From contig NZ_CP007790.1 in NCBI RefSeq assembly GCF_000835165.1, positions 186,001 through 250,000 on the forward strand: a stretch of 64,000 nucleotides of DNA. The letters are read 5' to 3'. Positions 1-64,000 of this stretch are shown piece after piece (positions within the stretch are counted from its first letter, which is position 1; every line of letters starts with the position of its first letter). This stretch comes from Corynebacterium marinum DSM 44953. GTDB lineage: Bacteria; Actinomycetota; Actinomycetes; Mycobacteriales; Mycobacteriaceae. Under the pieces are notes generated by a model. That model did not search any database, had not been told where the DNA came from, and worked only from the letters and a program-made list of their open reading frames with translations. The position numbers and the translations under genes were made by a program.

Positions 1-329
1 ACCGCCGGGAGGCGGACCGCGATCCCACCGCGCACGCGGAGATGCTGGCGATCCGGGAGGCCGTGAAAAAGCACGGCGATTCCTGGCGCCTGACGGGCTG
101 CACGCTCGTGGTCACCCTCGAGCCCTGCACCATGTGCGCCGGTGCGCTCCTCGGCGCCCGCGTCGGCGAGCTGATCTTCGGGGCTTTCGAGCCCAAGACC
201 GGCGCCTGCGGCTCGCTTATCGACGCCGTCCGAGCCCCCGGCCAGCTCCACCGCCCGGCGGTGCGCGCCGGGGTGCTCGAGGGGGAGTGTGCGGCGCTGA
301 TGGCTGGATTCTTCGGATCGTTACGGTGA
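1..329 (+). CDS. tadA: tRNA-specific adenosine deaminase, 5' end cut by window
   Basis: This is the C-terminal part of a cytidine-deaminase-fold enzyme that converts A34 of tRNA-Arg(ACG) to inosine. The open frame runs in from the window edge. The first visible residues include the HAE motif (zinc-binding His plus catalytic Glu, codons around position 38-46), followed by the PCxxC motif (EPCTMC, about 121-138) that supplies the other two zinc ligands. The C-terminus is of normal form for TadA, ending at a TGA at 327-329. Only the N-terminal helix and first strands are outside the window. The symbol refers to the tRNA enzyme and not to the pilus ATPase at 52905. Identification rests on both zinc motifs and is secure. 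Confidence 0.93.
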   Translation, partial: RREADRDPTAHAEMLAIREAVKKHGDSWRLTGCTLVVTLEPCTMCAGALLGARVGELIFGAFEPKTGACGSLIDAVRAPGQLHRPAVRAGVLEGECAALMAGFFGSLR

Positions 330-409
330 CGTTATGCGAGGTTCGTCACATATCACTACCGTGGGAGGGGTACCTGCACCGACCGAAATCACGAAAGCGA
401 GTGACCATC

Positions 410-619
410 ATGAGCACATTCGAGAACAAGGCGAAGGACCTCGGCGGCAAGGCCAAGGAGGCCTTTGGCAAGGCGACCGACAACGAGCGCCTCGAGGCCG
501 AGGGCAAGGCGGACCAGACCAAGGCCGACATCAAGGAAGGCGCCGAGAAGGCCGGCGACAAGGCCAAGGAGGCCGGCGACCGGGCCCTCGGCGCGTTCCA
601 GGACGACGACAAGCGCTGA
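410..619 (+). CDS. CsbD-family stress protein
   Basis: A 69-residue, highly charged and hydrophilic protein rich in Lys, Glu, Ala and Gly, starting MSTFENKAKDLGGKAKEA. The repeated pattern GKAKEAFGKAT / EGKADQTKADI is typical of the CsbD family, small general-stress proteins of unknown biochemical function that are often under alternative sigma control. The ATG at 410 is preceded by a weak purine-rich stretch (AAAGCGAG). An in-frame upstream extension exists but does not look like this family. The gene lies alone between tadA and a tRNA gene. The family assignment is good; the role is not known. Confidence 0.85.
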   Translation: MSTFENKAKDLGGKAKEAFGKATDNERLEAEGKADQTKADIKEGAEKAGDKAKEAGDRALGAFQDDDKR

Positions 620-693
620 TCCGGCCCCGCTGATTTGGCGCGTTCGGACCCGCTCGATTACTCTTGCCGGAGGCCGTTTATCGGCCTGAACAA

Positions 694-784
694 GGTGGCG
701 TGTCCGAGCGGCCGAAGGTGATCGCCTCGAAAGCGATTGTTGGGTAACCCCCAACCGAGGGTTCAAATCCCTCCGCCACCGCCA
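694..784 (+). tRNA. tRNA-Ser (anticodon CGA)
   Basis: The acceptor stem GGTGGCG (694-700) pairs with CGCCACC (774-780), followed by discriminator G781 and an encoded CCA (782-784). The anticodon stem ATCGC/GCGAT encloses the loop CTCGAAA, giving anticodon CGA for the UCG codon. A long variable arm (about 740-757) and a TTCAAAT T-loop fit a class II serine tRNA. Confidence 0.95.
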
Positions 785-788
785 GCTG

Positions 789-820
789 AAGGCCCCGACG
801 ACAGTCGGGGCCTTCTGTTA
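789..820 (+). terminator. Rho-independent terminator of tRNA-Ser
   Basis: The arms AAGGCCCCGAC (789-799) and GTCGGGGCCTT (804-814) form a perfect 11-bp stem with a 4-nt loop, followed by the T-rich CTGTTATTT. It ends the tRNA transcript before the MMPL gene. Confidence 0.85.
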
Positions 821-885
821 TTTCCGGCTACCTCGGTAGACTGACCCTGTTTGATTGTCGACAGTATTGAGGAAGCCCATACCCC

Positions 886-3369
886 GTGGCTAAATTTCTG
901 TTCAAGCTGGGACGCTGGTCCTTTCACCACAAGTGGATCGTCATCGTCTTGTGGCTGTCGGCGCTGGCCGGAGTCGCGGGCGCGGCGGCCGCATTCCAGA
1001 AGCCCTTCTCCAACGAGTTCTCCATCGGCGGCACCCCGTCCATCGATGCGACCTACACGCTGGTGGAGAAGTTCCCGGACGGCGGCAACCCCGTCAACGC
1101 CGCCGGCGTGAACGTGGTGTTCGCGGCGCCGGAGGGGCAGACCCTGGCGGAACCCCAGAATTTCGCGGCGGTCGACCGGGTGGTGGGCCACATCGAGGAC
1201 AATCTCCCCGACCTGACCGGCACGGAGCGTTTCGGTAACCCGGTGGAGGTGTCGCCCGCCCTGCAGGAGGGCGTCGTGGCCCAGATGACTGAGCAGGGGC
1301 TGCCGGAGGAGACGGCCCGCGCGGACGCGGAGAACCTCAAGATGCTGTCCGACGACGGCCGCATCGGCTACACCACCTTCACCATCGACGTCGACTCGTC
1401 GATGGACGTCACCGACGAGCACCGCCGGACCGTCAACGACGCCATGGACCTCGGGCGCGACGCGGGCATCGAGGTCGAGGCCGGCGGCGCCGGTTTCGGC
1501 GACCCCATCGCCATCAAGACATCCAGCGAGATCATCGGCCTGGTCATCGCTTTCGTGGTGCTCATCGTGACCTTCGGTTCCATGGTGGCCGCGGGCCTGC
1601 CGGTGCTCACCGCCGTCATCGGTGTCGGCATCGGCGCCTTGACGATCATGATCGCCACCGCCTTCGTGGAACTCAACAACATCACCCCGGTCCTGGCGGT
1701 GATGATCGGCCTGGCGGTCGGCATCGACTACGCGCTGTTCATCCTCTCCCGCTACCGGGTGGAACGCGAACGCATGGCCGCCGACGAGGCGGCCGGCATG
1801 GCGGTGGGCACCGCCGGGTCGGCGGTCGTCTTCGCCGGCGCCACGGTCATCATCGCGCTGGCGGCGCTGGCTATCGTCAACATCGAGTTCCTCACCGCCA
1901 TGGGCCTGTCGGCCGCCTTCACCGTGTTCGTGGCCGTGCTCGTGGCGCTGACCTTCATCCCCGCCCTGCTGGGCGTGCTCGGCGACCGGACCTTCGCCGG
2001 CCGGGTGCCCGGCGTGGCCGGTAACCGGCGCAGGAAGCACGTCCGGGAGGAGCGCCCGCGCAGCCAGAAACCCACGATCGGCAACCGGTGGATCCACTTC
2101 GTCCGCCGCGCTCCGGGTCTGGTCATGGCCGTTGTCGTCCTCTCCCTGGGGGCGATGTCCTACCCGGTGCTCAACATGGAACTGTCCCTGCCCTCGGACT
2201 CCACCTCCAACCTGGACACCACCCAGCGCAAGTCCGCCGACCTCATGGCGGAGGGCTTCGGCGAGGGCGTCAACGCGCCCTTCCTGGTCATCGTCGACGC
2301 GGACGACGTCGACGTCGACGCCCCCGCGCTGCAGCCGCTCGTCCTGGCACAGGAATCGATGGCGGCGGAGGATGCGCCGGTCGACCGTCGAGAAGCGGCC
2401 GTCACCAGCTCCTTCCTCTACACGGTCGGCCAGCTCAAGAACGTCGGCGGCGTGAAGCACGCGCAGCTGATCGGCATCAACGTCGACACCAACGCGGCGC
2501 AGATCCTGGTCACCCCGCAGACGGGGCCCGACGACCAGTACACGTCGCAGGTCTCCCACGCCCTGCGCGAGCAGGGGACGCAGATCGCGGACGCCACCGG
2601 CGCGGAGATCGGCCTGACCGGCCTGACGGCTGTGCAGATGGACATCACCGAACGGCTCTCCGGCGCCATGCCGATCTACCTGGCCATCGTCGTCGGCCTG
2701 GCGATCTTCCTGCTGCTGGGAGTGTTCCGTTCGGTGATGGTCCCCGTCGTCGCCGGGCTGGGCTTCCTGCTCTCGGTGGGCGCGGCCTTCGGCGTGACGG
2801 TGCTTGTGTGGCAGGAGGGCCTGTGGGATCTGGTGAACACGCCCTCCCCGCTCATCTCCTTCATGCCGATCTTCCTCATCGGCGTCACCTTCGGTCTGGC
2901 CATGGACTACCAGGTCTTCCTGGTCACCCGCATCCGCGAACACTACATCGCCCTGCGGGTGAAGGAACGCGCCAACCCCGATTCCGACACGCCTCGGGCC
3001 ATGTCGAAGCTGGACGCCGTGGAGGAGTCGACCATCATCGGTTTCACCCGCGGCGCACGCGTGGTCACCGCCGCGGCGCTGATCATGATCGCCGTGTTCG
3101 TCGCTTTCATCGACCAGCCGCTGCCCTTCATCCAGATCTTCGGCTTCGCCCTGGGCGTGGGCGTGTTCTTCGACGCCTTCTTCATCCGCATGGCGCTGGT
3201 GCCCGCCACGATGTTCCTCATGGGCAACGCCACCTGGTGGATCCCGCGCTGGCTCAACCTCCTCATCCCGCGGATGGACATCGAGGGCACCGCCCTGGAG
3301 AAGGAGTGGGAGGCCAGGCACGCCGCGGAGGAGGAGCACCGGAAGCAGATGGGTACGGTGGCATCATGA
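886..3369 (+). CDS. MMPL/RND-family membrane transporter
   Basis: An 827-residue RND-type transporter of the MMPL family, which in mycolic-acid bacteria exports lipids such as trehalose mycolates across the inner membrane using the proton gradient. The layout is one N-terminal TM (about 16-36), a soluble porter domain, five TMs (about 215-365), a second porter domain, and five C-terminal TMs. The two proton-relay motifs are visible: GLAVGIDYALFILSRYR in the first half and GLAMDYQVFLVTRIR in the second. The GTG start at 886 has a GAGGA ribosome site at 869-873, and a TAGACT -10 box lies at 837-842. The stop overlaps the tgt start by four bases (ATGA), so the two are translationally coupled. 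Which lipid is carried cannot be told from the sequence. Confidence 0.9.
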   Translation: MAKFLFKLGRWSFHHKWIVIVLWLSALAGVAGAAAAFQKPFSNEFSIGGTPSIDATYTLVEKFPDGGNPVNAAGVNVVFAAPEGQTLAEPQNFAAVDRVVGHIEDNLPDLTGTERFGNPVEVSPALQEGVVAQMTEQGLPEETARADAENLKMLSDDGRIGYTTFTIDVDSSMDVTDEHRRTVNDAMDLGRDAGIEVEAGGAGFGDPIAIKTSSEIIGLVIAFVVLIVTFGSMVAAGLPVLTAVIGVGIGALTIMIATAFVELNNITPVLAVMIGLAVGIDYALFILSRYRVERERMAADEAAGMAVGTAGSAVVFAGATVIIALAALAIVNIEFLTAMGLSAAFTVFVAVLVALTFIPALLGVLGDRTFAGRVPGVAGNRRRKHVREERPRSQKPTIGNRWIHFVRRAPGLVMAVVVLSLGAMSYPVLNMELSLPSDSTSNLDTTQRKSADLMAEGFGEGVNAPFLVIVDADDVDVDAPALQPLVLAQESMAAEDAPVDRREAAVTSSFLYTVGQLKNVGGVKHAQLIGINVDTNAAQILVTPQTGPDDQYTSQVSHALREQGTQIADATGAEIGLTGLTAVQMDITERLSGAMPIYLAIVVGLAIFLLLGVFRSVMVPVVAGLGFLLSVGAAFGVTVLVWQEGLWDLVNTPSPLISFMPIFLIGVTFGLAMDYQVFLVTRIREHYIALRVKERANPDSDTPRAMSKLDAVEESTIIGFTRGARVVTAAALIMIAVFVAFIDQPLPFIQIFGFALGVGVFFDAFFIRMALVPATMFLMGNATWWIPRWLNLLIPRMDIEGTALEKEWEARHAAEEEHRKQMGTVAS

Positions 3370-4613
3370 CCGACCTCTCCTTCTCCCTGGGCACCGAACT
3401 CGAATCCGGCCCCGGCCGGCACGGCCGCACCGGCGTCATCCACACCCCGCACGGCGACATCGCCACCCCGGCCTTCATCCCCGTCGCCACCAAGGCCACG
3501 GTAAAGACGCTGACCCCGGAGCAGATCAGGCAGACCGGCGCGCAGGCCATCCTGTCCAACGCGTACCACCTCTACCTGCAGCCGGGCGCCGACATCGTCG
3601 ACGAAGCCGGGGGAGTGGGCCGCTTCGAGAACTGGTCCGGTCCCACCTACACCGACTCCGGCGGTTTCCAGGTGATGAGCCAGGGTTCCGGCTTCCAGAA
3701 GACCATCTCCATGGACGCCGCCGAGGCCATGGCGAACGGCCATCTGCCGGCGAAGAAGAACATGGCCAAGGTCGACGAGGAGGGCGTGGACTTCACCAGT
3801 TTCATCGACGGTTCCCGCCACCGTTTCACGCCCGAGGTGAGCATGCAGATCCAGCATCAGCTCGGCGCGGACATCATCTTCGCCTTCGACGAGTTGACCA
3901 CCCTCATGGACGCCCGCGACTACCAGGAGTCCTCCGTCGAACGCACCCGCCGCTGGGCGCAGCGCTGCCTCGTCGAGCACGACCGTCTCACCCACGAGCG
4001 CGCGGACAAGCCCCTGCAGTCCCTGTGGGGTGTCGTGCAGGGCGCGCACTACGAGGATCTGCGCCGCCAGGCCACCCGCGGCCTGGTGGAGCTTTCCGAC
4101 GCCGCCGTCGACCAGGGGCGCCGCGGTTTCGGCGGTTTCGGCATCGGAGGTGCCCTGGAGAAGGAGAACCTGGGCACCATCGTCGGCTGGGTCTGCGATG
4201 AGCTGCCCAAGGACAAACCCCGCCACCTGCTGGGCATCTCCGAGCCGGACGACATGTTCACCGCCGTCGAGGCGGGCGCCGACACCTTCGACTGCGTCGC
4301 CCCCACCCGCCTGGCCCGCCGAGGCGGCGTCTACACCCTCGACGGACGCATGAACCTGGAGGGCGCCCGTTTCAAGAGGGACTTCCGCGGCATCGACGAG
4401 GAGTTCGGCGGCTACGTCTCCGAGAACTACTCCCGCGCCTACCTCCGGCACCTGTTCAAGGCGAACGAGTTCCTGGGCATGACGCTGTGCACCATCCACA
4501 ACCTCAGCTTCATGATCCGGCTGGTGGACAATATCCGCGCCTCCATCGACGGCGGTTACTTCGAGGAGTACCGGGCGGAGTTCCTGGGCCGCTACTACGC
4601 GGGCAAGGGGTAG
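3366..4613 (+). CDS. tgt: tRNA-guanine transglycosylase, zinc cysteines missing
   Basis: A 415-residue TGT that should exchange G34 of GUN-anticodon tRNAs for a queuosine precursor base. The catalytic core is intact: TDSGGFQ with D97, FDE at 174-176, WGVVQG (221-226), and FDCVAPTRLARRG with the nucleophile D309. The family zinc site (CxCxxC plus His) is not: the aligned segment reads F347, G349 and S352 instead of three Cys, and only H378 (TIHN) remains. The substrate pocket also differs: L177 replaces the usual Cys after FDE, and GGALE (261-265) replaces GGLAV. A short insertion of about 20 residues lies near 110-135. The ATG overlaps the MMPL stop. Neighbours yhhQ and gluQRS support a queuosine role. 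Whether preQ1 or queuine is used is open. Confidence 0.9.
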   Translation: MTDLSFSLGTELESGPGRHGRTGVIHTPHGDIATPAFIPVATKATVKTLTPEQIRQTGAQAILSNAYHLYLQPGADIVDEAGGVGRFENWSGPTYTDSGGFQVMSQGSGFQKTISMDAAEAMANGHLPAKKNMAKVDEEGVDFTSFIDGSRHRFTPEVSMQIQHQLGADIIFAFDELTTLMDARDYQESSVERTRRWAQRCLVEHDRLTHERADKPLQSLWGVVQGAHYEDLRRQATRGLVELSDAAVDQGRRGFGGFGIGGALEKENLGTIVGWVCDELPKDKPRHLLGISEPDDMFTAVEAGADTFDCVAPTRLARRGGVYTLDGRMNLEGARFKRDFRGIDEEFGGYVSENYSRAYLRHLFKANEFLGMTLCTIHNLSFMIRLVDNIRASIDGGYFEEYRAEFLGRYYAGKG

Positions 4614-4630
4614 GCCAGCTGAGACAGGGC

Positions 4631-4745
4631 CGTCATGACGTGCACTCGTCAAATGTGACATCTGACGGGTGCGCGTCTTCCGATATGCCCAGGTCGGAGA
4701 CCGGATCCTTCTTGGCGCCCGTCCGTCATGACGTGCACCCGTCAG
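4631..4745. repeat. Repeated palindromic element between convergent tgt and yhhQ
   Basis: A 20-base unit, CGTCATGACGTGCACTCGTC (4631-4650), recurs at 4724-4743 as CGTCATGACGTGCACCCGTC with one change. Each copy contains two abutting palindromes (GTCATGAC and GTGCAC). The first copy also forms a hairpin with an inverted version at about 4658-4677 (arms 4637-4653 and 4661-4677, G-U pairs allowed). It may act as a bidirectional terminator or be part of a dispersed repeat family. A related string GACGTCCACCCGTC occurs at 6920-6933. Confidence 0.6.
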
Positions 4746-4761
4746 AATTGTCCAGGCCACG

Positions 4762-5433
4762 TCAGGCCAGGTAACCCTCCCGCTTCTTCACCCACCCGAT
4801 CACCGCGTAGGTGACCGGCAGCAGCAGCACCTCGAGCAGCGTCTTCCACAGGAACCCGACGACGACGAAGTTGATCAGGTCCGGCAGCGTCGAGATGCCG
4901 ATGACCGGGGCGGCGATGAGGCAGAACAGTAATGTGTCGCCGAATTCGCCGACCACGGTCGAACCGATGAGGCGGGCCCACAGCGACTTCTCGCCGGTGC
5001 GCTGCTTGATGGCCACCAGCACCCATGAGTTGAGCAGCTGCCCCACCACGTAGCCGGCCAGCGACGCCACCACGATCTGCGGCACCAGACCCAGCACGTG
5101 GGCGAATTCTTCCTGCGACCCGTAGAAGTCGGCGGGTGGCAGCCAGATGGCGACGTAGAAGGACGCCACGGCGAGGACGGTCACGGCGAAACCCGCGAAA
5201 ATGGCGCGCCGGGCTGCCTTGAAGCCGTAACACTCGGCCAGCACGTCGCCCAGGATGTAGGCCAACGGGAAGAGGAAGAAGGCGCCGTCGGTGATCAGCG
5301 GTCCGACGGCCACGCCCTTGGTGGCCAGAATGTTCGAGATGAGGAACACCGCGACGAAGAGCGTCACGATGACGGGGTAGTAGGTGCGCTGCAGCGGAAT
5401 GAACTGCGCCTCGGTTGTGCTCATGTGAGACAT
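4762..5433 (-). CDS. yhhQ: Queuosine precursor transporter, YhhQ/QPTR family
   Basis: A 223-residue integral membrane protein of the COG1738 family, which imports queuosine precursors (preQ0, preQ1 or queuine). About six hydrophobic segments are visible, with family patterns such as SNILATKGV near residue 33, [14 protein letters not shown] near 63-76, and [13 protein letters not shown] near 160. It converges with tgt and is divergent from gluQRS, whose start is 26 bases away; the shared intergenic region must hold both promoters. Since no preQ biosynthesis genes (queC, queD, queE, queF) are in the window, import followed by TGT insertion is the simplest reading, but the rest of the genome is not visible. 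Confidence 0.88.
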
Positions 5434-5458
5434 GGTCGCACATGGTTATCCTGGGGTC

Positions 5459-6364
5459 ATGACTGAGCACGCTGGCCGATACGCCCCCTCGCCGAGTGGA
5501 GACCTGCACTTCGGTAATCTCCGCACCGGACTCATCGCCTGGCTCTTCGCCCGCCAGAGCGGCCGGAAGTTCCTGCTGCGCGTGGAGGACGTCGACACGC
5601 AGCGCTCCACCATCGACTCCGCGCACCGCCAGATCGACGACCTGCTCACCCTCGGGTTGACCTTCGACGGGGACATCCTCTACCAGTCGGAACGCTCCCA
5701 CGCCTACCAGCGGGCGCTGGACCTGCTCACCTCGCACGGCCACGTCTACGAGTGCTACTGCTCGCGCCGGGAGATCCAGGAGGCGCCCCGCGCCGCGCAC
5801 CACGTCCCCGGCAGCTACCCGGGGACCTGCCGGGAGCTTTCCGACGCCGAGCGGGACGAGCGTCGGGAAGCGCTCGCCCGGGAGGGCCGCAGCCCCGCGC
5901 TGCGCCTGCGCTCCGAGGTGGACACCTTCACCATCCGGGACTTCTACCACGGGGACTACACCACCGAGATCGATGATTTCGTGCTGCGCCGCGGCGGGCA
6001 GAACACGGACTGGGCCTACAACCTCGCTGTGGTCGTCGACGACGGTTTCCAGCACATCGACCAGGTCGTCCGCGGAGACGACCTGCTGCCCAGCACCCCG
6101 CGCCAGGCGTATCTCGCGAGTCTGCTCGGCCTCTCGGCGCCCGAGTACGTGCATGTCCCGCTCGTGGTCAACCAGGCGGGCCAGCGCCTGGCCAAACGTG
6201 ACGGCGCCGTCACTCTCCGCGAAATGCTGCTTCACGAGCCCGTCCACCACATCATCGAGAAGCTCGCGGCATCGCTCGGCTACCCCGGGGTGTCCACGTT
6301 GAAGAAGCTCCTCGAGGTGTTCCGGCCCGAGGACCTGCCGCGCGAACCCCTGGTGTGGCGCTGA
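5459..6364 (+). CDS. gluQRS: Glutamyl-queuosine tRNA(Asp) synthetase
   Basis: A 301-residue truncated glutamyl-tRNA synthetase paralogue, lacking the anticodon-binding domain, that attaches glutamate to the queuosine base of tRNA-Asp. Features include [16 protein letters not shown] at the N-terminus (HFGN in place of HIGH), LAKRDGAV (KMSKS-like) in the second half, and the zinc site C99, C101, Y120, C124, all intact. The ATG at 5459 is chosen because the protein then begins [21 protein letters not shown] -10 box (5447-5452) ends only six bases upstream, indicating a leaderless transcript. Its presence implies that the cell makes or salvages queuosine, fitting tgt and yhhQ beside it. Confidence 0.93.
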
Positions 6365-6413
6365 CCGCTTGGGTATCTTCGGCCCCAACCGATCAAACGT
6401 GAGGAAGGGCACC

Positions 6414-6845
6414 ATGGACTCGAACGAGACAGCCGCTCGCATCGTCGCCGGCACACAGGACGCCGTCATCTACGCCGACCGGGACGGCGCCATCCAGTTG
6501 TGGAACGTCGGTGCCGAGCGGATCTTCGGCTGGAGCGCCGAGGAAGCGGCGGGGGAGAGCCTGGACATCATCGTCCCCGAGAAACACCGTAAACCGCACT
6601 GGCGGGGCTGGTACCGCGTCATGGACACCGGCCTCACCCGCTACGGCGCGGACCCCCTGGCCGTGCCCGGGCTGCGCAAGGACGGCAGCATCGTCTCCCT
6701 GGAGTTCTCCATCACTATGCTCAAGGACGCCGAAGGGAGGATTGAAGGTATCGCCGCGATTCTCCGCGACGTGAGCAAGCGTTGGAACCGGGAGCGGGCG
6801 CTGAAGAAGCGGGTGGAGGAGCTGGAGGCGGCGCAGCAGGCGTAG
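6414..6845 (+). CDS. Stand-alone PAS-domain sensor protein
   Basis: A 143-residue protein made of one PAS domain (about 8-120) and a short charged C-terminal helix (KRWNRERALKKRVEELEAA) that could form a coiled coil. No kinase, cyclase or DNA-binding domain follows, so it must act through a partner. The segment with H62, then TG at 72-73, then GLRKDG (86-91), lines up in spacing with the FixL haem PAS, where the equivalent His binds haem. That His is, however, common in PAS domains that do not bind haem. The ATG at 6414 has the ribosome site GAGGAAGG (6401-6408). A TATCTT box at 6373-6378 is a plausible -10. Ligand and partner are unknown. Confidence 0.8.
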   Translation: MDSNETAARIVAGTQDAVIYADRDGAIQLWNVGAERIFGWSAEEAAGESLDIIVPEKHRKPHWRGWYRVMDTGLTRYGADPLAVPGLRKDGSIVSLEFSITMLKDAEGRIEGIAAILRDVSKRWNRERALKKRVEELEAAQQA

Positions 6846-6870
6846 GCACAGGTGCGGCGGCGGCGCCCGA

Positions 6871-6940
6871 ATCCTCCGCAGGGTGGACCTCGGGCCCGTT
6901 CCGGGCGGTTTCTCCTCGCGACGTCCACCCGTCGGCGGAT
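6871..6940. repeat. Imperfect inverted repeat after the PAS gene
   Basis: The arm ATCCTCCGCAGGGTGGAC (6871-6888) is matched by GTCCACCCGTCGGCGGAT (6923-6940) with three mismatches in 18, separated by 34 bases. It lies between convergent transcripts (the PAS gene and the tRNA-Ser on the other strand) and may help terminate the PAS mRNA. No clear T-run follows. Confidence 0.45.
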
Positions 6941-6972
6941 TTAGACGCCCCCGCCCCGCACCCTTACCCCGG

Positions 6973-7010
6973 AAAAGCGAAGAACCCCCAGTCTCCCGGG
7001 GGTTCTCGCT
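6973..7010 (-). terminator. Terminator of tRNA-Ser(GGA)
   Basis: On the minus strand AGCGAGAACCCCC pairs with GGGGGTTCTTCGCT around a short loop, followed by a T-run (CTTTTCC). It lies directly downstream of the minus-strand tRNA. Confidence 0.8.
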
Positions 7011-7011
7011 G

Positions 7012-7100
7012 TGGCGGAGGATAAGGGATTTGAACCCTTGAGGGGATTTCTCCCCGCACGCGTTCCAGGCGTGTGACATAGGCCGCTAGTCGAATCCTCC
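7012..7100 (-). tRNA. tRNA-Ser (anticodon GGA)
   Basis: Read on the minus strand, the acceptor GGAGGAT (7100-7094) pairs with ATCCTCC (7022-7016), followed by discriminator G7015 and encoded CCA (7014-7012). The anticodon stem CACGC/GCGTG holds the loop CTGGAAC, giving GGA for UCC/UCU. The long variable arm is typical of serine tRNA. Confidence 0.95.
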
Positions 7101-7215
7101 TGGCCGAACACATCAGCATGGCTGTTGTGTTCTCGCAAAACAATACACAACGACGTCTGAAAAACACAAATCGCAGGTCACGTCCGGGGAACCTCGGGAA
7201 ACCAGGGCGGGGGAG

Positions 7216-7246
7216 TTGGCCTGAGGGTGCCGGGATGGTCTAGAGT
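7216..7246 (+). promoter_or_regulatory. Promoter of the SRP RNA gene
   Basis: TTGGCC (7216-7221) and TCTAGA (7239-7244) are separated by 17 bases, a good vegetative promoter spacing, and place the transcription start at about 7250, just where the SRP RNA fold begins. Confidence 0.65.
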
Positions 7247-7249
7247 GGT

Positions 7250-7346
7250 CGGCAGGATCCCGTGCGGCGTCCATCTTGTGAACTCCCCCAGGGCAGGAAT
7301 GCAGCAAGGGTCAACGAGCTCTGGCGGGTGCGCGGGATCCCCTTAT
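7250..7346 (+). ncRNA. ffs: Signal recognition particle RNA, small bacterial (4.5S) type
   Basis: The conserved apical domain is present: CAGGGCAGGAATGCAGCAAG (7289-7308), followed by GGTCAACGAGCTCTGG, containing the GGAA-type tetraloop and the asymmetric AGCA loop bound by Ffh. The ends close by pairing GGATCCCGTGC (7255-7265) with the GCGCGGGATCC segment at about 7330-7340. A T-rich tail (CCTTATTTTCTCTTTG) follows as terminator. Its position upstream of aspT-dnaX is the usual actinobacterial one. The exact 5' end is estimated from the promoter. Confidence 0.9.
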
Positions 7347-7404
7347 TTTCTCTTTGCGTCTAACATTGTGGCCGTACACTCCCTTTGGAAGGTAGGCCCT
7401 CAAC

Positions 7405-8676
7405 ATGACGCTCCTCGACTTCGATTCCGACCGCCTGGCAGAGTTCGCGACGCAGGTCCGCGGTGACTATGAAGAGCTCAAGGCGAAGAACCTCAAGCTT
7501 GACCTCACCCGGGGAAAGCCCTCCTCCGAGCAACTCGACGTCGGTGAGGCCCTCCTGGCGCTGCCCGGCGAGGGCGACCACAAGGACGCCGACGGCGCGG
7601 ACGTGCGCAACTACGGCAACCTCAAGGGCATCCGCGACATCCGCGAGCTGTGGGCCGACGTGCTGGGCATTAACCCGGAGTACCTCGTCGCCGGTGACGC
7701 CTCGTCCCTGAACATCATGTTTGACCTGGTCTCCTGGTCCTACGCCTTCGGCAACAACGATTCGGAGCGCGCCTGGAAGGACGAGGAGAAGGTCCGCTGG
7801 ATCTGCCCCGTCCCCGGCTACGACCGCCACTTCACCATCAGTGAGCACTTCGGCTTCGAGATGGTCTCCGTGCCCATGCTCGACGACGGCCCCGACCTGG
7901 CGGCGATCCGGGAACTGGTGCAGGATCCGCAGGTCAAGGGCATGTGGGCGGTGCCGACTTTCGGCAACCCGACCGGCATCACCTTCTCCGAGGAGGTCTG
8001 CCGGGAGCTCGCGTCGATGGAGACCGCGGCGCCGGACTTCCGCATCGTGTGGGACAACGCTTACGCGGTGCACACGCTGACGGACGAGTTCCCGCCGATC
8101 CACGACGTGGTGGCGTTCGCGGAGGAGGCCGGCAACCCGAACCGTTTCTGGGCGATGTCCTCGACCTCGAAGATCACCCTCGCCGGTGCCGGTGTGAGTT
8201 TCTTCAACTCATCGAAGGCGAACCTCGACTGGTACCTGGCGACCGCCGGCGTCCGCGGCATCGGCCCGAACAAGGTCAACCAGCTGGCGCACGCCCGTTA
8301 CTTCGGTGACGCGGAGGGCGTGCGGGCTGTGATGCGCAAGCACGCCGGTTCCCTGGCGCCGAAGTTCACCCGCGTGCAGGAGATCATGCGCGAGCGCCTC
8401 GGCGAGTACGAGGTCGCCCGCTGGACCGAGCCCGAGGGCGGTTACTTCATCTCCCTCGACGTCATCGACGGCACCGCGTCGCGCGTCGTGGAGTTGGCGA
8501 AGGAGGCGGGCATCGCCCTGACCGGCGCCGGTTCCTCCTTCCCGCTCAAGGATGACCCGAACAACCGCAACATCCGTCTCGCCCCCTCGCTGCCGCCGGT
8601 GGAGGAGCTGGAGGTGGCGATGGACGGGGTGGCCACCTGCGTGCTGCTCGCGGCCGTCGAGAAGCTCGGGGCGTAG
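7405..8676 (+). CDS. aspT: Aspartate aminotransferase, corynebacterial AspT type
   Basis: A 423-residue PLP-dependent fold-type I aminotransferase that matches the C. glutamicum AspT subgroup, which transfers the amino group between aspartate and oxaloacetate (with glutamate/2-oxoglutarate). Visible landmarks are LDLTRGKPSSEQLD (N-terminal substrate loop), NYGNLKGIRDIRELWAD, PTFGNPTGITFS, DNAYAVH (Asp binding the PLP pyridine), and SSTSKITLAGAGVSFF with the Schiff-base lysine. The ATG at 7405 lies 28 bases after a TACACT box. It is followed without gap by the SUFU-like gene. Aspartate produced here feeds the lysC-asd pathway also encoded in this window. Confidence 0.9.
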   Translation: MTLLDFDSDRLAEFATQVRGDYEELKAKNLKLDLTRGKPSSEQLDVGEALLALPGEGDHKDADGADVRNYGNLKGIRDIRELWADVLGINPEYLVAGDASSLNIMFDLVSWSYAFGNNDSERAWKDEEKVRWICPVPGYDRHFTISEHFGFEMVSVPMLDDGPDLAAIRELVQDPQVKGMWAVPTFGNPTGITFSEEVCRELASMETAAPDFRIVWDNAYAVHTLTDEFPPIHDVVAFAEEAGNPNRFWAMSSTSKITLAGAGVSFFNSSKANLDWYLATAGVRGIGPNKVNQLAHARYFGDAEGVRAVMRKHAGSLAPKFTRVQEIMRERLGEYEVARWTEPEGGYFISLDVIDGTASRVVELAKEAGIALTGAGSSFPLKDDPNNRNIRLAPSLPPVEELEVAMDGVATCVLLAAVEKLGA

Positions 8677-9210
8677 GTGCGGCGGGAGGAGATCGTCCAG
8701 TGGCTCGGCGGGCTCGTCCCCGCTGAGCTGGAGTTCCGGGAGGATTCGGCGGCGGCGGACCTGGGCGACGATCAGCGGATGGCGCTGACGGTGGGTTTCT
8801 CGGACGTTGATACGGGGCTCGTCGCGGTGGACGGCGGCGCGGATGTGCGTTCGGAGCTGATCGCGGTTGCCCGGGCGGAGAAAGAACAGCTCAGGGCCAT
8901 CGTCGAGGCGGCCGCGCGGATGCTTGCCGACGCCGCCGGCCTTCTCCCCGCCCAGCCCGGCACCATGATGCCGAACCTGGCGGAGCGGGCGGGCCTGCAG
9001 GACGTCACCGTCGCGCACGGCCTGTTCGTCCCGCCGTACCTGTGGGGCGGGGAGACCCCGCGGGTGACGGAGGAGGATCGGCTGACGGTCGTGCTGCAGC
9101 TGGTCATGCTCACTGACGCCGAGTACGCCTACGCCGTGGAGGAGGGGCCCGGCGGGCTGCAGCAGGCGCTGGGTGAGGCGGGCATCGATCTTCTCGACTG
9201 GCGGCGCTGA
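8677..9210 (+). CDS. Hypothetical protein, possible suppressor-of-fused-like domain
   Basis: A 177-residue soluble protein that starts with GTG immediately after the aspT stop codon, so it is almost certainly co-translated with aspT. The C-terminal half (HGLFVPPYLWGGETP, then VVLQLVMLTDAEYAYAVEEG, and ending IDLLDWRR) resembles the SUFU-like domain found in bacterial immunity and hypothetical proteins, where a Glu/Asp-Tyr rich strand is followed by a leucine-rich C-terminal helix. This assignment is by eye and is moderate at best. No catalytic motif, signal peptide or membrane segment is visible. Its link to aspT or dnaX is unknown. Confidence 0.75.
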   Translation: MRREEIVQWLGGLVPAELEFREDSAAADLGDDQRMALTVGFSDVDTGLVAVDGGADVRSELIAVARAEKEQLRAIVEAAARMLADAAGLLPAQPGTMMPNLAERAGLQDVTVAHGLFVPPYLWGGETPRVTEEDRLTVVLQLVMLTDAEYAYAVEEGPGGLQQALGEAGIDLLDWRR

Positions 9211-9232
9211 CTCCCCGGGTAGGCTGTTCGAC

Positions 9233-11500
9233 GTGGCTCTCTACCGGAAGTACCGTCCCGCCTCCTTCGCCGAAGTCGTCGGACAGGAGCAGGTGACTCG
9301 TCCCCTGTCGGTGGCCCTGGATTCGGGCCGCATCAACCACGCGTACCTCTTCTCGGGGCCGCGCGGTTGCGGTAAGACATCCTCGGCGCGCATCCTGGCA
9401 CGTTCGCTCAACTGCATCGAGGGGCCGACGTCGACTCCCTGCGGGGTGTGCCCCTCCTGCGTGTCGCTCATGCCCGGGGGGTCGGGCAACCTGGACGTCA
9501 CGGAGATCGACGCCGCGTCCAACAACGGCGTCGACGACATGCGTTCCCTCCGGGAAAGGGCCCAGTTCGCGCCCGCGGAGTCCCGCTACCGCGTGTACAT
9601 CATCGATGAGGCGCACATGATCTCGGGCGCGGGCGCCAACGCGCTGCTCAAGATCGTGGAGGAGCCGCCGGCGCACGTCATCTTCATCTTCGCCACCACC
9701 GAACCGGAGAAAATGATCGGCACGATTCGGTCGCGCGTCCACCACTACCCGTTCCGCCTGCTCACCCCGCAGGCGATGCGTGGCCTGCTGGAGCGCACCG
9801 TCTCAGCGGAGGGCGTGCACGTCGACGATTCCGTCTATCCGCTGGTCATCCGCGCAGGCGGCGGCTCCCCGCGCGATTCTCTCTCCATCCTGGACCAGCT
9901 CATCGCCGGTTCCGGCCCCGAGGGTCTCACCTACGACATTGCGCTGCCCCTGCTGGGTGTCACGGACCTCTCGCTTATCGACGCCGCCGTCGACGCCCTC
10001 GCCGCCGGCGACCGGGCCGCGCTGTTCACCACCGTCGACGACGTCATCGAGGCCGGCCACGCCCCGCGCCGCTTCGTGGAGGACCTGCTTGAGCGTCTCC
10101 GCGACCTGATGGTCCTGCAGGCGGTCCCGGAGGCCTTCGAACTCGGCCTCGTCGACGCCCCGACCGACCGTGCGGACGTCCTCCGCCGCGAGGCCGCCTC
10201 CTTCACCGCCGCGCAGCTGGCGCACCTGGCCACCACCACCAACGACCGGATCGCCGACATGCGCGGCGCCACATCCCCGCGCCTGCTCCTGGAGATCCTC
10301 TGCGCCCACCTGCTCCTGCCCGCCGCCCCGGTCCAGAGCGCCGGGGGAGTGGCCGCCGCGGCCGCCACCGCGGCGTCGGCCGCCCCTGCCGCCCCGGCGG
10401 CTGCTCCGGCAGCGCCATCCGGCGGCAAAGTCTTCGAACGGCCCTCCGTCCGGCGGGCCCGGGAAGCCGTGGTCAACAAACCCGTCGAACAGCCCGGGCC
10501 GGAGGTCCCCCAGCCGCCGTCGCCGTCGCCTGCGCAGGTACCTGCGTCGGCCCCTGCGCCGACGAAGCCTGTGCCCACCCCGCCCCCGGCTCCGGAGACA
10601 CCGAAGCGGCCGGAGCCCGCCGATCCGGTTGATCCGGTTGATCCCGTCGACATGCTCCGTGCCCGCTGGTCGGAGATCCGTCAGCTGGTCTCGGGGCGCA
10701 ACAAGGTCGCCGGCATCATGCTCGCCGAGGCTCGCGTCCTGGGCCTGCGGGACGACACCCTCATCCTCGGCCATAACACCGGCGCTCTGGCGGAACGCCT
10801 CAACGCGGAGTCGAACAACAAGGACATCGCGGCAGTGGTGTCCGAGGAGGCGAAGCGCGAGCTCAAGGTGCATTGCGTCATCGGCACGGATCCAGCGGCC
10901 GCGGGTTTCGGGGCGCAGCCGGCCAAGAAGGAGGCGTGGAACCCGCAGCGCGAATCCCGCGACGAGGCTGAGTCGCCGTCGACGCAGCAGCCGGCGCAGC
11001 CGGCCCCGGCACCCGCACCTGCGGCAGCCCCTGCCCCCCAACCTGATCCTGCGCCCGCGCCGATGTGGGGGCGGCCGCGCCCCCTGGGCGGGGAGCAGGC
11101 TCCAGTTCCGGCTCCGCCTACCCCGGCCCCGGCCCAGCCGAAGCCGGAACCTTCCCCTGATCCGGCGCCGGAAGGGGCCGGGCCCAGGTCATGGGAGGCC
11201 GCCGCCGAGCGCGGCCGCGTGAAGATGGCCGAGCGTGCTGCGCGCCCCTCCTTCGGCGACGGCGTGCCCCTGCCCCCCGAACCCATGGACGACGACTCCG
11301 AGCCGGCCCCGCCCGAGGAGCCTGAACCTGCGCCACAGTCACAGCAGGTCCCGCAGCCCGCGCCGGAGCCGACCCGCCGCGAAGAGGAGGAGAAGATGAT
11401 GGTCGAGGCGGCCCGGGAACCGGGGACGTTCGACCGTCGCGACGCGACGACGATTGTGGTCGAACTGCTGGAGCAGGAGCTCGGCGCGCGGCGGCTGTGA
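9233..11500 (+). CDS. dnaX: DNA polymerase III subunit gamma/tau
   Basis: A 755-residue clamp-loader ATPase subunit. The AAA+ domain shows Walker A GPRGCGKTSS (about 40-49), the zinc module CIEGPTSTPCGVCPSC, Walker B VYIIDEAHM, and the sensor region FIFATTEPEKM. After domain III (to about 390) come long Pro/Ala-rich linkers (about 395-470 and 580-740) interrupted by a folded block at about 480-565 that is likely the tau domain contacting the polymerase. The GTG at 9233 is chosen because the protein then starts VALYRKYRP, and a TAGGCT -10 box (9220-9225) ends seven bases upstream (leaderless). No slippery frameshift site for a short gamma form was seen. ybaB follows. Confidence 0.95.
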   Translation: MALYRKYRPASFAEVVGQEQVTRPLSVALDSGRINHAYLFSGPRGCGKTSSARILARSLNCIEGPTSTPCGVCPSCVSLMPGGSGNLDVTEIDAASNNGVDDMRSLRERAQFAPAESRYRVYIIDEAHMISGAGANALLKIVEEPPAHVIFIFATTEPEKMIGTIRSRVHHYPFRLLTPQAMRGLLERTVSAEGVHVDDSVYPLVIRAGGGSPRDSLSILDQLIAGSGPEGLTYDIALPLLGVTDLSLIDAAVDALAAGDRAALFTTVDDVIEAGHAPRRFVEDLLERLRDLMVLQAVPEAFELGLVDAPTDRADVLRREAASFTAAQLAHLATTTNDRIADMRGATSPRLLLEILCAHLLLPAAPVQSAGGVAAAAATAASAAPAAPAAAPAAPSGGKVFERPSVRRAREAVVNKPVEQPGPEVPQPPSPSPAQVPASAPAPTKPVPTPPPAPETPKRPEPADPVDPVDPVDMLRARWSEIRQLVSGRNKVAGIMLAEARVLGLRDDTLILGHNTGALAERLNAESNNKDIAAVVSEEAKRELKVHCVIGTDPAAAGFGAQPAKKEAWNPQRESRDEAESPSTQQPAQPAPAPAPAAAPAPQPDPAPAPMWGRPRPLGGEQAPVPAPPTPAPAQPKPEPSPDPAPEGAGPRSWEAAAERGRVKMAERAARPSFGDGVPLPPEPMDDDSEPAPPEEPEPAPQSQQVPQPAPEPTRREEEEKMMVEAAREPGTFDRRDATTIVVELLEQELGARRL

Positions 11501-11546
11501 GCCGGTAGACTTGCGCGCGATCCTTCCCCACAACGAAAGGCCAGTC

Positions 11547-11873
11547 ATGACCCAGCCGGATATGTCCCAGATTCTCGCCCAGGCGCAGGAGATGCAGGCC
11601 AAGCTGCAGCAGGCGCAGCAGGAGATCCTCGCTTCCGAGGTCACCGGCACCGCCGGCAACAACCTGGTCACCGTCACCATGACCGGCGGCGGCGAGGTCA
11701 CCAACGTGAGCATCGATCCGCAGGTCGTGGACCCGGAGGACGTCGACACGCTGCAGGACCTGGTCATGGGCGCGTTCCAGGACGCGCACGCCAAGGCCGG
11801 CGACCTCGCCGCGCAGAAGATGGGCCCGCTGTCCGGCGGCGGCGGCGACCCGTTCGGCGGAATGCTCGGCTGA
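11547..11873 (+). CDS. ybaB: YbaB/EbfC nucleoid-associated protein
   Basis: A 108-residue protein of the YbaB/EbfC family, a dimeric DNA-binding protein with a tweezer-like fold. The N-terminal helix (AQAQEMQAKLQQAQQEILA) and the core TGTAGNNLVTVTMTGGGEV and NVSIDPQVVDPEDVDTLQDL are typical. The C-terminus is a Gly-rich tail (SGGGGDPFGG) that may be disordered. A TAGACT box lies at 11506-11511 and the ribosome site AACGAAAGG at 11532-11540. The dnaX-ybaB-recR order is conserved widely in bacteria; here an ATP-grasp gene is inserted before recR. Confidence 0.93.
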   Translation: MTQPDMSQILAQAQEMQAKLQQAQQEILASEVTGTAGNNLVTVTMTGGGEVTNVSIDPQVVDPEDVDTLQDLVMGAFQDAHAKAGDLAAQKMGPLSGGGGDPFGGMLG

Positions 11874-11924
11874 CAACCCTCCGAATCGGGTAGCGTGGCT
11901 TCACCGACACATAAGAGGTGAGCC

Positions 11925-12941
11925 ATGTTAAGTCGAATCGACGACCCCTTCTTCCTGGATTCCGCCGGCCCGGAGCGCCCCCTCGTGGTGTTCCTGGGCG
12001 ACGGCACCGACGACGAGGACCACGACATCCTCTTCCCCGCCCTCCGCGACCGCGGTGTGGCTGTCATCCGTGTCCACCCGGAGGAGCTGGTCGTCCGCCT
12101 CGACCGCGACCGGGTCACGTTCGCGGTCCGGGGGCGGGAGATGGCGCCGGACCTCGTGGTCGGCTGGGTGCTCGACGAGCTGCTGTTTCCCGGCATGACC
12201 CAGCTCGACGTCTTCGCCCGCGCCGGAGTGCCGGTCATCAACGACGCGATCACCCTCTTCCGCGCGCAGAACAAGCTGCTCGACAGCTCCATGCTCGCCG
12301 CCGCGGGCGCGCTGCGCTATCCGGTCATCTCCGGCCGGGACACCGCGGAATTGGGCACGTGGCTCGACGGCCTCGACGGCGCGGCCGTGGTCAAGCCCCT
12401 GTACGGCCACGGCGGCCGCGGCATCGAGCGTATCGACACCCCCGCGGCCCGCGCCGCCCTCATCAGCCGGATCGAGAACGACGGGCGGCCCTATTACGCC
12501 ATGCCCTGGATCGAGAACCCCGGCCGCGACATCCGCGTGTACACCGTCAACCACCGCGCGGTGTTCGCCATGTACCGCTACGCCCCGCCGGGGAAGTGGA
12601 TCACCAACGTCCTGGCGGGCGGACTCATCGCGATGTGCCCGCTCACCGAGGACATCGCGCATCTCGCGGAGCGGGCGTCGCGCGGGGCGGGAACCCTCAT
12701 CGGCGGCGTCGACATCGCCGAGAACCTGCACACCGGCGAGCTGGTCGTCTACGAGGTCAACTCGTGCCCGACCTGCGAGCCTCCCGTGCTGGAGATGATC
12801 GCGGACTTCCTCGCGGCGGCCGCCGAAGATCTCGACGCCGCCTTGGAGACCTGGCGGCCGTCCCACGTCCACACCGATTTCGACGGCTCGCCCGACCTCT
12901 TCCACGCCAGCAAACGCGGACGTCTGCACCAGCCCTCCTGA
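11925..12941 (+). CDS. RimK-like ATP-grasp ligase
   Basis: A 338-residue ATP-grasp protein. The N-terminal domain (about 1-120) resembles the pre-ATP-grasp fold of RimK/GshB. The nucleotide loop [16 protein letters not shown] is near residues 155-170, and the metal-binding end reads [18 protein letters not shown] near 275-292, where the Asn and Glu ligate magnesium. Enzymes of this family join an acid to an amine with ATP (glutamate tails on S6 or coenzymes, glutathione-like peptides); the substrate here is unknown. A TAGCGT box (11891-11896) and the ribosome site AGAGGTGAG (11912-11920) give it its own promoter. The CPTC pair next to the active site is unusual. It separates ybaB from recR, which are normally adjacent. 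Confidence 0.85.
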
Positions 12942-13045
12942 GGGGCGGTCGGGGAGGTCCGGCGGGGCAGGCACTATCCTGGACCGGACGGCGCGGCGGG
13001 TTATCCGCGGCGCATGAACCGGACGGAAAGGTGTCGGAAGGCAAC

Positions 13046-13702
13046 GTGTTTGAAGGACCGCTCCAGGACCTCATCGATGAGCTCTCCCGGTTGCCCGGCG
13101 TGGGCCCGAAAAGCGCCCAGCGCATCGCCTTCCATCTGCTCAGCGTCGAGCCGGACGACATCAGCCGGCTCACCGCGGCGCTGGAGGCGGTCCGGGACGG
13201 GGTGACCTTCTGCCGCATCTGCTGCAACGTCTCCCGCGAGGAGGTCTGCCGCATCTGCGCCGACTCCGGCCGCGACCGCGGCATGATCTGCGTGGTGGAG
13301 GAGCCGAAGGACATCCAGGTCATCGAGCGCACCGGCGAGTACAACGGCCGGTACCACGTGCTCGGCGGAGCCCTCGACCCGCTGGCCAACGTCGGCCCGA
13401 AGGACCTGCACATCGCGGAGCTGCTGCAGCGCATCGGCGGGGTGCGGCCGGACCGCGAGCTCGCGGACTCCACCCCGGCCGCGCCGATCCACGATTCGGT
13501 CCCGGACATCCACGAGGTCATCCTCGCGACCGACCCCAACACTGAGGGGGAGGCGACCGCCTCCTACCTGGCGCGGCTGCTCCGGGACTTCCCCGGCCTC
13601 ACGGTCTCCCGGCTGGCCTCCGGCATGCCCCTGGGCGGCGACCTGGAGTTCGTCGACGAGCTGACCCTCTCCCGCGCGTTGAGCGGCCGGCTGAAGCTGT
13701 GA
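13046..13702 (+). CDS. recR: Recombination mediator RecR
   Basis: A 218-residue RecR, which works with RecO to load RecA at gaps. Order: helix-hairpin-helix [17 protein letters not shown] (about 13-29), a four-cysteine zinc finger (CRICC, then CRIC), a Toprim domain ([18 protein letters not shown], then [20 protein letters not shown]), and the C-terminal ATP-like motif [21 protein letters not shown]. The GTG at 13046 is preferred because the protein begins [13 protein letters not shown] as in relatives, with GGAAGG at 13036-13041. A second GTG at 13031 would add five residues. A TATCCT box lies at 12974-12979. Confidence 0.94.
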
Positions 13703-13715
13703 TTCCGGTGCCGGC

Positions 13716-14717
13716 TCAACCCCGCAGAGTCTCGTCCGCCAGAAGGTAGCCGGGGAGGGAGCCGACGGGGATGACCGCGACGTCGTGGAGCTTCCAGTGC
13801 AGGTCGAGGATCTGCCGGCGCGCCTCCATCAGCTGCGCCAGGCTGGGATCCTGCCCGGGTTCCGGGATGACGAACATCTCCACGTGGAAGACGTGGCCCT
13901 GGTCGCGCACCCGGGCGGCGGCCTGCCGCACCCACGGGATCGCGCGGGTGACCTCCTCGGCCTCGTGGATGAGGGGGTGCTCCTCGGAGTCGTCGAAGCG
14001 GGTGGCCCGGGTGTCGGTGAGATCCCCGACGGCGGCCTTGACGTTGGTCACGCCGTCGAAGACGATCGACCCGGCGACGAGGATGGCGGCCGCGGAGTCC
14101 AGCCACCACAGTCCGACGCCGATGCCGAGAACACCGATGATGGTGGCCACCGCGGTGGTCCAGTCGGCCTTGTTCATGTCGGCGTCGGCGCGCAACACCT
14201 TATCGTGGAGTTCCTCCGCCAGTTTCAGTTTCATGCGGCCGAGGATCACCGGAATGACGGCGGTGGGGATCATGACGGCGATCATGAGCCAACCGGCCCA
14301 GAACTGCCGGCCGAAGATCACCGTCGTGCCGACGGGCGGCTTCTCCAGGCTGATCAACCCCAGGAGGGAGGAGATCAGCAGAATGCCGCCCATGAGCAGC
14401 AGGGCGGTGCCCGCGACCAGGTGGGCCACGCCGATGGAGCGGTGATGGCCGTAGGGGCGCCGGATGCTGGGCCGGATGCGGATGATCCGGGCGGCGATGA
14501 GGAAGGCGACCGGCGGCAGCAGGGACAGCGCGTCCTCCGCCCAGGCGGCCTGCATGGCCTGCGACTGGCCGGCGACCAGGCCCACCGCGACCAACGAGAC
14601 GAGTACGAAGCCGACGGTGATCCACTCCAGCCGGATGGCCCGGGCGAGCGCCTGCTGCGGTTTCTCCGGCAGCGGACCCCCGAGCGGACCCGCGTCGGCG
14701 TCGTTGACCCAGTTCAT
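13716..14717 (-). CDS. Cation diffusion facilitator transporter with altered metal site
   Basis: A 333-residue CDF-family protein with about six TMs (residues 30-210) and a C-terminal cytoplasmic domain (about 230-330). The GxRRPYGHHR loop after TM2 is a CDF hallmark. The usual metal ligands are changed: the TM2 motif reads WAEDALSLLPP where zinc CDFs have DxxHSxxD, and TM5 reads LRADADMNKADW, giving a DxxxD pair instead of HxxxD. This suggests another cation (manganese or iron is possible) rather than zinc. The ATG overlaps the stop of the upstream lipoprotein by four bases, so the two genes form an operon. It converges with recR. Confidence 0.88.
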   Translation of the reverse strand: MNWVNDADAGPLGGPLPEKPQQALARAIRLEWITVGFVLVSLVAVGLVAGQSQAMQAAWAEDALSLLPPVAFLIAARIIRIRPSIRRPYGHHRSIGVAHLVAGTALLLMGGILLISSLLGLISLEKPPVGTTVIFGRQFWAGWLMIAVMIPTAVIPVILGRMKLKLAEELHDKVLRADADMNKADWTTAVATIIGVLGIGVGLWWLDSAAAILVAGSIVFDGVTNVKAAVGDLTDTRATRFDDSEEHPLIHEAEEVTRAIPWVRQAAARVRDQGHVFHVEMFVIPEPGQDPSLAQLMEARRQILDLHWKLHDVAVIPVGSLPGYLLADETLRG

Positions 14718-15208
14718 CGGACCTCCCCCTGCGCGCGGGCCAGGTGGCGTTCGAGTTCCACCAGCAGCTCGTTCTCGCCCATCCGCACGCCCATGACCAT
14801 CTTCTCCTCGTTGCCGCCCGCGGACGGCACGGACGCGTAGGGGCGTGTCAGAGCCATGTGCGAGGACCACGGCGCGGAGGTGGTGAGTCCGCCGATGACG
14901 AGGTCGAGCTGGCCGTCCTTGATTCCGGTCGCCAGCACCGACTCCGGACCGGGCCGCCATTCCACCTCGGCGTCGATCCCCTCGGCGAAGCTGGTGACCA
15001 GATCCGCCTCGATGCCGGTGGCGCGGCCGCTCTCTTCGTCGATGTCCACCCAGGGCGGGTGTTCGGAGACACCGACCACCAGGGTGCCGCCCCGGGCGCG
15101 GTCGTAGGTTCCGTCGGCGTCGACGGGAATAGCGGACAACACCCCGCAGGCGCCGAGCACGGGGGCGGCCGACAGTGCCAGGGCCACCAGGGGTACGACG
15201 GGTCTCAT
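14714..15208 (-). CDS. Short family-3 solute-binding lipoprotein
   Basis: A 164-residue predicted lipoprotein: signal peptide with lipobox VLGAC (Cys21) at the C-terminal end of a hydrophobic stretch. The mature part starts like an amino-acid-type ABC binding protein (RGGTLVVGVSEHPPWVDI, then GIEADLVTSFAEGIDAEVEW, and IKDGQLDLVIGGLT), but at about 164 residues it is only some two thirds of the usual length of 240-280. Most of the second lobe is absent; the end reads ELLVELERHLARAQGEVR. No ABC permease or ATPase is next to it; it is coupled (ATGA overlap) to the CDF transporter. A role as an extracytoplasmic ligand or metal sensor or chaperone is inference. Confidence 0.8.
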   Translation of the reverse strand: MRPVVPLVALALSAAPVLGACGVLSAIPVDADGTYDRARGGTLVVGVSEHPPWVDIDEESGRATGIEADLVTSFAEGIDAEVEWRPGPESVLATGIKDGQLDLVIGGLTTSAPWSSHMALTRPYASVPSAGGNEEKMVMGVRMGENELLVELERHLARAQGEVR

Positions 15209-15303
15209 GCTGCCTCCTGAAAGAATCCCACCGGATATGAGGCAATGCTAGGCCGGACAAGCGGTTCCCGGCACGCGAGGATCGGGAGGCGTGTCAGGAT
15301 TGC

Positions 15304-15367
15304 GCTGAAATTTCCCGGAGGCGCCGCGCTGACCTGGGGAACCTCCCGCCCCCAGGGAAAGTTCAGC
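15304..15367 (-). repeat. Inverted repeat between gatD and the lipoprotein operon
   Basis: GCTGAAATTTCCC (15304-15316) pairs with GGGAAAGTTCAGC (15355-15367), 12 of 13 positions, and an inner CTGGGG/CCCCAG pairing closes the loop further. It lies 30 bases after the gatD stop and about 95 bases before the lipoprotein start on the same strand. It may be the gatD terminator or a leader structure of the lipoprotein-CDF operon. No T-run is evident. Confidence 0.5.
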
Positions 15368-15396
15368 CCGATCCCGACACCGCGGAGGGGGGCGGG

Positions 15397-16152
15397 TTAC
15401 TTCAGCCGCTCCAGGCGCAGGCGGTCGATGACGGCGATCTCCAACGGCTCCAGATCCGCCAGGGCGATGCCCAGCGCATGGGCCAGGAGAAGGTCCGCGA
15501 GCTGCGGATTCCGGGCCAGGACCGGCCCGTGCATGTAGGTGGCGATAACGCTGCCCTGCACCGCACCCTCCGCGAAACGCTGGCGGGAGCCGTCGGCGAC
15601 GTCGGCGGAGGCGGCGACGTCGCAGTTTCCGGTGCCGCGGTTGACGCGGCCGAGCGGCTCGGCGCCCGGGCCGAGGAGGGTGGCGCCGAGGTGGTTCTCG
15701 AAGCCGGTGAGCGGCTCCGTCAGATCGGCGGTGATCCCCGCCTTCGTGGGGGTGGCCGCGACCTCGCCGATGGCGCGCTGCTGGAGGCCCACGGTGGTGG
15801 CGTCGATGAGCCCGAGCCCGTCGACGACCCGGCCCCCGGCCCGGAAGGACTCGCCGAGGACCTGCAGGCCGGCGCAGACTCCCAGGATGGGGCGGCCGGA
15901 CCAGGCCGCGCGGGTGAGTCCGCCGTCGGTGATGAGGTGCTCCGCCGCCAGCGTCTGGGCGGTGTCCTCGCCGCCGCCGAGGCAGTACACGCCCAGGTCG
16001 TCGGGGATGGCGTCGCCGAGCTTGAACGCCAGGATCTCCGCGTCGAAACCGCGCATGCGGGCCCGCTGGCGCAGGACGAGGGCGTTACCGTCGTCGCCGT
16101 AGGTGCCCAGGACGTCGGGCAGGACGAGTCCGATGCTCAGGTGCTCAGCCAC
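15397..16152 (-). CDS. gatD: Lipid II isoglutaminyl synthase, glutaminase subunit GatD
   Basis: A 251-residue class I glutamine amidotransferase of the CobB/CobQ-like group. The nucleophile is C93 in GVCAGLQVLGESF, and the catalytic His is H208 in YMHGPVLARNP. With MurT it forms the enzyme that amidates the D-isoglutamate of lipid II using glutamine ammonia, a modification needed for peptidoglycan cross-linking. The start codon overlaps the 3' end of murT by eight bases, consistent with tight coupling of the two subunits. It acts in the cytoplasm at the membrane face. Confidence 0.93.
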   Translation of the reverse strand: MAEHLSIGLVLPDVLGTYGDDGNALVLRQRARMRGFDAEILAFKLGDAIPDDLGVYCLGGGEDTAQTLAAEHLITDGGLTRAAWSGRPILGVCAGLQVLGESFRAGGRVVDGLGLIDATTVGLQQRAIGEVAATPTKAGITADLTEPLTGFENHLGATLLGPGAEPLGRVNRGTGNCDVAASADVADGSRQRFAEGAVQGSVIATYMHGPVLARNPQLADLLLAHALGIALADLEPLEIAVIDRLRLERLK

Positions 16153-17422
16153 GTTCAGTCTCCTTGCTCAGTGCGCGCTTCAGATCGCGGAAGGCGGTGT
16201 AGTTGGCCAGGACCTCGATGCGTCCCGGCGGGCAGGCGAGAACCGCCTGAAGGGGGTCGGGGAGGAGTTCGTGGGTGATGTCCGCGTAGGTCAGGCGAAC
16301 GGCGAGGTCGGTGCCGCGTTCGCCGGAGGCCTTGACCTCGAGGCCCTCGAAGTCCTCGAAACGCACGTCCCACAGCCAGGAGAGGTCCTCGCCGTCGGCG
16401 ACCTGGCCGTTGACGGCGATGACCAGCCCGTCCGCGGAACGGTCGATCATGGACAGCGCCTCCTGCCAGCCGGCGGGGTTCTTGGCCAGCAGCAGGTGGA
16501 TGTCGCGGTCGCCGAGCCGGACGGTGGAGTAGCGGCCGGCGACGTTGTCCACGCCTTCGGTCGCGCTGATTGCCGCGTCCAGCGGAACGTGGAAACCCTC
16601 GACGGCGGCGGCGATCGCCTGTGTGGCGTTGCCCCGGTTGGCGCGCCCCGGCAGCTTCAGGTTCAGCGCGGACCGGCCGTGCGGAGAGACGAGGCCGTCG
16701 TCGGTGACGGTCCAGGTGGGGGTGGGGCGGCGGAAGACGCGGCCGTCGGGAAGGGGCTTGACGGCCCACCAGTCGTCTCCGTCGCGGACGACGTGGCCGC
16801 CGGTGCGGGGGCAGGAGACGGAGTCGCCGATCCAGCCGGCGCCGGCGGCGACCCACACGACGTTCGGGGTGTCGAAGGCGACCGAGGTCATCAGCACGTC
16901 GTCGCAGTTGGCGATGACGAGCATGTCCGGGTGGCTGTCCACCGTCTCGCGCAGGGCGCGCTCGATCTTGTTGATCTCGCCGACGCGGTCGAGTTGGTCG
17001 CGGGTCAGGTTGAGCAGTACCAGCGCCTCGGGGTTGAGCCGGTCGGCGACCGCGGGGACGTGGAGTTCGTCGACCTCGAGCACCAGGTGGGTGGCGTCCT
17101 TCCCGGCCAGGAGGGCGGAGATGAGACCGGCGTCCATGTTGTCGCCGCCGTCGTTGGTGGCCACGGCGTACTTCGACCGCATCGCCGCGGCGAGCATCCG
17201 GGTGGTGGTGGATTTGCCGTTGGTTCCGGTGACCAGCACCGTGGGGCGGCCGCGGCCGAGCTTCTCCATGATGGTCGGGTCGATGGCGTTGGCCACCAGC
17301 CCGCCGATCATGCCGCCGGCGCCCCGGCCGGACAGGCGGGAGGCGGTGGTGGCGAGCCGGGCGGCGGTGGTGGCCGCGGTCGACCGCAGACGGCGCAGGA
17401 CACCGGAATCTCTGGAACTCAT
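16145..17422 (-). CDS. murT: Lipid II isoglutaminyl synthase, MurT subunit
   Basis: A 425-residue Mur-ligase-like subunit that activates the glutamate carboxyl of lipid II with ATP. The P-loop TGTNGKST is at 65-72, the central-domain motifs HLVLEVDEL and LNLTRDQLDR follow, and the C-terminal DUF1727 region ends the protein. MurT proteins usually carry a four-cysteine zinc ribbon inserted in the central domain. Here the ribbon position reads CPRTGGH from C204, with Thr at the second ligand position and no further Cys nearby, so the ribbon is probably metal-free. The gene is the first of the murT-gatD pair. Confidence 0.92.
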   Translation of the reverse strand: MSSRDSGVLRRLRSTAATTAARLATTASRLSGRGAGGMIGGLVANAIDPTIMEKLGRGRPTVLVTGTNGKSTTTRMLAAAMRSKYAVATNDGGDNMDAGLISALLAGKDATHLVLEVDELHVPAVADRLNPEALVLLNLTRDQLDRVGEINKIERALRETVDSHPDMLVIANCDDVLMTSVAFDTPNVVWVAAGAGWIGDSVSCPRTGGHVVRDGDDWWAVKPLPDGRVFRRPTPTWTVTDDGLVSPHGRSALNLKLPGRANRGNATQAIAAAVEGFHVPLDAAISATEGVDNVAGRYSTVRLGDRDIHLLLAKNPAGWQEALSMIDRSADGLVIAVNGQVADGEDLSWLWDVRFEDFEGLEVKASGERGTDLAVRLTYADITHELLPDPLQAVLACPPGRIEVLANYTAFRDLKRALSKETERG

Positions 17423-17437
17423 GCCACCACAGTAGTA

Positions 17438-18481
17438 CTAGCGCCCGGGCTTGCTCTGCACGCGGGACACGGCGTCGAGGAACTCGGCGTCGGAAAGCAG
17501 GGGGATGTCCTTGCGCGCGGCGTGCATGGCCTTGCCCCGCAGATCGCTGGTCTGGTTGCAGACGACGACACTCGTGGTGCGGGTGAGTTTCTCGGAGTAG
17601 ACCAGCTCCGCCTTCAGGGCCGCCTCAATGAGGACGTCCGGGTCCACCTCGACCTCGGGGGCGATGACGACCTCCATGCCGCGCGCCAGGTTGCGGCCCG
17701 GCACAAGGGGGCCCGGGTTGGGGTGGGGGCGGGGTGCCTCCATGGCGTCGACGCGGATGTGGGAGCGCTGCAGGCCGAACCGGTCGGCGCGCAGGTCCTC
17801 GGGGACGGCGCTGGAGAGCTCCCCGTGGTCGCGGATGGCGAAGAAGATGTCGATGAGCATGTCGTTCGTCTCCCGCGTCGTCTCGTGCTCCGACTGCCGG
17901 GCGCGCTCGACGGTGGCCACGGGCGACTCTGCGTCCACCCCGAGGGTCAGGGCGAGCCCGGCCGGCCGGGTGTCCTCCAGCAGGATCTGCTGGCGGCGCG
18001 CGGAAGCGAGCGTATCGACGATCGCGGCCGGCTTCGGTACGTGCCCCACCCGCTGGCGGCGCCGCCCCCGGCCGCGCCCCCGCCCGCGGGAGCGGTTGGT
18101 GCGGGCGGCGGCGTTCATGGCGCGCCGGGCCTCGGAGACGAGGAAACCCCACACGCGGGGGGCGTTGTGGACGACGAGGGTGCGGTCGTCGAGAAGCCGG
18201 TTCAGGGTCCGCAGCACCTGGGAGAAGCGCTGGCCTTCGGCGACCTGCTCGTGGGTGAGGCCGTGGTAGTGATGCGGGCCGGGGTCGCCGCCCGGGTTGA
18301 GCACGGCGTGGAACTCCTCGCCGATCTCCCCGTCCTCGTTGAACGTGAGGGCATCGACGGCCACGAGCCGGGCCGTCGTCGGGTGGATCCCGGTGGCCTG
18401 GACGGTCACGGCGACGAAGGGGAATTCAGTGACTTCAGCGGCGCGGCCGTCCTGCTCGGTGTCACCGTTGGTCATTGTCAT
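17438..18481 (-). CDS. DnaQ-like exonuclease-fold protein with BRCT domain, catalytic acids lost
   Basis: A 347-residue protein with an N-terminal DEDD-exonuclease fold (about 20-215) and a C-terminal BRCT-like domain (about 265-342). Motif I, normally DxE, reads T26 and Q28 (FVAVTVQATG). In motif II (VVHNAPRVWGFL) the Asp position is V110. Motif III has H199 but no Asp at the usual spacing. It is therefore unlikely to cut DNA. An Arg-rich insertion at 130-144 (RSRGRGRGRGRRRQR) could bind nucleic acid. A TAGACT box ends seven bases before the ATG at 18481 (leaderless). The gene sits next to murT-gatD with the same orientation but its own promoter. A structural or regulatory role is inferred. 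Confidence 0.85.
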   Translation of the reverse strand: MTMTNGDTEQDGRAAEVTEFPFVAVTVQATGIHPTTARLVAVDALTFNEDGEIGEEFHAVLNPGGDPGPHHYHGLTHEQVAEGQRFSQVLRTLNRLLDDRTLVVHNAPRVWGFLVSEARRAMNAAARTNRSRGRGRGRGRRRQRVGHVPKPAAIVDTLASARRQQILLEDTRPAGLALTLGVDAESPVATVERARQSEHETTRETNDMLIDIFFAIRDHGELSSAVPEDLRADRFGLQRSHIRVDAMEAPRPHPNPGPLVPGRNLARGMEVVIAPEVEVDPDVLIEAALKAELVYSEKLTRTTSVVVCNQTSDLRGKAMHAARKDIPLLSDAEFLDAVSRVQSKPGR

Positions 18482-18548
18482 TGTTCAGAGTCTAGTTCAC
18501 GGGCCCGTGCGATCAGGACGGCGAACCGGACGGGGCGTCGGGAAGCGG

Positions 18549-18582
18549 AAAAAAGGGGGGTGCGCTGCCGCGCACCCCCCTT
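18549..18582 (-). terminator. Terminator of leuA
   Basis: On the minus strand, GGGGGGTGCG and CGCACCCCCC (18580-18571 and 18564-18555) form a perfect GC-rich stem with a 6-nt loop, followed by six T residues (complement of 18549-18554). Confidence 0.9.
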
Positions 18583-18602
18583 CAGCCGTGGTCGGCGGGG
18601 GC

Positions 18603-20492
<1,890 letters not shown>

Positions 20493-20528
20493 TCAATGGC
20501 CTTCACTGTAGTAGCCGGGGAGGTCTCG

Positions 20529-20620
20529 CCGCTGATGATCAGCGGGAGAAGCGACCGGCAACACCGAACCCCGCGGCGGGCTGCCGGTCGCTTCTCAGTG
20601 GACCTGGGACCCGCCGCGGC
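20529..20620 (-). promoter_or_regulatory. leuA attenuator region
   Basis: On the leuA strand the RNA can form a perfect 15-bp hairpin (20596-20582 with 20560-20546, GAGAAGCGACCGGCA and its complement) that begins at the leader-peptide stop codon. Its loop contains CCCGCCGCGG (20580-20571), which is complementary to CCGCGGCGGG (20619-20610) inside leader codons 11-14, just after four Leu codons. The two pairings are mutually exclusive, as in classical amino-acid attenuators. A third small palindrome (CCGCTGATCATCAGCGG, 20545-20529) follows. No T-run is seen, so the final switch may act on Rho or on translation. Confidence 0.75.
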
Positions 20621-20651
20621 GAAGAAGAAGGAGGTTCGCGCGGTAGAACAT
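20595..20651 (-). CDS. leuL: leuA leader peptide with four consecutive Leu codons
   Basis: An 18-codon frame begins MFYRAN, continues with four adjacent leucines (CTC CTT CTT CTT, codons 7-10), then RRGGSQVH and a TGA. CTT is rare in this GC-rich genome, so decoding would be sensitive to charged tRNA-Leu. It lies about 145 bases upstream of leuA on the same strand and overlaps the attenuator pairing partners. A TAGACT -10 box ends seven bases before the ATG, so the mRNA probably starts at the ATG itself. It is too short to have another function and matches the logic of leucine-responsive ribosome stalling. Confidence 0.85.
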   Translation of the reverse strand: MFYRANLLLLRRGGSQVH

Positions 20652-20658
20652 GCAGTGA

Positions 20659-20686
20659 AGTCTACACCGGAAAGTGTTCGGGGCAA
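20659..20686 (-). promoter_or_regulatory. Promoter of leuL-leuA
   Basis: On the minus strand TTGCCC (20686-20681) and TAGACT (20664-20659) are separated by 16 bases. The predicted transcription start coincides with the leuL ATG at 20651. Confidence 0.7.
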
Positions 20687-20706
20687 CACTTTCTTGCGAA
20701 GAATCA

Positions 20707-20749
20707 GGAAAACCCCTGGCCCCGCCAGATGTCGGCGGAGCCAGGGGGT
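20707..20749 (-). terminator. Terminator after the 34-residue gene
   Basis: On the minus strand ACCCCCTGGCTCCGCC pairs with GGCGGGGCCAGGGGT around a short loop, followed by TTTTCC. It lies 12 bases after the stop codon at 20762 and insulates the micro-gene from the leuL promoter. Confidence 0.8.
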
Positions 20750-20761
20750 CGGACTGTCGAG

Positions 20762-20866
20762 CTAGAAGTGGGCGAGGAGGGTTCGGAACGGCCAGGTGAA
20801 GAAATCCCAGGCGAACACGAACGGGCTGGAGAGCCAGGTACCGATTTCTGCGGAGCCGTGGAGCAT
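20762..20866 (-). CDS. 34-residue hydrophobic peptide, porin-like micro-gene
   Basis: A 34-codon gene starting MLHGSAEIGTWLSSP and ending FRTLLAHF, with seven Phe/Trp between residues 11 and 27. It has no signal peptide. A good ribosome site (GAAAGGAC, eight bases before the ATG) and its own terminator argue that it is real. Size, lack of signal peptide and hydrophobic/amphipathic make-up recall the tiny channel-forming proteins of the corynebacterial outer (mycolate) membrane, PorA and PorH (about 45-57 residues). Sequence similarity to those is not visible by eye. A signalling or toxic peptide is an alternative. Confidence 0.65.
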   Translation of the reverse strand: MLHGSAEIGTWLSSPFVFAWDFFTWPFRTLLAHF

Positions 20867-20973
20867 GATTCTTGTCCTTTCGGGTGATGGATGAACCAGG
20901 CCTTATTTTAGCCTCCGGGGCAACGGGTGGCCAGGGTCCGGAAAAATTCAGGGCCCCGGCCCGGCAGCAGAAA

Positions 20974-21009
20974 ACCCCGCCCGGGCCGGATGAACGGCTC
21001 GGGCGGGGT
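20974..21009 (-). terminator. Terminator after the 43-residue gene
   Basis: On the minus strand ACCCCGCCCG (21009-21000) pairs with CGGGCGGGGT (20983-20974), followed by a T-run (TTTTCTGC). It lies 36 bases after the stop at 21045. Confidence 0.8.
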
Positions 21010-21044
21010 GGTCAGACTCGAGAAGTGCTCGAGCTGAGGGGTTC

Positions 21045-21176
21045 CTACTCGGAGGAGCCGGAGGACAGCAGGCCCTCGAAGGCGCCGAAGATGCCCTTGA
21101 CGAACGCGATGACGCCGTCGAAGAGGCCCGCGGAGGTGGAGGACAGGGCGGTGAAGAAGGTCTCGATGGACTCCAT
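21045..21176 (-). CDS. 43-residue amphipathic peptide, PorA/PorH-like
   Basis: A 43-codon gene starting MESIETFFTALSSTSAG, with a middle GVIAFVKGIFGAFEGLL and an acidic SSGSSE end. It has an obvious ribosome site (AAAAGG, seven bases before the ATG at 21176) and a strong terminator. The pattern of an acidic start, alternating hydrophobic helix and no signal peptide closely resembles corynebacterial PorA (which starts MENVYEFLG and has 45 residues). In that family such peptides are O-mycoloylated on Ser and form channels in the mycolate outer membrane; Ser residues are abundant here (11-14 and near the C-terminus). The assignment is by resemblance and needs confirmation. Confidence 0.75.
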   Translation of the reverse strand: MESIETFFTALSSTSAGLFDGVIAFVKGIFGAFEGLLSSGSSE

Positions 21177-21428
21177 GGTGGTGCCTTTTAGTTGAATGGT
21201 TGAACTGGCATCCACCTTAGTCAGGAATGTCTCAGAACAGCAACATTTAGATAAATTATTTGACTGTGGGGCCTCCTGGGTGGGCGTCGAGAATCGGGCG
21301 GCCAGCCGGGCGGAATCGACGAGAAGAAATCTTCGATGAGCAGCGTGAACGGCAAAGGAGTGAAACTGAGCGTGAGATCTCCTTGTGGTCGGGGTGGCGG
21401 CACGCCCGTTCGTAGTTAGGATGACGCG

Positions 21429-22541
21429 GTGACCACCCGTGATTCCAGGCTGCGCCTGCTTGTCGACGCCGCATTCATCTTCCTCGTCGGCGCCGCCTTC
21501 CGCATCGCCGCACTGGCCGTCCTCGCCCGGGCGAACAATGATTCGCTGGGCGGCCTGCTGAACAAGTGGGACTCGGATTATTACCTGGGCATCGCGGAGG
21601 CCGGCTACTTTGCCGCGGACCTGAACACGGACGTTCCCGTCCACCACCGGACGCTGGCCTTCTTCCCCGGATTCCCGGCGCTGGTCCGGTTGGTTCACGA
21701 GGTGACCCGGCTGGACGTCGTCACGGCCGCGGCCACGGTCAACGTGGTGGCCGGCGTTGCCATGACCGCCGGCGCTATGTCGATCGCCTGGCGCATGGGG
21801 GCAGGCCGGGCGGGCCAGATTGGGGCGGGCGTCCTGGTGTCCTCGGCGCCGATGTCCATCACGTACTCCATGCCGTACTCGGAGGCGCTGTTCGGGGCGC
21901 TGGCGTTCTGGTCGATCGTGTCGCTCATGGACCGCCGGTGGGGCCTCGCGGCCGGCTTGATCTTCCTGCTCGGCTTCACCCGGTTGACCGCGGTGGCGAT
22001 GATCGGGGTGTTCGGTCTGGTGCTGCTCCTGCAGGCCCGCCGGGACCGGCGTGCCTGGGCTTGCCTGGCGCTGACCCCGTGGTCCCTGCTGGGCTACCTC
22101 GCCTGGGCGAGCTGGCACACGCGCGATGAGGGAGGGTATTTCGGAATCCAGGAGGCGGGCTGGCACTCAGGCTTCGATTTCGGCGCGGCGACGGTGCGTT
22201 GGGTGTGGGAGGTCCTCACCACCAGCGCCGAGGGCGGCTACCTGCTCAGCGTCGGCGTGATGGCGGCGGCCGTCGTGGCGCTGGTGGCTGCATGGGGACG
22301 CACCCCGCTGGAGGTGTGGTGGTTCTCGGCCGCCATCCTGGCCACCGTCCTGCTCTCCGACGGCATCATGCACTCCCGCCCCCGCCTGCTCCTGCCGGCG
22401 GTGATCCTGCTGCTGCCGTGGGTGCTCCGGGCCGCGGAGAGGCTCCCCCGGGGTTGGCAGCTGGGCGCCGCCGCCGGGTGGGTGGTGTTCGGGGCGTGGT
22501 TCTCGGCGTACATGCTCGCCGTATTCGAGTGGGCGATCTGA
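21429..22541 (+). CDS. PIG-V-like integral membrane mannosyltransferase
   Basis: A 370-residue protein with about ten TMs. The luminal loop after TM1 carries KWDSDYYLGIAEAGY (Asp residues expected to be catalytic in GT-C enzymes) and TLAFFPGFPALVRLV, the pair of motifs that defines the PIG-V/GPI18-type polyprenyl-phosphate-mannose-dependent transferases. These add mannose to a lipid or protein on the outer face of the membrane. The acceptor in corynebacteria is not evident here. The GTG at 21429 is six bases after TAGGAT (21417-21422), indicating a leaderless transcript. It is flanked by the micro-genes. Confidence 0.8.
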   Translation: MTTRDSRLRLLVDAAFIFLVGAAFRIAALAVLARANNDSLGGLLNKWDSDYYLGIAEAGYFAADLNTDVPVHHRTLAFFPGFPALVRLVHEVTRLDVVTAAATVNVVAGVAMTAGAMSIAWRMGAGRAGQIGAGVLVSSAPMSITYSMPYSEALFGALAFWSIVSLMDRRWGLAAGLIFLLGFTRLTAVAMIGVFGLVLLLQARRDRRAWACLALTPWSLLGYLAWASWHTRDEGGYFGIQEAGWHSGFDFGAATVRWVWEVLTTSAEGGYLLSVGVMAAAVVALVAAWGRTPLEVWWFSAAILATVLLSDGIMHSRPRLLLPAVILLLPWVLRAAERLPRGWQLGAAAGWVVFGAWFSAYMLAVFEWAI

Positions 22542-22980
22542 ACCGGTTCTGGCCAACTTGGCGCGAGATTCCCCCCGCAATGGGGTGGTTTCCGGGGAAT
22601 GTAGTTGCGCCCGACGTGCGCCTTCCGCTTCAAGTTGTATTGAAGCCACAATCAGTTAACGAAGAGCCTCACACTGTCCGAGCGCCTCTGATTTTCCGGG
22701 GATAAGTCTCATATTTCGCCGGGAGATCTCGATAGAACGGACGGAAACAGGCACTGCTTCTGGTCTCTGGGGATTGTCTGGCGCGGTTTCGATCCATATC
22801 GCGTCCTTCTGGCTCGCCCAGATTGATGACCTGGACAGCCAGGAGAAAACCGTGGCCCATCGCAACCCCCTCGGGGTCGCGTGGGGCCGTACAGCCCCCG
22901 GTGTCTCGGGTGCGCTCCCGCAGGAACGGGCAGTAACCATGGACAACCGCAACGCCGACACCTTGGAGAGGAGATAGACC
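22542..22980. other. Intergenic stretch upstream of the 51-residue gene
   Basis: This 439-base stretch separates the mannosyltransferase stop from the plus-strand micro-gene. Only short plus-strand frames without coding character are present. On the minus strand it is spanned by the read-through tail of the DMT gene (22669-23985), which also does not look like protein. Some short palindromes (GAACCGGTTC at about 22539) are visible, but no convincing promoter or terminator. It could hold a long untranslated leader for the 51-residue gene. Confidence 0.4.
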
Positions 22981-23985
22981 ATGCTCTTTCTTCCGCTTCC
23001 CATCGTGATCGAGAACTTCCAGTTCGCCGGATCGTCCCTGCTCGACTTCTTCGTCGGCAGCTCCATCTGGCTGTACGACATCGTCGCTGGCACCGGCAGC
23101 TCCATGACGGAACTGTTCACCGTGACCTCCTCCTGATCGGAGGTCACCCGCAGACACCACCGTCGCGGCGACCATGGCGAGGAACGCCAGCGCCATGAAC
23201 AACCAGCCGGTCACCGTCGACACCTGGAACTTCTCGCCCAGAACGAGGTAACCCAGGGAAAACGCGACGATGGGTTCAGAGATCGTCATGGCGGGCAGGG
23301 AGTTCTTCAGCGCGCCGGCGTTGAAGGAGTACTGCTGGACGATGGTGCCCAGGGTGGCGCCGAGGATGAGGGCGTAGGTCTCCCAGTTGGTGATGATCGC
23401 CCACACCCCGCCGTAGATGAAGATGTCCACGAACGCCTTGCTCAGCACGGCGACGTAACCGAAGAGGGCGCCGGTGACGATGCCCAGGAGCAGCGCTTTT
23501 TCCCGGCGGATCTGCTTCTGCGCCACCCGTTCCAGGGTGATGAGCACCACGGCGCCGACAGCCAGCGTCGGCAGCCAGCGTTCCAGCGGGGGCTGCGGAT
23601 CGCCAGGCAGGGGTCGGCCGAGCATGACCAGCACGGTGACGCCGATGGTGAGAGTACCCGCCCAGAACATCTCGTGGGCGGAGATACGGCGGCCGTCGTA
23701 CTTCGCGGCCAGCGGCAGCGTGAACATCAGGGACAGGACGAGCACGGGCTGCACAACCAGCAGGGTGCCGAAGCCCAAGGCGACTACCTGCAGCCCGTAG
23801 CCGAGCAGGGCGGTGCCGGTGCCGGCCCACCACAGGGGGCGGCTGATGGCATTCCAGAACGGGGAGCCTCTGAGGGAACCGTCCGCGGGGGCCTCCTCCG
23901 CGATGCGGTGGCGCACCACGGTTCCCCACGCGATGGTGAGGGCGGAGGCCAGTGCGAAGAGCACGGCCAGCAGATTGCTGTGCAC
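22669..23985 (-). CDS. DMT/EamA-family transporter with read-through tail
   Basis: The first 280 codons from the GTG at 23985 (VHSNLLAVLFALASALTIAW) encode a ten-TM transporter of the EamA/DMT type, ending at GWLFMALAFLAMVAATVVSA. The substrate is unknown. The frame does not stop there but continues for about 158 codons to 22669 with low-complexity hydrophilic sequence rich in Gly, Asp and Arg that runs antisense to the 51-residue gene. A TGA in the next frame occurs at the GGGTGA string at 23149-23144, exactly where the family normally ends, so an indel in a short G run (or a sequencing error) could have removed the stop. In-frame codons upstream to 24051 add no family-like sequence. Confidence 0.75.
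   Translation of the reverse strand: MHSNLLAVLFALASALTIAWGTVVRHRIAEEAPADGSLRGSPFWNAISRPLWWAGTGTALLGYGLQVVALGFGTLLVVQPVLVLSLMFTLPLAAKYDGRRISAHEMFWAGTLTIGVTVLVMLGRPLPGDPQPPLERWLPTLAVGAVVLITLERVAQKQIRREKALLLGIVTGALFGYVAVLSKAFVDIFIYGGVWAIITNWETYALILGATLGTIVQQYSFNAGALKNSLPAMTISEPIVAFSLGYLVLGEKFQVSTVTGWLFMALAFLAMVAATVVSAGDLRSGGGHGEQFRHGAAGASDDVVQPDGAADEEVEQGRSGELEVLDHDGKRKKEHGLSPLQGVGVAVVHGYCPFLRERTRDTGGCTAPRDPEGVAMGHGFLLAVQVINLGEPEGRDMDRNRARQSPETRSSACFRPFYRDLPAKYETYPRKIRGARTV
22981..23136 (+). CDS. 51-residue hydrophobic peptide, porin-like micro-gene
   Basis: A 51-codon gene starting MLFLPLPIVIENFQFAGSS, with a middle LLDFFVGSSIWLYDIVAG and a Ser/Thr-rich end (MTELFTVTSS). The ribosome site GAGAGGAGA at 22966-22974 is the strongest in the neighbourhood, with good spacing. 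There is no arginine or lysine and no signal peptide. Like the two minus-strand micro-genes nearby, it has the size and character of corynebacterial mycolate-membrane channel peptides, although the similarity is compositional. It is convergent with the DMT gene and ends where the conserved part of that transporter ends. Confidence 0.65.
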   Translation: MLFLPLPIVIENFQFAGSSLLDFFVGSSIWLYDIVAGTGSSMTELFTVTSS

Positions 23986-24124
23986 GCGCTCAACCTTAGT
24001 GAAACTGAGCCTTTGCGCAGGATCAGACGCCCGTGGACACCTGCGACTCAAATGCTGCCCGAGCGGGGTTGACAGGTACGATAGGGCAGAACTTTGTGCA
24101 CCCTAGACGAAAGGCGACCTGCCG

Positions 24125-25390
24125 GTGGCTCTGATCGTTCAGAAATATGGAGGCTCCTCCCTGGAGAGCGCGGAACGTATCCGCGCCGTGGCGGAGCGGA
24201 TCGTGGCCACCAAGAAGGCAGGCAACGACGTCGTGGTCGTCTGCTCCGCAATGGGTGACACCACCGACGAGCTGCTGGACCTGGCGTCCCAGGTCAACCC
24301 GGTCCCGCCGGCCCGCGAGATGGACATGCTGCTCACCGCCGGTGAGCGCATCTCCAACGCGCTGGTCGCCATGGCGATTGAGTCCCTCGGAGCGGAGGCG
24401 CAGTCCTTCACCGGTTCGCAGGCGGGCGTGCTGACCACCGAGCGGCACGGCAACGCGCGCATCATCGACGTCACCCCGGGCCGCGTGCGGGAGGCCCTCG
24501 ACGAGGGCAAGATCTGCATCGTCGCCGGTTTCCAGGGTGTGAACAAGGACACCCGTGACGTGACCACCCTGGGCAGGGGTGGCTCGGACACCACCGCGGT
24601 GGCCCTGGCGGCGGCGCTGGACGCTGACGTCTGCGAGATCTACTCGGACGTCGACGGCGTCTACACCGCCGACCCGCGCATCGTGCCCAACGCCCAGAAG
24701 CTGGAGAAGCTCTCCTTCGAGGAGATGCTCGAGCTGGCGGCCGTCGGTTCGAAGATTCTGGTCCTGCGCGCGGTGGAGTACGCGCGTGCGTTCAATGTTC
24801 CCCTGCGAGTTCGCTCGTCTTACAGCAATGATCCCGGCACCCTGGTGGCCGGTTCGATGGAGGATATCCCCGTGGAAGAAGCAGTTCTCACTGGCGTAGC
24901 TACCGACAAGTCCGAGGCCAAGGTCACCATCCTGGGCATCCCCGACAAGCCGGGCGAGGCGGCCACCGTGTTCCGCGCCGTCGCCGACGCCGAGATCAAC
25001 ATCGACATGGTGCTGCAGAACGTCTCCTCCGTGGAGCACGGCACCACCGACATCACCTTCACCTGCCCGCGTTCCGACGGACCCCGTGCCATGGAGCTGC
25101 TGAAGAAGATGCAGGCCAAGCACGGCTGGTCCAACGTGCTCTACGACGATCAGGTGGGCAAGGTCTCCCTGGTCGGCGCGGGCATGAAGTCCCACCCGGG
25201 CGTCACCGCCGACTTCGCCGAGGCGCTCCGTGACGCCGGTGTGAACATCGAGCTCATCTCCACCTCGGAGATCCGCATCTCCGTCCTCATCCGCGAGGCC
25301 GACCTCGACGATGCCGCCCGCGCCCTGCACGAGAAGTTCGAACTCGGCGGCGATGCCGAGGCGACCGTCTACGCCGGCACCGGCCGCTAG
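24125..25390 (+). CDS. lysC: Aspartate kinase
   Basis: A 421-residue aspartokinase that phosphorylates L-aspartate at the entry to lysine, threonine and methionine synthesis. The kinase domain begins KYGGSS (8-13). Two ACT domains (about 260-410) form the site for concerted lysine plus threonine inhibition; residues around [12 protein letters not shown] match the wild-type, feedback-sensitive C. glutamicum enzyme, with the two Thr conserved. The GTG at 24125 follows GAAAGGCGACC. C. glutamicum lysC also encodes a separate beta subunit from an internal start; the equivalent ATG ([13 protein letters not shown]) is at 24857 and would give 177 residues. asd follows 30 bases later, an operon. Confidence 0.97.
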
Positions 25391-26452
<1,062 letters not shown>

Positions 26453-26469
26453 CTCGCTCCCCGGCTCAC

Positions 26470-26508
26470 ACCACCCCCGGCTTTGAGTCCGAGGGGTGGT
26501 TTTTCGTT
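26470..26508 (+). terminator. Terminator of lysC-asd
   Basis: ACCACCCC (26470-26477) and GGGGTGGT (26493-26500) form the stem, followed by TTTTCGTT. It separates the operon from the convergent sigC gene. Confidence 0.88.
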
Positions 26509-26517
26509 CCCCGGTTG

Positions 26518-27093
26518 CTATTCTTCCCCAGAATTCGCTGCGGTCGCCTCGATGAGGTCCTTCCGTGCTCGCGCCACCCGGGAGCGGATGGTGCCGATGC
26601 GCACGTCGGCGATCTTCGCGGCCTCCTCGTAGGTGTAGCCGAGGACCTGGGTGAGGATAAGGGCCTCGCGGCGTTCGACGGGGAGGGCGTCGATGAGGGC
26701 GCGGGCGTCGATCCAGTCGGACCAGGAGGAGGCGTTGGCACCCGCGACGGGGGTCGTGGCGGCGGCGTCCTCGTACTCGGTGATGGATTTCCGGGGGCGG
26801 GCCATGTCGTGGCGGATGTTGTCCACCCATACCCGTCGGGCGAGGGAAAGCAGCCACGTGCGGGCTGAGGAGCGGGCGGCGAAGCGGGGGAGCGCACCCA
26901 TGACTCGGAGGTAGGTCTCCTGCGTGAGGTCGTCGGCGGTGTCGCGGCCGCCCAGGTGGGCGAGGAGCCGCCACACGTCGTCCTGGGTGGCCCGGATGAA
27001 CTCCGTGAGTGCCTGGCGGTCACCGCGGCCAGCGCGAAGGGCCAGGTCGGTGACGCGGGCGTCGTCACGAGCGGAGTGCATGGTCACGGTCAA
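26518..27093 (-). CDS. sigC: ECF sigma factor SigC
   Basis: A 191-residue extracytoplasmic-function sigma factor. Region 2 (LTQETYLRVMGALPRF and the DDVWRLL helix, about 25-95) and region 4 (ALPVERREALILTQ, then GYTYEEAAKIADVRIGTIRS, about 130-185) are joined by a short linker with Pro/Ala. Synteny between asd and katA matches C. glutamicum sigC (cg0309), which controls the aa3 and bd oxidase genes in response to impaired electron transfer. No anti-sigma factor gene is adjacent. Two in-frame ATGs (27093 and 27081) are possible starts. It is divergent from katA. Confidence 0.92.
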   Translation of the reverse strand: MTVTMHSARDDARVTDLALRAGRGDRQALTEFIRATQDDVWRLLAHLGGRDTADDLTQETYLRVMGALPRFAARSSARTWLLSLARRVWVDNIRHDMARPRKSITEYEDAAATTPVAGANASSWSDWIDARALIDALPVERREALILTQVLGYTYEEAAKIADVRIGTIRSRVARARKDLIEATAANSGEE

Positions 27094-27207
27094 AGACGTT
27101 ACCAGTGCAATCTGCGGGATCTTCCCTGCGCGACTAGGTTGGGGTTGCGCGGGTCACAAAATGGACCTAAGCTATCAATTATTCGCCTCTGATAGGCGAG
27201 ATGGATT

Positions 27208-28776
27208 ATGAATCAGAAAGAGGAGCCCATGAACGACCAGAACTCCGCCGCAGACAACATCCTCGACCGTGGCAAGCGCCCCGCCGCCACCGGCCAGACC
27301 ACCCGCCACAACGGCGCGCCGGTGGCCTCCGAGAACATCTCCGTCACGGCCGGCCCGCAGGGCCCGAATGTCCTCAACGACATTCACCTGATCGAGAAGC
27401 TCGCCCACTTCAACCGCGAGAACGTCCCGGAGCGCATCCCCCACGCCAAGGGCCACGGCGCCTTCGGCGAGCTGCACATCACCGAGGACGTCTCGCAGTA
27501 CACCAAGGCGAAGCTCTTCCAGAAGGGCACCGTGACCCCCATGGGCGTGCGTTTCTCCACCGTCGCCGGCGAGAAGGGCTCCCCGGACACCTGGCGCGAC
27601 GTCCACGGCTTCGCCCTCCGCTTCTTCACTGAGGACGGCAACTACGACATCGTGGGCAACAACACCCCGGTGTTCTTCATCCGTGACGGCATCAAGTTCG
27701 CCGACTTCATCCACTCCCAGAAGCGCCTCCACGGCAGCGCGCTGCGCGATGCTGACATGCAGTGGGATTTCTGGACCCGAACACCCGAATCCGCCCACCA
27801 GGTGACCTACCTCATGGGCGACCGCGGCACCCCGACGACCACCCGCCACATGAACGGCTACGGTTCCCACACCTTCCAGTGGCTCAACGAGGCCGGCGAG
27901 GCATTCTGGGTGAAGTACCACTTCATCTCCCGCCAGGGCGTGGAGAACTTCACCAACGCGGAGGCCACGGAGATGGCCGGCAAGAACGCCGACCACCACC
28001 GGCAGGACCTCTACGAGTCCATCGAGCGCGGCGACTACCCGATCTGGGACGTCAAGGTCCAGATCATGCCCGTCGCCGAGGCGGAGGAGTACCGCTGGAA
28101 CCCCTTCGACCTGACCAAGGTCTGGTCCAAGAAGGACTACCCGCGCATCGACGTCGGCCACTTCGTCCTCAACCGCAACCCGCGCAACCACTTCGCCCAG
28201 ATCGAGCAGATCGCCCTCGATCCCTCGAACCTGGTGCCCGGCGTCGGCTTCTCCCCGGACCGCATGCTGCAGGCGCGTATCTTCGCCTACTCCGACCAGC
28301 AGCGCTACCGGATCGGGCCGAACTACCGCGACCTGCCCATCAACCAGCCCGTCAACCCGGTCAACACCTACAGCAACCGTGGCCCGATGGCGTACTTCTT
28401 CGATGACGCAGACCAGCCGACCTACACCCCGAACCGCTACAGCAAGGGTGCCGGCTACCTGGACAACGGTTCGGACTCCTCCTCCGGCCAGTCCTACGGC
28501 AACGCCACCGACCTGTACGTGAACCCGGACCCGCACGGCACGGACCTGACCCGTTCCGCTTACGTCCGGCACCCCGAGGACGGGGACTTCGTCCAGGCCG
28601 GCATCCTCTACCGCGACGTCTACGATGACGCGGCCAAAGAGCGCCTGGCGGACAACATCACCGACGCCATGCAGGGCGTCTCCCCTGAGGTGGAGGAGCG
28701 TGTCTACTGGTACTGGACCCAGGTGGACGAGAACCTGGGTCAGCGCGTGAAGGAGCTCTTCGCAGAGAAGAAGTAG
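27208..28776 (+). CDS. katA: Monofunctional haem catalase
   Basis: A 522-residue clade 3 catalase degrading hydrogen peroxide. The distal active-site motif RFSTVAGEKGSPDTWRDVHG follows the catalytic His (TTRHNGAPV region, about 38-47), the essential Asn is in DIVGNNTPVFF, and the proximal haem ligand Tyr is in RIFAYSDQQRYRIG. It has a cytoplasmic N-terminus. Two ATGs compete: 27208 has AGGCGAG seven bases upstream, and 27229 has AGGAG only three bases upstream; the first is used. The short palindrome CGCCTCTGATAGGCG lies just upstream of the start. It is divergent from sigC, as in C. glutamicum. Confidence 0.96.
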   Translation: MNQKEEPMNDQNSAADNILDRGKRPAATGQTTRHNGAPVASENISVTAGPQGPNVLNDIHLIEKLAHFNRENVPERIPHAKGHGAFGELHITEDVSQYTKAKLFQKGTVTPMGVRFSTVAGEKGSPDTWRDVHGFALRFFTEDGNYDIVGNNTPVFFIRDGIKFADFIHSQKRLHGSALRDADMQWDFWTRTPESAHQVTYLMGDRGTPTTTRHMNGYGSHTFQWLNEAGEAFWVKYHFISRQGVENFTNAEATEMAGKNADHHRQDLYESIERGDYPIWDVKVQIMPVAEAEEYRWNPFDLTKVWSKKDYPRIDVGHFVLNRNPRNHFAQIEQIALDPSNLVPGVGFSPDRMLQARIFAYSDQQRYRIGPNYRDLPINQPVNPVNTYSNRGPMAYFFDDADQPTYTPNRYSKGAGYLDNGSDSSSGQSYGNATDLYVNPDPHGTDLTRSAYVRHPEDGDFVQAGILYRDVYDDAAKERLADNITDAMQGVSPEVEERVYWYWTQVDENLGQRVKELFAEKK

Positions 28777-28793
28777 GTTTCTCCATCACCTGA

Positions 28794-28833
28794 ATCGCCC
28801 CGCCGCGCCGAAAGGTGCGGCGGGGCGATTGCT
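28794..28833 (+). terminator. Terminator of katA
   Basis: ATCGCCCCGCCGC (28794-28806) pairs with GTGCGGCGGGGCGAT (28815-28829) around GCCGAAAG, followed by TGCTTG. Confidence 0.82.
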
Positions 28834-28945
28834 TGTCGACGCCCCGCGTCTCAGACGATCCGGAACGTTTGTTCGGTCAACTGGATGGCAGTGTCTGGCG
28901 GGCAGCGCATGATGGGGCCAGATCCCGTGCCCCAAGGAGGCCCTC

Positions 28946-29668
28946 ATGTTCACTCCCACCCGCACCGCGCTGCTCGTCGGTGCCGTCGCACTTTCGCTGA
29001 CCGCCTGTTCGCCTGCTGAGACGGAGACCGTGGTGGTCACCGAGACGGTGACGGCGGTGGCAGCGGAGTCCAGCACGGCGTCGTCGACGAAGGACTCGGC
29101 TCCGGAGACCGTCACCTCCACAGCGGTCGCTGAAGCCCGGGAACCCCAGAAGCGTGAAACGACAACGCGGGAGACCAGCACCCGTGAGACCAGCACCCGC
29201 GAGACCTCCACCCAGGTGGCTGCCAGCGCTGCAGATGACGGAGTGCCGTCCCAGTACAGTGCCGCGCTCAGCGTCGCGTCCGATTACCTCGATTACTCCG
29301 CCTTCTCCAAGCAGGGCCTCTACGACCAGCTGATCTTTGAGCAGTTCACTCCGGACGCGGCACAGTACGGCGTGGACAATGTGCAGGCCGACTGGTCGGC
29401 GAACGCCCTACGGACCGCCAACGACTACGTCGAATACTCCGGATTCTCGAAGCAGGGCCTTTACGACCAACTCATCTACGAGGAGTACACCGCAGAGCAG
29501 GCGCAATACGGTGTGGACAACCTGCAGACGGACTGGAACGCCAACGCACTGCGGACAGCGCGCGAGTACCAGTCCTTTTCTCCGATGTCCGAGGCGGGCC
29601 TCTACGACCAGCTGATCTACGAGGGCTACACCCCCGACCAGGCCGCCTACGCCATCGCCAACCTCTGA
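28946..29668 (+). CDS. Lipoprotein with three Ltp (host surface lipoprotein) repeats
   Basis: A 240-residue predicted lipoprotein with lipobox LTAC (Cys21), a Thr/Glu-rich linker (22-95) containing the exact short repeat RETST three times in a row, and three tandem Ltp repeats of about 48 residues (about 103-150, 151-198, 199-240). Each repeat has the form AL..A..Y...S.FS..GLYDQLI.E.(F/Y)T..QA.Y...N. This domain occurs in the Ltp superinfection-exclusion lipoprotein of Streptococcus thermophilus phage TP-J34 and in many actinobacterial surface proteins. The ribosome site AAGGAGG precedes the ATG. The function here is unknown; phage exclusion is one possibility. It converges with mrpG one base away. 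Confidence 0.88.
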   Translation: MFTPTRTALLVGAVALSLTACSPAETETVVVTETVTAVAAESSTASSTKDSAPETVTSTAVAEAREPQKRETTTRETSTRETSTRETSTQVAASAADDGVPSQYSAALSVASDYLDYSAFSKQGLYDQLIFEQFTPDAAQYGVDNVQADWSANALRTANDYVEYSGFSKQGLYDQLIYEEYTAEQAQYGVDNLQTDWNANALRTAREYQSFSPMSEAGLYDQLIYEGYTPDQAAYAIANL

Positions 29669-29669
29669 C

Positions 29670-30014
29670 TCAGGCACCCGGCTGGTAGGCGCGGTCCTCG
29701 GCGTGCTTCTTGTCCACGACGGTGACGCCGTAGATGGACCTGCCGATGTAGTAGGAGCCGACCGCGCCGACGATCCATACCCCGGCGATGGCCAGGATCG
29801 CCCGGATGAAGTTGTTCAGGTCGAAGCCGGTGGTGGACCAGTCGATGATGAGTTTGCTGAGCAGGAGCAGGGGTACGCCGACGCCCACGACGGGGCCGAT
29901 GAGGTTGGCGCGGGTGAGCGCATCGGGGGCCCGCCACATAGCTACGGCGGTGGCCACGACCATGACGGTGGCCAGGATGACGATGGCGGAGACGACAATT
30001 TCGACGATGCTCAT
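29670..30014 (-). CDS. mrpG: Mrp antiporter subunit G
   Basis: A 114-residue three-TM subunit of the multi-subunit Na+/H+ antiporter, with the PhaG/MnhG pattern APDALTRANLIGPVVGVGVPL at 29-49. It is the last gene of the operon and its ATG at 30014 lies two bases after the mrpF stop. The C-terminal tail (KKHAEDRAYQPGA) is cytoplasmic. The protein is small and conserved, and its position after mrpF confirms identity. Confidence 0.9.
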   Translation of the reverse strand: MSIVEIVVSAIVILATVMVVATAVAMWRAPDALTRANLIGPVVGVGVPLLLLSKLIIDWSTTGFDLNNFIRAILAIAGVWIVGAVGSYYIGRSIYGVTVVDKKHAEDRAYQPGA

Positions 30015-30016
30015 GG

Positions 30017-30289
30017 CTACCTGCGTCCCTTCGAGATGATGCGGGCCATCGACAGGGTGGGCAGTACGCCGCCGGCGATAGCCGCGAGGAGGGCCACCTC
30101 GTAGCCGATGGAGGTCGGATTGGTCAGCGTCCAGGTCAGGAAGATCGCGATCATGGTGTAGAAGACCAGGTCGCTCAGGACGGCCTTCGTCAGGACGTCG
30201 GAGGTGCGCAGCACCAGTACCAGGCCGGAGACCAGGCAGGCCGTCATGATGGCGATGCAGACCGCGAGGATCCACTCGAAGGGGGTCAC
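30017..30289 (-). CDS. mrpF: Mrp antiporter subunit F
   Basis: A 90-residue three-TM protein with the MrpF pattern VLRTSDVLTKAVLSDLVFYTMIA. MrpF includes a conserved acidic residue in TM2 thought to take part in the proton path; Asp39 in LSDLVFY is a candidate. The start overlaps the end of mrpE by four bases (30286-30289), so translation is coupled. Confidence 0.9.
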   Translation of the reverse strand: MTPFEWILAVCIAIMTACLVSGLVLVLRTSDVLTKAVLSDLVFYTMIAIFLTWTLTNPTSIGYEVALLAAIAGGVLPTLSMARIISKGRR

Positions 30290-30705
30290 CGGTTCTTTTC
30301 CTTCCGGTCGGTGGGGTAGGCGTAGAAACGGGGGTCGAGTTCCACTGCGGAGCCCTGGCCCGGGACGCCGTGGTCGATGGAGCGGACGTGGGGGGCCATG
30401 CGGGCCTCCATGTCCGCCAGGCCTTCGACCACTTCCGTGGGGTCGGAACCGAAGGCGGCCTGGACCAGCAGGATGCGGGGGTCACCGGGCACGGTGGGTT
30501 CGCGCAGGCCCAGCGAGAGGGTGGAGGGGGTGGCGGTGATGGAGGTGGTGAACCAGAAGATCTGCCACTCGCTGGTCACCCGCAGCGGGTAGCGGACGAC
30601 GACCGGGTCGTATCCGGCGTCGGGCCGGAATCCGGCCCAGGCGACCTGGAAACCGGCGACGAAGATCTCCTTGATCCACCAGGGAATGTACAGGAACAGG
30701 TGCAT
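30286..30705 (-). CDS. mrpE: Mrp antiporter subunit E
   Basis: A 139-residue MrpE. The characteristic strands VVRYPLRVTSEWQIFWFTTS and TATPSTLSLGL (about 37-67) are followed by a long hydrophilic C-terminal tail (about 70-139). Most MrpE proteins are around 160 residues; here the N-terminal TM region is short, with one hydrophobic segment (about 1-30). It starts one base after the mrpD stop. Confidence 0.88.
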   Translation of the reverse strand: MHLFLYIPWWIKEIFVAGFQVAWAGFRPDAGYDPVVVRYPLRVTSEWQIFWFTTSITATPSTLSLGLREPTVPGDPRILLVQAAFGSDPTEVVEGLADMEARMAPHVRSIDHGVPGQGSAVELDPRFYAYPTDRKEKNR

Positions 30706-30706
30706 G

Positions 30707-32230
30707 TCAGCGGCCTCCCTGGAGGTCGGTCATGTCGGGGACTCCCACCGGATCGTCCCCGAGGACGGCCGATGCGTAGCCTTCGGTGTCGAGGAGTCCG
30801 CCGGTGGCGGTGAGGGTGGCGTCGATGAGCGGGCCGGCGAAGAGGAACATGGCCACGGAACCCGCGATGAGCAGGGCGGACGGCGCGACCAGATGTTTCG
30901 CCACGCGAAGATTGGAGGGGTAGCGCTGCATGGGCTGGCCCCAGAAGACCTCGCGCCACACGCGCAGCATGCTCAGCAGGGCGCCGACGGAGGCGACCAC
31001 GATGACCGCGATGACCAGCCACGACCACCAGTTCGCGGCGCGGGCGATTTCGAAGACGATGAGAATCTTGCCCCACATGCCGGAGAACGGCGGGAAGCCG
31101 ACGAGGGAGAACGCTCCGGCGGCGAAGAGGGCGGCCACCAGCGGATCACGGCGGGCCAGGCCGGAGAGCTGCGAGAGCAGGCCGGTGGCGTAGGTCTCCT
31201 CGATCGCGCCGGAGGTGAGGATGAGCGCCGCGACGGTGACCATATGGTGCAGGGTATAGAGCAGGCCAGCGGCGAGGGCACGCTGCGGGTCATCGGCGGT
31301 GAAGGCCAGCATGACCAGGATGAAGGGCATGCCGTTGATCATCTGGTAGCCCAGGACGCGGCGGATGGAGTTCTCGGCCAGGCCGGCGAAGGCGCCGATG
31401 ACCATGGAGACGAGCATGAGGGCGATGATCAGCCAGTTCCATCGGTCCTCGAGGTCGAAGATGTTGACGTAGATCCGGAAGAGCATGTACACCGCGACCT
31501 TGGTGTGCAGCCCGGAGAACAGGCCCATCACGGCCGCGGAGGTGCCCGGGTAGGTGCGGGGCAACCAGGTGTGGGCGGGGAAGACGCCGGCCTTCGCGCC
31601 GATGGCGATGATGACCAGACCCATCGCCACGACCGCCGGGCCGTTGCCCGCTGCCGCCCCCTGCAGTGCCGCGATGTTCACGGAGCCGGTCACACCGTAG
31701 AGCACGCCGACGCCGATGAGCAGCAGGGTGGAGGCGGCCAGGTTGACCAGCACGAAGGTGCGGCCCCCGGCCAGTCTGGCCCAGGTGCCGGACATGGCGA
31801 TCAGGCCGTAGGAGGGCAGCAGCATGACCTCGATGAACACGAAGAAGTTGAACAGGTCCGCGGTGAGGAGCGCGCCGTTGACGCCCGTGATCAGGATGAG
31901 CGTGAGGGAGGCGTAGTAGCGCGAGACCGTCTCGCCGGAGATGGTGGCGAACCAGTTGGCGGTTGCCGCGATGATCATCGTGGTGATGATCATGATCGCG
32001 GAGAACGTGTCCGCCGCAAAGGGAATCGCCACGCCGCCGACGTACAGTCCCACGTTGTGGGCGATCGTGCCGTTGTCCGCGGTGTGGGCGAACAGCCAGC
32101 CACCGGCGAGGACGCCCGCGACGGGAACGCCGATGTGCAGGATGTCGCGTGCCCGGCGCCAGGGCAGCAGCACCGCGACGGCCGCCGCGAACAGCGGGAC
32201 CGCGGCGAAAAGGGGGAGTGTCCAGTCCAT
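30707..32230 (-). CDS. mrpD: Mrp antiporter subunit D
   Basis: A 507-residue 14-TM protein homologous to the complex I antiporter-like subunits NuoL/M/N. The key charged residues of the proton path appear as FVFIEVMLLPSYGLIA (Glu in TM5), GAKAGVFPAHTWLPRTYPGT (Lys in TM7), and HTKVAVYMLFR. It is one of the two large ion-translocating subunits. The ATG at 32230 abuts the mrpC stop. The C-terminal tail beyond about residue 480 is soluble. Confidence 0.93.
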   Translation of the reverse strand: MDWTLPLFAAVPLFAAAVAVLLPWRRARDILHIGVPVAGVLAGGWLFAHTADNGTIAHNVGLYVGGVAIPFAADTFSAIMIITTMIIAATANWFATISGETVSRYYASLTLILITGVNGALLTADLFNFFVFIEVMLLPSYGLIAMSGTWARLAGGRTFVLVNLAASTLLLIGVGVLYGVTGSVNIAALQGAAAGNGPAVVAMGLVIIAIGAKAGVFPAHTWLPRTYPGTSAAVMGLFSGLHTKVAVYMLFRIYVNIFDLEDRWNWLIIALMLVSMVIGAFAGLAENSIRRVLGYQMINGMPFILVMLAFTADDPQRALAAGLLYTLHHMVTVAALILTSGAIEETYATGLLSQLSGLARRDPLVAALFAAGAFSLVGFPPFSGMWGKILIVFEIARAANWWSWLVIAVIVVASVGALLSMLRVWREVFWGQPMQRYPSNLRVAKHLVAPSALLIAGSVAMFLFAGPLIDATLTATGGLLDTEGYASAVLGDDPVGVPDMTDLQGGR

Positions 32231-32614
32231 CTAGATTTCTCCGTTGCTTCTCGACGCCGCCCGGCCCAGCGTCTCCACCGGGTCGGCGCCGATGTTGTCG
32301 TCGGCGGGCTCGGGGATGTCGGTGTCATCGTCGTGGCCCAGGGCCGCGAGGGTGAGCAGGATGGTGGTGGTGGCCATGGCGATGACGATGGCCGTCAGGA
32401 CGAAGGCCTGGGGGAGGGGATCGGCGGCGTCGGCCAGGGGGGTGCGGTCGGGGAAGGGTTCTCCACGCCAGGCGCCCACGCCGCCGGCGAGCAGCGTCAG
32501 GTTCCCGGCATGGCCCAGCAGGGACATGCCGAACACGATGCGCACCATCCCACGCTGCTGGATGAGGAACACCGAACCGGTGACCAGGACGGCGATGGTC
32601 AGTGCGAGGATCAT
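32231..32614 (-). CDS. mrpC: Mrp antiporter subunit C
   Basis: A 127-residue NuoK-like subunit with three TMs. MSLLGHAGNLTLLAGG and DPLPQAFVLTAIVIAMATTTILL carry the family pattern. An acidic C-terminal tail (HDDDTDIPEPADDN) follows the last TM. It overlaps the mrpA 3' end by four bases. Confidence 0.9.
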   Translation of the reverse strand: MILALTIAVLVTGSVFLIQQRGMVRIVFGMSLLGHAGNLTLLAGGVGAWRGEPFPDRTPLADAADPLPQAFVLTAIVIAMATTTILLTLAALGHDDDTDIPEPADDNIGADPVETLGRAASRSNGEI

Positions 32615-35526
32615 CGGTTCGTCTCCCTGTCTGTCTCGTTGAGCACCGACAGCGGTGCGGAGGCCGGGTTGATGGGTGCCGGGTACGGGTCCGCGGAGCC
32701 CTCATCGACGGTGACCTGCGGGGTGACGGGCAACGGGCCCGCCTGGGCGCGGGCCCAGTCGAGGTCGTTGAGGTCCACGCCGGGGCGCAGGTATCCGCCC
32801 AGGGCGTTGATGGCCATCGTGAGCATGCCCAGCACCGCGAGGTAGATGCCCAGGTCGAAGATGAGCGAGGTGGTCATGTGCTGGCCGAGGATGTAACCGT
32901 GGATGGCGTAGAGGAAGGAACCCTCCAGCAGACCGAGGAACCCGGCGCCCACGGCTGTCATGATGCCGATTCCGGTCAGCCAGATCGGGGTGGACTCCCG
33001 GAAGACGATCGAGTCCTGGCCCCTGGACAGGTACCCCAGGCCGATGGCGGCGCCCATGATCAGGGCCGCGACGAAACCGCCGCCCGGGTCCTGGTGGCCG
33101 CGCATGAACACCAGCACGCTGAGGACAGCCAGCACCGGGATGACCAGGACGATGACCTTGCGCATGGGAATCGAGTTGAGCTGCGACTGGCCGAACGGCG
33201 CCGGGCGGGTGCCGTCCTTGAAGGGGTGTCGCGGCATGGACTTGGCCACCGCGGCGATGACGATGGCCGCCATACCCAGGACCGAAAGCTCACCGAGGGT
33301 ATCCAGTGCCCGGAACTCCACCAGGATGGTGGCCACGACGTTCTGTCCGCTGGTGATCTCGGGGGCCTCGGTGAGGTACCACATGGCCAGCTCGGAACGC
33401 TCGCGGCGGCCCAGCAGGGCGTGGACGCCGGTGAAGGCCACGGCGCCGGCCAACAAGGCGATGATCAGGGCTCCGATCTGCCGCCTGCCGGACTTCACCT
33501 TCGGGAACAGGTTGGGCTGGTAGCGCAGGACCATCATGATGACGATGACCGTGAGTGCCTCGACCGTCAGCTGCGTCAGCGCCACGTCCGGTGCGCCCAG
33601 CAGCATCATCTGCAGGCTCATGCCCACGCCGACGGTGCCCAGGAGCACGGCGGCCGTCAGTCGCGAGTTGGTCACGGCCAAGCCGACGACGGAAACGGCG
33701 ATGATCAGCAGCGGGATCAGGTCCCACGGATTGTCCAGCCCGGGAGTGCGCGGTGCGGGGGTGATGCCGTCCACTCCCGGGGTGAACCAGGTGGCCACGC
33801 CGAGGACGATGACGCTTAGCACCAGCGGCAGCAGGTGGCGGGAGGGGTTGAGAGTGTTGGCCATCGCGCCCAGCGCGCGCCCGAGGAGCGTGGCGCCGTG
33901 GACGAGGGCGGAGAGCAGCTCGTTGCCGGAGGCGGGGGCGAGCTTCCGGCCCTCGAGCAGCGGCCAGATCCGTTTGCGTGCGACGACCCCGAGCGTGCCG
34001 ACGACCAGCACCGCCACGGAGATGAGCAGCGGGACGTTGACGCCGTGCCACAGTGCCAGGTGCGATTCGTGCGTGGCGCCGACGGAGGCGACGACGGCCT
34101 CGACGGGGGCGTCGAAAAGCGGGAGCATGAACGCCAGGGGCAGGGAGAGCACGCCCGGCAGGGCGGCGGGCAGCCAGAGCCGCACCGGGGCCTCCTTCAC
34201 CCCCGACATGTCCCGGGGGCCGTCGAAGAACGCCCCGAAGACGATCTTCGCGGAGTAGGTGAACGTGAGCACGGCGCCGATCGCCGCGACGAAGAGGAGC
34301 AGGCCGGCGGCGGGTGCGTCCTGGAAGGCGCTGAGCATGCCCTCCTTGGAGACGAATCCCAGCAGGGGCGGCACCGCGGCCATCGACGCCGCGCCCACGA
34401 CCACCGCACCGAAGGTCCACGGCATCCGGTTCCACAGCGGGCCCAGGCGGCGGATGTCGCGGGAACCGGCCTGATGGTCGATCACACCGATGAGCATGAA
34501 CAGGGAGGACTTGAACAGAGCGTGCGCCGCGGTGTGCACCACGGCCGCGGCGAGGGCGTAGGGCGTGCCGACACCGATGGTGGCGACGATCCAGCCCAGG
34601 TGCGAGACCGTCGAGTACGCCGTGAGCTGCTTGAGATCCGTCTTCTGCACGGCGAACAGGGCCGACATCACGGCCGTGGTCATACCGACGATGATGAGCA
34701 GGGCGTTCCACACCGCCACGTCGTGGAAGACCGTGGAGAAGCGCAGCAGCAGGTAGATGCCGGCCTTGACCACCGCCGCGGCGTGCAGGAACGCGGACAC
34801 CGGGGTGGCCGCCGCCATCGCCTCCGGCAGCCAGAAGTGGAAGGGCAGCTGCGCCGACTTGGTGAACGCGGAGACCGCCACCAGCACCGCCACCGGAACT
34901 GTCAGCTCAGGTCGCTGCGACCAGAAATCGCTGGCCAGGATCTCCTGCAGGTTGGTGGTGCCTGCCGCGGTGGCCGCGATGGACACCGCCGCCAGCAGAG
35001 TCAGTCCGCCGATGAACGTGAGGATGAGGGTGCGGACCGAACCGGCCTCGCCCCCGGAGCCCGAACGTGCGATGAGCATGAAGGACGCCAGCGAGACGAG
35101 CTCCCACGCCAGGAAGAGCATCACCACATCGTCGGCCAGCACCAGCAGCAGGATCGACAGCGTGAAGGCGGTCATGATGGTGTAGAAGCTGGTGTTGCCC
35201 TGGCGTCTGGGCAGGTAGGCGGCCGAGTAGATGAACACCACCGCGCCGATCACGAGCGCCAGCAACGCGAAGAACAGCCCCAGCGCGTCGCCCCGCAGCG
35301 AGAATGTCACGTCCATCCCCGGCGCGACCACGTCCGTGACCCACACCCGGGAGAACTCCAGCGGACGACCGTCCGACACGCCGGGAAGCTCCCTGGCCAG
35401 GAGCACAGCCCCTGCCAGGAACAGGGCCGCCAGGGGCCAGCCGGCATTTCGATCGAAAAGTCGCACCGCGAGTGGGGCCGCTACAACCGCCAGCGCCGCG
35501 AGCGAAATGACAAGTATCAGTGTCAC
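32611..35526 (-). CDS. mrpA: Mrp antiporter subunit A with fused MrpB domain
   Basis: A 971-residue protein and the first gene of the antiporter operon. The N-terminal ~500 residues are NuoL-like (VMLFLAWELVSLASFMLI with the TM5 Glu; FTKSAQLPFHFWLPEAMAAA with the TM7 Lys; HAAAVVKAGIYLL). A NuoJ-like part follows (to about 770). The last 170 residues (about 795-935) are a complete MrpB domain, recognisable by FMRGHQDPGGGFVAALIMGA and GQHMTTSLIFDLGIYLAVLG. No separate mrpB exists, so the operon order is A/B-C-D-E-F-G. The GTG at 35526 is the start. The complex exports Na+ (and other cations) for H+, supporting pH and salt tolerance. Confidence 0.94.
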   Translation of the reverse strand: MTLILVISLAALAVVAAPLAVRLFDRNAGWPLAALFLAGAVLLARELPGVSDGRPLEFSRVWVTDVVAPGMDVTFSLRGDALGLFFALLALVIGAVVFIYSAAYLPRRQGNTSFYTIMTAFTLSILLLVLADDVVMLFLAWELVSLASFMLIARSGSGGEAGSVRTLILTFIGGLTLLAAVSIAATAAGTTNLQEILASDFWSQRPELTVPVAVLVAVSAFTKSAQLPFHFWLPEAMAAATPVSAFLHAAAVVKAGIYLLLRFSTVFHDVAVWNALLIIVGMTTAVMSALFAVQKTDLKQLTAYSTVSHLGWIVATIGVGTPYALAAAVVHTAAHALFKSSLFMLIGVIDHQAGSRDIRRLGPLWNRMPWTFGAVVVGAASMAAVPPLLGFVSKEGMLSAFQDAPAAGLLLFVAAIGAVLTFTYSAKIVFGAFFDGPRDMSGVKEAPVRLWLPAALPGVLSLPLAFMLPLFDAPVEAVVASVGATHESHLALWHGVNVPLLISVAVLVVGTLGVVARKRIWPLLEGRKLAPASGNELLSALVHGATLLGRALGAMANTLNPSRHLLPLVLSVIVLGVATWFTPGVDGITPAPRTPGLDNPWDLIPLLIIAVSVVGLAVTNSRLTAAVLLGTVGVGMSLQMMLLGAPDVALTQLTVEALTVIVIMMVLRYQPNLFPKVKSGRRQIGALIIALLAGAVAFTGVHALLGRRERSELAMWYLTEAPEITSGQNVVATILVEFRALDTLGELSVLGMAAIVIAAVAKSMPRHPFKDGTRPAPFGQSQLNSIPMRKVIVLVIPVLAVLSVLVFMRGHQDPGGGFVAALIMGAAIGLGYLSRGQDSIVFRESTPIWLTGIGIMTAVGAGFLGLLEGSFLYAIHGYILGQHMTTSLIFDLGIYLAVLGMLTMAINALGGYLRPGVDLNDLDWARAQAGPLPVTPQVTVDEGSADPYPAPINPASAPLSVLNETDRETNR

Positions 35527-35656
35527 GGTGGGGTACCACGCTCAATCAGCTCGGGGACATGTGGGAATCACATAGAATCCCGAATGACGTTACCAGTCAC
35601 ACATTACGGTGCGCCTACCACATCTCCACCCGGCCGGAGCAGTACTTTCTTAAGGC

Positions 35657-37069
35657 ATGAGCCTGCCCACCACCCGCACCCGCCACTGGGTCACGGCGAT
35701 ACTCCTCCTCGTGCCGCTGATCGTCGGCACCATCGTCGCCGCGGCCACCCACCTCGACGCCGCCCGCAGCTGGAGCAGCGCAGAGGAGCCCGCCGCCGCC
35801 CCCGTCGCGGCCCACGGAACCGAGCTTGTCGACGCCCGCCGGGCCGCCGGCGAGGCCGGTGCCCAGGCTGGTTTCCTGGCCACCGGGACCGGGGAACTCG
35901 TGGACGGTGTCGCGGAGATGCGGGAGCAGGCCACGGTTCTGCCGGAACAGTTCGACGAGGCGGTCGTCGGTGCCCAGCAGCTCCATCAGGGGCTCGTGGA
36001 GCTCCAGGCCGGAGTGGGGCAGCTCGGCGGCGGGGCCACCGAGGTCGCCGACGGCGTGGGCGGGGCAGTCGACCAGGTCGTCGGCCTCGGCGCCATCCAG
36101 GGCCAGCTCATCGAAGCCATCGACCGTACGACCCGCGAACTCGACGGAGCTGAGGATCCCCGGCTCATCGAGGCCCGGACTCAGCTCCTCGACCTCCGGG
36201 GGCAGGTGGAGAACCTGCAGCTCAACGGAGCCGTCGCCGACCAGCTCCGCGCACTCAAGGACGGCTCCCGGGAGATCGCCAACCAGCTCAGCGTCCCCGG
36301 ATACGCCTTCCACGACGGCGTCTACTCCGCCACCAAGGGCGCCCAGGACCTCTCCTACGGCCTCTCCCAGGCGCAGGGCGGCGTCGGTGAGGCAGTCGCC
36401 GGTGTCGGCACCCTCGACGAAGGCGCCCAGCGTATCGACGACATGGCCACCCGCACCCAGGACCGCATCGGTGCCGTCCAGCGTGCACTCCCCGTCACCC
36501 AGACCGCCGTCACGGAATCGACGGCCGGACCCGTCGCCGCGCTCACCCCGATGTACGCCCTGCTCATCGCCGCCCTGGTGATGCTCGGCGGAGCCTTCGC
36601 CGGAGCTACCCGCAACTGGTGGATCCTGCTGGGCGCCGTGCTAGGCCTCACCGGCCTGGGCGTGATGCTGCTGTGGTTGACCGCCACCGGTCTGACCGCC
36701 ACCGTCGCGGCCTGGTCCGCCCTGGTCCTGGTGTTGGCAACGGTGGCCGCCGCCGTGGCTACCCGCGTCCTGCTCAGCCTGGCCGGCCCCGCCGCCGGCT
36801 GGATCGCCGCGGGCGTGCTCGGCCTGGCCCAGATCGGCCTGGTCGGCTGGGTGTGGAAGTCCCTGTCGGCCACCGACGTCGCCGGAGGGTGGCAGATCCT
36901 GGCCAACCTCTCCCCACTGAGCTGGGCCACCGCCGGCCTGACCACCCTGGGCAACGAAGGCTCGCCCCAGATCCTCTGGCTCGCCCTCGCCGTGCTGGGC
37001 GCCATGGCGGTGGCCGGGGTGTCTGGTGTGGCGCTGGGCGGGCGCCGGGCGGCCGCCGCCACGGCGTAA
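35657..37069 (+). CDS. YhgE/Pip-like membrane protein
   Basis: A 470-residue protein with one N-terminal TM (about 11-31), a long extracytoplasmic helical region (about 35-285) with heptad-like repeats of Gly, Ala, Gln and Leu (for example QLHQGLVELQAGVGQLGGGATEVADGV written in heptads), and six C-terminal TMs (about 290-455). This layout is that of YhgE/Pip proteins, in which an ABC-2-type membrane domain is joined to a coiled-coil ectodomain, as in phage-infection proteins and ESX-associated EsaA-like proteins. The function in corynebacteria is unknown. It is divergent from mrpA; the 130-base gap contains no obvious operator. Confidence 0.78.
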   Translation: MSLPTTRTRHWVTAILLLVPLIVGTIVAAATHLDAARSWSSAEEPAAAPVAAHGTELVDARRAAGEAGAQAGFLATGTGELVDGVAEMREQATVLPEQFDEAVVGAQQLHQGLVELQAGVGQLGGGATEVADGVGGAVDQVVGLGAIQGQLIEAIDRTTRELDGAEDPRLIEARTQLLDLRGQVENLQLNGAVADQLRALKDGSREIANQLSVPGYAFHDGVYSATKGAQDLSYGLSQAQGGVGEAVAGVGTLDEGAQRIDDMATRTQDRIGAVQRALPVTQTAVTESTAGPVAALTPMYALLIAALVMLGGAFAGATRNWWILLGAVLGLTGLGVMLLWLTATGLTATVAAWSALVLVLATVAAAVATRVLLSLAGPAAGWIAAGVLGLAQIGLVGWVWKSLSATDVAGGWQILANLSPLSWATAGLTTLGNEGSPQILWLALAVLGAMAVAGVSGVALGGRRAAAATA

Positions 37070-37125
37070 GTACCGCCGGAGTTGTTTAGGCTGGGGGCTG
37101 ATCTTCGTCGGGATGGGAGCCTCAC

Positions 37126-38115
37126 ATGCGTGCGCTGTGGACGACCGGACTGTCAATCGTCGCCGCACTCGTCATCGTCGTGATCGTTGCGGCCGCCGCC
37201 ATATACCTCTGGCCTCACCGGTCCCGGGAGCTGCAGAACGCCGATTCCGCATCCATGTCCTACGGTCAGGCCATGGAGGCGGTCCAGGAACAGCGGGTAT
37301 CCGACGCCGCCCGCGGAGTAACCGTAGAATGCCGCAGCCGGGCGCTCACCCACGATGGCAAGACGGAAGGCGCCGACGTCTTCCTCCACGGGATCCGCGT
37401 CTGCCCGAGTCAATTCGATGGGCTGGCCCGGCACTTCTTCGAGGCCGGTTACAACGTGTATCTCCCGGTCGCCCCGGCGCACGGAACAGCGGACCCCAAA
37501 GCGCATGCCGAGGTGGAGGCCGGGGAACTCGTCGATTACGTCGATGAATCGATCACGACCGCCACGGGGCTGGGCGAGGATGTCGGCGTGGTCGGGCTCT
37601 CCGGAGGGGGACTGCTCGGGACGTGGGCGGCGCATCAGCGCCCCGAGGTGGAACGGCTGCTCGTTCTCTCCGGGTTCTATGAACCAGCGGCCTCGGAGGC
37701 CCCGAAATGGCAGCTGCCTCTGCTGAAGACCCTGTATGGGAAACATCTGGTCGCGGACTCCTTCAGCAACGGCGCCGACAGCGCGGACCCGGGTTTCTCC
37801 TATCGGGCCCTGGCGCAGTACCTCATCATCGGCGACAACCTCCGGACCGATCCGGAGTCCCCGGCGCTGAGGAGCGTGGCGACGGTGACCGCAGAAGACG
37901 ACGCCCGTATCGACCACGAGTTGGCGGTGTCCATTCCCGGGACACTCGCCGAAGCGAATGGGCTCGAGCTGCTGGAAGCTGTCATCCCGGGGGAATGGGG
38001 GGTGGGCCATGAGGTCGTGAACACCTCCGTTCCCGGGGTGGCGGAGCATCGGGAGGAGCTCTTTCATCTTTACCTCGACCTGTATGCGGGCCGCCCGGCT
38101 GCAGGTCTTGCATGA
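37126..38115 (+). CDS. Membrane-anchored alpha/beta hydrolase
   Basis: A 329-residue protein with an uncleaved N-terminal TM (about 8-30) and an alpha/beta-hydrolase domain outside the cell. The oxyanion turn is FLHGIRVCPSQFD (about 86-98), the nucleophile Ser is in GLSGGGLLGTW (about 161-171), and the likely His is in EWGVGHEVVN. The CPSQFD turn is shared with a group of actinobacterial exported esterases and lipases. A good ribosome site (GGGATGGGAG) precedes the ATG. The substrate is not known; an acyl ester in the cell envelope is plausible. Confidence 0.82.
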   Translation: MRALWTTGLSIVAALVIVVIVAAAAIYLWPHRSRELQNADSASMSYGQAMEAVQEQRVSDAARGVTVECRSRALTHDGKTEGADVFLHGIRVCPSQFDGLARHFFEAGYNVYLPVAPAHGTADPKAHAEVEAGELVDYVDESITTATGLGEDVGVVGLSGGGLLGTWAAHQRPEVERLLVLSGFYEPAASEAPKWQLPLLKTLYGKHLVADSFSNGADSADPGFSYRALAQYLIIGDNLRTDPESPALRSVATVTAEDDARIDHELAVSIPGTLAEANGLELLEAVIPGEWGVGHEVVNTSVPGVAEHREELFHLYLDLYAGRPAAGLA

Positions 38116-38130
38116 GGCCCGTGTGCCCGC

Positions 38131-38203
38131 GTCGAGTTCAGGGGGAGGAGATCACCCCTGCTTTCGACCGCGTGGGCAGTCCTCTCCTCTCCCTGAACTC
38201 GAC
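38131..38203. repeat. Long inverted repeat downstream of the hydrolase gene
   Basis: GTCGAGTTCAGGG (38131-38143), continuing GGGAGGAGA, is matched by TCTCCTCTCCCTGAACTCGAC (about 38183-38203), with 33 bases between. The outer 13 bp are perfect. It lies between the convergent hydrolase gene and tRNA-Pro and may end transcription from the left; no T-run is present. Confidence 0.55.
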
Positions 38204-38234
38204 CGGGCGGAAGGGACGGAGGGGATGGCAGACG

Positions 38235-38272
38235 GAGACACCCCCTGACTGAAAACAGTCAGGGGGTGTCTC
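38235..38272 (-). terminator. Terminator of tRNA-Pro
   Basis: GAGACACCCCCTGACT (38235-38250) and AGTCAGGGGGTGTCTC (38257-38272) are perfectly complementary over 16 bp with a six-base loop, directly downstream of the minus-strand tRNA. The T-run is weak. Confidence 0.75.
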
Positions 38273-38274
38273 TG

Positions 38275-38351
38275 TGGTCGGGATAACAGGATTTGAACCT
38301 GCGACCTCCTCGTCCCGAACGAGGCGCGCTACCAAGCTGCGCCATATCCCG
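38275..38351 (-). tRNA. tRNA-Pro (anticodon CGG)
   Basis: On the minus strand CGGGATA (38351-38345) pairs with TATCCCG (38285-38279), with discriminator A and encoded CCA (38277-38275). The anticodon stem CCTCG/CGAGG encloses TTCGGGA, giving CGG for CCG codons. The T-arm GGTTCAAATCC is standard. Confidence 0.95.
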
Positions 38352-38414
38352 GCGTACCGCGTGGGTACCTGGAATACCATAGCCCACATTCTCGGTGGGG
38401 GACAAAACGCCAGT

Positions 38415-39341
38415 TCAGTCGGAGGTTTCCGTGATCCGCAGCAGGGTCGCGGAGGGGCGGCAGAACAGGCGGAACGGGACGAACCTGGAGGTGCCGAGGC
38501 CGTTGGAGACGTGCATCTTCATGGGGCCGAAGTCATGGAGTCCCTGGACGCGGGCGCGGTCAATACCGCAATTGGTCACGATGGCCCTCGAACCCGGCAG
38601 GCACAGCTGGCCGCCGTGGGTGTGGCCGGAGAGGGAGAGCTGGTAGCCGTCCTCCGCGAAGCGGGACAGGACCCGCGGTTCGGGGGAGTGGAGGAGGGCG
38701 AGGGAGAGGTCGGCGTCGGGGTTGGGCGGGCCGTCGATAAGCGGGTAGTCGTCGAGGGCATGGTGCGGATCATCGACGCCGGCGGCGGCGATGCGCACGG
38801 TGCCCACCTGGAACTCGACGCGCTTGTGGGTGGCGTCGTGCCAGCCGCGCTCGAGGAACGCCGCGCGCATGTCGCGCCAGGGGAGATCGACGTAGGAGGG
38901 CGCGTGCTTGCGGCCGAGCAGGTAGGAGAAGGGGTTGGGCAGCCGCGGGGCCCAGTAGTCGTTGGTGCCGAAGACGAACATGCCGGGGCGGGCCAGCAGC
39001 GGCCCGAGGGCGCGGAGGACGTCGGGGACGGCGCGCTCGTCGGAGAGGTTGTCGCCGGTGTTGACCACCAGGTCGGGGTTGAGGGAGTCCAGCGCGCTCA
39101 CCCACGCGATCTTGGTGTCCTGGCCGGAGATCATGTGCAGGTCCGAGACGTGCAGCAGGCGGAACTCGGCCTTGCCGCGCAGCGTTCCCGGGGGAAGCAG
39201 CGGCACGGTGACGTCCTTGAGCTCGAACTTGTCCAGCTCGGAGTGTCCCCAGGCGGCGATTCCCGCGGCGGCCAGGGCGCTGACGCCGGCCAGGCCTGCG
39301 AGGGGGAGGATACGCTTGGTCACCTTGGCTGTCTCGTTCAC
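38415..39341 (-). CDS. Metallophosphoesterase with N-terminal membrane segment
   Basis: A 308-residue calcineurin-like phosphoesterase. Metal-binding motifs in order: HVSDLH (about 65), NTGDN (about 95), GTNDYW (in place of GNHD, about 124), LLHSPEP, and SGHTHGGQL (about 228). The N-terminal hydrophobic segment LPLAGLAGVSALAAAGIAAW anchors it in the membrane with the active site outside or at the face. The family includes UDP-diacylglucosamine hydrolase-like and YkuE-like enzymes, but the substrate is not known. The GTG at 39341 (VNETAKV) is preferred over the one at 39350 because a TAGGGT box ends seven bases before it. In the mycobacterial counterpart it is also next to the PBP gene. Confidence 0.85.
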   Translation of the reverse strand: MNETAKVTKRILPLAGLAGVSALAAAGIAAWGHSELDKFELKDVTVPLLPPGTLRGKAEFRLLHVSDLHMISGQDTKIAWVSALDSLNPDLVVNTGDNLSDERAVPDVLRALGPLLARPGMFVFGTNDYWAPRLPNPFSYLLGRKHAPSYVDLPWRDMRAAFLERGWHDATHKRVEFQVGTVRIAAAGVDDPHHALDDYPLIDGPPNPDADLSLALLHSPEPRVLSRFAEDGYQLSLSGHTHGGQLCLPGSRAIVTNCGIDRARVQGLHDFGPMKMHVSNGLGTSRFVPFRLFCRPSATLLRITETSD

Positions 39342-39376
39342 CCGGCCCACCCTACCCGGCGGGTACCGTGGGGCCC

Positions 39377-39850
39377 ATGAGCGAACTCAAGAGCAGGATC
39401 CGGGACGACCTGAAGACGGCCATGAAGGCGCGGGAGAAGGGGCGGACGGGCACGATCCGTATGCTGCTCGCCGCGATTCAGGCGGAGGAGACGACCGGAG
39501 CGAAGCACGAGGTCACGGATGAGGAGATCCTCCGGGTGATCGCCCGGGAGATCAAGAAGCGCCGGGAGTCCGCGGAGATCTACGCCGCGAACGACCGTCC
39601 CGAGCTGGCGGAGACGGAGCTGGCCGAGGTGGCCGTGCTGGAGGAGTACCAGCCCACTCAGCTGGATGACGCCGCCGTGGCCGCCCTCGTCGACGATGCC
39701 GTCGAGTCCGTCGCCATTGAGCTCGCCGTGGCGCCGAATGAGGTCTCCATGAAGCAGATGGGCCAGGTCATGAAGGTGGCCACCGCCGCGGCCGCCGGCC
39801 AGGTGGACGGCAAGCGTCTGTCGGCCGCGGTGCGGGCGAAGCTGGCCTAG
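39377..39850 (+). CDS. yqeY: GatB/YqeY domain protein
   Basis: A 157-residue YqeY-family protein, related to the tail domain of GatB, which binds tRNA in the transamidosome. Typical motifs are LKSRIRDDLKTAMKAREKGR at the N-terminus, TDEEILRVIAREIKKRRESAE near 55-75, and EVSMKQMGQVMKV near the C-terminus. The stand-alone protein's role is not established. The ATG at 39377 lies seven bases after TACCGT (39364-39369), a leaderless arrangement, and 36 bases from the divergent phosphoesterase start. It ends directly against the convergent PBP gene. Confidence 0.92.
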   Translation: MSELKSRIRDDLKTAMKAREKGRTGTIRMLLAAIQAEETTGAKHEVTDEEILRVIAREIKKRRESAEIYAANDRPELAETELAEVAVLEEYQPTQLDDAAVAALVDDAVESVAIELAVAPNEVSMKQMGQVMKVATAAAAGQVDGKRLSAAVRAKLA

Positions 39851-42241
39851 CTAGATTCCCAGGGCCTCGCGGATCTGGGAGGCGACCTCGTCGATGTCCT
39901 CCTGGGTGACCTCCGGCAGGGCCGGGGCGGGACGGGTGGCGCGGCCGGTTGGGGCCGGAGCTGAGGGGGCGGGCGCCTGACGTGCGGGTGGACCGGCGGA
40001 AATCTCCAGGGTGACGGTCCCGCCCGGCCGCAGCAGACCATCGGGGACGGCGCGTTCGACGCGTCCCCGCGGCTGCGTTCCTTCGACGGTGCGCACCTCG
40101 ACCCGGTATCCGTCGGACTCGAGGACGTGGCGTGCGTCCGCCTCGCTGAGGCCGACGACCTCGTCCAGCACCGCGTGGGTGGTTCCCAGCTCGTAGCGCC
40201 CGTCGAGGGCGGGGAGAGTGCCGTTGAGTGCGGCGGGCGACAGGTTCGCGGTCTGGAACCAGGACCGGGCCGCCTCCTGGCCGCCGAAGAGGTTGCCGTC
40301 GGCGCACTGGCGCACCGGCGACGTGCACAGCGGGGAGGTGGTCGTGCCGTCGTTGTAAATGTACGGCGCGGCGGCGAAACCGCTGTTGAAGCCCAGGAAT
40401 GCCGAGGACTGGTGGGACTCGGTGGTGCCCGTCTTGGCGGCGGCCTGGCCGGACCAGCCGCTGGTGCTCGCGGCCTGCGCTCCGGTGCCGATGGTCAGGT
40501 CGTCGGCCATGCCGACGGCCAGCGCGTCAGCCACTCCCTTGTCCACCACGTTCTCGCAGTCGGGGCGCTCCAGGTAGACCTCCTGGCCGTTCCGGTCGGT
40601 GACCGAGGCGATGGGGTCGGGTTCGCACCACCGGCCGCCGGAGGCGACGGTGGCGCCGACGTTCGACAGTTCCAGCGGGTTCACGGGCGTGGGGCCCAGG
40701 GTGTAGGAGCCCAGGTTGGCCGCCTTCATGTATTCCGCGATGGAGCGTTCCCCGTCGTGGGTGCCGGGCTGCGCGTAGCTGCGCAGGCCCAGCTTCACGG
40801 ACATGTCCACCACCGCCGGCACCCCGACCTGCTCGATGAGCTGGATGAAGGTGGTGTTGGGGGAGAAGGCCAACGTCTCGCGCAGCGTCATCCGCGGCTG
40901 GTAGGTGCCGGCGTTCTCCACGCAGTAGATGTTGGGCGGGCAGTTCTCCGCGCCGCCGGTGCCCAGGCCGCTGGCCTCGTAACGGGCGGGGACGTCGAGT
41001 TCGGTGTCCAGGCCCATGCCCTGTTCGATGGCCGCGGCGGCGGTGAAGATCTTGAACACCGAACCGGCGCCGTTACCCACCAGCGAGCTGGGCTGCGGCA
41101 GGAGGGTCTCGCCGTTGTCCAGGTTGAGGCCGTAGTTCCGGGAGGAGGCCATGGCGAGGATATCGCGGGAATCGGAGCCGGGTTCGACGACGTTGAGCAC
41201 CTCGGCCACTCCGGCGGCCATGGGGTCGACGTTCCCGGCGACGGCGGCGCGGGCCGCGTCCTGGGTCTGCGGGTCCAGGGTGGTGGTGATGGTGTAGCCG
41301 CCCTCCTGCAGCTGCTCGCGGCTCAGGCCCTTCGAGTCGAGGTAGGTGAGGGCGTAGTCGCAGAAGAAGCCGCGGTCGCCGGCGGCGATGCAGCCGTTCG
41401 GCAGGGTGGCGGGGGAGTCGAGGACTCCCAGCGGTTCTACGATATAAGCGTCGGCCTCCTCTGCGGAGATGTAGCCGTGGGCGGCCATCGCCCGCAGTAC
41501 GGAGTCCCGGCGGAGGGTCGCACCCTCGGGGTTGGTGTAGGGGTTGAGCCCCTCGGAGGACTGCACCATGCCCGCGAGCAGTGCCGACTGCGGCACAGAG
41601 AGCTCGGCGGCGCTGACGCCGAAGTAGGTCCGGGCGGCTGCTTCGATGCCGTAGGAACGGTTGCCGAAGGGCACGAGGTTGAGATAGCCGGTGAGGATCT
41701 CGTCCTTGCTCAGGTCGCGGTCCAGATCCGCGGCCAGGCGCATCTCCCGCAGCTTGCGGGGGATGGACTGTTCGACTGCGGCGGCCTGCTCCGCTTCCGT
41801 TTTCGCCTCGATGTGGAGGAGGTAGTTCTTGACGTATTGCTGGTTCAGCGTCGAAGCGCCCTGTTCGACGCCGCCGGCCAGCAGGTTGGTCGCCATGGCG
41901 CGGATGGTTCCCTGCATGTCCACGCCGTCGTGCTCGTAGAACCGGTGGTCTTCGATGGCGACGATCGCGTCCTTCATGGGTTGCGCGATCTGATCGCCTG
42001 GCACCTCGTAACGGCGCTGGTCGTAAAGCCACGCCATGGGCTGGCCCGTGGCGTCGGTGATGGTGGTCACCCCCGGCGTGTCACCGTAGCTGAGGTCGGA
42101 GAGGCTGGATTGCATCGTCTCGTTCGTCCGGGTGATGCCGACCCCGGAGATACCCGCCACGGGGGCGAGGGCGAGGGCACCCGCGACACCGGCGACGGTG
42201 GTGGCGGCAACCAGATTGGCCAGGGATTTCCAAACAGACAC
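39851..42241 (-). CDS. ponA: Class A penicillin-binding protein (PonA2-like) with PASTA domain
   Basis: A 796-residue bifunctional peptidoglycan synthase. One N-terminal TM (about 12-32) is followed by the GT51 transglycosylase domain (AIVAIEDHRFYEHDG with the catalytic Glu, then QGASTLNQQYVKN) and the transpeptidase domain with the motifs SVFK (Ser nucleophile), SPNTT (SxN) and KTGTTE. One PASTA domain (about 680-745, GLSEADARHVLESDGYRV) and a Pro/Ala-rich tail end the protein. It builds and cross-links peptidoglycan outside the membrane. Divergent from whcA, the arrangement found with ponA2 and a WhiB gene in mycobacteria. Confidence 0.95.
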   Translation of the reverse strand: MSVWKSLANLVAATTVAGVAGALALAPVAGISGVGITRTNETMQSSLSDLSYGDTPGVTTITDATGQPMAWLYDQRRYEVPGDQIAQPMKDAIVAIEDHRFYEHDGVDMQGTIRAMATNLLAGGVEQGASTLNQQYVKNYLLHIEAKTEAEQAAAVEQSIPRKLREMRLAADLDRDLSKDEILTGYLNLVPFGNRSYGIEAAARTYFGVSAAELSVPQSALLAGMVQSSEGLNPYTNPEGATLRRDSVLRAMAAHGYISAEEADAYIVEPLGVLDSPATLPNGCIAAGDRGFFCDYALTYLDSKGLSREQLQEGGYTITTTLDPQTQDAARAAVAGNVDPMAAGVAEVLNVVEPGSDSRDILAMASSRNYGLNLDNGETLLPQPSSLVGNGAGSVFKIFTAAAAIEQGMGLDTELDVPARYEASGLGTGGAENCPPNIYCVENAGTYQPRMTLRETLAFSPNTTFIQLIEQVGVPAVVDMSVKLGLRSYAQPGTHDGERSIAEYMKAANLGSYTLGPTPVNPLELSNVGATVASGGRWCEPDPIASVTDRNGQEVYLERPDCENVVDKGVADALAVGMADDLTIGTGAQAASTSGWSGQAAAKTGTTESHQSSAFLGFNSGFAAAPYIYNDGTTTSPLCTSPVRQCADGNLFGGQEAARSWFQTANLSPAALNGTLPALDGRYELGTTHAVLDEVVGLSEADARHVLESDGYRVEVRTVEGTQPRGRVERAVPDGLLRPGGTVTLEISAGPPARQAPAPSAPAPTGRATRPAPALPEVTQEDIDEVASQIREALGI

Positions 42242-42402
42242 GCCCTTTACCCTACGCAGATATGGGGTAGCGGGAAACTAATGATTGCCCCCCGGAAGTG
42301 TGACGTACTCGACTTCGTGTTAAGACTGTGAATAGACTTACATGCATATGGCCGGGCGGCCGGATGCAGAGTCTGATCGCAAGGACTGTTTGAAAGGAAC
42401 GA

Positions 42403-42741
42403 ATGATGGCTACCCCTCTCGTCGGAGACACCCTCCGTTCTCCGTTTGACCAGCAGCCTGTCTGCTATGAACGGGGTGAGTGGATTACGCAGGCAAAGTG
42501 CCGCACCGGTGATCCGGATGCCCTCTTCGTGCGTGGTGCGGAACAGCGGAAGGCGGCTGTCGTCTGCCGCCACTGCCCGGTTCTCACTGAATGCCGCGCC
42601 GATGCGCTGGACAACAAGGTGGAGTTCGGGGTGTGGGGAGGTCTGACCGAGCGTCAGCGCCGCGCACTGCTGCGCAACAATCCGCACATCACCAACTGGG
42701 CGGAGTACCTCGCGTCCGGCGGGGAGCTCACCGGCATCTGA
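42403..42741 (+). CDS. whcA: WhiB-family iron-sulfur regulator
   Basis: A 112-residue WhiB-like protein. The four cluster ligands are C33, C55, C58 and C64 (AAVVCRHCPVLTEC), and C21 is an additional cysteine. The family turn GVWGGLTERQRRALLR (75-90) follows and ends in a basic stretch that contacts DNA or sigma factor. Position beside a class A PBP gene matches C. glutamicum whcA, a negative regulator of oxidative stress genes, and mycobacterial whiB4. Two start codons are adjacent (ATGATG, 42403 or 42406), with AAAGGAAC upstream. A TAGACT -10 box lies about 75 bases upstream (42332-42337). Confidence 0.92.
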   Translation: MMATPLVGDTLRSPFDQQPVCYERGEWITQAKCRTGDPDALFVRGAEQRKAAVVCRHCPVLTECRADALDNKVEFGVWGGLTERQRRALLRNNPHITNWAEYLASGGELTGI

Positions 42742-42760
42742 TCCCGGTACGCTGGTGCGT

Positions 42761-42916
42761 ATGACTACTTGGGAATACGCCACCGTTCCGTTGCTCACGC
42801 ACGCCACCAAACAGATCCTCGACACCTGGGGCGAGGATGGTTGGGAGCTCGTCACCGTCGTGCCCGGGCCGAACCCGGAGAACGTGGTGGCGTACATGAA
42901 GCGGGAGAAGAACTAG
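42761..42916 (+). CDS. DUF4177 small protein
   Basis: A 51-residue protein starting MTTWEYATVPL and ending YMKREKN, with the DUF4177 core WGEDGWELVTVVPGP. It is cytoplasmic and of unknown role. A TACGCT box (42748-42753) ends seven bases before the ATG, so it is probably leaderless. The stop TAG abuts the RidA start, giving an operon. The equivalent tiny gene exists next to the RidA gene in mycobacteria. Confidence 0.9.
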   Translation: MTTWEYATVPLLTHATKQILDTWGEDGWELVTVVPGPNPENVVAYMKREKN

Positions 42917-43378
42917 ATGACTACCGTGTCCGAGCGGCTCGCCGAGCTGCAGATCACCCTCCCCGCCGTCGCTGCCCCCGTCGCGGCCTACGTGCCCGCG
43001 ATCCGGACCGGCAACCAGGTCTGGACCTCCGGTCAGCTGCCCTTCGTCGACGGTCAGCTGCCGGCCATCGGCAAGGTCGGTGCGGAAGTGACCGCCGAGC
43101 AGGCCGAGGATCTCGCCCGCACCGCGGTCCTCAATGCTTTGGCCGCTGTCGACGCTCTCGTGGGCATCGACAAGGTCGCCCGCGTGCTCAAGATCGTGGG
43201 CTTCGTGGCCTCAGCCGAGGGTTTCACCGGCCAGCCCGCAGTGGTCAACGGCGCATCCAACCAGATCGGCGAGATCTTCGGGGAGGCCGGGGAGCACGCC
43301 CGTTCCGCGGTGGGCGTCGCCGAGCTCCCCCTCGGTGCGCCGGTGGAGATTGAGCTCGTCGTGGAGATCGCGGATTAA
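42917..43378 (+). CDS. RidA family protein
   Basis: A 153-residue YjgF/RidA-type trimer-forming protein of the COG0251 superfamily with the longer N-terminus of the YjgF-like subgroup 2. RidA enzymes hydrolyse reactive enamine/imine intermediates; the key Arg is expected in EHARSAVGVAELPLGAPVEIE, where R is followed by the strand. The ATG directly follows the DUF4177 stop. The substrate is not known. Confidence 0.88.
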   Translation: MTTVSERLAELQITLPAVAAPVAAYVPAIRTGNQVWTSGQLPFVDGQLPAIGKVGAEVTAEQAEDLARTAVLNALAAVDALVGIDKVARVLKIVGFVASAEGFTGQPAVVNGASNQIGEIFGEAGEHARSAVGVAELPLGAPVEIELVVEIAD

Positions 43379-43427
43379 GCTGCTCCCCGGTTCGGCAGGT
43401 CACGTAAACCGGGCTAAGCTGGTGCGC

Positions 43428-44249
43428 ATGGAGCATCCTGCCTACAGCCAGCTTCGACCGGTCACACCTTCCGTCTCTGTGGTTCTCTGCCCGAATCCGG
43501 GCTACGCGGCCCTGGAGGGGACGAACTCCTGGGTCATCCGTGCGGAAGGGGACCCCCGCAGCATCGTGATCGACCCGGGCCCGGAGGACGAGGGCCACCT
43601 CAACGTACTCGGCGCCAAGGCCGAGGAGGTGGCGCTCGTTCTGCTCACCCACCACCATCCCGACCACGCTGACGGGGCGCACCGTTTCCGGCAGCTGACC
43701 GGCTCGCCGGTCCGGGCCTTCGACCCGACGGCCTGCGCCGGCGAGGTCCTGCCGCTGGCTGCTGCCGAGGTGATCGCCGTCGAGGGGGTCACCCCCCAGA
43801 TCGAGGTCGTCCACACCCCGGGCCACACCGCCGACTCGGTGTGCTTCTTCATCTGGTCGGGTGTCCCGGGCGAGTCGACGCTGGAGGGCATCGTCACGGG
43901 CGACACCATCGCCGGCCGGCACACCACCATGATCTCCGAGACAGACGGCGACCTGGGCCAGTACCTGAAGACCCTGCACCTGCTGGAGACGCGGGGCAAG
44001 GACGTCACCCTGCTTCCGGGCCACGGCCCGGAAGGCGCGGACCTGTCGGCCTACGCCCGCAAGTACATCGACCGTCGTGATCACCGCCTCAACCAGATCC
44101 GGGAGATCCGCGGACGCCTGGGCGGGGACGTCGATCTGAAGACCCTCATCGATGAGATGTACGACGACGTCGATCCGGTGCTGCGGCACGCTGCGGAGCA
44201 GTCCACGCGCGTCGCGCTGCGCTACCTCGACGCGGAAACGCCCGCCTAG
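43428..44249 (+). CDS. MBL-fold metallohydrolase, LACTB2/glyoxalase II-like
   Basis: A 273-residue metallo-beta-lactamase-fold hydrolase. The zinc-binding motif THHHPDHADG (about 73-82) is followed by VVHTPGHTADSV, the Asp ligand in VTGDTIAG, and LLPGHGP. A C-terminal winged-helix-like extension (about 210-273) is typical of the LACTB2/endoribonuclease type. The true substrate is not known; RNA or a thioester are both possible. A TAAGCT box (43415-43420) lies seven bases before the ATG at 43428. Confidence 0.87.
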   Translation: MEHPAYSQLRPVTPSVSVVLCPNPGYAALEGTNSWVIRAEGDPRSIVIDPGPEDEGHLNVLGAKAEEVALVLLTHHHPDHADGAHRFRQLTGSPVRAFDPTACAGEVLPLAAAEVIAVEGVTPQIEVVHTPGHTADSVCFFIWSGVPGESTLEGIVTGDTIAGRHTTMISETDGDLGQYLKTLHLLETRGKDVTLLPGHGPEGADLSAYARKYIDRRDHRLNQIREIRGRLGGDVDLKTLIDEMYDDVDPVLRHAAEQSTRVALRYLDAETPA

Positions 44250-44264
44250 CACCTCGGGGACGGA

Positions 44265-44303
44265 AGAACCCGCCGGTCACCATCAGGTGGGCCGGCGGGT
44301 TCT
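44265..44303. terminator. Bidirectional terminator between the MBL gene and glxR
   Basis: AGAACCCGCCGG (44265-44276) pairs with CCGGCGGGTTCT (44292-44303), a perfect 12-bp stem between convergent genes. Confidence 0.8.
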
Positions 44304-44318
44304 CTGCCATCCGGGGAC

Positions 44319-45002
44319 CTAGCGGGCGCGCTTGGCCAGGGACTCGGTGTCCACGATGAGGACGGACTTGCCCTCGAGGCGGATCCAGCCGCGGTGGGCG
44401 AAAGTGGCCAGAGCCTTGTTCACGGTTTCGCGGGAGGCGCCCACGAGCTGGGCGATCTCCTCCTGGGTGAGGTCATGGTGGACGCGCAGCGCGCCGCCCT
44501 CCTGGGAGCCGAACCGGTTCGCCAGCTGCAGGAGAGTCTTGGCCACGCGGCCGGGGACGTCAGTGAAGATGAGGTCCGCCAGGGAGGCGTTGGTGCGGCG
44601 CAGGCGGCGGGCCAGAACGCGCAGCAACTGCTGGGCGATCTCCGGGTGGTCGGAGACCCACTGCTTGAGCATCTCCGAGTCCATCATCGCGGCCTGGACC
44701 TCGGTGACGCACACGGCGGAGGAGGTGCGCGGGCCCGGGTCGAAGATGGACAGCTCGCCGAACATGTCGGAGGGGCCCATGACTGTGAGCAGGTTCTCCC
44801 GGCCGTCGGAGGCGTGGCGCGCCAGCTTCACCTTGCCGGCGGTGATGATGTAGAGACGGTCGCCCGGCTCGCCCTCATCGAAGATGGTCGTTCCCCGGGG
44901 GTAGCGGACCGTCTCCATGTCCTGGATCAGGTTGGCCACAGCCACCGGATCCACCCCCTGGAAGATTCCGGCGCGGGACAGGATCTCCTGTACACCTTCC
45001 AC
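44319..45002 (-). CDS. glxR: cAMP-dependent global regulator GlxR (Crp family)
   Basis: A 227-residue Crp/Fnr-family regulator nearly identical to C. glutamicum GlxR, which controls a large part of central metabolism in response to cAMP. The cyclic-nucleotide domain has the phosphate-binding cassette [18 protein letters not shown], and the HTH is [21 protein letters not shown]. The GTG at 45002 (VEGVQEIL) gives the family length and has the ribosome site GAGGAGCACAA. The upstream region contains half-sites of the GlxR motif (TGTGA at about 45171-45175 on the minus strand), but no full TGTGA-N6-TCACA was seen. Confidence 0.96.
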
Positions 45003-45195
45003 TTGTGCTCCTCTGTCATGTTTCGGTATGCGTAGACAGCGCGCCGGGACCGTTCTCGATGTCACACGAGGTCCCCCTGCGGGGTGCAGCTGTGACTTCC
45101 GGCGCAATGTGTTCCCCACCACCCTACCGTGGAACTGGTCACTAGTAGGCGGGGGGAGGGAAATTTGTCACATTACCAGCTCGTCGGCCCCCCGG

Positions 45196-45309
45196 TCACT
45201 CGAGGGCAGACTCGTCGCCCGTGCGCAGGATCACGGACTCGAGCTTCTCCATCTGCAGCGCGAACAGGGCCAGTAACAACGGGGCGGCCACCACGAGAAC
45301 GACAATCAT
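45196..45309 (-). CDS. 37-residue single-TM small protein
   Basis: A 37-codon frame starting [19 protein letters not shown], followed by [11 protein letters not shown] and an acidic end (GDESALE). It has one hydrophobic segment (2-18) and a charged tail. It lies between glxR and nth, on the glxR strand, where a small membrane-protein gene also occurs in mycobacteria. The ribosome site is weak (GATGGGCAG). Coding is supported by position, amino-acid make-up and the clean stop; function is unknown. Confidence 0.6.
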
Positions 45310-45341
45310 GTCTGCCCATCGTAATGGCTAAGCTGTCCACT

Positions 45342-46043
45342 ATGCCGGTCACGTCTGATCATCCCCGCCCTCCCGCCCGCGGCACGGAGACTGACCTGGG
45401 ACGCACCCGGCGGGCCCGCCGCATCAACCGGGCCCTGGCCCAGGTCCACCCGGATGCCTGTTGCGAGCTGGACCACCGGAACCCGCTGGAGCTGACGGTC
45501 GCGACGGTCCTGTCCGCGCAGACGACCGACGTCCGCGTCAACCAGGTCACCCCGGAATTGTTCCGCCGTTTCCCCACGGCCGCCGCCTACGCCGCCGCCG
45601 ATCCTGCGGAGATCGAGGAGATCATCCGCCCGACCGGCTTCTTCCGCGCCAAGACCCGCCACCTCATCGGGCTGGGGGAGGCCCTGTCCGCGCGTTTCGA
45701 CGGCCAGGTGCCCCGGGACATGGAGGACCTGGTGTCCCTTCCCGGGGTGGGCCGCAAGACGGCCCTCGTGGTGCGCGGCAACGCCTTCGGGCTGCCGGGC
45801 CTGGCGGTGGACACCCACGTCGCCCGGCTGGCGAACCGGCTCAAGCTCGCCGAGGGCCGGGATCCGCTGAAGGTCGAGCAGGCGCTGTGCGCGCAGATCG
45901 AGAAGAAGGAGTGGACGATGTTCTCCCACCGCCTCATCTTCCACGGGCGCCGGGTCTGCCACGCCCGTCGCCCGGAGTGCGGCGCATGCGCCATCGCGAA
46001 GGACTGCCCCTCATACAACCCGACCCCCGGAGCCTGGTCATGA
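45342..46043 (+). CDS. nth: Endonuclease III
   Basis: A 233-residue DNA glycosylase/AP lyase that removes oxidised pyrimidines. The helix-hairpin-helix motif [18 protein letters not shown] holds the catalytic Lys, [13 protein letters not shown] the catalytic Asp, and the C-terminal iron-sulfur cluster uses the pattern C-x6-C-x2-C-x5-C ([17 protein letters not shown]). The ATG at 45342 ([11 protein letters not shown]) is preferred since TAAGCT (45329-45334) ends seven bases upstream. An ATG at 45324 would add six residues. The stop overlaps the tlpA-like start by four bases. Confidence 0.94.
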
Positions 46044-46630
46044 ACCGACAGAACGTCTGGACAATCGTCATCGGCGCCATCCTCACCCTCGCGGTCTTCG
46101 CGGCGGCGTTCGTTATGCTGAGCACCGTCAACGAACCCGCCGGGGCGCCGCAGGCGGCGGACCCCACGGCGTCGACCACAGGGGCGTCGCAAAGCGAAGT
46201 GGCCGACCGGCCGGACTGCCCCTCCACCGGGGCGGGCGGCGTCGCCCTGGACTGCCTGGGCGGCGCCAACTCGGCGGCACCGGCGGAGGGCATCACCGTG
46301 GTCAACGTGTGGGCCTGGTGGTGCGGACCCTGCCGGGACGAGTTGCCCTACTTCGACGAGTTCGCCGACGCGAACCCCGAATACACCGTCGTCGGAGTGC
46401 ACGCCGACGCGAACCCGGGTAACGGCGCGGACATGCTGGATGAGCTGGGCATCCGCCTGGCCAGCTACCAGGACCTGGACAACACTTTCGCCGGCACCCT
46501 GGGCCTGCCCGGTGTCATCCCCATTACGGTGGTGTTCGACGGCGCCGAGCAGGTGGCGATGTTCCCGAAGACTTTCGGGTCGGCGCAGGAACTGGATGAC
46601 GCCGTCGCAGAAGCCGTGGAGGGTACATGA
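46040..46630 (+). CDS. TlpA/ResA-like membrane thioredoxin
   Basis: A 196-residue thioredoxin-fold protein with an N-terminal TM (8-28) and an exported domain. The redox motif WCGPC is at 94-98 and the cis-Pro region reads GVIPITVVF. Two further cysteines (C60 and C72) lie before the core. It likely reduces disulfides outside the membrane, for example in cytochrome c maturation or for MarP. It overlaps nth and the nudix gene by four bases each (ATGA). Confidence 0.9.
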
Positions 46631-47406
46631 GGACAGATTTCGGGCCGGATCAGCCCGGGGCCAACACGAAGCTGAATCCCGGGCAGGCGCCGCGCTGGAT
46701 GCGGCGCCTGGTGTCGGAGGTCTCCGCCGCCCACTCGCACCCCGACGTCCGGGGCGTGGACGCCTGCATGACCAACCGGGAAGGGCCGGACCGCTCCGCC
46801 GCCGTCCTCATCCTCTTCTCCGGCGCCGACCACTTCGCGGCAAACCCGCCCGGCAACGCCGCCGTGCTACTGACCCACAGATCACCGTCGATGCGCTCCC
46901 ATTCCGGACAGATCGCCTTCCCCGGGGGGCGCGTCGACTCCACCGACCTCAACCCCGTCGACGCCGCGCTGCGGGAGGCATGGGAGGAGACCGGCCTGGA
47001 CCGCTCCACCGTCACCCCCGTCGCAGAGATGGAGCCCGTCCACATCCGCGCCTCCGGTTACCCGGTCCACCCGGTGCTCGGGCACTGGCACACGCCCGGC
47101 GACGTGGGGGTGGCCAGCCCCGCCGAAGCCGACGACGTCTTCCCCGCCTACGTCTCCGATCTCCTCGACCCCCGTAACCGGCTCATGGTCGGCTGGGCCG
47201 GGTGGAAGGGGCCGGCCTTCACCATCAACGACTACCTGGTGTGGGGGTTCACCGCGGGCCTCTTGTCCGCGATGCTGCACCAGGCCGGGTGGGAACGACC
47301 CTGGGACCGGGGCACCACCCTCGATCTCCAGGACACGCTGGCGAAGTCCCGCAACAACGAACCTCGCTATTCGGACCCGGGCAACCGGGTAAGATTTCTC
47401 CGGTAA
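46627..47406 (+). CDS. NUDIX hydrolase, CoA pyrophosphatase type
   Basis: A 259-residue NUDIX protein. The full Nudix box GX5EX7REUXEEXGU appears as GGRVDSTDLNPVDAALREAW then EETGL, with the family-typical substitution in the fifth-position acid, preceded by the CoA-group signature SHSGQIAFPGG. The likely reaction is cleavage of CoA or a related diphosphate to 3',5'-ADP and phosphopantetheine. It is in the nth-tlpA-nudix-marP operon, a gene order shared with mycobacteria. Confidence 0.9.
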   Translation: MRTDFGPDQPGANTKLNPGQAPRWMRRLVSEVSAAHSHPDVRGVDACMTNREGPDRSAAVLILFSGADHFAANPPGNAAVLLTHRSPSMRSHSGQIAFPGGRVDSTDLNPVDAALREAWEETGLDRSTVTPVAEMEPVHIRASGYPVHPVLGHWHTPGDVGVASPAEADDVFPAYVSDLLDPRNRLMVGWAGWKGPAFTINDYLVWGFTAGLLSAMLHQAGWERPWDRGTTLDLQDTLAKSRNNEPRYSDPGNRVRFLR

Positions 47407-47457
47407 TCACCGGACGCCGCTTCCGGCACGCACACTGGACAGGAACACCGAACACTC

Positions 47458-48651
47458 GTGACCAACGCGCTCCTCGTCGACGGCCTCATTCTGCTGGCCG
47501 TATTGCTGGCGATCGCCACCGGTTGGCGCCAGGGCGCGTTCGCCTCCGTGCTCTCCACCGTCGGCGTGGTCGCGGGCCTGATCATCGGCGCCGCCCTCGC
47601 CCCGCCGGTCATGCAATTGACCGATTCCGTGGCCCTGCGTTTCCTGCTCGGCCTGGGCACGATCATCATGCTCGTCGGACTGGGCAATCTGGTCGGCGGC
47701 GTCCTCGGCTCCTCCGTCCGGGATCGGATGCGCATGCGCGCCTCCCAGACCGTCGACTCCGCGATCGGGTCGGTCTTCACCGCGGCCGCCACCCTCATCG
47801 TGGTGTGGTTGATCTCGATTCCCCTGGCCACCGGGCTGAGCGGTCCGGTCAGCCAGGGCATCCGCAACTCGGAGATCCTGGGTTTCGTCGACCGGAACAC
47901 CCCGCCGGGGTTGGAGCAGCTGCCCGCCCGCGTCACGGTGCTCCTCAACGATTCGGGCCTCCCGCCGTTGTTCTCCCCCTTCGACGAACCTCCGGCCCGG
48001 GAGGTCGCGGCGCCGAACATCCAGATCGACGATTACGCCCTCGTCGAGGAGGTTCGGCCGTCCGTCATCCACATCCAGGGCGACTCCAGCGAGTGCCTGC
48101 GCCGTCTCATGGGTTCCGGCTTCGTCACCGCCCCCGACTACGTGGTGACCAACGCGCACGTGGTCGCCGGGACGGAGACGGTCCGTCTGGACACCGTCCT
48201 GGGGGTCCGGGACGCAGAGGTGGTCTACTACAACCCCGCCGTGGACGTCGCGGTCCTCCATTCGCCCGGGCTTGGGCTGCCGGCCGTGCCCTGGGCGGAG
48301 GTTCCGGCGGTCTCGGGTGACGACGCCGTCGTCATGGGCTTCCCCGAATCCGGCCCGTTCGAGGCTGCCCCGGCCCGCATCCGCGACAAGCTGCTCATCG
48401 CCGGGCCGGACATCTACGCCGCCGGCCGGGTGGAGCGCGAGGCGTACACCGTCCGCGGCACCATCCGCCAGGGCAATTCCGGTGGCCCGCTGCTGGACAC
48501 CGAGGGCCGGGTGCTGGGCGTGGTCTTCGGTGCCAGCGTCGATCAGACCGACACCGGCTACGCCGTCACCGCCGCAGAGGTCCAACGCCAGATCGGCGAC
48601 GTCACCTCACTGGTCTCGCCGGTGGACACGCAGGGGTGCGTGGCCGGCTAG
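47458..48651 (+). CDS. marP: MarP-like membrane serine protease
   Basis: A 397-residue protease with four N-terminal TMs of CvpA type (about 5-130) and a periplasmic chymotrypsin-like domain. The catalytic triad is H234 (TNAHVV), D263 (VDVAVL) and S341 (RQGNSGGPLLD). C213 and C394 are placed exactly as the disulfide that regulates M. tuberculosis MarP, a protease required for acid resistance. The last residues are TQGCVAG. The GTG at 47458 is 51 bases after the nudix stop. The redox protein encoded two genes upstream could act on its disulfide; this is inference. Confidence 0.92.
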   Translation: MTNALLVDGLILLAVLLAIATGWRQGAFASVLSTVGVVAGLIIGAALAPPVMQLTDSVALRFLLGLGTIIMLVGLGNLVGGVLGSSVRDRMRMRASQTVDSAIGSVFTAAATLIVVWLISIPLATGLSGPVSQGIRNSEILGFVDRNTPPGLEQLPARVTVLLNDSGLPPLFSPFDEPPAREVAAPNIQIDDYALVEEVRPSVIHIQGDSSECLRRLMGSGFVTAPDYVVTNAHVVAGTETVRLDTVLGVRDAEVVYYNPAVDVAVLHSPGLGLPAVPWAEVPAVSGDDAVVMGFPESGPFEAAPARIRDKLLIAGPDIYAAGRVEREAYTVRGTIRQGNSGGPLLDTEGRVLGVVFGASVDQTDTGYAVTAAEVQRQIGDVTSLVSPVDTQGCVAG

Positions 48652-49574
48652 ATGTACTTCCCGGCGAAGTCGGCGACGGCGTCGACGAAACCGGCCGGGT
48701 TCTCCAGCTGCGGCAGATTCCTCGTCCCGGGCACGTGGGCGACCTCCACCGGGCCGGCGACCCGCTCTCGCGACCGGCGGGCCAGATGGTGCCAGGCCCG
48801 CTGCGGCGGCTGGACGAGCAGCGTGGGGACGGTGACCCGCATGCTCAGCCACCGCTCCGAGACTGCGGCGGTGAGCAGCCGGTTCGTGCGCACGATGGCC
48901 TGCTGGGCATTGCTGATCTGCGCGGACGTCAGGCGCAGCAGGAGCGCTTCCTCGAAGGCGGGGCCGCGGGCGAAGTCACCCGTGGTGTTGAGCCTGAGGT
49001 GGCGCCGGTAGGCGGCCGCGGCGAGACCGGGGAACAGCCGGAGGACGGACAACGGCAGGTGCGAGACCACTGAACGGGCGCACAGCCAGGGGAAGTTCCA
49101 GGGGCGCGCCGCGATCGCCCGGCGCAGGTCCACCGGATGGGCGGCGCTCACGGACACCAGCGCCGCGACCAGGTCCGGATACTTCGTGGCCAGCGCCCAG
49201 GCGACCGTTCCGCCCGTGTCGGAGCCGACGACCACCGCGGAGTCGTGGCCCAGCGACCGGATGAGTCCGGCGATGTCGCCCGCGGCGGTGCGCAGATCGC
49301 CGCCGGCGGTGGCCGGCGGCTTGTCGCTCATGCCGTACCCGCGGGCGTCGACAGCTGCGACGTGGAACCCCCGGGCGGCCAGCGGGGCGATGACCTCCCG
49401 GAAATCGAACCAGCCGGAGAACGCGCCGTGCAGGAGCACCACCAGCGGATCTCCCGGGTTGCCCGCCACCGCCGCGTGCAGCCGCACCCCGCGCGTATGG
49501 ACCAGCTCATGGGTGAAAGGGCCGTCCAGCTCCACCACGGAGGGGGAGAGCGCGGGACGGTGGAGCTTGAACAC
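48648..49574 (-). CDS. EphE-like alpha/beta hydrolase, catalytic His missing
   Basis: A 308-residue hydrolase of the epoxide hydrolase group. The oxyanion motif is LLHGAFSGWFDFRE (47-60), and the nucleophile region VVGSDTGGTVAW puts D119 where epoxide hydrolases have their Asp. The C-terminal catalytic His is expected in the pattern GHxPxxExP, but the sequence reads GTRNLPQLENP, with no His, so activity is doubtful or uses another residue. The location opposite marP matches M. tuberculosis ephE (Rv3670). The stop overlaps that of marP by three bases. Confidence 0.82.
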   Translation of the reverse strand: MFKLHRPALSPSVVELDGPFTHELVHTRGVRLHAAVAGNPGDPLVVLLHGAFSGWFDFREVIAPLAARGFHVAAVDARGYGMSDKPPATAGGDLRTAAGDIAGLIRSLGHDSAVVVGSDTGGTVAWALATKYPDLVAALVSVSAAHPVDLRRAIAARPWNFPWLCARSVVSHLPLSVLRLFPGLAAAAYRRHLRLNTTGDFARGPAFEEALLLRLTSAQISNAQQAIVRTNRLLTAAVSERWLSMRVTVPTLLVQPPQRAWHHLARRSRERVAGPVEVAHVPGTRNLPQLENPAGFVDAVADFAGKYI

Positions 49575-49625
49575 GGTGGGGGTTTCCTTTCGGCGGGCCG
49601 TCGAGCCGGGGACGGAACAGAAACC

Positions 49626-49662
49626 GCCCGGCCGCTGCCGGGTGGGGGAGCGGTCGGGCGGA
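49626..49662 (-). terminator. Terminator of the holin-family gene
   Basis: CCGCCCGGCCGCT (49624-49636) and AGCGGTCGGGCGG (49649-49661) pair with one mismatch around GCCGGGTGGGGG. It lies 15 bases after the stop on the minus strand. Confidence 0.6.
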
Positions 49663-49676
49663 GAAAGCGGGAAAGG

Positions 49677-50180
49677 TCAGCTGTACATGCCGCGGTCGCG
49701 GCCCTCGATGCGCTTCGTGGCCTGGCCCGGGACCAGGTTCTTCAGTTCGTTGACCGACTTTATGGTGTGCTTCGGGGCACCGATCTTCTTCACCTTCCGC
49801 CATCCGACGAGGGCGAGCACGGCGGCGAGCAGGATCATCACGAGGAAGACGATGAGGAACGCGGCCCAGGGCTCCAGCCAGATCATCAGCAGCGCCGCGA
49901 CGAAAAAGAAGAAGAAGAAAGAGGAGTAGAGAGCGATGACGCCGGCCACTCCGAACAGGCCGCCGCCGATCGCGCCCTTCTTCGCCTCACCGGCGATTTC
50001 GGTCTTGGCCAGCTCGATCTCCGCGCGGAAGAGGCTGGACATCTGGGCCGTGGCGTTGGAGACAAGATCGCCGACGGATCCCTCACCCGGGCGGGTGCTG
50101 TCGACGTCGCTGAGCGGGATCGAGCTGACCCGCGGAGTAAAGTCCTTAGGTCCGTCGGTGAAAAGTCCGTTGTTGCTCAC
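49677..50180 (-). CDS. Phage-holin superfamily III membrane protein (PF07332-like)
   Basis: A 167-residue protein with an N-terminal soluble part (1-65), the amphipathic helix SLFRAEIELAKTEIAGEAK, and two adjacent TMs (about 75-100 and 103-130; the first is very Phe-rich). This is the pattern of the phage_holin_3_6 family, which is common in actinobacterial chromosomes and is not usually part of a prophage. The GTG at 50180 (VSNNGLFTDG) has the ribosome site AGGAAGG six bases upstream. The C-terminal tail is basic (KKIGAPKHTIKSVNELKN). Role unknown. Confidence 0.82.
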   Translation of the reverse strand: MSNNGLFTDGPKDFTPRVSSIPLSDVDSTRPGEGSVGDLVSNATAQMSSLFRAEIELAKTEIAGEAKKGAIGGGLFGVAGVIALYSSFFFFFFVAALLMIWLEPWAAFLIVFLVMILLAAVLALVGWRKVKKIGAPKHTIKSVNELKNLVPGQATKRIEGRDRGMYS

Positions 50181-50274
50181 GATGTGCCTTCCTGATGCGG
50201 TGTCATGCATTTTCGTCCATGGTGCCACGGATTCTCTGTGAATGCGCGTCTCTTGCAGCGCTATCGTAGTGGAT

Positions 50275-50718
50275 ATGTCTGCGGTTGACCCCCTGCAACC
50301 CCGCCTCTGGCTCGGTGACGTGTCGGCGCTGGCCGCCGAGGCGGGGTCCGCCGTCGCGGCGGTGCACCGTGGGCCGTGGGCGCGCCGACGCCGCGGGGGC
50401 GCGCACGGCCTTTTCGGCCGGGCTCATCCAGATGCTCCGGTGGATGCCTCAGGCGGAGCCGCGGCGGCCGCGCTGGGCCCACCAGATCCCGCCGGCGGCG
50501 GCCGCGGTGACGACGGCGACCACGCTCGCGCCGATGCTCACCTCGCGCGGGGAGGGCAACTGGAACAGTGGCACCGGGTGGCGGAAGCTGCGGATCTCCC
50601 AGCCGTTCTCCAGCGCGGCCTTCTTCATGGCCCGGTCGGGGTTCACGGCCACCGGGTTGCCCACGGCCTCCAGCATCGGGATGTCCGTCGCGGAATCCGA
50701 GTAGGCGTAGCTGAGTGA
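50275..50718 (+). CDS. Uncertain open frame with leaderless promoter signature
   Basis: The ATG at 50275 is preceded by TATCGT (50262-50267) with a seven-base gap, the same leaderless layout as at many real genes here. The first 45 codons (MSAVDPLQPRLWLGDVSAL, then AAEAGSAVAAVHRGPWARRR) look like protein, but after about codon 58 the frame runs antisense to the HAD gene and loses protein character. It may be a remnant of a convergent gene cut short, or a short gene with a frameshift. No family recognised. Confidence 0.3.
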   Translation: MSAVDPLQPRLWLGDVSALAAEAGSAVAAVHRGPWARRRRGGAHGLFGRAHPDAPVDASGGAAAAALGPPDPAGGGRGDDGDHARADAHLARGGQLEQWHRVAEAADLPAVLQRGLLHGPVGVHGHRVAHGLQHRDVRRGIRVGVAE

Positions 50719-51387
50719 GAGGTCGTAGTGCTTCTCCGCGGCCAGGGCGTCAATGGCCTCCGCCTTCGCCGCCCCCTTGCAGTAGAAGAGGATCTCGCCC
50801 GTGAAGTGGCCGTCGGCGACCTCGAGTTCGGTGGCCACAACCTGGTGGATGCCCAGTTCCTCGGCGATGAGGTCCACCAGGTGGGAGGCCGAGGCGGAGA
50901 TGATGATCACGTCGTGGCCGGCGTTGCGGTGGAAGGCGATGAGCTCGCGGGCCTCCTCATAGATGGCGGGGGTGACCACGTTGTGCATGGTTTCCGAGGC
51001 GATCTCGCGCACCTGCTCCACCGACCAGCCGGCGACCAGCGCGGCGAGCTGGTCGCGGGTGGTGTCCATCTGCTCGCTGGACTGCCCCGCGATCATGTAC
51101 GTGGCCTTCGCCAGTGACATGTGCAGCGCCTCGGAGGTGGTGATGAGGCCGTTGTGCATGAACTCCCGGCCGAAGGCGAAGGCGGAGGACGTGGCGATGA
51201 TGGTCTTGTCCAGGTCGAAGAAGGCCGCCACGCGGGGTGCATGTTGCGTGGTGGCCTGCTGGTTCGCAGGGGACCCGGTCGTCATGTGGACATAGTCTAG
51301 ACCTCTGCCCTGTGAAGCGTAAGGGGAGAGTGTTTCTGGAGTGGCCGATGTTGCGGAAGGGGTGACAGTGTAGGTAAGTCTGGACAT
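50449..51387 (-). CDS. HAD-family phosphatase (SerB-like) with C-terminal TM
   Basis: A 312-residue HAD phosphatase of the IB/SerB type. Motif I FFDLDKTIIATSSAFAFG (about 52-69) holds the nucleophile Asp, motif II is IIISASASHL, the Lys is in YCKGAAKAEAI and motif III is YAYSDSATDIPMLEAVG. A C-terminal hydrophobic segment (SIGASVVAVVTAAAAGGIWW) anchors it to the membrane. The ATG at 51387 has the ribosome site GAGGGAG; an alternative ATG at 51285 has TAGACT eight bases upstream and would give 278 residues. M. tuberculosis Rv3661 sits in the same place beside ssd. The substrate is unknown. Confidence 0.88.
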   Translation of the reverse strand: MSRLTYTVTPSATSATPETLSPYASQGRGLDYVHMTTGSPANQQATTQHAPRVAAFFDLDKTIIATSSAFAFGREFMHNGLITTSEALHMSLAKATYMIAGQSSEQMDTTRDQLAALVAGWSVEQVREIASETMHNVVTPAIYEEARELIAFHRNAGHDVIIISASASHLVDLIAEELGIHQVVATELEVADGHFTGEILFYCKGAAKAEAIDALAAEKHYDLSLSYAYSDSATDIPMLEAVGNPVAVNPDRAMKKAALENGWEIRSFRHPVPLFQLPSPREVSIGASVVAVVTAAAAGGIWWAQRGRRGSA

Positions 51388-51433
51388 GGAAAACTCCCTC
51401 GAAAAGTTATTCGAGAAAGTCGGCGGGGCGGTA

Positions 51434-51462
51434 TTGTCTTGGGCTGAAAGGTGTGCCATAAT
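51434..51462 (+). promoter_or_regulatory. Promoter of 6C RNA
   Basis: TTGTCT (51434-51439) and CATAAT (51457-51462) are separated by exactly 17 bases. This is the best match to a vegetative promoter in the window and would start transcription at about 51469. Confidence 0.75.
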
Positions 51463-51468
51463 TCCACT

Positions 51469-51572
51469 TGCAAGGCCCCGATATACCGTGTGGCCTGCCC
51501 CGGCTATCCCCCCCGATGCCGGGTTACTGACGGCCCGCGCACACCCCCCCCGAGGCGCGGGCCGTCCCTTAA
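51469..51572 (+). ncRNA. 6C small RNA
   Basis: Two consecutive hairpins have C-only loops: CCCGGC/GCCGGG (51498-51503, 51518-51523) with seven C in the loop (51508-51514), and GACGGCCCGCGC/GCGCGGGCCGTC (51529-51540, 51555-51566) with eight C (51544-51551), followed by CCTTAATTT as terminator. This is the signature of the actinobacterial 6C RNA, whose C-rich loops pair with G-rich ribosome sites. In mycobacteria the 6C RNA (B11) also lies between the HAD and ssd genes. The 5' end is inferred from the promoter. Confidence 0.88.
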
Positions 51573-51780
51573 TTTCCCTCCGCTTCGACGGCAGTCCATT
51601 GTGACGGCACCGGCTGAACGCTCCGGCCAATGACAGCGTCTCCCGCCCGGGCCCGCGCCGCCAGCGCCGCCGGAGAGTTGTCCACAGTTCCGCGGTGATA
51701 TGTCAACCACATCACCGGTTGTCCACAGAAGAGGAACGCGACTCTTGTCCCGCCCCGTCTTCTCCGGCGATGGTGGGGCC

Positions 51781-52908
51781 ATGAGCAGCACCTACATCCT
51801 CGTGGCAGTCGGCGATCCCGTCATCCACCCCGAAGCCACACACGTCGCGGCCGCGACCGGCCACGGGGTCGTCGACACCGTCGACCCCCGCGAGATCACC
51901 CGCCTGATGTCCCGCGCCCACGCCGTGCTCGTGGACGCAGACACCGCCGGCCACGTCGCCACACTCGACCGGCGGCCCGGCATCCACTTCCTCTCGGCTG
52001 ACCCCGGCCCCGTCGACTGGCGCGCGGCCCTGCACTGCCACGCGGAGAACGCCTACGTTCTCCCCGCCCAGGCCGCCGACCTGCTCTCCGCACTGGGTCA
52101 CGCCCGAGCGCCGGGCACCGGGTCCGGCCACGCCTCCGGCCGCGCGTCAGGGCGGGCGGCCGACCGTGCCGCGCAGGACCCGGCACCCGCACCCACGCAG
52201 GGCACCCTCATCGGCGTGTGCGGATCCGCCGGCGGGGCAGGCGTCTCGACCCTGGCGGCCGCCCTCGCCCGCACCGCCGTCCGCCACCACCCGGTCACGC
52301 TCATCGACGCCGATGACCGCTCCGGCGGACTGGACCTCCTCCTCGGCCTGGAGGACGCCGCCGGTGCCCGCTGGCCGGACCTGCGGCTCGGCGAAGGAAC
52401 CGTCGCAGGCGCGGACCTGCGGGCGGCGCTGCCCGCCACACCCGACGGAATCGCCGTCCTGTCCACCGCCCGCAGCACTCTCGCCGACCCTTTCCGGCTC
52501 ACCGGGGACAACGTGCGACCCGTGCTCGAGTCGCTGGCGGACTCGCCCGGGGTCACCGTCGTCGACCTGCCGGCCCACGGCCCTGCCACGGGGGCAATCA
52601 CCGATGCCTGCGACAGGGTCGTCCTGCTCATCCCCGCCGAGGTGCGCGCCGCGGCGGCCGCCGCCCGCCTGGCCGCCGACCTCACGCGCACCCGGACGGC
52701 CACCGTCGGCGTCGCCCGCCACCGCGGCTGGTCCGGGTTGAGCGCCGAAGACCTGTCCAAGATCACCCGGTGCCAGATCCTCGGCGAACTCGGACACATC
52801 CCCCGCCTGGCCCGGGTCGCGGAACTCGGCGGGCTGCCGGAACGCCTCCCCGGCGCGCTCACGGCCACCGCCCGCCTGGTGCTGGCCGACGCGGGGGTGC
52901 CGCTGTGA
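51781..52908 (+). CDS. ssd: Septum-site-determining/CpaE-like ATPase (Ssd, TadZ type)
   Basis: A 375-residue MinD/CpaE-like protein. The N-terminal receiver-like domain (about 1-110) is followed by a Gly/Ala-rich linker and a deviant Walker A ATPase domain, GVCGSAGGAGVSTLAAALAR (about 143-162), with LIDADDRSGGLDLLLGL. The lysine of the deviant P-loop is not present. It is the first gene of the tad-type operon and by analogy localises the secretion/pilus apparatus; in mycobacteria Ssd affects septum formation. The stop overlaps the ATPase start (GTGA). Confidence 0.85.
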   Translation: MSSTYILVAVGDPVIHPEATHVAAATGHGVVDTVDPREITRLMSRAHAVLVDADTAGHVATLDRRPGIHFLSADPGPVDWRAALHCHAENAYVLPAQAADLLSALGHARAPGTGSGHASGRASGRAADRAAQDPAPAPTQGTLIGVCGSAGGAGVSTLAAALARTAVRHHPVTLIDADDRSGGLDLLLGLEDAAGARWPDLRLGEGTVAGADLRAALPATPDGIAVLSTARSTLADPFRLTGDNVRPVLESLADSPGVTVVDLPAHGPATGAITDACDRVVLLIPAEVRAAAAAARLAADLTRTRTATVGVARHRGWSGLSAEDLSKITRCQILGELGHIPRLARVAELGGLPERLPGALTATARLVLADAGVPL

Positions 52909-54053
52909 GCATCCCCGCCGGCACCTCACTCATGGAGAAAGTGCAGCGCAGGCTCGTGGACTCTCCCGCCGCTGCCACCGACGCCGCCGAACTCGCCCGC
53001 CTCATCCGGGAGGAGGCGGGCGTCATCTCCGACGTCGACGTCCTCGACCTGCTCCGGCGCCTGCGCCACGACTCCACCGGAGTCGGGCTGCTCGAGGCAG
53101 TACTGTCCCTCGACGGCATCACCGACATCGTGGTCAACGGGCCGGACCAGGTGTGGTTCGACCGCGGCGCCGGGCTGGAACGCGCTGAGGTCGCCTTCGC
53201 CGACGACGCCGAGGTGCGCCAGCTGGCCACCCGCCTGGCCACCGCCTGCGGCCGCCGGCTCGACGACGCCCAACCCTTCGCCGACGGTCGGCTCACCCGC
53301 GACGACGGCTCCATCATCCGCATCCACGCGCTGCTCGCCCCGCCCTCGGCCCACCACACGTGCCTGAGCCTGCGGGTGCTGCGCCAGGCGACGACCACGC
53401 TCAGCCAGCTCGTCGCCCGCGGGACGGTGGGCGAGGAGATCGCGCAGGTGCTGCGCGGCGTCGTCAAGCACCACCGCGCCTTCCTCGTCGTCGGCGGCAC
53501 CGGCACCGGGAAGACCACTCTGCTGGCGGCGCTGCTGGCAGAGGTCAGCCACAGAGAGAGGATCCTGTGCATCGAGGACACCGCAGAGTTACAGCCCCCG
53601 CACCCGCACGTGCTCAACCTGGTGGCCCGGTCCCGCAACATTGAGGGCAGCGGCGAGATCACCATGTCCGACCTGCTCAAACAGGCGCTGCGTATGCGGC
53701 CCGACCGCATCGTCGTCGGCGAGATCCGCGGGGCGGAGGTCGTCGACCTGCTCGCGGCGCTCAACACGGGGCACCGGGGAGGAGCCGGCACCATCCACGC
53801 CAACTCGCTGGCGGAGGTCCCCGCCCGTATGGAGGCCCTCGCGGCGCTCGGCGGACTCGACCGGGCGGCACTGCACTCCCAGTTGGCGGCGGCTGTCGAC
53901 GTGGTCGTCGTGATGCGCCGGCTCGACGACGGCCGCCGCATCGTCCACCAGCTCGGCCTGCTCAGCGGCGTACCCGTGGCGGCGCACCCCGTGTGGGACA
54001 GCGACCACGGCGCGCTCCCGGGCTTCGAGGCTCTCAGGCAGGCCCTCCCATGA
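52905..54053 (+). CDS. Tad/type II secretion ATPase (CpaF/TadA family)
   Basis: A 382-residue hexameric secretion ATPase. Motifs: VVGGTGTGKTTLLAALL (Walker A), the Asp box CIEDTAELQ, RPDRIVVGEIRGAE (Walker B), and NTGHRGGAGTIHANS (His box). The N-terminal domain contains ITDIVVNGPDQVWFDRGAGL, typical of CpaF. GTG start at 52905 overlaps ssd. It powers pilin assembly or substrate export by the TadB-TadC membrane platform. Confidence 0.94.
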   Translation: MSIPAGTSLMEKVQRRLVDSPAAATDAAELARLIREEAGVISDVDVLDLLRRLRHDSTGVGLLEAVLSLDGITDIVVNGPDQVWFDRGAGLERAEVAFADDAEVRQLATRLATACGRRLDDAQPFADGRLTRDDGSIIRIHALLAPPSAHHTCLSLRVLRQATTTLSQLVARGTVGEEIAQVLRGVVKHHRAFLVVGGTGTGKTTLLAALLAEVSHRERILCIEDTAELQPPHPHVLNLVARSRNIEGSGEITMSDLLKQALRMRPDRIVVGEIRGAEVVDLLAALNTGHRGGAGTIHANSLAEVPARMEALAALGGLDRAALHSQLAAAVDVVVVMRRLDDGRRIVHQLGLLSGVPVAAHPVWDSDHGALPGFEALRQALP

Positions 54054-54826
54054 CTGTCCTCCTGTTGACGGCCGCCCATCTGGCGTTGACCGCCCCCGCA
54101 CCGGCCGGCCGGCTGCGTCCCGGCCCGCCGACGAAGCTCCGCGCGCTGCTTCCCCTGGCCGCGGGCGCGGGTCTAGCGGCCTTCCTGGTGCTCGGCCGGC
54201 TCAGCGTCGCGGTCGCCGCGCTGCTCATCGCCGGCACCGCGGGGTGGGCGGTCCGCGGCATGCGCACACGCCGCCGCACCCTCCGGCGTGAAACCGTCGC
54301 CGCATCCTTCCTCGGCCACCTCTGCGGTGAACTGCAGGCCGGCAGCGCCATGCCCGACGCGGTGGAGCACGCCGCCGCCAACCTGCCCGAGGACACCCCG
54401 CCCGAGCTCGCCCGCACCCTGCGCCGGGTCTGCGGTCACCTCCGGCGCGGGGCGTCGGGGGCGCGCATCCTGACGGAAAGCTCGGGCGAGGTACCCGAAC
54501 TGGCGGGACTGGGGACGCTCTGGTCGCTCGCCGACCGCCACGGGCTGCCGCTGGCCCCGCTGGTGGGGCAGGCGCAGACGCGCATCGACACCCGCCTGCG
54601 CCACCGCACCGCCACGTCCGCCACGCTCCAGGGGCCGCAGGCGACCGCGGTGATCCTCACCCTGCTGCCTTTCGCCGGAATCGCGATGGGCACCGCGATG
54701 GGGGCCGACCCTGTCGGCTTCCTCCTCGGCGGGGGACTGGGCGGCATCCTGCTGGTCGCCGGCACAGCCCTGGCAGCGGCCGGATTCGTGTGGTCCCGCC
54801 ACATCATCGGGAGGGCGGCCCCGTGA
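54050..54826 (+). CDS. TadB-like type II secretion system F protein
   Basis: A 258-residue membrane platform protein. Two TMs near the N-terminus (about 42-75) and two at the C-terminus (about 200-255) flank the GspF-like cytoplasmic domain (ASFLGHLCGELQAGSAMPDA, about 84-103). ATG overlaps the ATPase stop (ATGA). Confidence 0.88.
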   Translation: MTVLLLTAAHLALTAPAPAGRLRPGPPTKLRALLPLAAGAGLAAFLVLGRLSVAVAALLIAGTAGWAVRGMRTRRRTLRRETVAASFLGHLCGELQAGSAMPDAVEHAAANLPEDTPPELARTLRRVCGHLRRGASGARILTESSGEVPELAGLGTLWSLADRHGLPLAPLVGQAQTRIDTRLRHRTATSATLQGPQATAVILTLLPFAGIAMGTAMGADPVGFLLGGGLGGILLVAGTALAAAGFVWSRHIIGRAAP

Positions 54827-55377
54827 CACTCGTCCTCCTCGCACTCGTGCTGCTCCTGCCCGAACCCCGCGCCGCCGACCGCCTGCGGGTGCGCGGTCCG
54901 AAGACCCCGCGCGACGGGCCGCGCGCCGGCGCCGATCCTGACCGCCTGGCGCTCGCCGCCGACATCGACCTCTACGCCGCGTGCCTGCGCGCCGGGTTGA
55001 CCCCGGCCGCGGCCGCCGTGGCCCTGGCCGAGGCCGGCAGCGACCCCGTCACCGGGGAGGCCTGGCGTGCCGTGTCTGCGCTCCTGGCGATCGGGGTGCC
55101 CGCCGAACGTGCCTGGGCGGAGGTCGCTGACCTACCAGGCCTGGGCGACCTCGCCGGACTGGCCCGGATGTCCGGGCGCTCCGGCTCCGCCATGTCGGAG
55201 GCCTGCGGACGCATCAGCGCCGGCCTGCGGGCCGCCGCCGCCGACCGGGCCACCGCCCGCGCCGAACGCGCAGGGGTGCTCATTGCCCTGCCGCTGACGG
55301 CCTGTTTCCTGCCCGCCTTCCTCGTGCTCGGCCTGGCCCCCGTGGTCATCAGCCTGGGCACCGAACTACTCAGCTGA
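54823..55377 (+). CDS. TadC-like type II secretion system F protein
   Basis: A 184-residue GspF-domain protein, shorter than typical TadC (about 270-300): the N-terminal TM pair is reduced to one short hydrophobic stretch (1-12). The GspF core DIDLYAACLRAGLTPAAAAV and the C-terminal hydrophobic segment (about 155-180) are present. The GTG overlaps the tadB stop (GTGA). It pairs with TadB in the inner-membrane platform. Confidence 0.85.
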   Translation: MTLVLLALVLLLPEPRAADRLRVRGPKTPRDGPRAGADPDRLALAADIDLYAACLRAGLTPAAAAVALAEAGSDPVTGEAWRAVSALLAIGVPAERAWAEVADLPGLGDLAGLARMSGRSGSAMSEACGRISAGLRAAAADRATARAERAGVLIALPLTACFLPAFLVLGLAPVVISLGTELLS

Positions 55378-55400
55378 CATCACTCACCAAGGAGAAGAAC

Positions 55401-55586
55401 ATGACCCTCTACCACCGAACCCGCACCCTGCTGACCAGCGACGACGGAATGTCGACGGTGGAATACGCCATGGGTAGCCTCGCGGCCGCGGCGCTGGCCG
55501 CCGTGCTCTATGCCGTCGTCAACGCCCAGGGCGTGGTCGACGCGATCGAGTCGATCATCACCGACGCTCTGTCCAGCGCCCCCTGA
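55401..55586 (+). CDS. Flp/DUF4244-type prepilin
   Basis: A 61-residue class III prepilin-like protein. A short leader ends in TSDDG, after which MSTVEYAMGSLAAAALAAVL forms the hydrophobic N-terminal helix with Glu at mature position 5, as required for processing by a prepilin peptidase. No peptidase gene is in the cluster. The ribosome site AAGGAGAAGAAC lies before the ATG. It is the presumed major subunit. Confidence 0.88.
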   Translation: MTLYHRTRTLLTSDDGMSTVEYAMGSLAAAALAAVLYAVVNAQGVVDAIESIITDALSSAP

Positions 55587-55858
55587 TGTCCACGATCGAA
55601 TCGGCACTCGGCCTGGCTAGCCTCGTCGCGGTGTGCGGGCTCATCGTGGGGGCGATCGCCACGATGGCAGCCCACCTGACTGCGGTCGACGCCGCCGGGG
55701 CGGCGGCCCGCGCCCACGCCATCGGCGTGGACTACCGCCCCGTGCGCGGAGAGGTGCGCGTCACCGAATCCGGCGGTCTGGCCACCGCTACCGCCACGGT
55801 GCCCTCGCCGTTGGGCGACCGTACCCACCGGGCGATCTTCCCGGTGGAGGCGCACTAA
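55586..55858 (+). CDS. TadE-like minor pilin
   Basis: A 90-residue protein that starts MSTIESALGLASLV, so the Glu5-containing pilin-like helix begins right at the N-terminus. The single TM (5-30) is followed by a small exported domain of beta character. The start overlaps the prepilin stop by one base. It belongs to the TadE family found in this actinobacterial cluster. Confidence 0.85.
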   Translation: MSTIESALGLASLVAVCGLIVGAIATMAAHLTAVDAAGAAARAHAIGVDYRPVRGEVRVTESGGLATATATVPSPLGDRTHRAIFPVEAH

Positions 55859-55860
55859 CC

Positions 55861-56154
55861 GTGCCGACCATCGCCGCCGCCGGGTTCTCCGCCGCACTGA
55901 TCAGCCTGTCGCTGGTGGTGGTCGGGGCGGCCGCCCAGGTCAGCGCCCACCATCAGGCCCGGGTGGCGGCCGACGTCGCCGCAGTGGCGGCCGCCGCCGC
56001 GCACTCCCGCGGCGAGGACGGCTGCGCCGTGGCGCGGCAGGTGGCGGGGCGCAACGGGGCCTCGATGAGCGGGTGCGGGGTGTCGGGGGCGGACGTCACC
56101 GTCACCGTGGCTGTCCGCGGAAGGGAGGTCACGTCGACGGCGGGGCCGGTGTAG
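55861..56154 (+). CDS. TadE/TadG-like protein of the DECH-helicase neighbourhood
   Basis: A 97-residue protein with one N-terminal TM (GFSAALISLSLVVVGAAAQV) and a short exported part with two Cys (GEDGCAVAR and MSGCGVS) that could form a disulfide. It belongs to the small Rv3655c-like proteins always found between tad genes and the DECH helicase. The GTG at 55861 lies two bases after the tadE stop. The 3' end overlaps the convergent helicase gene by 26 bases. Confidence 0.8.
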   Translation: MPTIAAAGFSAALISLSLVVVGAAAQVSAHHQARVAADVAAVAAAAAHSRGEDGCAVARQVAGRNGASMSGCGVSGADVTVTVAVRGREVTSTAGPV

Positions 56155-58498
56155 CTCCCGTCATGGTCACCAGGGCGCCCAGCAGCTTCAACGCGCCGGC
56201 CTTGTCCAGCGGGTTGTTGCCGTTGCCGCACTTGGGCGACTGCACGCACGAGGGGCAGCCCGACTCGCAGCCGCAGGAGCGCACCGCCTCGAAGGTCGCC
56301 CGGATCCACTCCGGGAAGCGGGCGAATCCGGCATCGGCGAAACCCGCGCCGCCGGGGTGTCCGTCGTAGACGAACACCGTCGGCAGGTGCGTGTCCGGGT
56401 GCAGGGCGGTGGACACCCCGCCGATGTCCCAGCGGTCGCACGTGGCGATCAGCGGCAGCAGCCCGATCGCCGCGTGCTCCGCCGCGTGCAGCGAGCCCGG
56501 GGCGTCGGCTGCGGCGATGCCCATCGCCTCGAGCGCGAGCGGGTCGACGGTGTAGGCGACCGCGCGGGTGCGCAGGCGCTGCTCCGGCATGTCCAGGGGG
56601 ACGAGATCGGAACTGCTGCCGTCGGCGAGTGTGACCAGGTAACCGGTCACCCGGTCGGTGACCTCCACCTCCACGTTCGCCGCCCACAGGCCGGGGGAGT
56701 AGTTGACCAGCTCATCCCCGCCCGGGGAGTCGAGGATGCGGATGTCGGTCGTCGAGCGGGCGACGGTGCTGTAGTCGGGGAGCTCCGGACGGGCCAGGGC
56801 GATGTGGTCGTCGAAGTCGAGCTCCTCGACGACGAAGCTCTCGCCCTGGTGCAGGTACACCGCGCCGGGATGGACCTGGGCGGCGGCGCGCGCCGCGTCG
56901 ACGGTGCCGAGCAACCGGCCGTCCGAGACATCGACGATCATGACCTCCTGCCCGGAACCGCCGCGCAGGTTGACGGAGGAATGGGCGGTGTCGGGGGTGA
57001 GGGGGGCGTCGCGGAGCGGGGCCGGGAACCAGCCGCGCGGGCGGCGGCGCAGAAAACCTTCGGCGGTGAGTTCGTCGACCACCTCCTGCGCCCCGAAAGC
57101 GACGACGTCCCGGTCGCTCAGTGGCTTCTCGACGGCTGCGCAGTAGACGTGTCCGCGCAGCACGTAGGGGTTGCGGGGGTTGAACACCGAACGCTCCACC
57201 GGCCGGCCCAGGAGCGCGTCGGGGTGGTGGATGAGGTAGGTGTCCATCGGCTCGTCGCGGGCGACGAGGACCACGATCGAGCCCTGCCCGCGCCGGCCGG
57301 CCCGCCCGGCCTGCTGCCAGAAGCTGGCGACTGTGCCGGGGAAACCGGCGGTGACCACGGCGTCCAGGCCGCCGACGTCGATGCCCAGCTCGAGGGCGTT
57401 CGTCGTGGCCACACCCAGCAGGGTGCCGTCGTCGAGTTCGTGCTCCAGCCGGCGGCGGTCCTCCGCCAGGTAACCCGCCCGGTACGCGGCGATCCGACGT
57501 GCGAAATCCGGGCGGCCCATCGCCGACAGTGCCTCCCTGGCGCTCATCGCCACCACCTCTGCAGACCTGCGGGAACGTACGAAGGTCAGGGTGCGCGCGC
57601 CCTCCGCCACCAGGGTCGCCATGATGCCGGCGGCCTCCGTCGTGGCGGCCCGGCGGACCGGGGCACCCTGCTCGCCCTCCACCCCTTCGAGGAAACCCGG
57701 TTCCCACAGCATGACCGTCCGGGCCCCGGCCGGGGCGCCGTCCCCGGTCACCGCGGTGACCGGCCGGCCGATGAGGTTGGCCGCGTGGCCGGCGGGGTCG
57801 TTCGCCGTCGCAGACGCCAGGATCACCGTCGGCCGGGCCCCGTAGTGTGCGGCGATGCGGAGCAGTCGGCGCAGCACCAGGGACACGTTCGCCCCGAAGA
57901 CCCCGCGGTAGGTGTGACACTCGTCGACCACGATGAAACGCAGGTGCCGCAGCAGCCGGGCCCAGCGGGCATGGTTGGCCAGCACAGACATGTGCAGCAT
58001 GTCCGGGTTGGTGAACACGAACCGGGTGGCGTCGCGGATGCCGGCGCGCGCCTCGGAGGGTGTGTCCCCGTCGTAGGGGGCGGGGTGGATGGTCTGCAGT
58101 CCCCCGACTTCGCGGGTGAGGCGGCTCACCGCCGCGAGCTGGTCGGAGCCCAACGCCTTCGTCGGGGTCAGGTACAGGGCGCAGGCGGTGGGGTCGTCCG
58201 CCAGCCGGGTGAGGATGGGCAGGAGGTAGCCGAGCGACTTCCCCGAGGAGGTGCCGGTGGCGAGAACGACGTCGTTTCCCTCGTGGGCGAGGTCCGCGGT
58301 CTGCGCCTGATGGCTGTAAAGGGCGGTGATTCCGGTCTCGGCGAGAAAATTCTTCAGACCGGGGTGAACCCAGCCGGGCCATGCCACCGTGGCGGCGGGG
58401 CGGGCGGCGAGAGTTGTGGAATAAGTGCAGGTGGAGTCAGGAAAGCGGCGGATTATCTCGGCGGCGAGTTCTTCGCCCAGGGGGTTCGGCGTGGTCAT
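56129..58498 (-). CDS. DECH-box ATP-dependent helicase with C-terminal DUF1998-type zinc cluster
   Basis: A 789-residue superfamily 2 helicase. Motifs: ALYSHQAQTAD (Q region), LATGTSSGKSLGYLLP (I), TPTKALGSDQ (Ia), VVDECHTYRG (II, DECH), ILASATANDP (III), VATNALELGIDVGGLD (V) and QQAGRAGRRGQGS (VI). The C-terminal part has a four-cysteine cluster (CGCESGCPSCVQSPKC). Members of this group (Lhr/MrfA-like) act in DNA repair. The ATG at 58498 is chosen for the ribosome site AAAGGGG eight bases upstream; the frame stays open to 58600. It converges with the tad operon. Confidence 0.93.
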   Translation of the reverse strand: MTTPNPLGEELAAEIIRRFPDSTCTYSTTLAARPAATVAWPGWVHPGLKNFLAETGITALYSHQAQTADLAHEGNDVVLATGTSSGKSLGYLLPILTRLADDPTACALYLTPTKALGSDQLAAVSRLTREVGGLQTIHPAPYDGDTPSEARAGIRDATRFVFTNPDMLHMSVLANHARWARLLRHLRFIVVDECHTYRGVFGANVSLVLRRLLRIAAHYGARPTVILASATANDPAGHAANLIGRPVTAVTGDGAPAGARTVMLWEPGFLEGVEGEQGAPVRRAATTEAAGIMATLVAEGARTLTFVRSRRSAEVVAMSAREALSAMGRPDFARRIAAYRAGYLAEDRRRLEHELDDGTLLGVATTNALELGIDVGGLDAVVTAGFPGTVASFWQQAGRAGRRGQGSIVVLVARDEPMDTYLIHHPDALLGRPVERSVFNPRNPYVLRGHVYCAAVEKPLSDRDVVAFGAQEVVDELTAEGFLRRRPRGWFPAPLRDAPLTPDTAHSSVNLRGGSGQEVMIVDVSDGRLLGTVDAARAAAQVHPGAVYLHQGESFVVEELDFDDHIALARPELPDYSTVARSTTDIRILDSPGGDELVNYSPGLWAANVEVEVTDRVTGYLVTLADGSSSDLVPLDMPEQRLRTRAVAYTVDPLALEAMGIAAADAPGSLHAAEHAAIGLLPLIATCDRWDIGGVSTALHPDTHLPTVFVYDGHPGGAGFADAGFARFPEWIRATFEAVRSCGCESGCPSCVQSPKCGNGNNPLDKAGALKLLGALVTMTGATPAPPST

Positions 58499-58598
58499 TA
58501 AGTACACCCCTTTCCGTGGGAGAACGGTGGGTATTTCAGACCGGAAATGCCGTAAGACTATCGCGGAGGGAAGATTCATGACACACTGGGACCTGGTC

Positions 58599-58761
58599 AA
58601 GGTTCTGTGCGTTACGTTTACGTGCTCGCAAGGGATTTATGCGCGAGCACCCGAATCACCTCTCCTAATCAGGGGTTTGTGGTTTATCGGGGGTTCGATT
58701 ACGACCCGGTTGCCGGCATGTGTCGGCGCCGTACCTCCACATCAAGAAAAAGGTTAAAAAC
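58599..58761 (+). promoter_or_regulatory. Long 5' leader of cspA
   Basis: The 163 bases before cspA include a hairpin GTGCTCGC/GCGAGCAC (58622-58629 and 58643-58650) and AT-rich sequence (TTACGTTTACG, TTTGTGGTTTATC, ending AAAAAGGTTAAAAAC) unlike the rest of the window. A structured leader with temperature-dependent folding is typical of cold-shock genes. The promoter was not pinned down. Confidence 0.5.
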
Positions 58762-58965
58762 ATGGCACAGGGAACTGTGAAGTGGTTCAACGCTGAGAAG
58801 GGCTTCGGCTTTATCGCTCCGGCCGATGGCTCCGCTGACGTCTTCGTCCACTACTCCGAGATCCAGGGCGCGGGCTTCCGCACCCTCGAAGAGAACCAGC
58901 AGGTCGAGTTCGAGGTCGGCGAGGGCGCCAAGGGCCCGCAGGCCCAGGCTGTTCACCCGCTCTAA
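58762..58965 (+). CDS. cspA: Cold-shock protein
   Basis: A 67-residue cold-shock-domain protein binding single-stranded RNA and DNA. RNP1 (KGFGFI, 14-19) and RNP2 (VFVHYSEI, 27-34) are intact, and the start [14 protein letters not shown] is standard. The ribosome site AAAAAGG precedes the ATG. A strong hairpin terminator follows. Confidence 0.97.
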
Positions 58966-58988
58966 ATCTCTCTGAGCACTTCAAGGAA

Positions 58989-59023
58989 ACTTTCGGCTCT
59001 CCAGTAGAGCCGGAAACAGTTTT
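58989..59023 (+). terminator. Terminator of cspA
   Basis: TTCGGCTCT (58991-58999) and AGAGCCGGAA (59004-59013) pair around CCAGT, followed by ACAGTTTTCTC. Confidence 0.75.
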
Positions 59024-59061
59024 CTCGCATGACCGTCCACCGCGTTTCGCGGGCAGGGCGG

Positions 59062-59676
59062 TCATTGTTGGTTTTCAGCCTGTTTCCGGTACACGTGTTC
59101 CTGCGCCCGCTGGATCACCAGGCCGACGAGCGTGCCCAGGGTGATGCCCACAGCCATGCCGATGAGGGGGTAGTCGGAGAACATCCGGCCCCCCAGGTAG
59201 CCGATGAGCGTGGCCTGGGTCGCCCAGATGAACACCCCGATGGTGTCGTAGAGGAAGAACCAGCGCCAGGGGTAGCGGACCGAGCCGAGCATGATCGTCA
59301 TGAACCAGCGTGCCCAGGGGATGAACCGGGCGACGATGATGGTGGTGCCGGCCCTCCGGCGGATGTTGAGGCGCACCCACGAGACTGCCCTCCCCCGGGC
59401 GGAGTCGTCGGGGACGCGCTCGACGAACCCGATCAGGCGGGTGCCCAGGAAATAGCAGAGGTTGTCGCCGATCATGGCGGCGGCCACGGCAATCTGGATG
59501 ACCGTGAACAGGTGCGGGACTCCCCGGGCCCCGGACCAGGATCCGGCCAGGGTGAGGACCGCCTCGCTGGGGATGAGCGGCAGCAGGGAATCCAGGATGA
59601 CCAGCAGCGCGAGGACGGGGTAGAAGGCCGGAAGCGTCAGCAGGGTCTCCACCCAGGTCACGATCTGGTCCGTCAT
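59062..59676 (-). CDS. DedA/SNARE-associated (VTT domain) membrane protein
   Basis: A 204-residue DedA-family protein, related to the undecaprenyl-phosphate and lipid flippases. The family motifs are DSLLPLIPSEAVLTLAG (re-entrant loop with Glu, 29-45), GDNLCYFLGTRL, and FIPWARWFMTIMLGSVRYPWRWFF. About five TMs. The substrate is probably a lipid carrier, inferred from the family. It converges with cspA. Confidence 0.9.
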   Translation of the reverse strand: MTDQIVTWVETLLTLPAFYPVLALLVILDSLLPLIPSEAVLTLAGSWSGARGVPHLFTVIQIAVAAAMIGDNLCYFLGTRLIGFVERVPDDSARGRAVSWVRLNIRRRAGTTIIVARFIPWARWFMTIMLGSVRYPWRWFFLYDTIGVFIWATQATLIGYLGGRMFSDYPLIGMAVGITLGTLVGLVIQRAQEHVYRKQAENQQ

Positions 59677-59875
59677 TCAGGCGACGCTATCCGCCGCGCC
59701 GGACAGGACGCCGTGCATCCAGCTGTGAGTTTCCGGTGAGTCGGGCGGCCACAGGAGGGCCATTAAATACTGTGTAACGTGTTACCCAGTCCCGGGTGTC
59801 AGCTAGAGTCACCCGGAAAGGACGGGTTCACCCGTCGAACCGGCAGTGGCAGCAGGATGAGAGGGAAGTTTCCCC

Positions 59876-62851
59876 GTGGCAGAAGCTAAGGGATCAGGGA
59901 AGAAGACCCTGGTCATTGTGGAGTCGTCGACCAAGGCGAAGAAGATCCAGCCTTATCTGGGCAGCGACTATATTGTCGAGGCCTCGGTCGGCCACATCCG
60001 TGATCTTCCCCGCGGTGCCGCCGACGTGCCGGTGAAATACAAGAAGGAACCCTGGGCCCGCCTCGGCGTGGACACGGAGAACGGTTTCGCCCCGCTGTAC
60101 GTGGTCAGCCCGGACAAGAAGAAGAAGGTCGCCGACCTCAAGGCGAAGCTGAAGCTCTGCGACGAGCTGCTGCTGGCCACTGACCCCGACCGCGAGGGCG
60201 AGGCCATCGCGTGGCACCTGCTCGAGGTCCTCAAACCGACGGTGCCGGTGCGCCGGATGGTGTTCAACGAGATCACCAAGCCGGCGATCCTCGCCGCCGC
60301 GGAGAACACCCGCGAGCTGGACGAGAACCTCGTCGATGCCCAGGAGACCCGCCGCATCCTCGACCGCCTCTACGGCTACGAAGTGTCCCCGGTCCTGTGG
60401 AAGAAGGTCATGCCGCGGTTGTCGGCCGGCCGCGTCCAGTCGGTTGCCACCCGCGTCATCGTCGAGCGGGAGCGCGAGCGCATGGCGTTCATCTCCGCCG
60501 AGTACTGGGATCTGAGCGCCGACCTGGACACCGGCAACGAGGCCGAGGACCCGGAGAACCCGCGGAACTTCCAGGCGAAGCTGGCGACGATCGACGGTCG
60601 ACGGGTCGCCCAGGGGCGCGACTTCGATGACCGCGGACAGCTCAAGGGGGAGGCGGTGGTCGTCGGCAAGCAACAGGCCGAGGCGCTCGCCGAGTCTCTC
60701 CGGGGCGTGGACATGCAGGTCTCCGGAGTGGAGGAGAAGCCCTACACGCGCAAGCCCTACGCGCCGTTCATGACGTCGACCCTCCAGCAGGAGTCCGGCC
60801 GGAAGCTGCACTACACCTCGGACCGCACGATGCGCATCGCGCAGCGGCTCTACGAGAACGGCCACATCACCTACATGCGTACCGACTCGACCTCGCTGTC
60901 CGCGCAGGGCATGGAGGCGGCGCGTCAGCAGGCGAAGGAACTCTACGGGGACGCCTTCGTCGCCGCCACGCCCCGCAGGTACGACCGCAAGGCGAAGAAC
61001 TCGCAGGAGGCGCACGAGGCGATCCGCCCCGCCGGCGAGCGCTTCGCCACCCCCGGCGAGCTGCACGGACAGCTCGACGCGGAAGAATTCAAGCTCTACG
61101 AGCTGATCTGGCAGCGCACCGTCGCCTCGCAGATGTCGGACGCGAAGGGCACCTCCATGAAGGTGACCATCGCCGGCACCGCCCGCACCGGCGAGCGGAC
61201 CGAGTTCTCCGCCACCGGCCGTACCCTCACCTTCCCGGGTTTCCTGCGCGCCTACGTGGAGACCACCCGGCTCTCCGACGGCCGCGACGTCGCCGACAAC
61301 GCGGAGAAGCGCCTGCCGAACCTCGCCGAGGGCGACCGGCTCACCGCCACCTCGATCAACGCCGACGGACACTCCACCAACCCGCCGGCCCGCTACACCG
61401 AGGCCAGCCTGGTCAAGAAGATGGAGGAGCTCGGCATCGGGCGCCCGTCGACGTACGCGTCCATCATCAAGACCATCCAGGACCGCGGTTACGTCGTCCC
61501 CCGCGGCAACGCGCTCGTGCCCAGCTGGGTTGCGTTCGCCGTCGTCGGCCTGCTGGAGAACAACTTCGGCCCGCTGGTGGACTACGACTTCACATCCTCC
61601 ATGGAGGACGAGCTCGACAACATCGCCGCAGGCGAGGAGGACCGCACCGAGTGGCTCACCGGCTTCTACTTCGGCGACGCCGAGGCCGATGACAGCACCG
61701 CCGAGTCCGTCGCCCGCCACGGTGGCCTGAAGGCGCTGGTGGGTGAGAACCTCGAGCACATCGACGCCCGCTCGGTGAACTCGCTGCACCTCTTCGACGA
61801 CGAGGAAGGCCGACCCGTCTACGTCCGCGTCGGCCGGTACGGCCCCTACATCGAGCGCAAGGTCGGCGAGAACGCCGACGGCGAGCCGGAGTACCAGCGC
61901 GCCAACCTGCCCGAGACCACCACCCCGGACGAGCTCAGCCTGGAGTTCGCCGAGAAACTCTTCGCCACTCCGCAGGGCGGCCGCGAGCTGGGGGTCAACC
62001 CGGCCAACGGCCGCACCATCGTGGTGAAGGAGGGCCGCTACGGCCCCTACGTCACGGAGGTCGTGCGCGACGACGAGCGCGCCACCGCCGAGGCCTCCGC
62101 TGAAAAGGTCGTGGTGAAGGAACGCGCGGAGGAGGATGCCCAGCGCGCCGCCGAGGGCAAACGGGCCAAGAACTGGGAGACCAAGACCGCGGCCGCCCAG
62201 AAGGAGAAGCGGATCGCCGCCCTGGTGGAGGAGAACCTCAAGCCGGGTACCGCATCGCTCTTCAAGACGATGGAGCCGGCGTCGGTGACCCTCGAGGACG
62301 CCCTCCGTCTGCTCAGCCTCCCCCGCGAGGTCGGCGTCGACCCCGCAGACAACGAGGTCATCACCGCCCAGAACGGCCGCTACGGCCCGTACCTGAAGAA
62401 GGGCACCGACTCCCGCTCCCTGACGGACGAGGACCAGATCTTCAGCGTCACGCTGGACGAGGCCCGCCGCATCTACGCCGAGCCCAAGCGCCGGGGACGA
62501 GCCGCCGCGCAGCCTCCCCTGAAAACGCTCGGCGACAACGACGTCTCCGGCAAGCCGATGACCGTGAAGGACGGCCGTTTCGGCCCCTACGTCACCGACG
62601 GCACCACCAACGCCTCGCTGCGCAAGGGCGACAACCCGGAGACCATCACCGACGCGCGCGCCAACGAGCTGCTCTCCGAGCGCCGCGCCAAGGAGGCCGC
62701 GGACGGCGGTGCCCCCGCGAAGAAGGCCCCCGCGAAGAAGGCCCCGGCCAAAAAGACGACCGCGAAGAAGACGACGGCGAAGAAAACGACACGCAAGGCG
62801 CCCTCCCCGGGCACCAAGCGCGTGGTCAAGGCGGGCACGCGGAAGAAGTAG
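59876..62851 (+). CDS. topA: DNA topoisomerase I
   Basis: A 991-residue type IA topoisomerase relaxing negative supercoils. The Toprim domain reads VIVESSTKAKKIQPYLG with DPDREGEAIAWHLLEVLKP, and the catalytic Tyr is in ITYMRTDSTSLSAQG. The C-terminus has four topo_C repeats, each with a GRYGPYV or GRFGPYV motif, in place of zinc fingers, and ends in a Lys/Ala-rich tail made of the AKK unit (about 940-990) that binds DNA. This layout is the actinobacterial one. The GTG at 59876 follows GGATGAGAGGGAAG; a TAGAGT box lies at 59803-59808. Confidence 0.97.
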   Translation: MAEAKGSGKKTLVIVESSTKAKKIQPYLGSDYIVEASVGHIRDLPRGAADVPVKYKKEPWARLGVDTENGFAPLYVVSPDKKKKVADLKAKLKLCDELLLATDPDREGEAIAWHLLEVLKPTVPVRRMVFNEITKPAILAAAENTRELDENLVDAQETRRILDRLYGYEVSPVLWKKVMPRLSAGRVQSVATRVIVERERERMAFISAEYWDLSADLDTGNEAEDPENPRNFQAKLATIDGRRVAQGRDFDDRGQLKGEAVVVGKQQAEALAESLRGVDMQVSGVEEKPYTRKPYAPFMTSTLQQESGRKLHYTSDRTMRIAQRLYENGHITYMRTDSTSLSAQGMEAARQQAKELYGDAFVAATPRRYDRKAKNSQEAHEAIRPAGERFATPGELHGQLDAEEFKLYELIWQRTVASQMSDAKGTSMKVTIAGTARTGERTEFSATGRTLTFPGFLRAYVETTRLSDGRDVADNAEKRLPNLAEGDRLTATSINADGHSTNPPARYTEASLVKKMEELGIGRPSTYASIIKTIQDRGYVVPRGNALVPSWVAFAVVGLLENNFGPLVDYDFTSSMEDELDNIAAGEEDRTEWLTGFYFGDAEADDSTAESVARHGGLKALVGENLEHIDARSVNSLHLFDDEEGRPVYVRVGRYGPYIERKVGENADGEPEYQRANLPETTTPDELSLEFAEKLFATPQGGRELGVNPANGRTIVVKEGRYGPYVTEVVRDDERATAEASAEKVVVKERAEEDAQRAAEGKRAKNWETKTAAAQKEKRIAALVEENLKPGTASLFKTMEPASVTLEDALRLLSLPREVGVDPADNEVITAQNGRYGPYLKKGTDSRSLTDEDQIFSVTLDEARRIYAEPKRRGRAAAQPPLKTLGDNDVSGKPMTVKDGRFGPYVTDGTTNASLRKGDNPETITDARANELLSERRAKEAADGGAPAKKAPAKKAPAKKTTAKKTTAKKTTRKAPSPGTKRVVKAGTRKK

Positions 62852-62905
62852 GCCGCTTTTCGACGCCGCCGGTGGCGGGCCCGCCGGCTGACTACTCTGG
62901 GAGGC

Positions 62906-63607
62906 ATGAACCAGATGGTCAACCATACCCGCGACGGGGTCGACGCCCTGGTCGCCTCCGTCACCGTCGCCACGCGGGAGCCCGAGCGCCTCGCCTACCT
63001 CGGGGTCGGCGAGCTCATCGCCTGGTCGCAGGTCTTCCGCTGGCGCAAGGTGCGCAACGTGGTCACACCGTTCCTCCACCCCCTGCTCGCCGCCACGATC
63101 CTGCGCACCAACCGTGAACCCGTGCTGCTCGCCGGGATGGGCGGCGGGCTCGTGGGGAACCTGGCGAAGCTGAAGCACCCGGACACCACCCCGGTGCTGG
63201 GCATGTTCGGCATCGCCGCGAACCACGCCGCCTACTCCGCGGCGCTGGTCACCCACGGCGCCCGCCCCTCGCCGGTGCGGGTGGGCCTGCGGGCCGCGGC
63301 CTGGGCCTCGGGAATCGGGCTGGCGGTGTGGAAGAAAAAGCAGCTCATCGCTCCGACGATCGTGGCCGGAGTCTTCGTCTCCGCGACGTCCGCGCTTGCC
63401 GACGACCCCGCACTGCAGGACGGCTCCACCCCGGCGAAGGGACTCGGCCACGCCGGTAACCTGCTGTTCCTCTCCGAAGGCATCGCCCTGCTGCGGGAGA
63501 CGGTGCTCACGGGTGATTCGCTCGGCCACCGGATCCTCGACGCCACAATGACCGTCGCGGGGGTCATCGGCCACATGCTCATGGTGGACGGACTGACACG
63601 TCGCTGA
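62906..63607 (+). CDS. YhhN-like (lysoplasmalogenase family) membrane protein
   Basis: A 233-residue membrane protein with about six to seven hydrophobic segments. The middle segment LLAGMGGGLVGNLAKLK and then GMFGIAANHAAYSAAL resembles the YhhN/TMEM86 pattern (small-x-G-D followed by a His-containing TM), but the conserved Asp appears as Asn. The assignment is moderate. The ATG at 62906 has both a GGGAGG ribosome site and a TACTCT box seven bases upstream. It follows topA by 54 bases. Confidence 0.65.
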   Translation: MNQMVNHTRDGVDALVASVTVATREPERLAYLGVGELIAWSQVFRWRKVRNVVTPFLHPLLAATILRTNREPVLLAGMGGGLVGNLAKLKHPDTTPVLGMFGIAANHAAYSAALVTHGARPSPVRVGLRAAAWASGIGLAVWKKKQLIAPTIVAGVFVSATSALADDPALQDGSTPAKGLGHAGNLLFLSEGIALLRETVLTGDSLGHRILDATMTVAGVIGHMLMVDGLTRR

Positions 63608-63646
63608 TCTCGGGCGGCCGAGCGGTTGCGGCGCGGCGTCGAGAAA

Positions 63647-64000
63647 CTAACTGTCGCGGAAGCGCGCCAGCGGCGGACCGAGCAGCGGCTGGAGACGCTT
63701 GACGGTGTAGCCGATGAGGAACGCCGCTGCCAGGGTGCCCTCCCGCACCCCCACGAGCTCGCCCAGGAAGGTCACCGCCAGGATTGCCGCGGAGGAGACC
63801 AGCAGGACGTCGAAGGCGATCTTCACGTAACCGAAGGCGAAGAGCCGCCGCTGGCCGAGGACCCGGGAGAGTTCGTTGGCGATGGTGAGCACGGCGGCCT
63901 CGCCGGCGAGCATGATCGACTGCCCGGCGATCTGGAAGCAGATGCCCACACCGAGCAGCCCGATCCCGGCGAGCACCAGCAGCCACTGCTGCCAGTAGGC
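63647..64000 (-). CDS. YczE/YitT-like membrane protein, 5' end cut by window
   Basis: The C-terminal ~117 residues of a membrane protein with at least three TMs in view. GLLGVGICFQIAGQSIMLAG and FGYVKIAFDVLLVSSAAILA, then GELVGVREGTLAAAFLIGY, match the YczE/YitT family (COG2364), whose role is not established. The frame enters from the right edge of the window; a GTG at 63976 is inside the conserved part, so the true start lies outside. It converges with the YhhN-like gene. Confidence 0.75.
   Translation of the reverse strand, partial: AYWQQWLLVLAGIGLLGVGICFQIAGQSIMLAGEAAVLTIANELSRVLGQRRLFAFGYVKIAFDVLLVSSAAILAVTFLGELVGVREGTLAAAFLIGYTVKRLQPLLGPPLARFRDS

Follow-up and report, generated by a model that had tools for sequence, protein, structure and literature searches.

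The gap between leuA and lysC of Corynebacterium marinum DSM 44953 contains three very short reading frames, which a preliminary description made from sequence alone took for three porin-like genes. This raises the questions of whether they are genuine genes, whether they belong together, and what their products may do in the cell. Envelope peptides of comparable character have been studied before: the available part of a report on PorA, PorH and ProtX gives them no known signal sequences and mycoloylation at S15, S56 and S37, respectively, of which S56 of 57 residues in PorH and S37 of 38 in ProtX are the second-to-last residues (PMC5310785).

Results

Three unrelated families in the leuA–lysC gap

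All three frames, encoding 34, 43 and 51 residues (here A, B and C; Table 1), are present in the window (the whole stretch of 64,000 nucleotides that was analysed) and have homologues. The ribosome-binding sites ascribed to them are also found, namely GAAAGGA before A, AAAAGG before B and GGAGAGGAG before C, and similar sequences precede most homologues. Both minus-strand genes end, as had been claimed, in a hairpin followed by TTTT, and the gene separating B from C is confirmed by Pfam as a PIG-V-type mannosyltransferase. Further flanking genes are asd (NCBIfam) and a DMT transporter gene. By inspection, no signal peptide is present in A, B or C.

Table 1. Features of the leuA–lysC gap and its borders (positions in the window)
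Feature	Position	Strand	Basis or remark
leuA (context)	18603..20450	-	NCBIfam
Intrinsic terminator of A	20747-20713	-	15-pair hairpin, TTTT tail; MFE -35.3, z -4.0
Micro-gene A, 34 aa	20762..20866	-	ORF; homologues between leuA and lysC in relatives
Promoter-like site 5' of A	20905..20933	-	9/12 consensus positions; weak
Terminator-like hairpin of B, then TTTT	~21009-20974	-	position taken from the predicted fold
Micro-gene B, 43 aa, PorA-like	21045..21176	-	ORF, homology and profile match
PIG-V-type mannosyltransferase gene	21429..22541	+	Pfam, E 7.9e-6
Gap before C, 439 bp	22542..22980	+	between mannosyltransferase gene and C
Micro-gene C, 51 aa, orphan of sortase-substrate companion family	22981..23136	+	homology
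9-pair hairpin around C stop codon	23122..23147	+	no T run; z -2.5
lysC (context)	24125..25390	+	NCBIfam

Searches of 151 genomes of the genus with single-sequence queries (E ≤ 0.01, own genome counted) returned matches in 8 genomes for A, 4 for B and 14 for C. Because all three have homologues they are not chance frames, a possibility against which the ribosome sites and synteny also speak. They represent three unrelated families and, as their distributions differ and the C of the window is an orphan (see below), they do not form one unit. The "three porin-like genes" of the preliminary description thus reduce to one, since B matches the PorA profile but profile comparison finds no significant similarity of A or C to PorA or PorH. 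The hydrophobic moment of B was equalled by 27 of 1000 shuffled sequences, that of A by 153 and that of C by 165. In the proposed search for homologues at the same locus, homologues of A and five of the seven B loci with known context were placed in the leuA–lysC gap; in other genomes C mostly stands behind genes of sortase substrates. The gap may be a variable site that has gathered envelope micro-genes.

The homologues of A that were seen all sit between leuA and lysC in related genomes; two of these loci (L036 and L056) carry two copies each. A tryptophan and two prolines are invariant across 10 aligned sequences, and pN/pS ranges from 0.35 to 1.15. Two of the eight matching genomes (G015, locus L055; G142, locus L057) look spurious, and a weak Pfam match to PF07860, below the cut-off, was taken as chance. 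A is a clade-specific peptide that probably belongs to the envelope.

Micro-gene B resembles PorA

The suggested likeness of B to PorA holds in profile-profile comparison (hhalign probability 81%, E 1.2e-5); in a re-run the score was 23.5, against at most 15.6 for 150 column-permuted PorA profiles and 13.2 for the reversed one. B resembles PorH too, less than it does PorA. With PorA (NF033925; PorACj NF038022) it shares a length of about 40 aa, the absence of a signal peptide by inspection, a conserved LSS and a predicted single helix (pLDDT 74 in the model of B). Unlike PorA, it neither lies between groEL2 and PPK2 nor adjoins porH, lacks a LIGLV-type end, has relatives in prophage-like regions and stays below every curated porin cut-off, and the window's B is assigned no family; among 23 B members scanned with NF033925, one reaches E 0.03, still below the cut-off. 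With regard to the serine that is mycoloylated in PorA of C. glutamicum (S15), one serine is invariant among 22 PorA sequences, and B has a nearly invariant serine pair, which a joint alignment places about three columns away from its PorA counterpart. No clear constraint is seen in the pN/pS of B (0.63-1.76). Its hairpin was found by folding (86-base stretch, MFE -48.1, z -3.8) and is absent from the pattern scan for terminators that listed the one of A.

That B is additional to the porin locus, as had been proposed, follows from the content of the usual groEL2–PPK2 site in the same genome, which holds porH and a 33-aa porA, and not B. The two B loci outside the leuA–lysC gap are prophage-like: one is in C. 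hylobatis and also in IMG/VR contig 2867450923, adjoining an anti-repressor gene, and the other is in C. lemuris (contig C58), together with an integrase gene. Given the homology, B is best read as a PorA-type mycomembrane peptide, whose location and function we infer. By analogy with PorA it would exit the cytosol without a signal peptide, would probably be O-mycoloylated, and may reside as an amphipathic helix in the mycomembrane, forming or modifying a channel.

Micro-gene C belongs to a family that mostly accompanies sortase-substrate genes

Members of the C family, of which we found no published description, are mostly 40–60 aa long. Among the matches listed in literature searches, titles and abstract openings mention no micro-gene 3' of sortase substrates in these genera. 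The window's C matches the profile of its homologues. A GS dipeptide is found in all 51 C proteins, and an alignment of 35 of them has it at one position without exception. TT often precedes it, although several members have V, I or A instead of the T next to the G. The N-terminal half is hydrophobic, and a low-confidence model (pLDDT 62) predicts one short helix at residues 19-37. At the level of sequence C is rejected as a porin, given the lack of significant PorA/PorH similarity, and weak matches of its relatives to Flp_Fap, pyrE and VOC were taken as chance. ProtX (Cg2875 of C. glutamicum) is likewise very small, an envelope peptide lacking a classical signal sequence and modified at Ser37 of 38, to be compared with the SS end of the window's C (an end found in only 9 of the 51 C proteins); unlike for C, the portion of the report available mentions no sortase-substrate context for it (PMC5310785). 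Two close pairs of relatives have pN/pS values of 0.08 and 0.18 for C, and the window's C compared with four of those relatives gives 0.50-0.67. Around the stop codon there is a hairpin matched in folding by 4 of 200 shuffles.

Among named organisms, C matches were found only in Corynebacterium, Rhodococcus, Prescottella and Tomitella. When 226 genomes sampled across the class were searched, C turned up in the window's own genome alone; an order sample of 298 searched with the first C profile gave that genome and two marginal matches, and a plasmid search with two queries (P0041 and P0008) detected no C.

In Corynebacterium, where 24 loci in 23 genomes were counted (a 25th match, G178, was excluded as marginal), C follows a frame that ends in a sortase signal, L(A/P)xTG and a tail, in 17 loci; such a frame is missing before C in the other seven, the window's among them. 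At all 16 loci from four other genus labels a frame with this kind of end stands in front of C, so that in both sets together C directly follows a sortase-substrate gene in 33 of 40 loci, starting 2–173 bp 3' of it. A sortase gene is found by tblastn 3' of C in 14 of the 16 non-Corynebacterium loci, and none adjoins C in the window or in the sequence retrieved around 20 of the Corynebacterium loci. The one C-adjoining sortase that was classified belongs to class E and is 57% identical to the class E sortase of the window's genome, which is unlinked to C. LPVTG and the pairing of substrate and sortase, as at most non-Corynebacterium C loci, are also known from the srt1 and srt2 islands of Rhodococcus equi; in the part of that report available no micro-gene between substrate and sortase is mentioned (PMC2947987).

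Among 242 genomes such anchors occur in 175 and a C match in 24, and no C-like frame was found behind 13 other anchors parsed (14 tried), which argues that C is not required for anchoring in general. T-Q ester repeats scored above the cut-off in 4 of 8 C-linked Corynebacterium proteins scanned, which in this resemble surface proteins with T-Q ester (VaFE) repeats, and the others have Ig, DUF5979, CshA-type or other domains. As the stalk domains vary, C tracks the anchored class of proteins and not one stalk domain. In an exploratory comparison, a GVxxW motif, picked post hoc, was seen near the N-terminus of 10 of 16 C-linked large proteins and 0 of 20 unlinked ones, with the true start not visible in about 6 of the 20 and in some of the 16.

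The C of the window is an orphan

In the window no sortase-substrate gene directly precedes C. A C of the same type occurs in C. alimapuense (P0007), where the frame of a large secreted protein starts 3' of the same mannosyltransferase gene (locus L034). It appears that the large gene was lost in the genome of the window and C was left alone. No remnant of it was seen in six translations of the gap before C, and blastn of the gap against a set of retrieved loci returned only the end of the mannosyltransferase gene and copies at locus L032. Within the mannosyltransferase gene the identity to L032 shifts sharply at about position 22240.

Discussion

The explanation we favour, with moderate confidence, is that B is a PorA-type peptide and C a micro-protein of a sortase-substrate cassette, orphaned here. 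It builds on homology and gene order, from which we infer location, O-mycoloylation and function of the peptides. The conserved order of the cassette would be sortase substrate, C and, outside Corynebacterium, sortase. C itself would most likely work at the envelope, next to the anchored protein. It could be a small insert in the mycomembrane that allows a wall-anchored stalk to get to the surface, or else assist anchoring as a membrane accessory. A stronger version of the former option, in which C is a dedicated, signal-less mycomembrane port or collar co-encoded with giant anchored proteins whose stalks pass through it, we regard as unlikely. In a rival reading C is no mycomembrane peptide but assists the sortase reaction at the inner membrane, in substrate capture or release; this is conceivable but on the doubtful side. 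The position of C between substrate and sortase at most non-Corynebacterium loci, its hydrophobic N-terminal half and the tentatively modelled helix agree with it. Against it, sortases are widespread and yet named C matches are confined to mycolic-acid genera, the majority of anchor-bearing genomes have no C match, and the Corynebacterium C loci examined lack an adjoining sortase. Whether the orphan still works is a separate matter. It is possible, though we lean against it, that the window's C is a nonfunctional leftover of the lost cassette and only A and B function here, for besides the missing substrate gene, C is overlapped in antisense by the DMT transporter's open frame. Against this, C has kept its frame, its ribosome site and the conserved residues, and other orphan copies likewise retain readable peptides; the 96% amino acid identity of C to L032 could be added, but it carries little weight, as identity is also about 97% across the block around it, coding or not.

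Some readings concern the porin likeness. That A, B and C are all extra porins is quite improbable: all are small with no evident signal peptide and B is similar to PorA, but A and C lack significant similarity of that kind, and C elsewhere accompanies sortase substrates. Somewhat less improbable is a spread of B on prophages, where it would alter the host porin and cause later phages to fail (superinfection exclusion), the chromosomal copy having been captured. Two of the seven B loci with context are prophage-like, and in the accessible part of one study phage Cog needs ProtX for adsorption and PorAH at a later step (PMC9671496); still, the remaining loci are in the leuA–lysC gap, P0053 has no match in 50,697 phage records, and the full B alignment matched nothing in viral contigs, in which a subset of four prophage sequences gave one match. 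Finally, C could be imagined to mimic the sorting signal or serve as its decoy, given its conserved GS, often with TT before it, and anchors with TGAN. This is highly improbable, as the T before the invariant G is replaced in several members, and no match emerged when the profile of C was compared with 13 anchors (E 0.55).

As to B, PorA-like peptides occur outside the known porin locus and in prophage-like regions, and dependence of a phage on PorA and ProtX is described in the available part of the study (PMC9671496). Genes this small are easily missed, and the B and C families are therefore probably under-annotated. C touches on the route by which peptidoglycan-anchored surface proteins cross the mycomembrane, for which the parts of the literature examined offered no explanation; as it accompanies anchored proteins in five genus labels, it provides a concrete target for deletion. 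If C were indeed a port, it would represent a display step special to bacteria whose peptidoglycan-anchored proteins lie beneath an outer membrane.

The micro-genes of the leuA-lysC gap

The three short ORFs with ribosome sites reported in the preliminary description were all found at the positions given there (A, B and C, of 34, 43 and 51 aa; see Table), and the two minus-strand genes, A and B, credited there with terminators, are each followed by a hairpin and a T run. In this 2.73-Mb genome the genes run leuA(-), A(-), B(-), PIG-V mannosyltransferase(+), C(+), DMT transporter(-), lysC(+), asd(+). By sequence comparison, the closest named relatives of the mannosyltransferase are from Corynebacterium species. 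Pfam and NCBIfam gave no family above cut-off for A, B or C. Antisense over C, the DMT transporter frame continues without a stop for more than 100 codons beyond the point where similarity to its relatives ends (~23155), and annotation could hide C under it.

Table. Coordinates of the micro-genes and related features
Feature	Sequence	Position	Strand
A	window	20762-20866	-
B	window	21045-21176	-
C	window	22981-23136	+
DMT transporter frame	window	22669-24051	-
PorA-like B homologue beside lysogeny-control genes, prophage-like region	L100	7467-7604	
PorA-like B homologue beside lysogeny-control genes, prophage-like region	L050	7850-8083	
Secreted-protein genes around leuA (three); two have an anchor and own C, the third runs off the contig end	L041 (C. 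alimapuense)	6781-16687	
C of genome G092 behind a lipoprotein-like gene, which by eye resembles one near the sortase in L202	L053	1-760	
ORF of ~50 aa directly behind the class E sortase gene of the window genome, read by eye	L202	about 1440-1288	-

In other species porins are encoded between groEL2 and PPK2, according to passages of PMC3792995 and PMC5944148. In the window genome, whose groEL2 was identified from its sequence, this site carries porH, which passes the NF033938 cut-off, and a porA of 33 aa that matches NF033925 below cut-off (E 9.6e-5), so that A, B and C come in addition to them.

Families A and B

Homologues at the same locus, proposed earlier as a check, were found for A: all accepted members, in the window, L032 (whose contig stops short of lysC), C. 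pollutisoli L033, C. lemuris L035, L036 (two), L039, L040 and L056 (two), are located between leuA and the lysC side. Across 10 aligned sequences a W and two P residues are invariant; family A is best described simply as a hydrophobic peptide.

Family B comprises 25 proteins, one of which (P0066) carries the UniRef name 'Porin'. Copies of B occupy the leuA-lysC gap in the window, L033, L035, L036 and L040, and two others have prophage-like surroundings, namely integrase, HTH, B, anti-repressor (L049/L100) and integrase, metalloprotease, HTH, B, ParB-like (L050). Profiles were made of 22 PorA and 16 PorH sequences, taken from the loci of a family search in which 27 of 121 genomes matched (3 over cut-off). 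B matched PorA (81%, E 1.2e-5) and, more weakly, PorH (58%, E 9.7e-5), while A and C matched neither. In the re-run controls none of 150 column permutations reached the real score for either profile, and reversed profiles scored 13.2 against 23.5 (PorA) and 16.2 against 21.2 (PorH). B has a conserved pair of Ser residues close to PorA's invariant Ser but about 3 columns out of register with it; we take this invariant Ser for the MytC-modified residue, S15 of C. glutamicum PorA in the relevant passage of PMC11927696. Codon statistics revealed no clear constraint on B, which may reflect fast change or weak selection. The original observation was right, and the porin reading, advanced for all three micro-genes, holds for B alone.

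Family C mostly lies behind genes for sortase-anchored proteins

Family C comprises 51 proteins, many without an organism name, with named sources including Corynebacterium glutamicum, C. alimapuense, C. suranareeae, C. stationis, C. flavescens, Rhodococcus, Prescottella and Tomitella. It was matched in 24 of 242 searched Corynebacterium genomes (25 matches), and 24 loci were examined, leaving out a 22-residue match within a longer frame (G178). At 17 of these loci, a same-strand ORF ending in LAxTG and a hydrophobic tail lies 23-163 bp ahead of C, counted to where the profile match begins; the open frames span 318 to 2096 codons, the shortest near a contig end. The other seven lack such an anchor: C is flanked by the mannosyltransferase and DMT genes in the window and G140 and by asd and lysC in G238, represents a 40-aa sub-family downstream of the DMT gene in G193, G062 and G041, and follows a lipoprotein-like ORF in G092, where the contig ends and C may be at a sortase site.

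The family-wide search matched C in 18 of 401 genomes. At all 16 loci labelled outside the genus (8 g82, 1 g86, 3 g94, 4 g78), C follows a same-strand ORF at a distance of 2-173 bp, and this ORF ends in LPVTG, LAVTG or LANTG and a tail, although in L178 the frame closest to C is a shorter one with no anchor. Because several of these frames extend beyond the fetched stretch, sizes are given for some only: L197, L198 and L200 have 1560 to 1620 aa, and L201 an incomplete 1860 aa. A profile of seven Rhodococcus-type members found 28 proteins, named sources again being Rhodococcus, Prescottella and Tomitella, and matched the first C profile with E 1.4e-24. A 28.6-kb IMG/VR contig (L196) also includes C, together with the final part of a gene for an LPVTG protein, and represents either host DNA that was misassigned or a mobile copy.

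With the class E sortase of L198 as a tblastn query, a sortase gene was detected downstream of C in 14 of the 16 non-Corynebacterium loci (L184 is the query's own genome; the L182 match is in pieces), and none in the fetched stretches of L192 and L194 (g78, short C). Beside C, no sortase was found in the window or in what was fetched of 20 Corynebacterium loci; the sole PF04203 match of the window genome, a class E sortase 57% identical to that of L198, is encoded elsewhere. The small ORF behind it is apparently another sortase-linked, membrane-spanning micro-gene. Sortase islands with LPVTG substrates have been described in R. equi, and the passages of PMC2947987 that do so make no mention of a micro-gene.

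A profile of 13 C-linked anchors found anchors in at least 175 of 242 genomes, hence most such proteins are without C, and no C-like ORF follows unlinked anchors (0 of 13 parsed; 14 tried). The stalk domains of linked proteins vary (T-Q ester, DUF5979, Ig, CshA-type, ice-binding-like), therefore C tracks an anchored class rather than a domain. In exploratory comparisons, GVxxW occurs near the N-terminus of 10 of 16 linked and 0 of 20 unlinked proteins, and GEGVVSRW in three non-Corynebacterium linked proteins with visible starts.

Proposed history of the site and possible role of C

Downstream of the mannosyltransferase gene, C. alimapuense L034 has the start of a large secreted-protein frame, which continues off the contig end; the frame has no NCBIfam match at 1e-8, and its start resembles, by eye, a von Willebrand A domain. 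The same species has a C like that of the window (P0007, 68% identity) on a 1.9-kb contig, and we infer its position to be behind the secreted-protein gene. G145 and G044 have the order leuA, large gene, C, DMT, lysC. The simplest history is that a large gene once stood between the mannosyltransferase and C, and has since been lost. The window is ~83% identical to L032 over the mannosyltransferase gene until, at ~22240 and still within this gene, identity rises sharply to 96-99%, which suggests a recombination breakpoint at the leuA-lysC site.

The frames of the micro-genes are intact, and their families and the gene linkage are documented; their products would be located in the envelope, might carry mycolate, and C could act as a port for mycomembrane passage or as a sortase accessory. 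PorA, PorH and ProtX, in passages of PMC12632848 and PMC5310785, are precedents for signal-less mycomembrane micro-proteins. The modified residue is second-to-last in PorH (S56 of 57) and ProtX (S37 of 38); the window's C ends in SS, as do only 9 of 51 C proteins. C is the more interesting part of the locus: through its wider family, a micro-protein is tied to surface proteins that sortases anchor in mycolic-acid bacteria.
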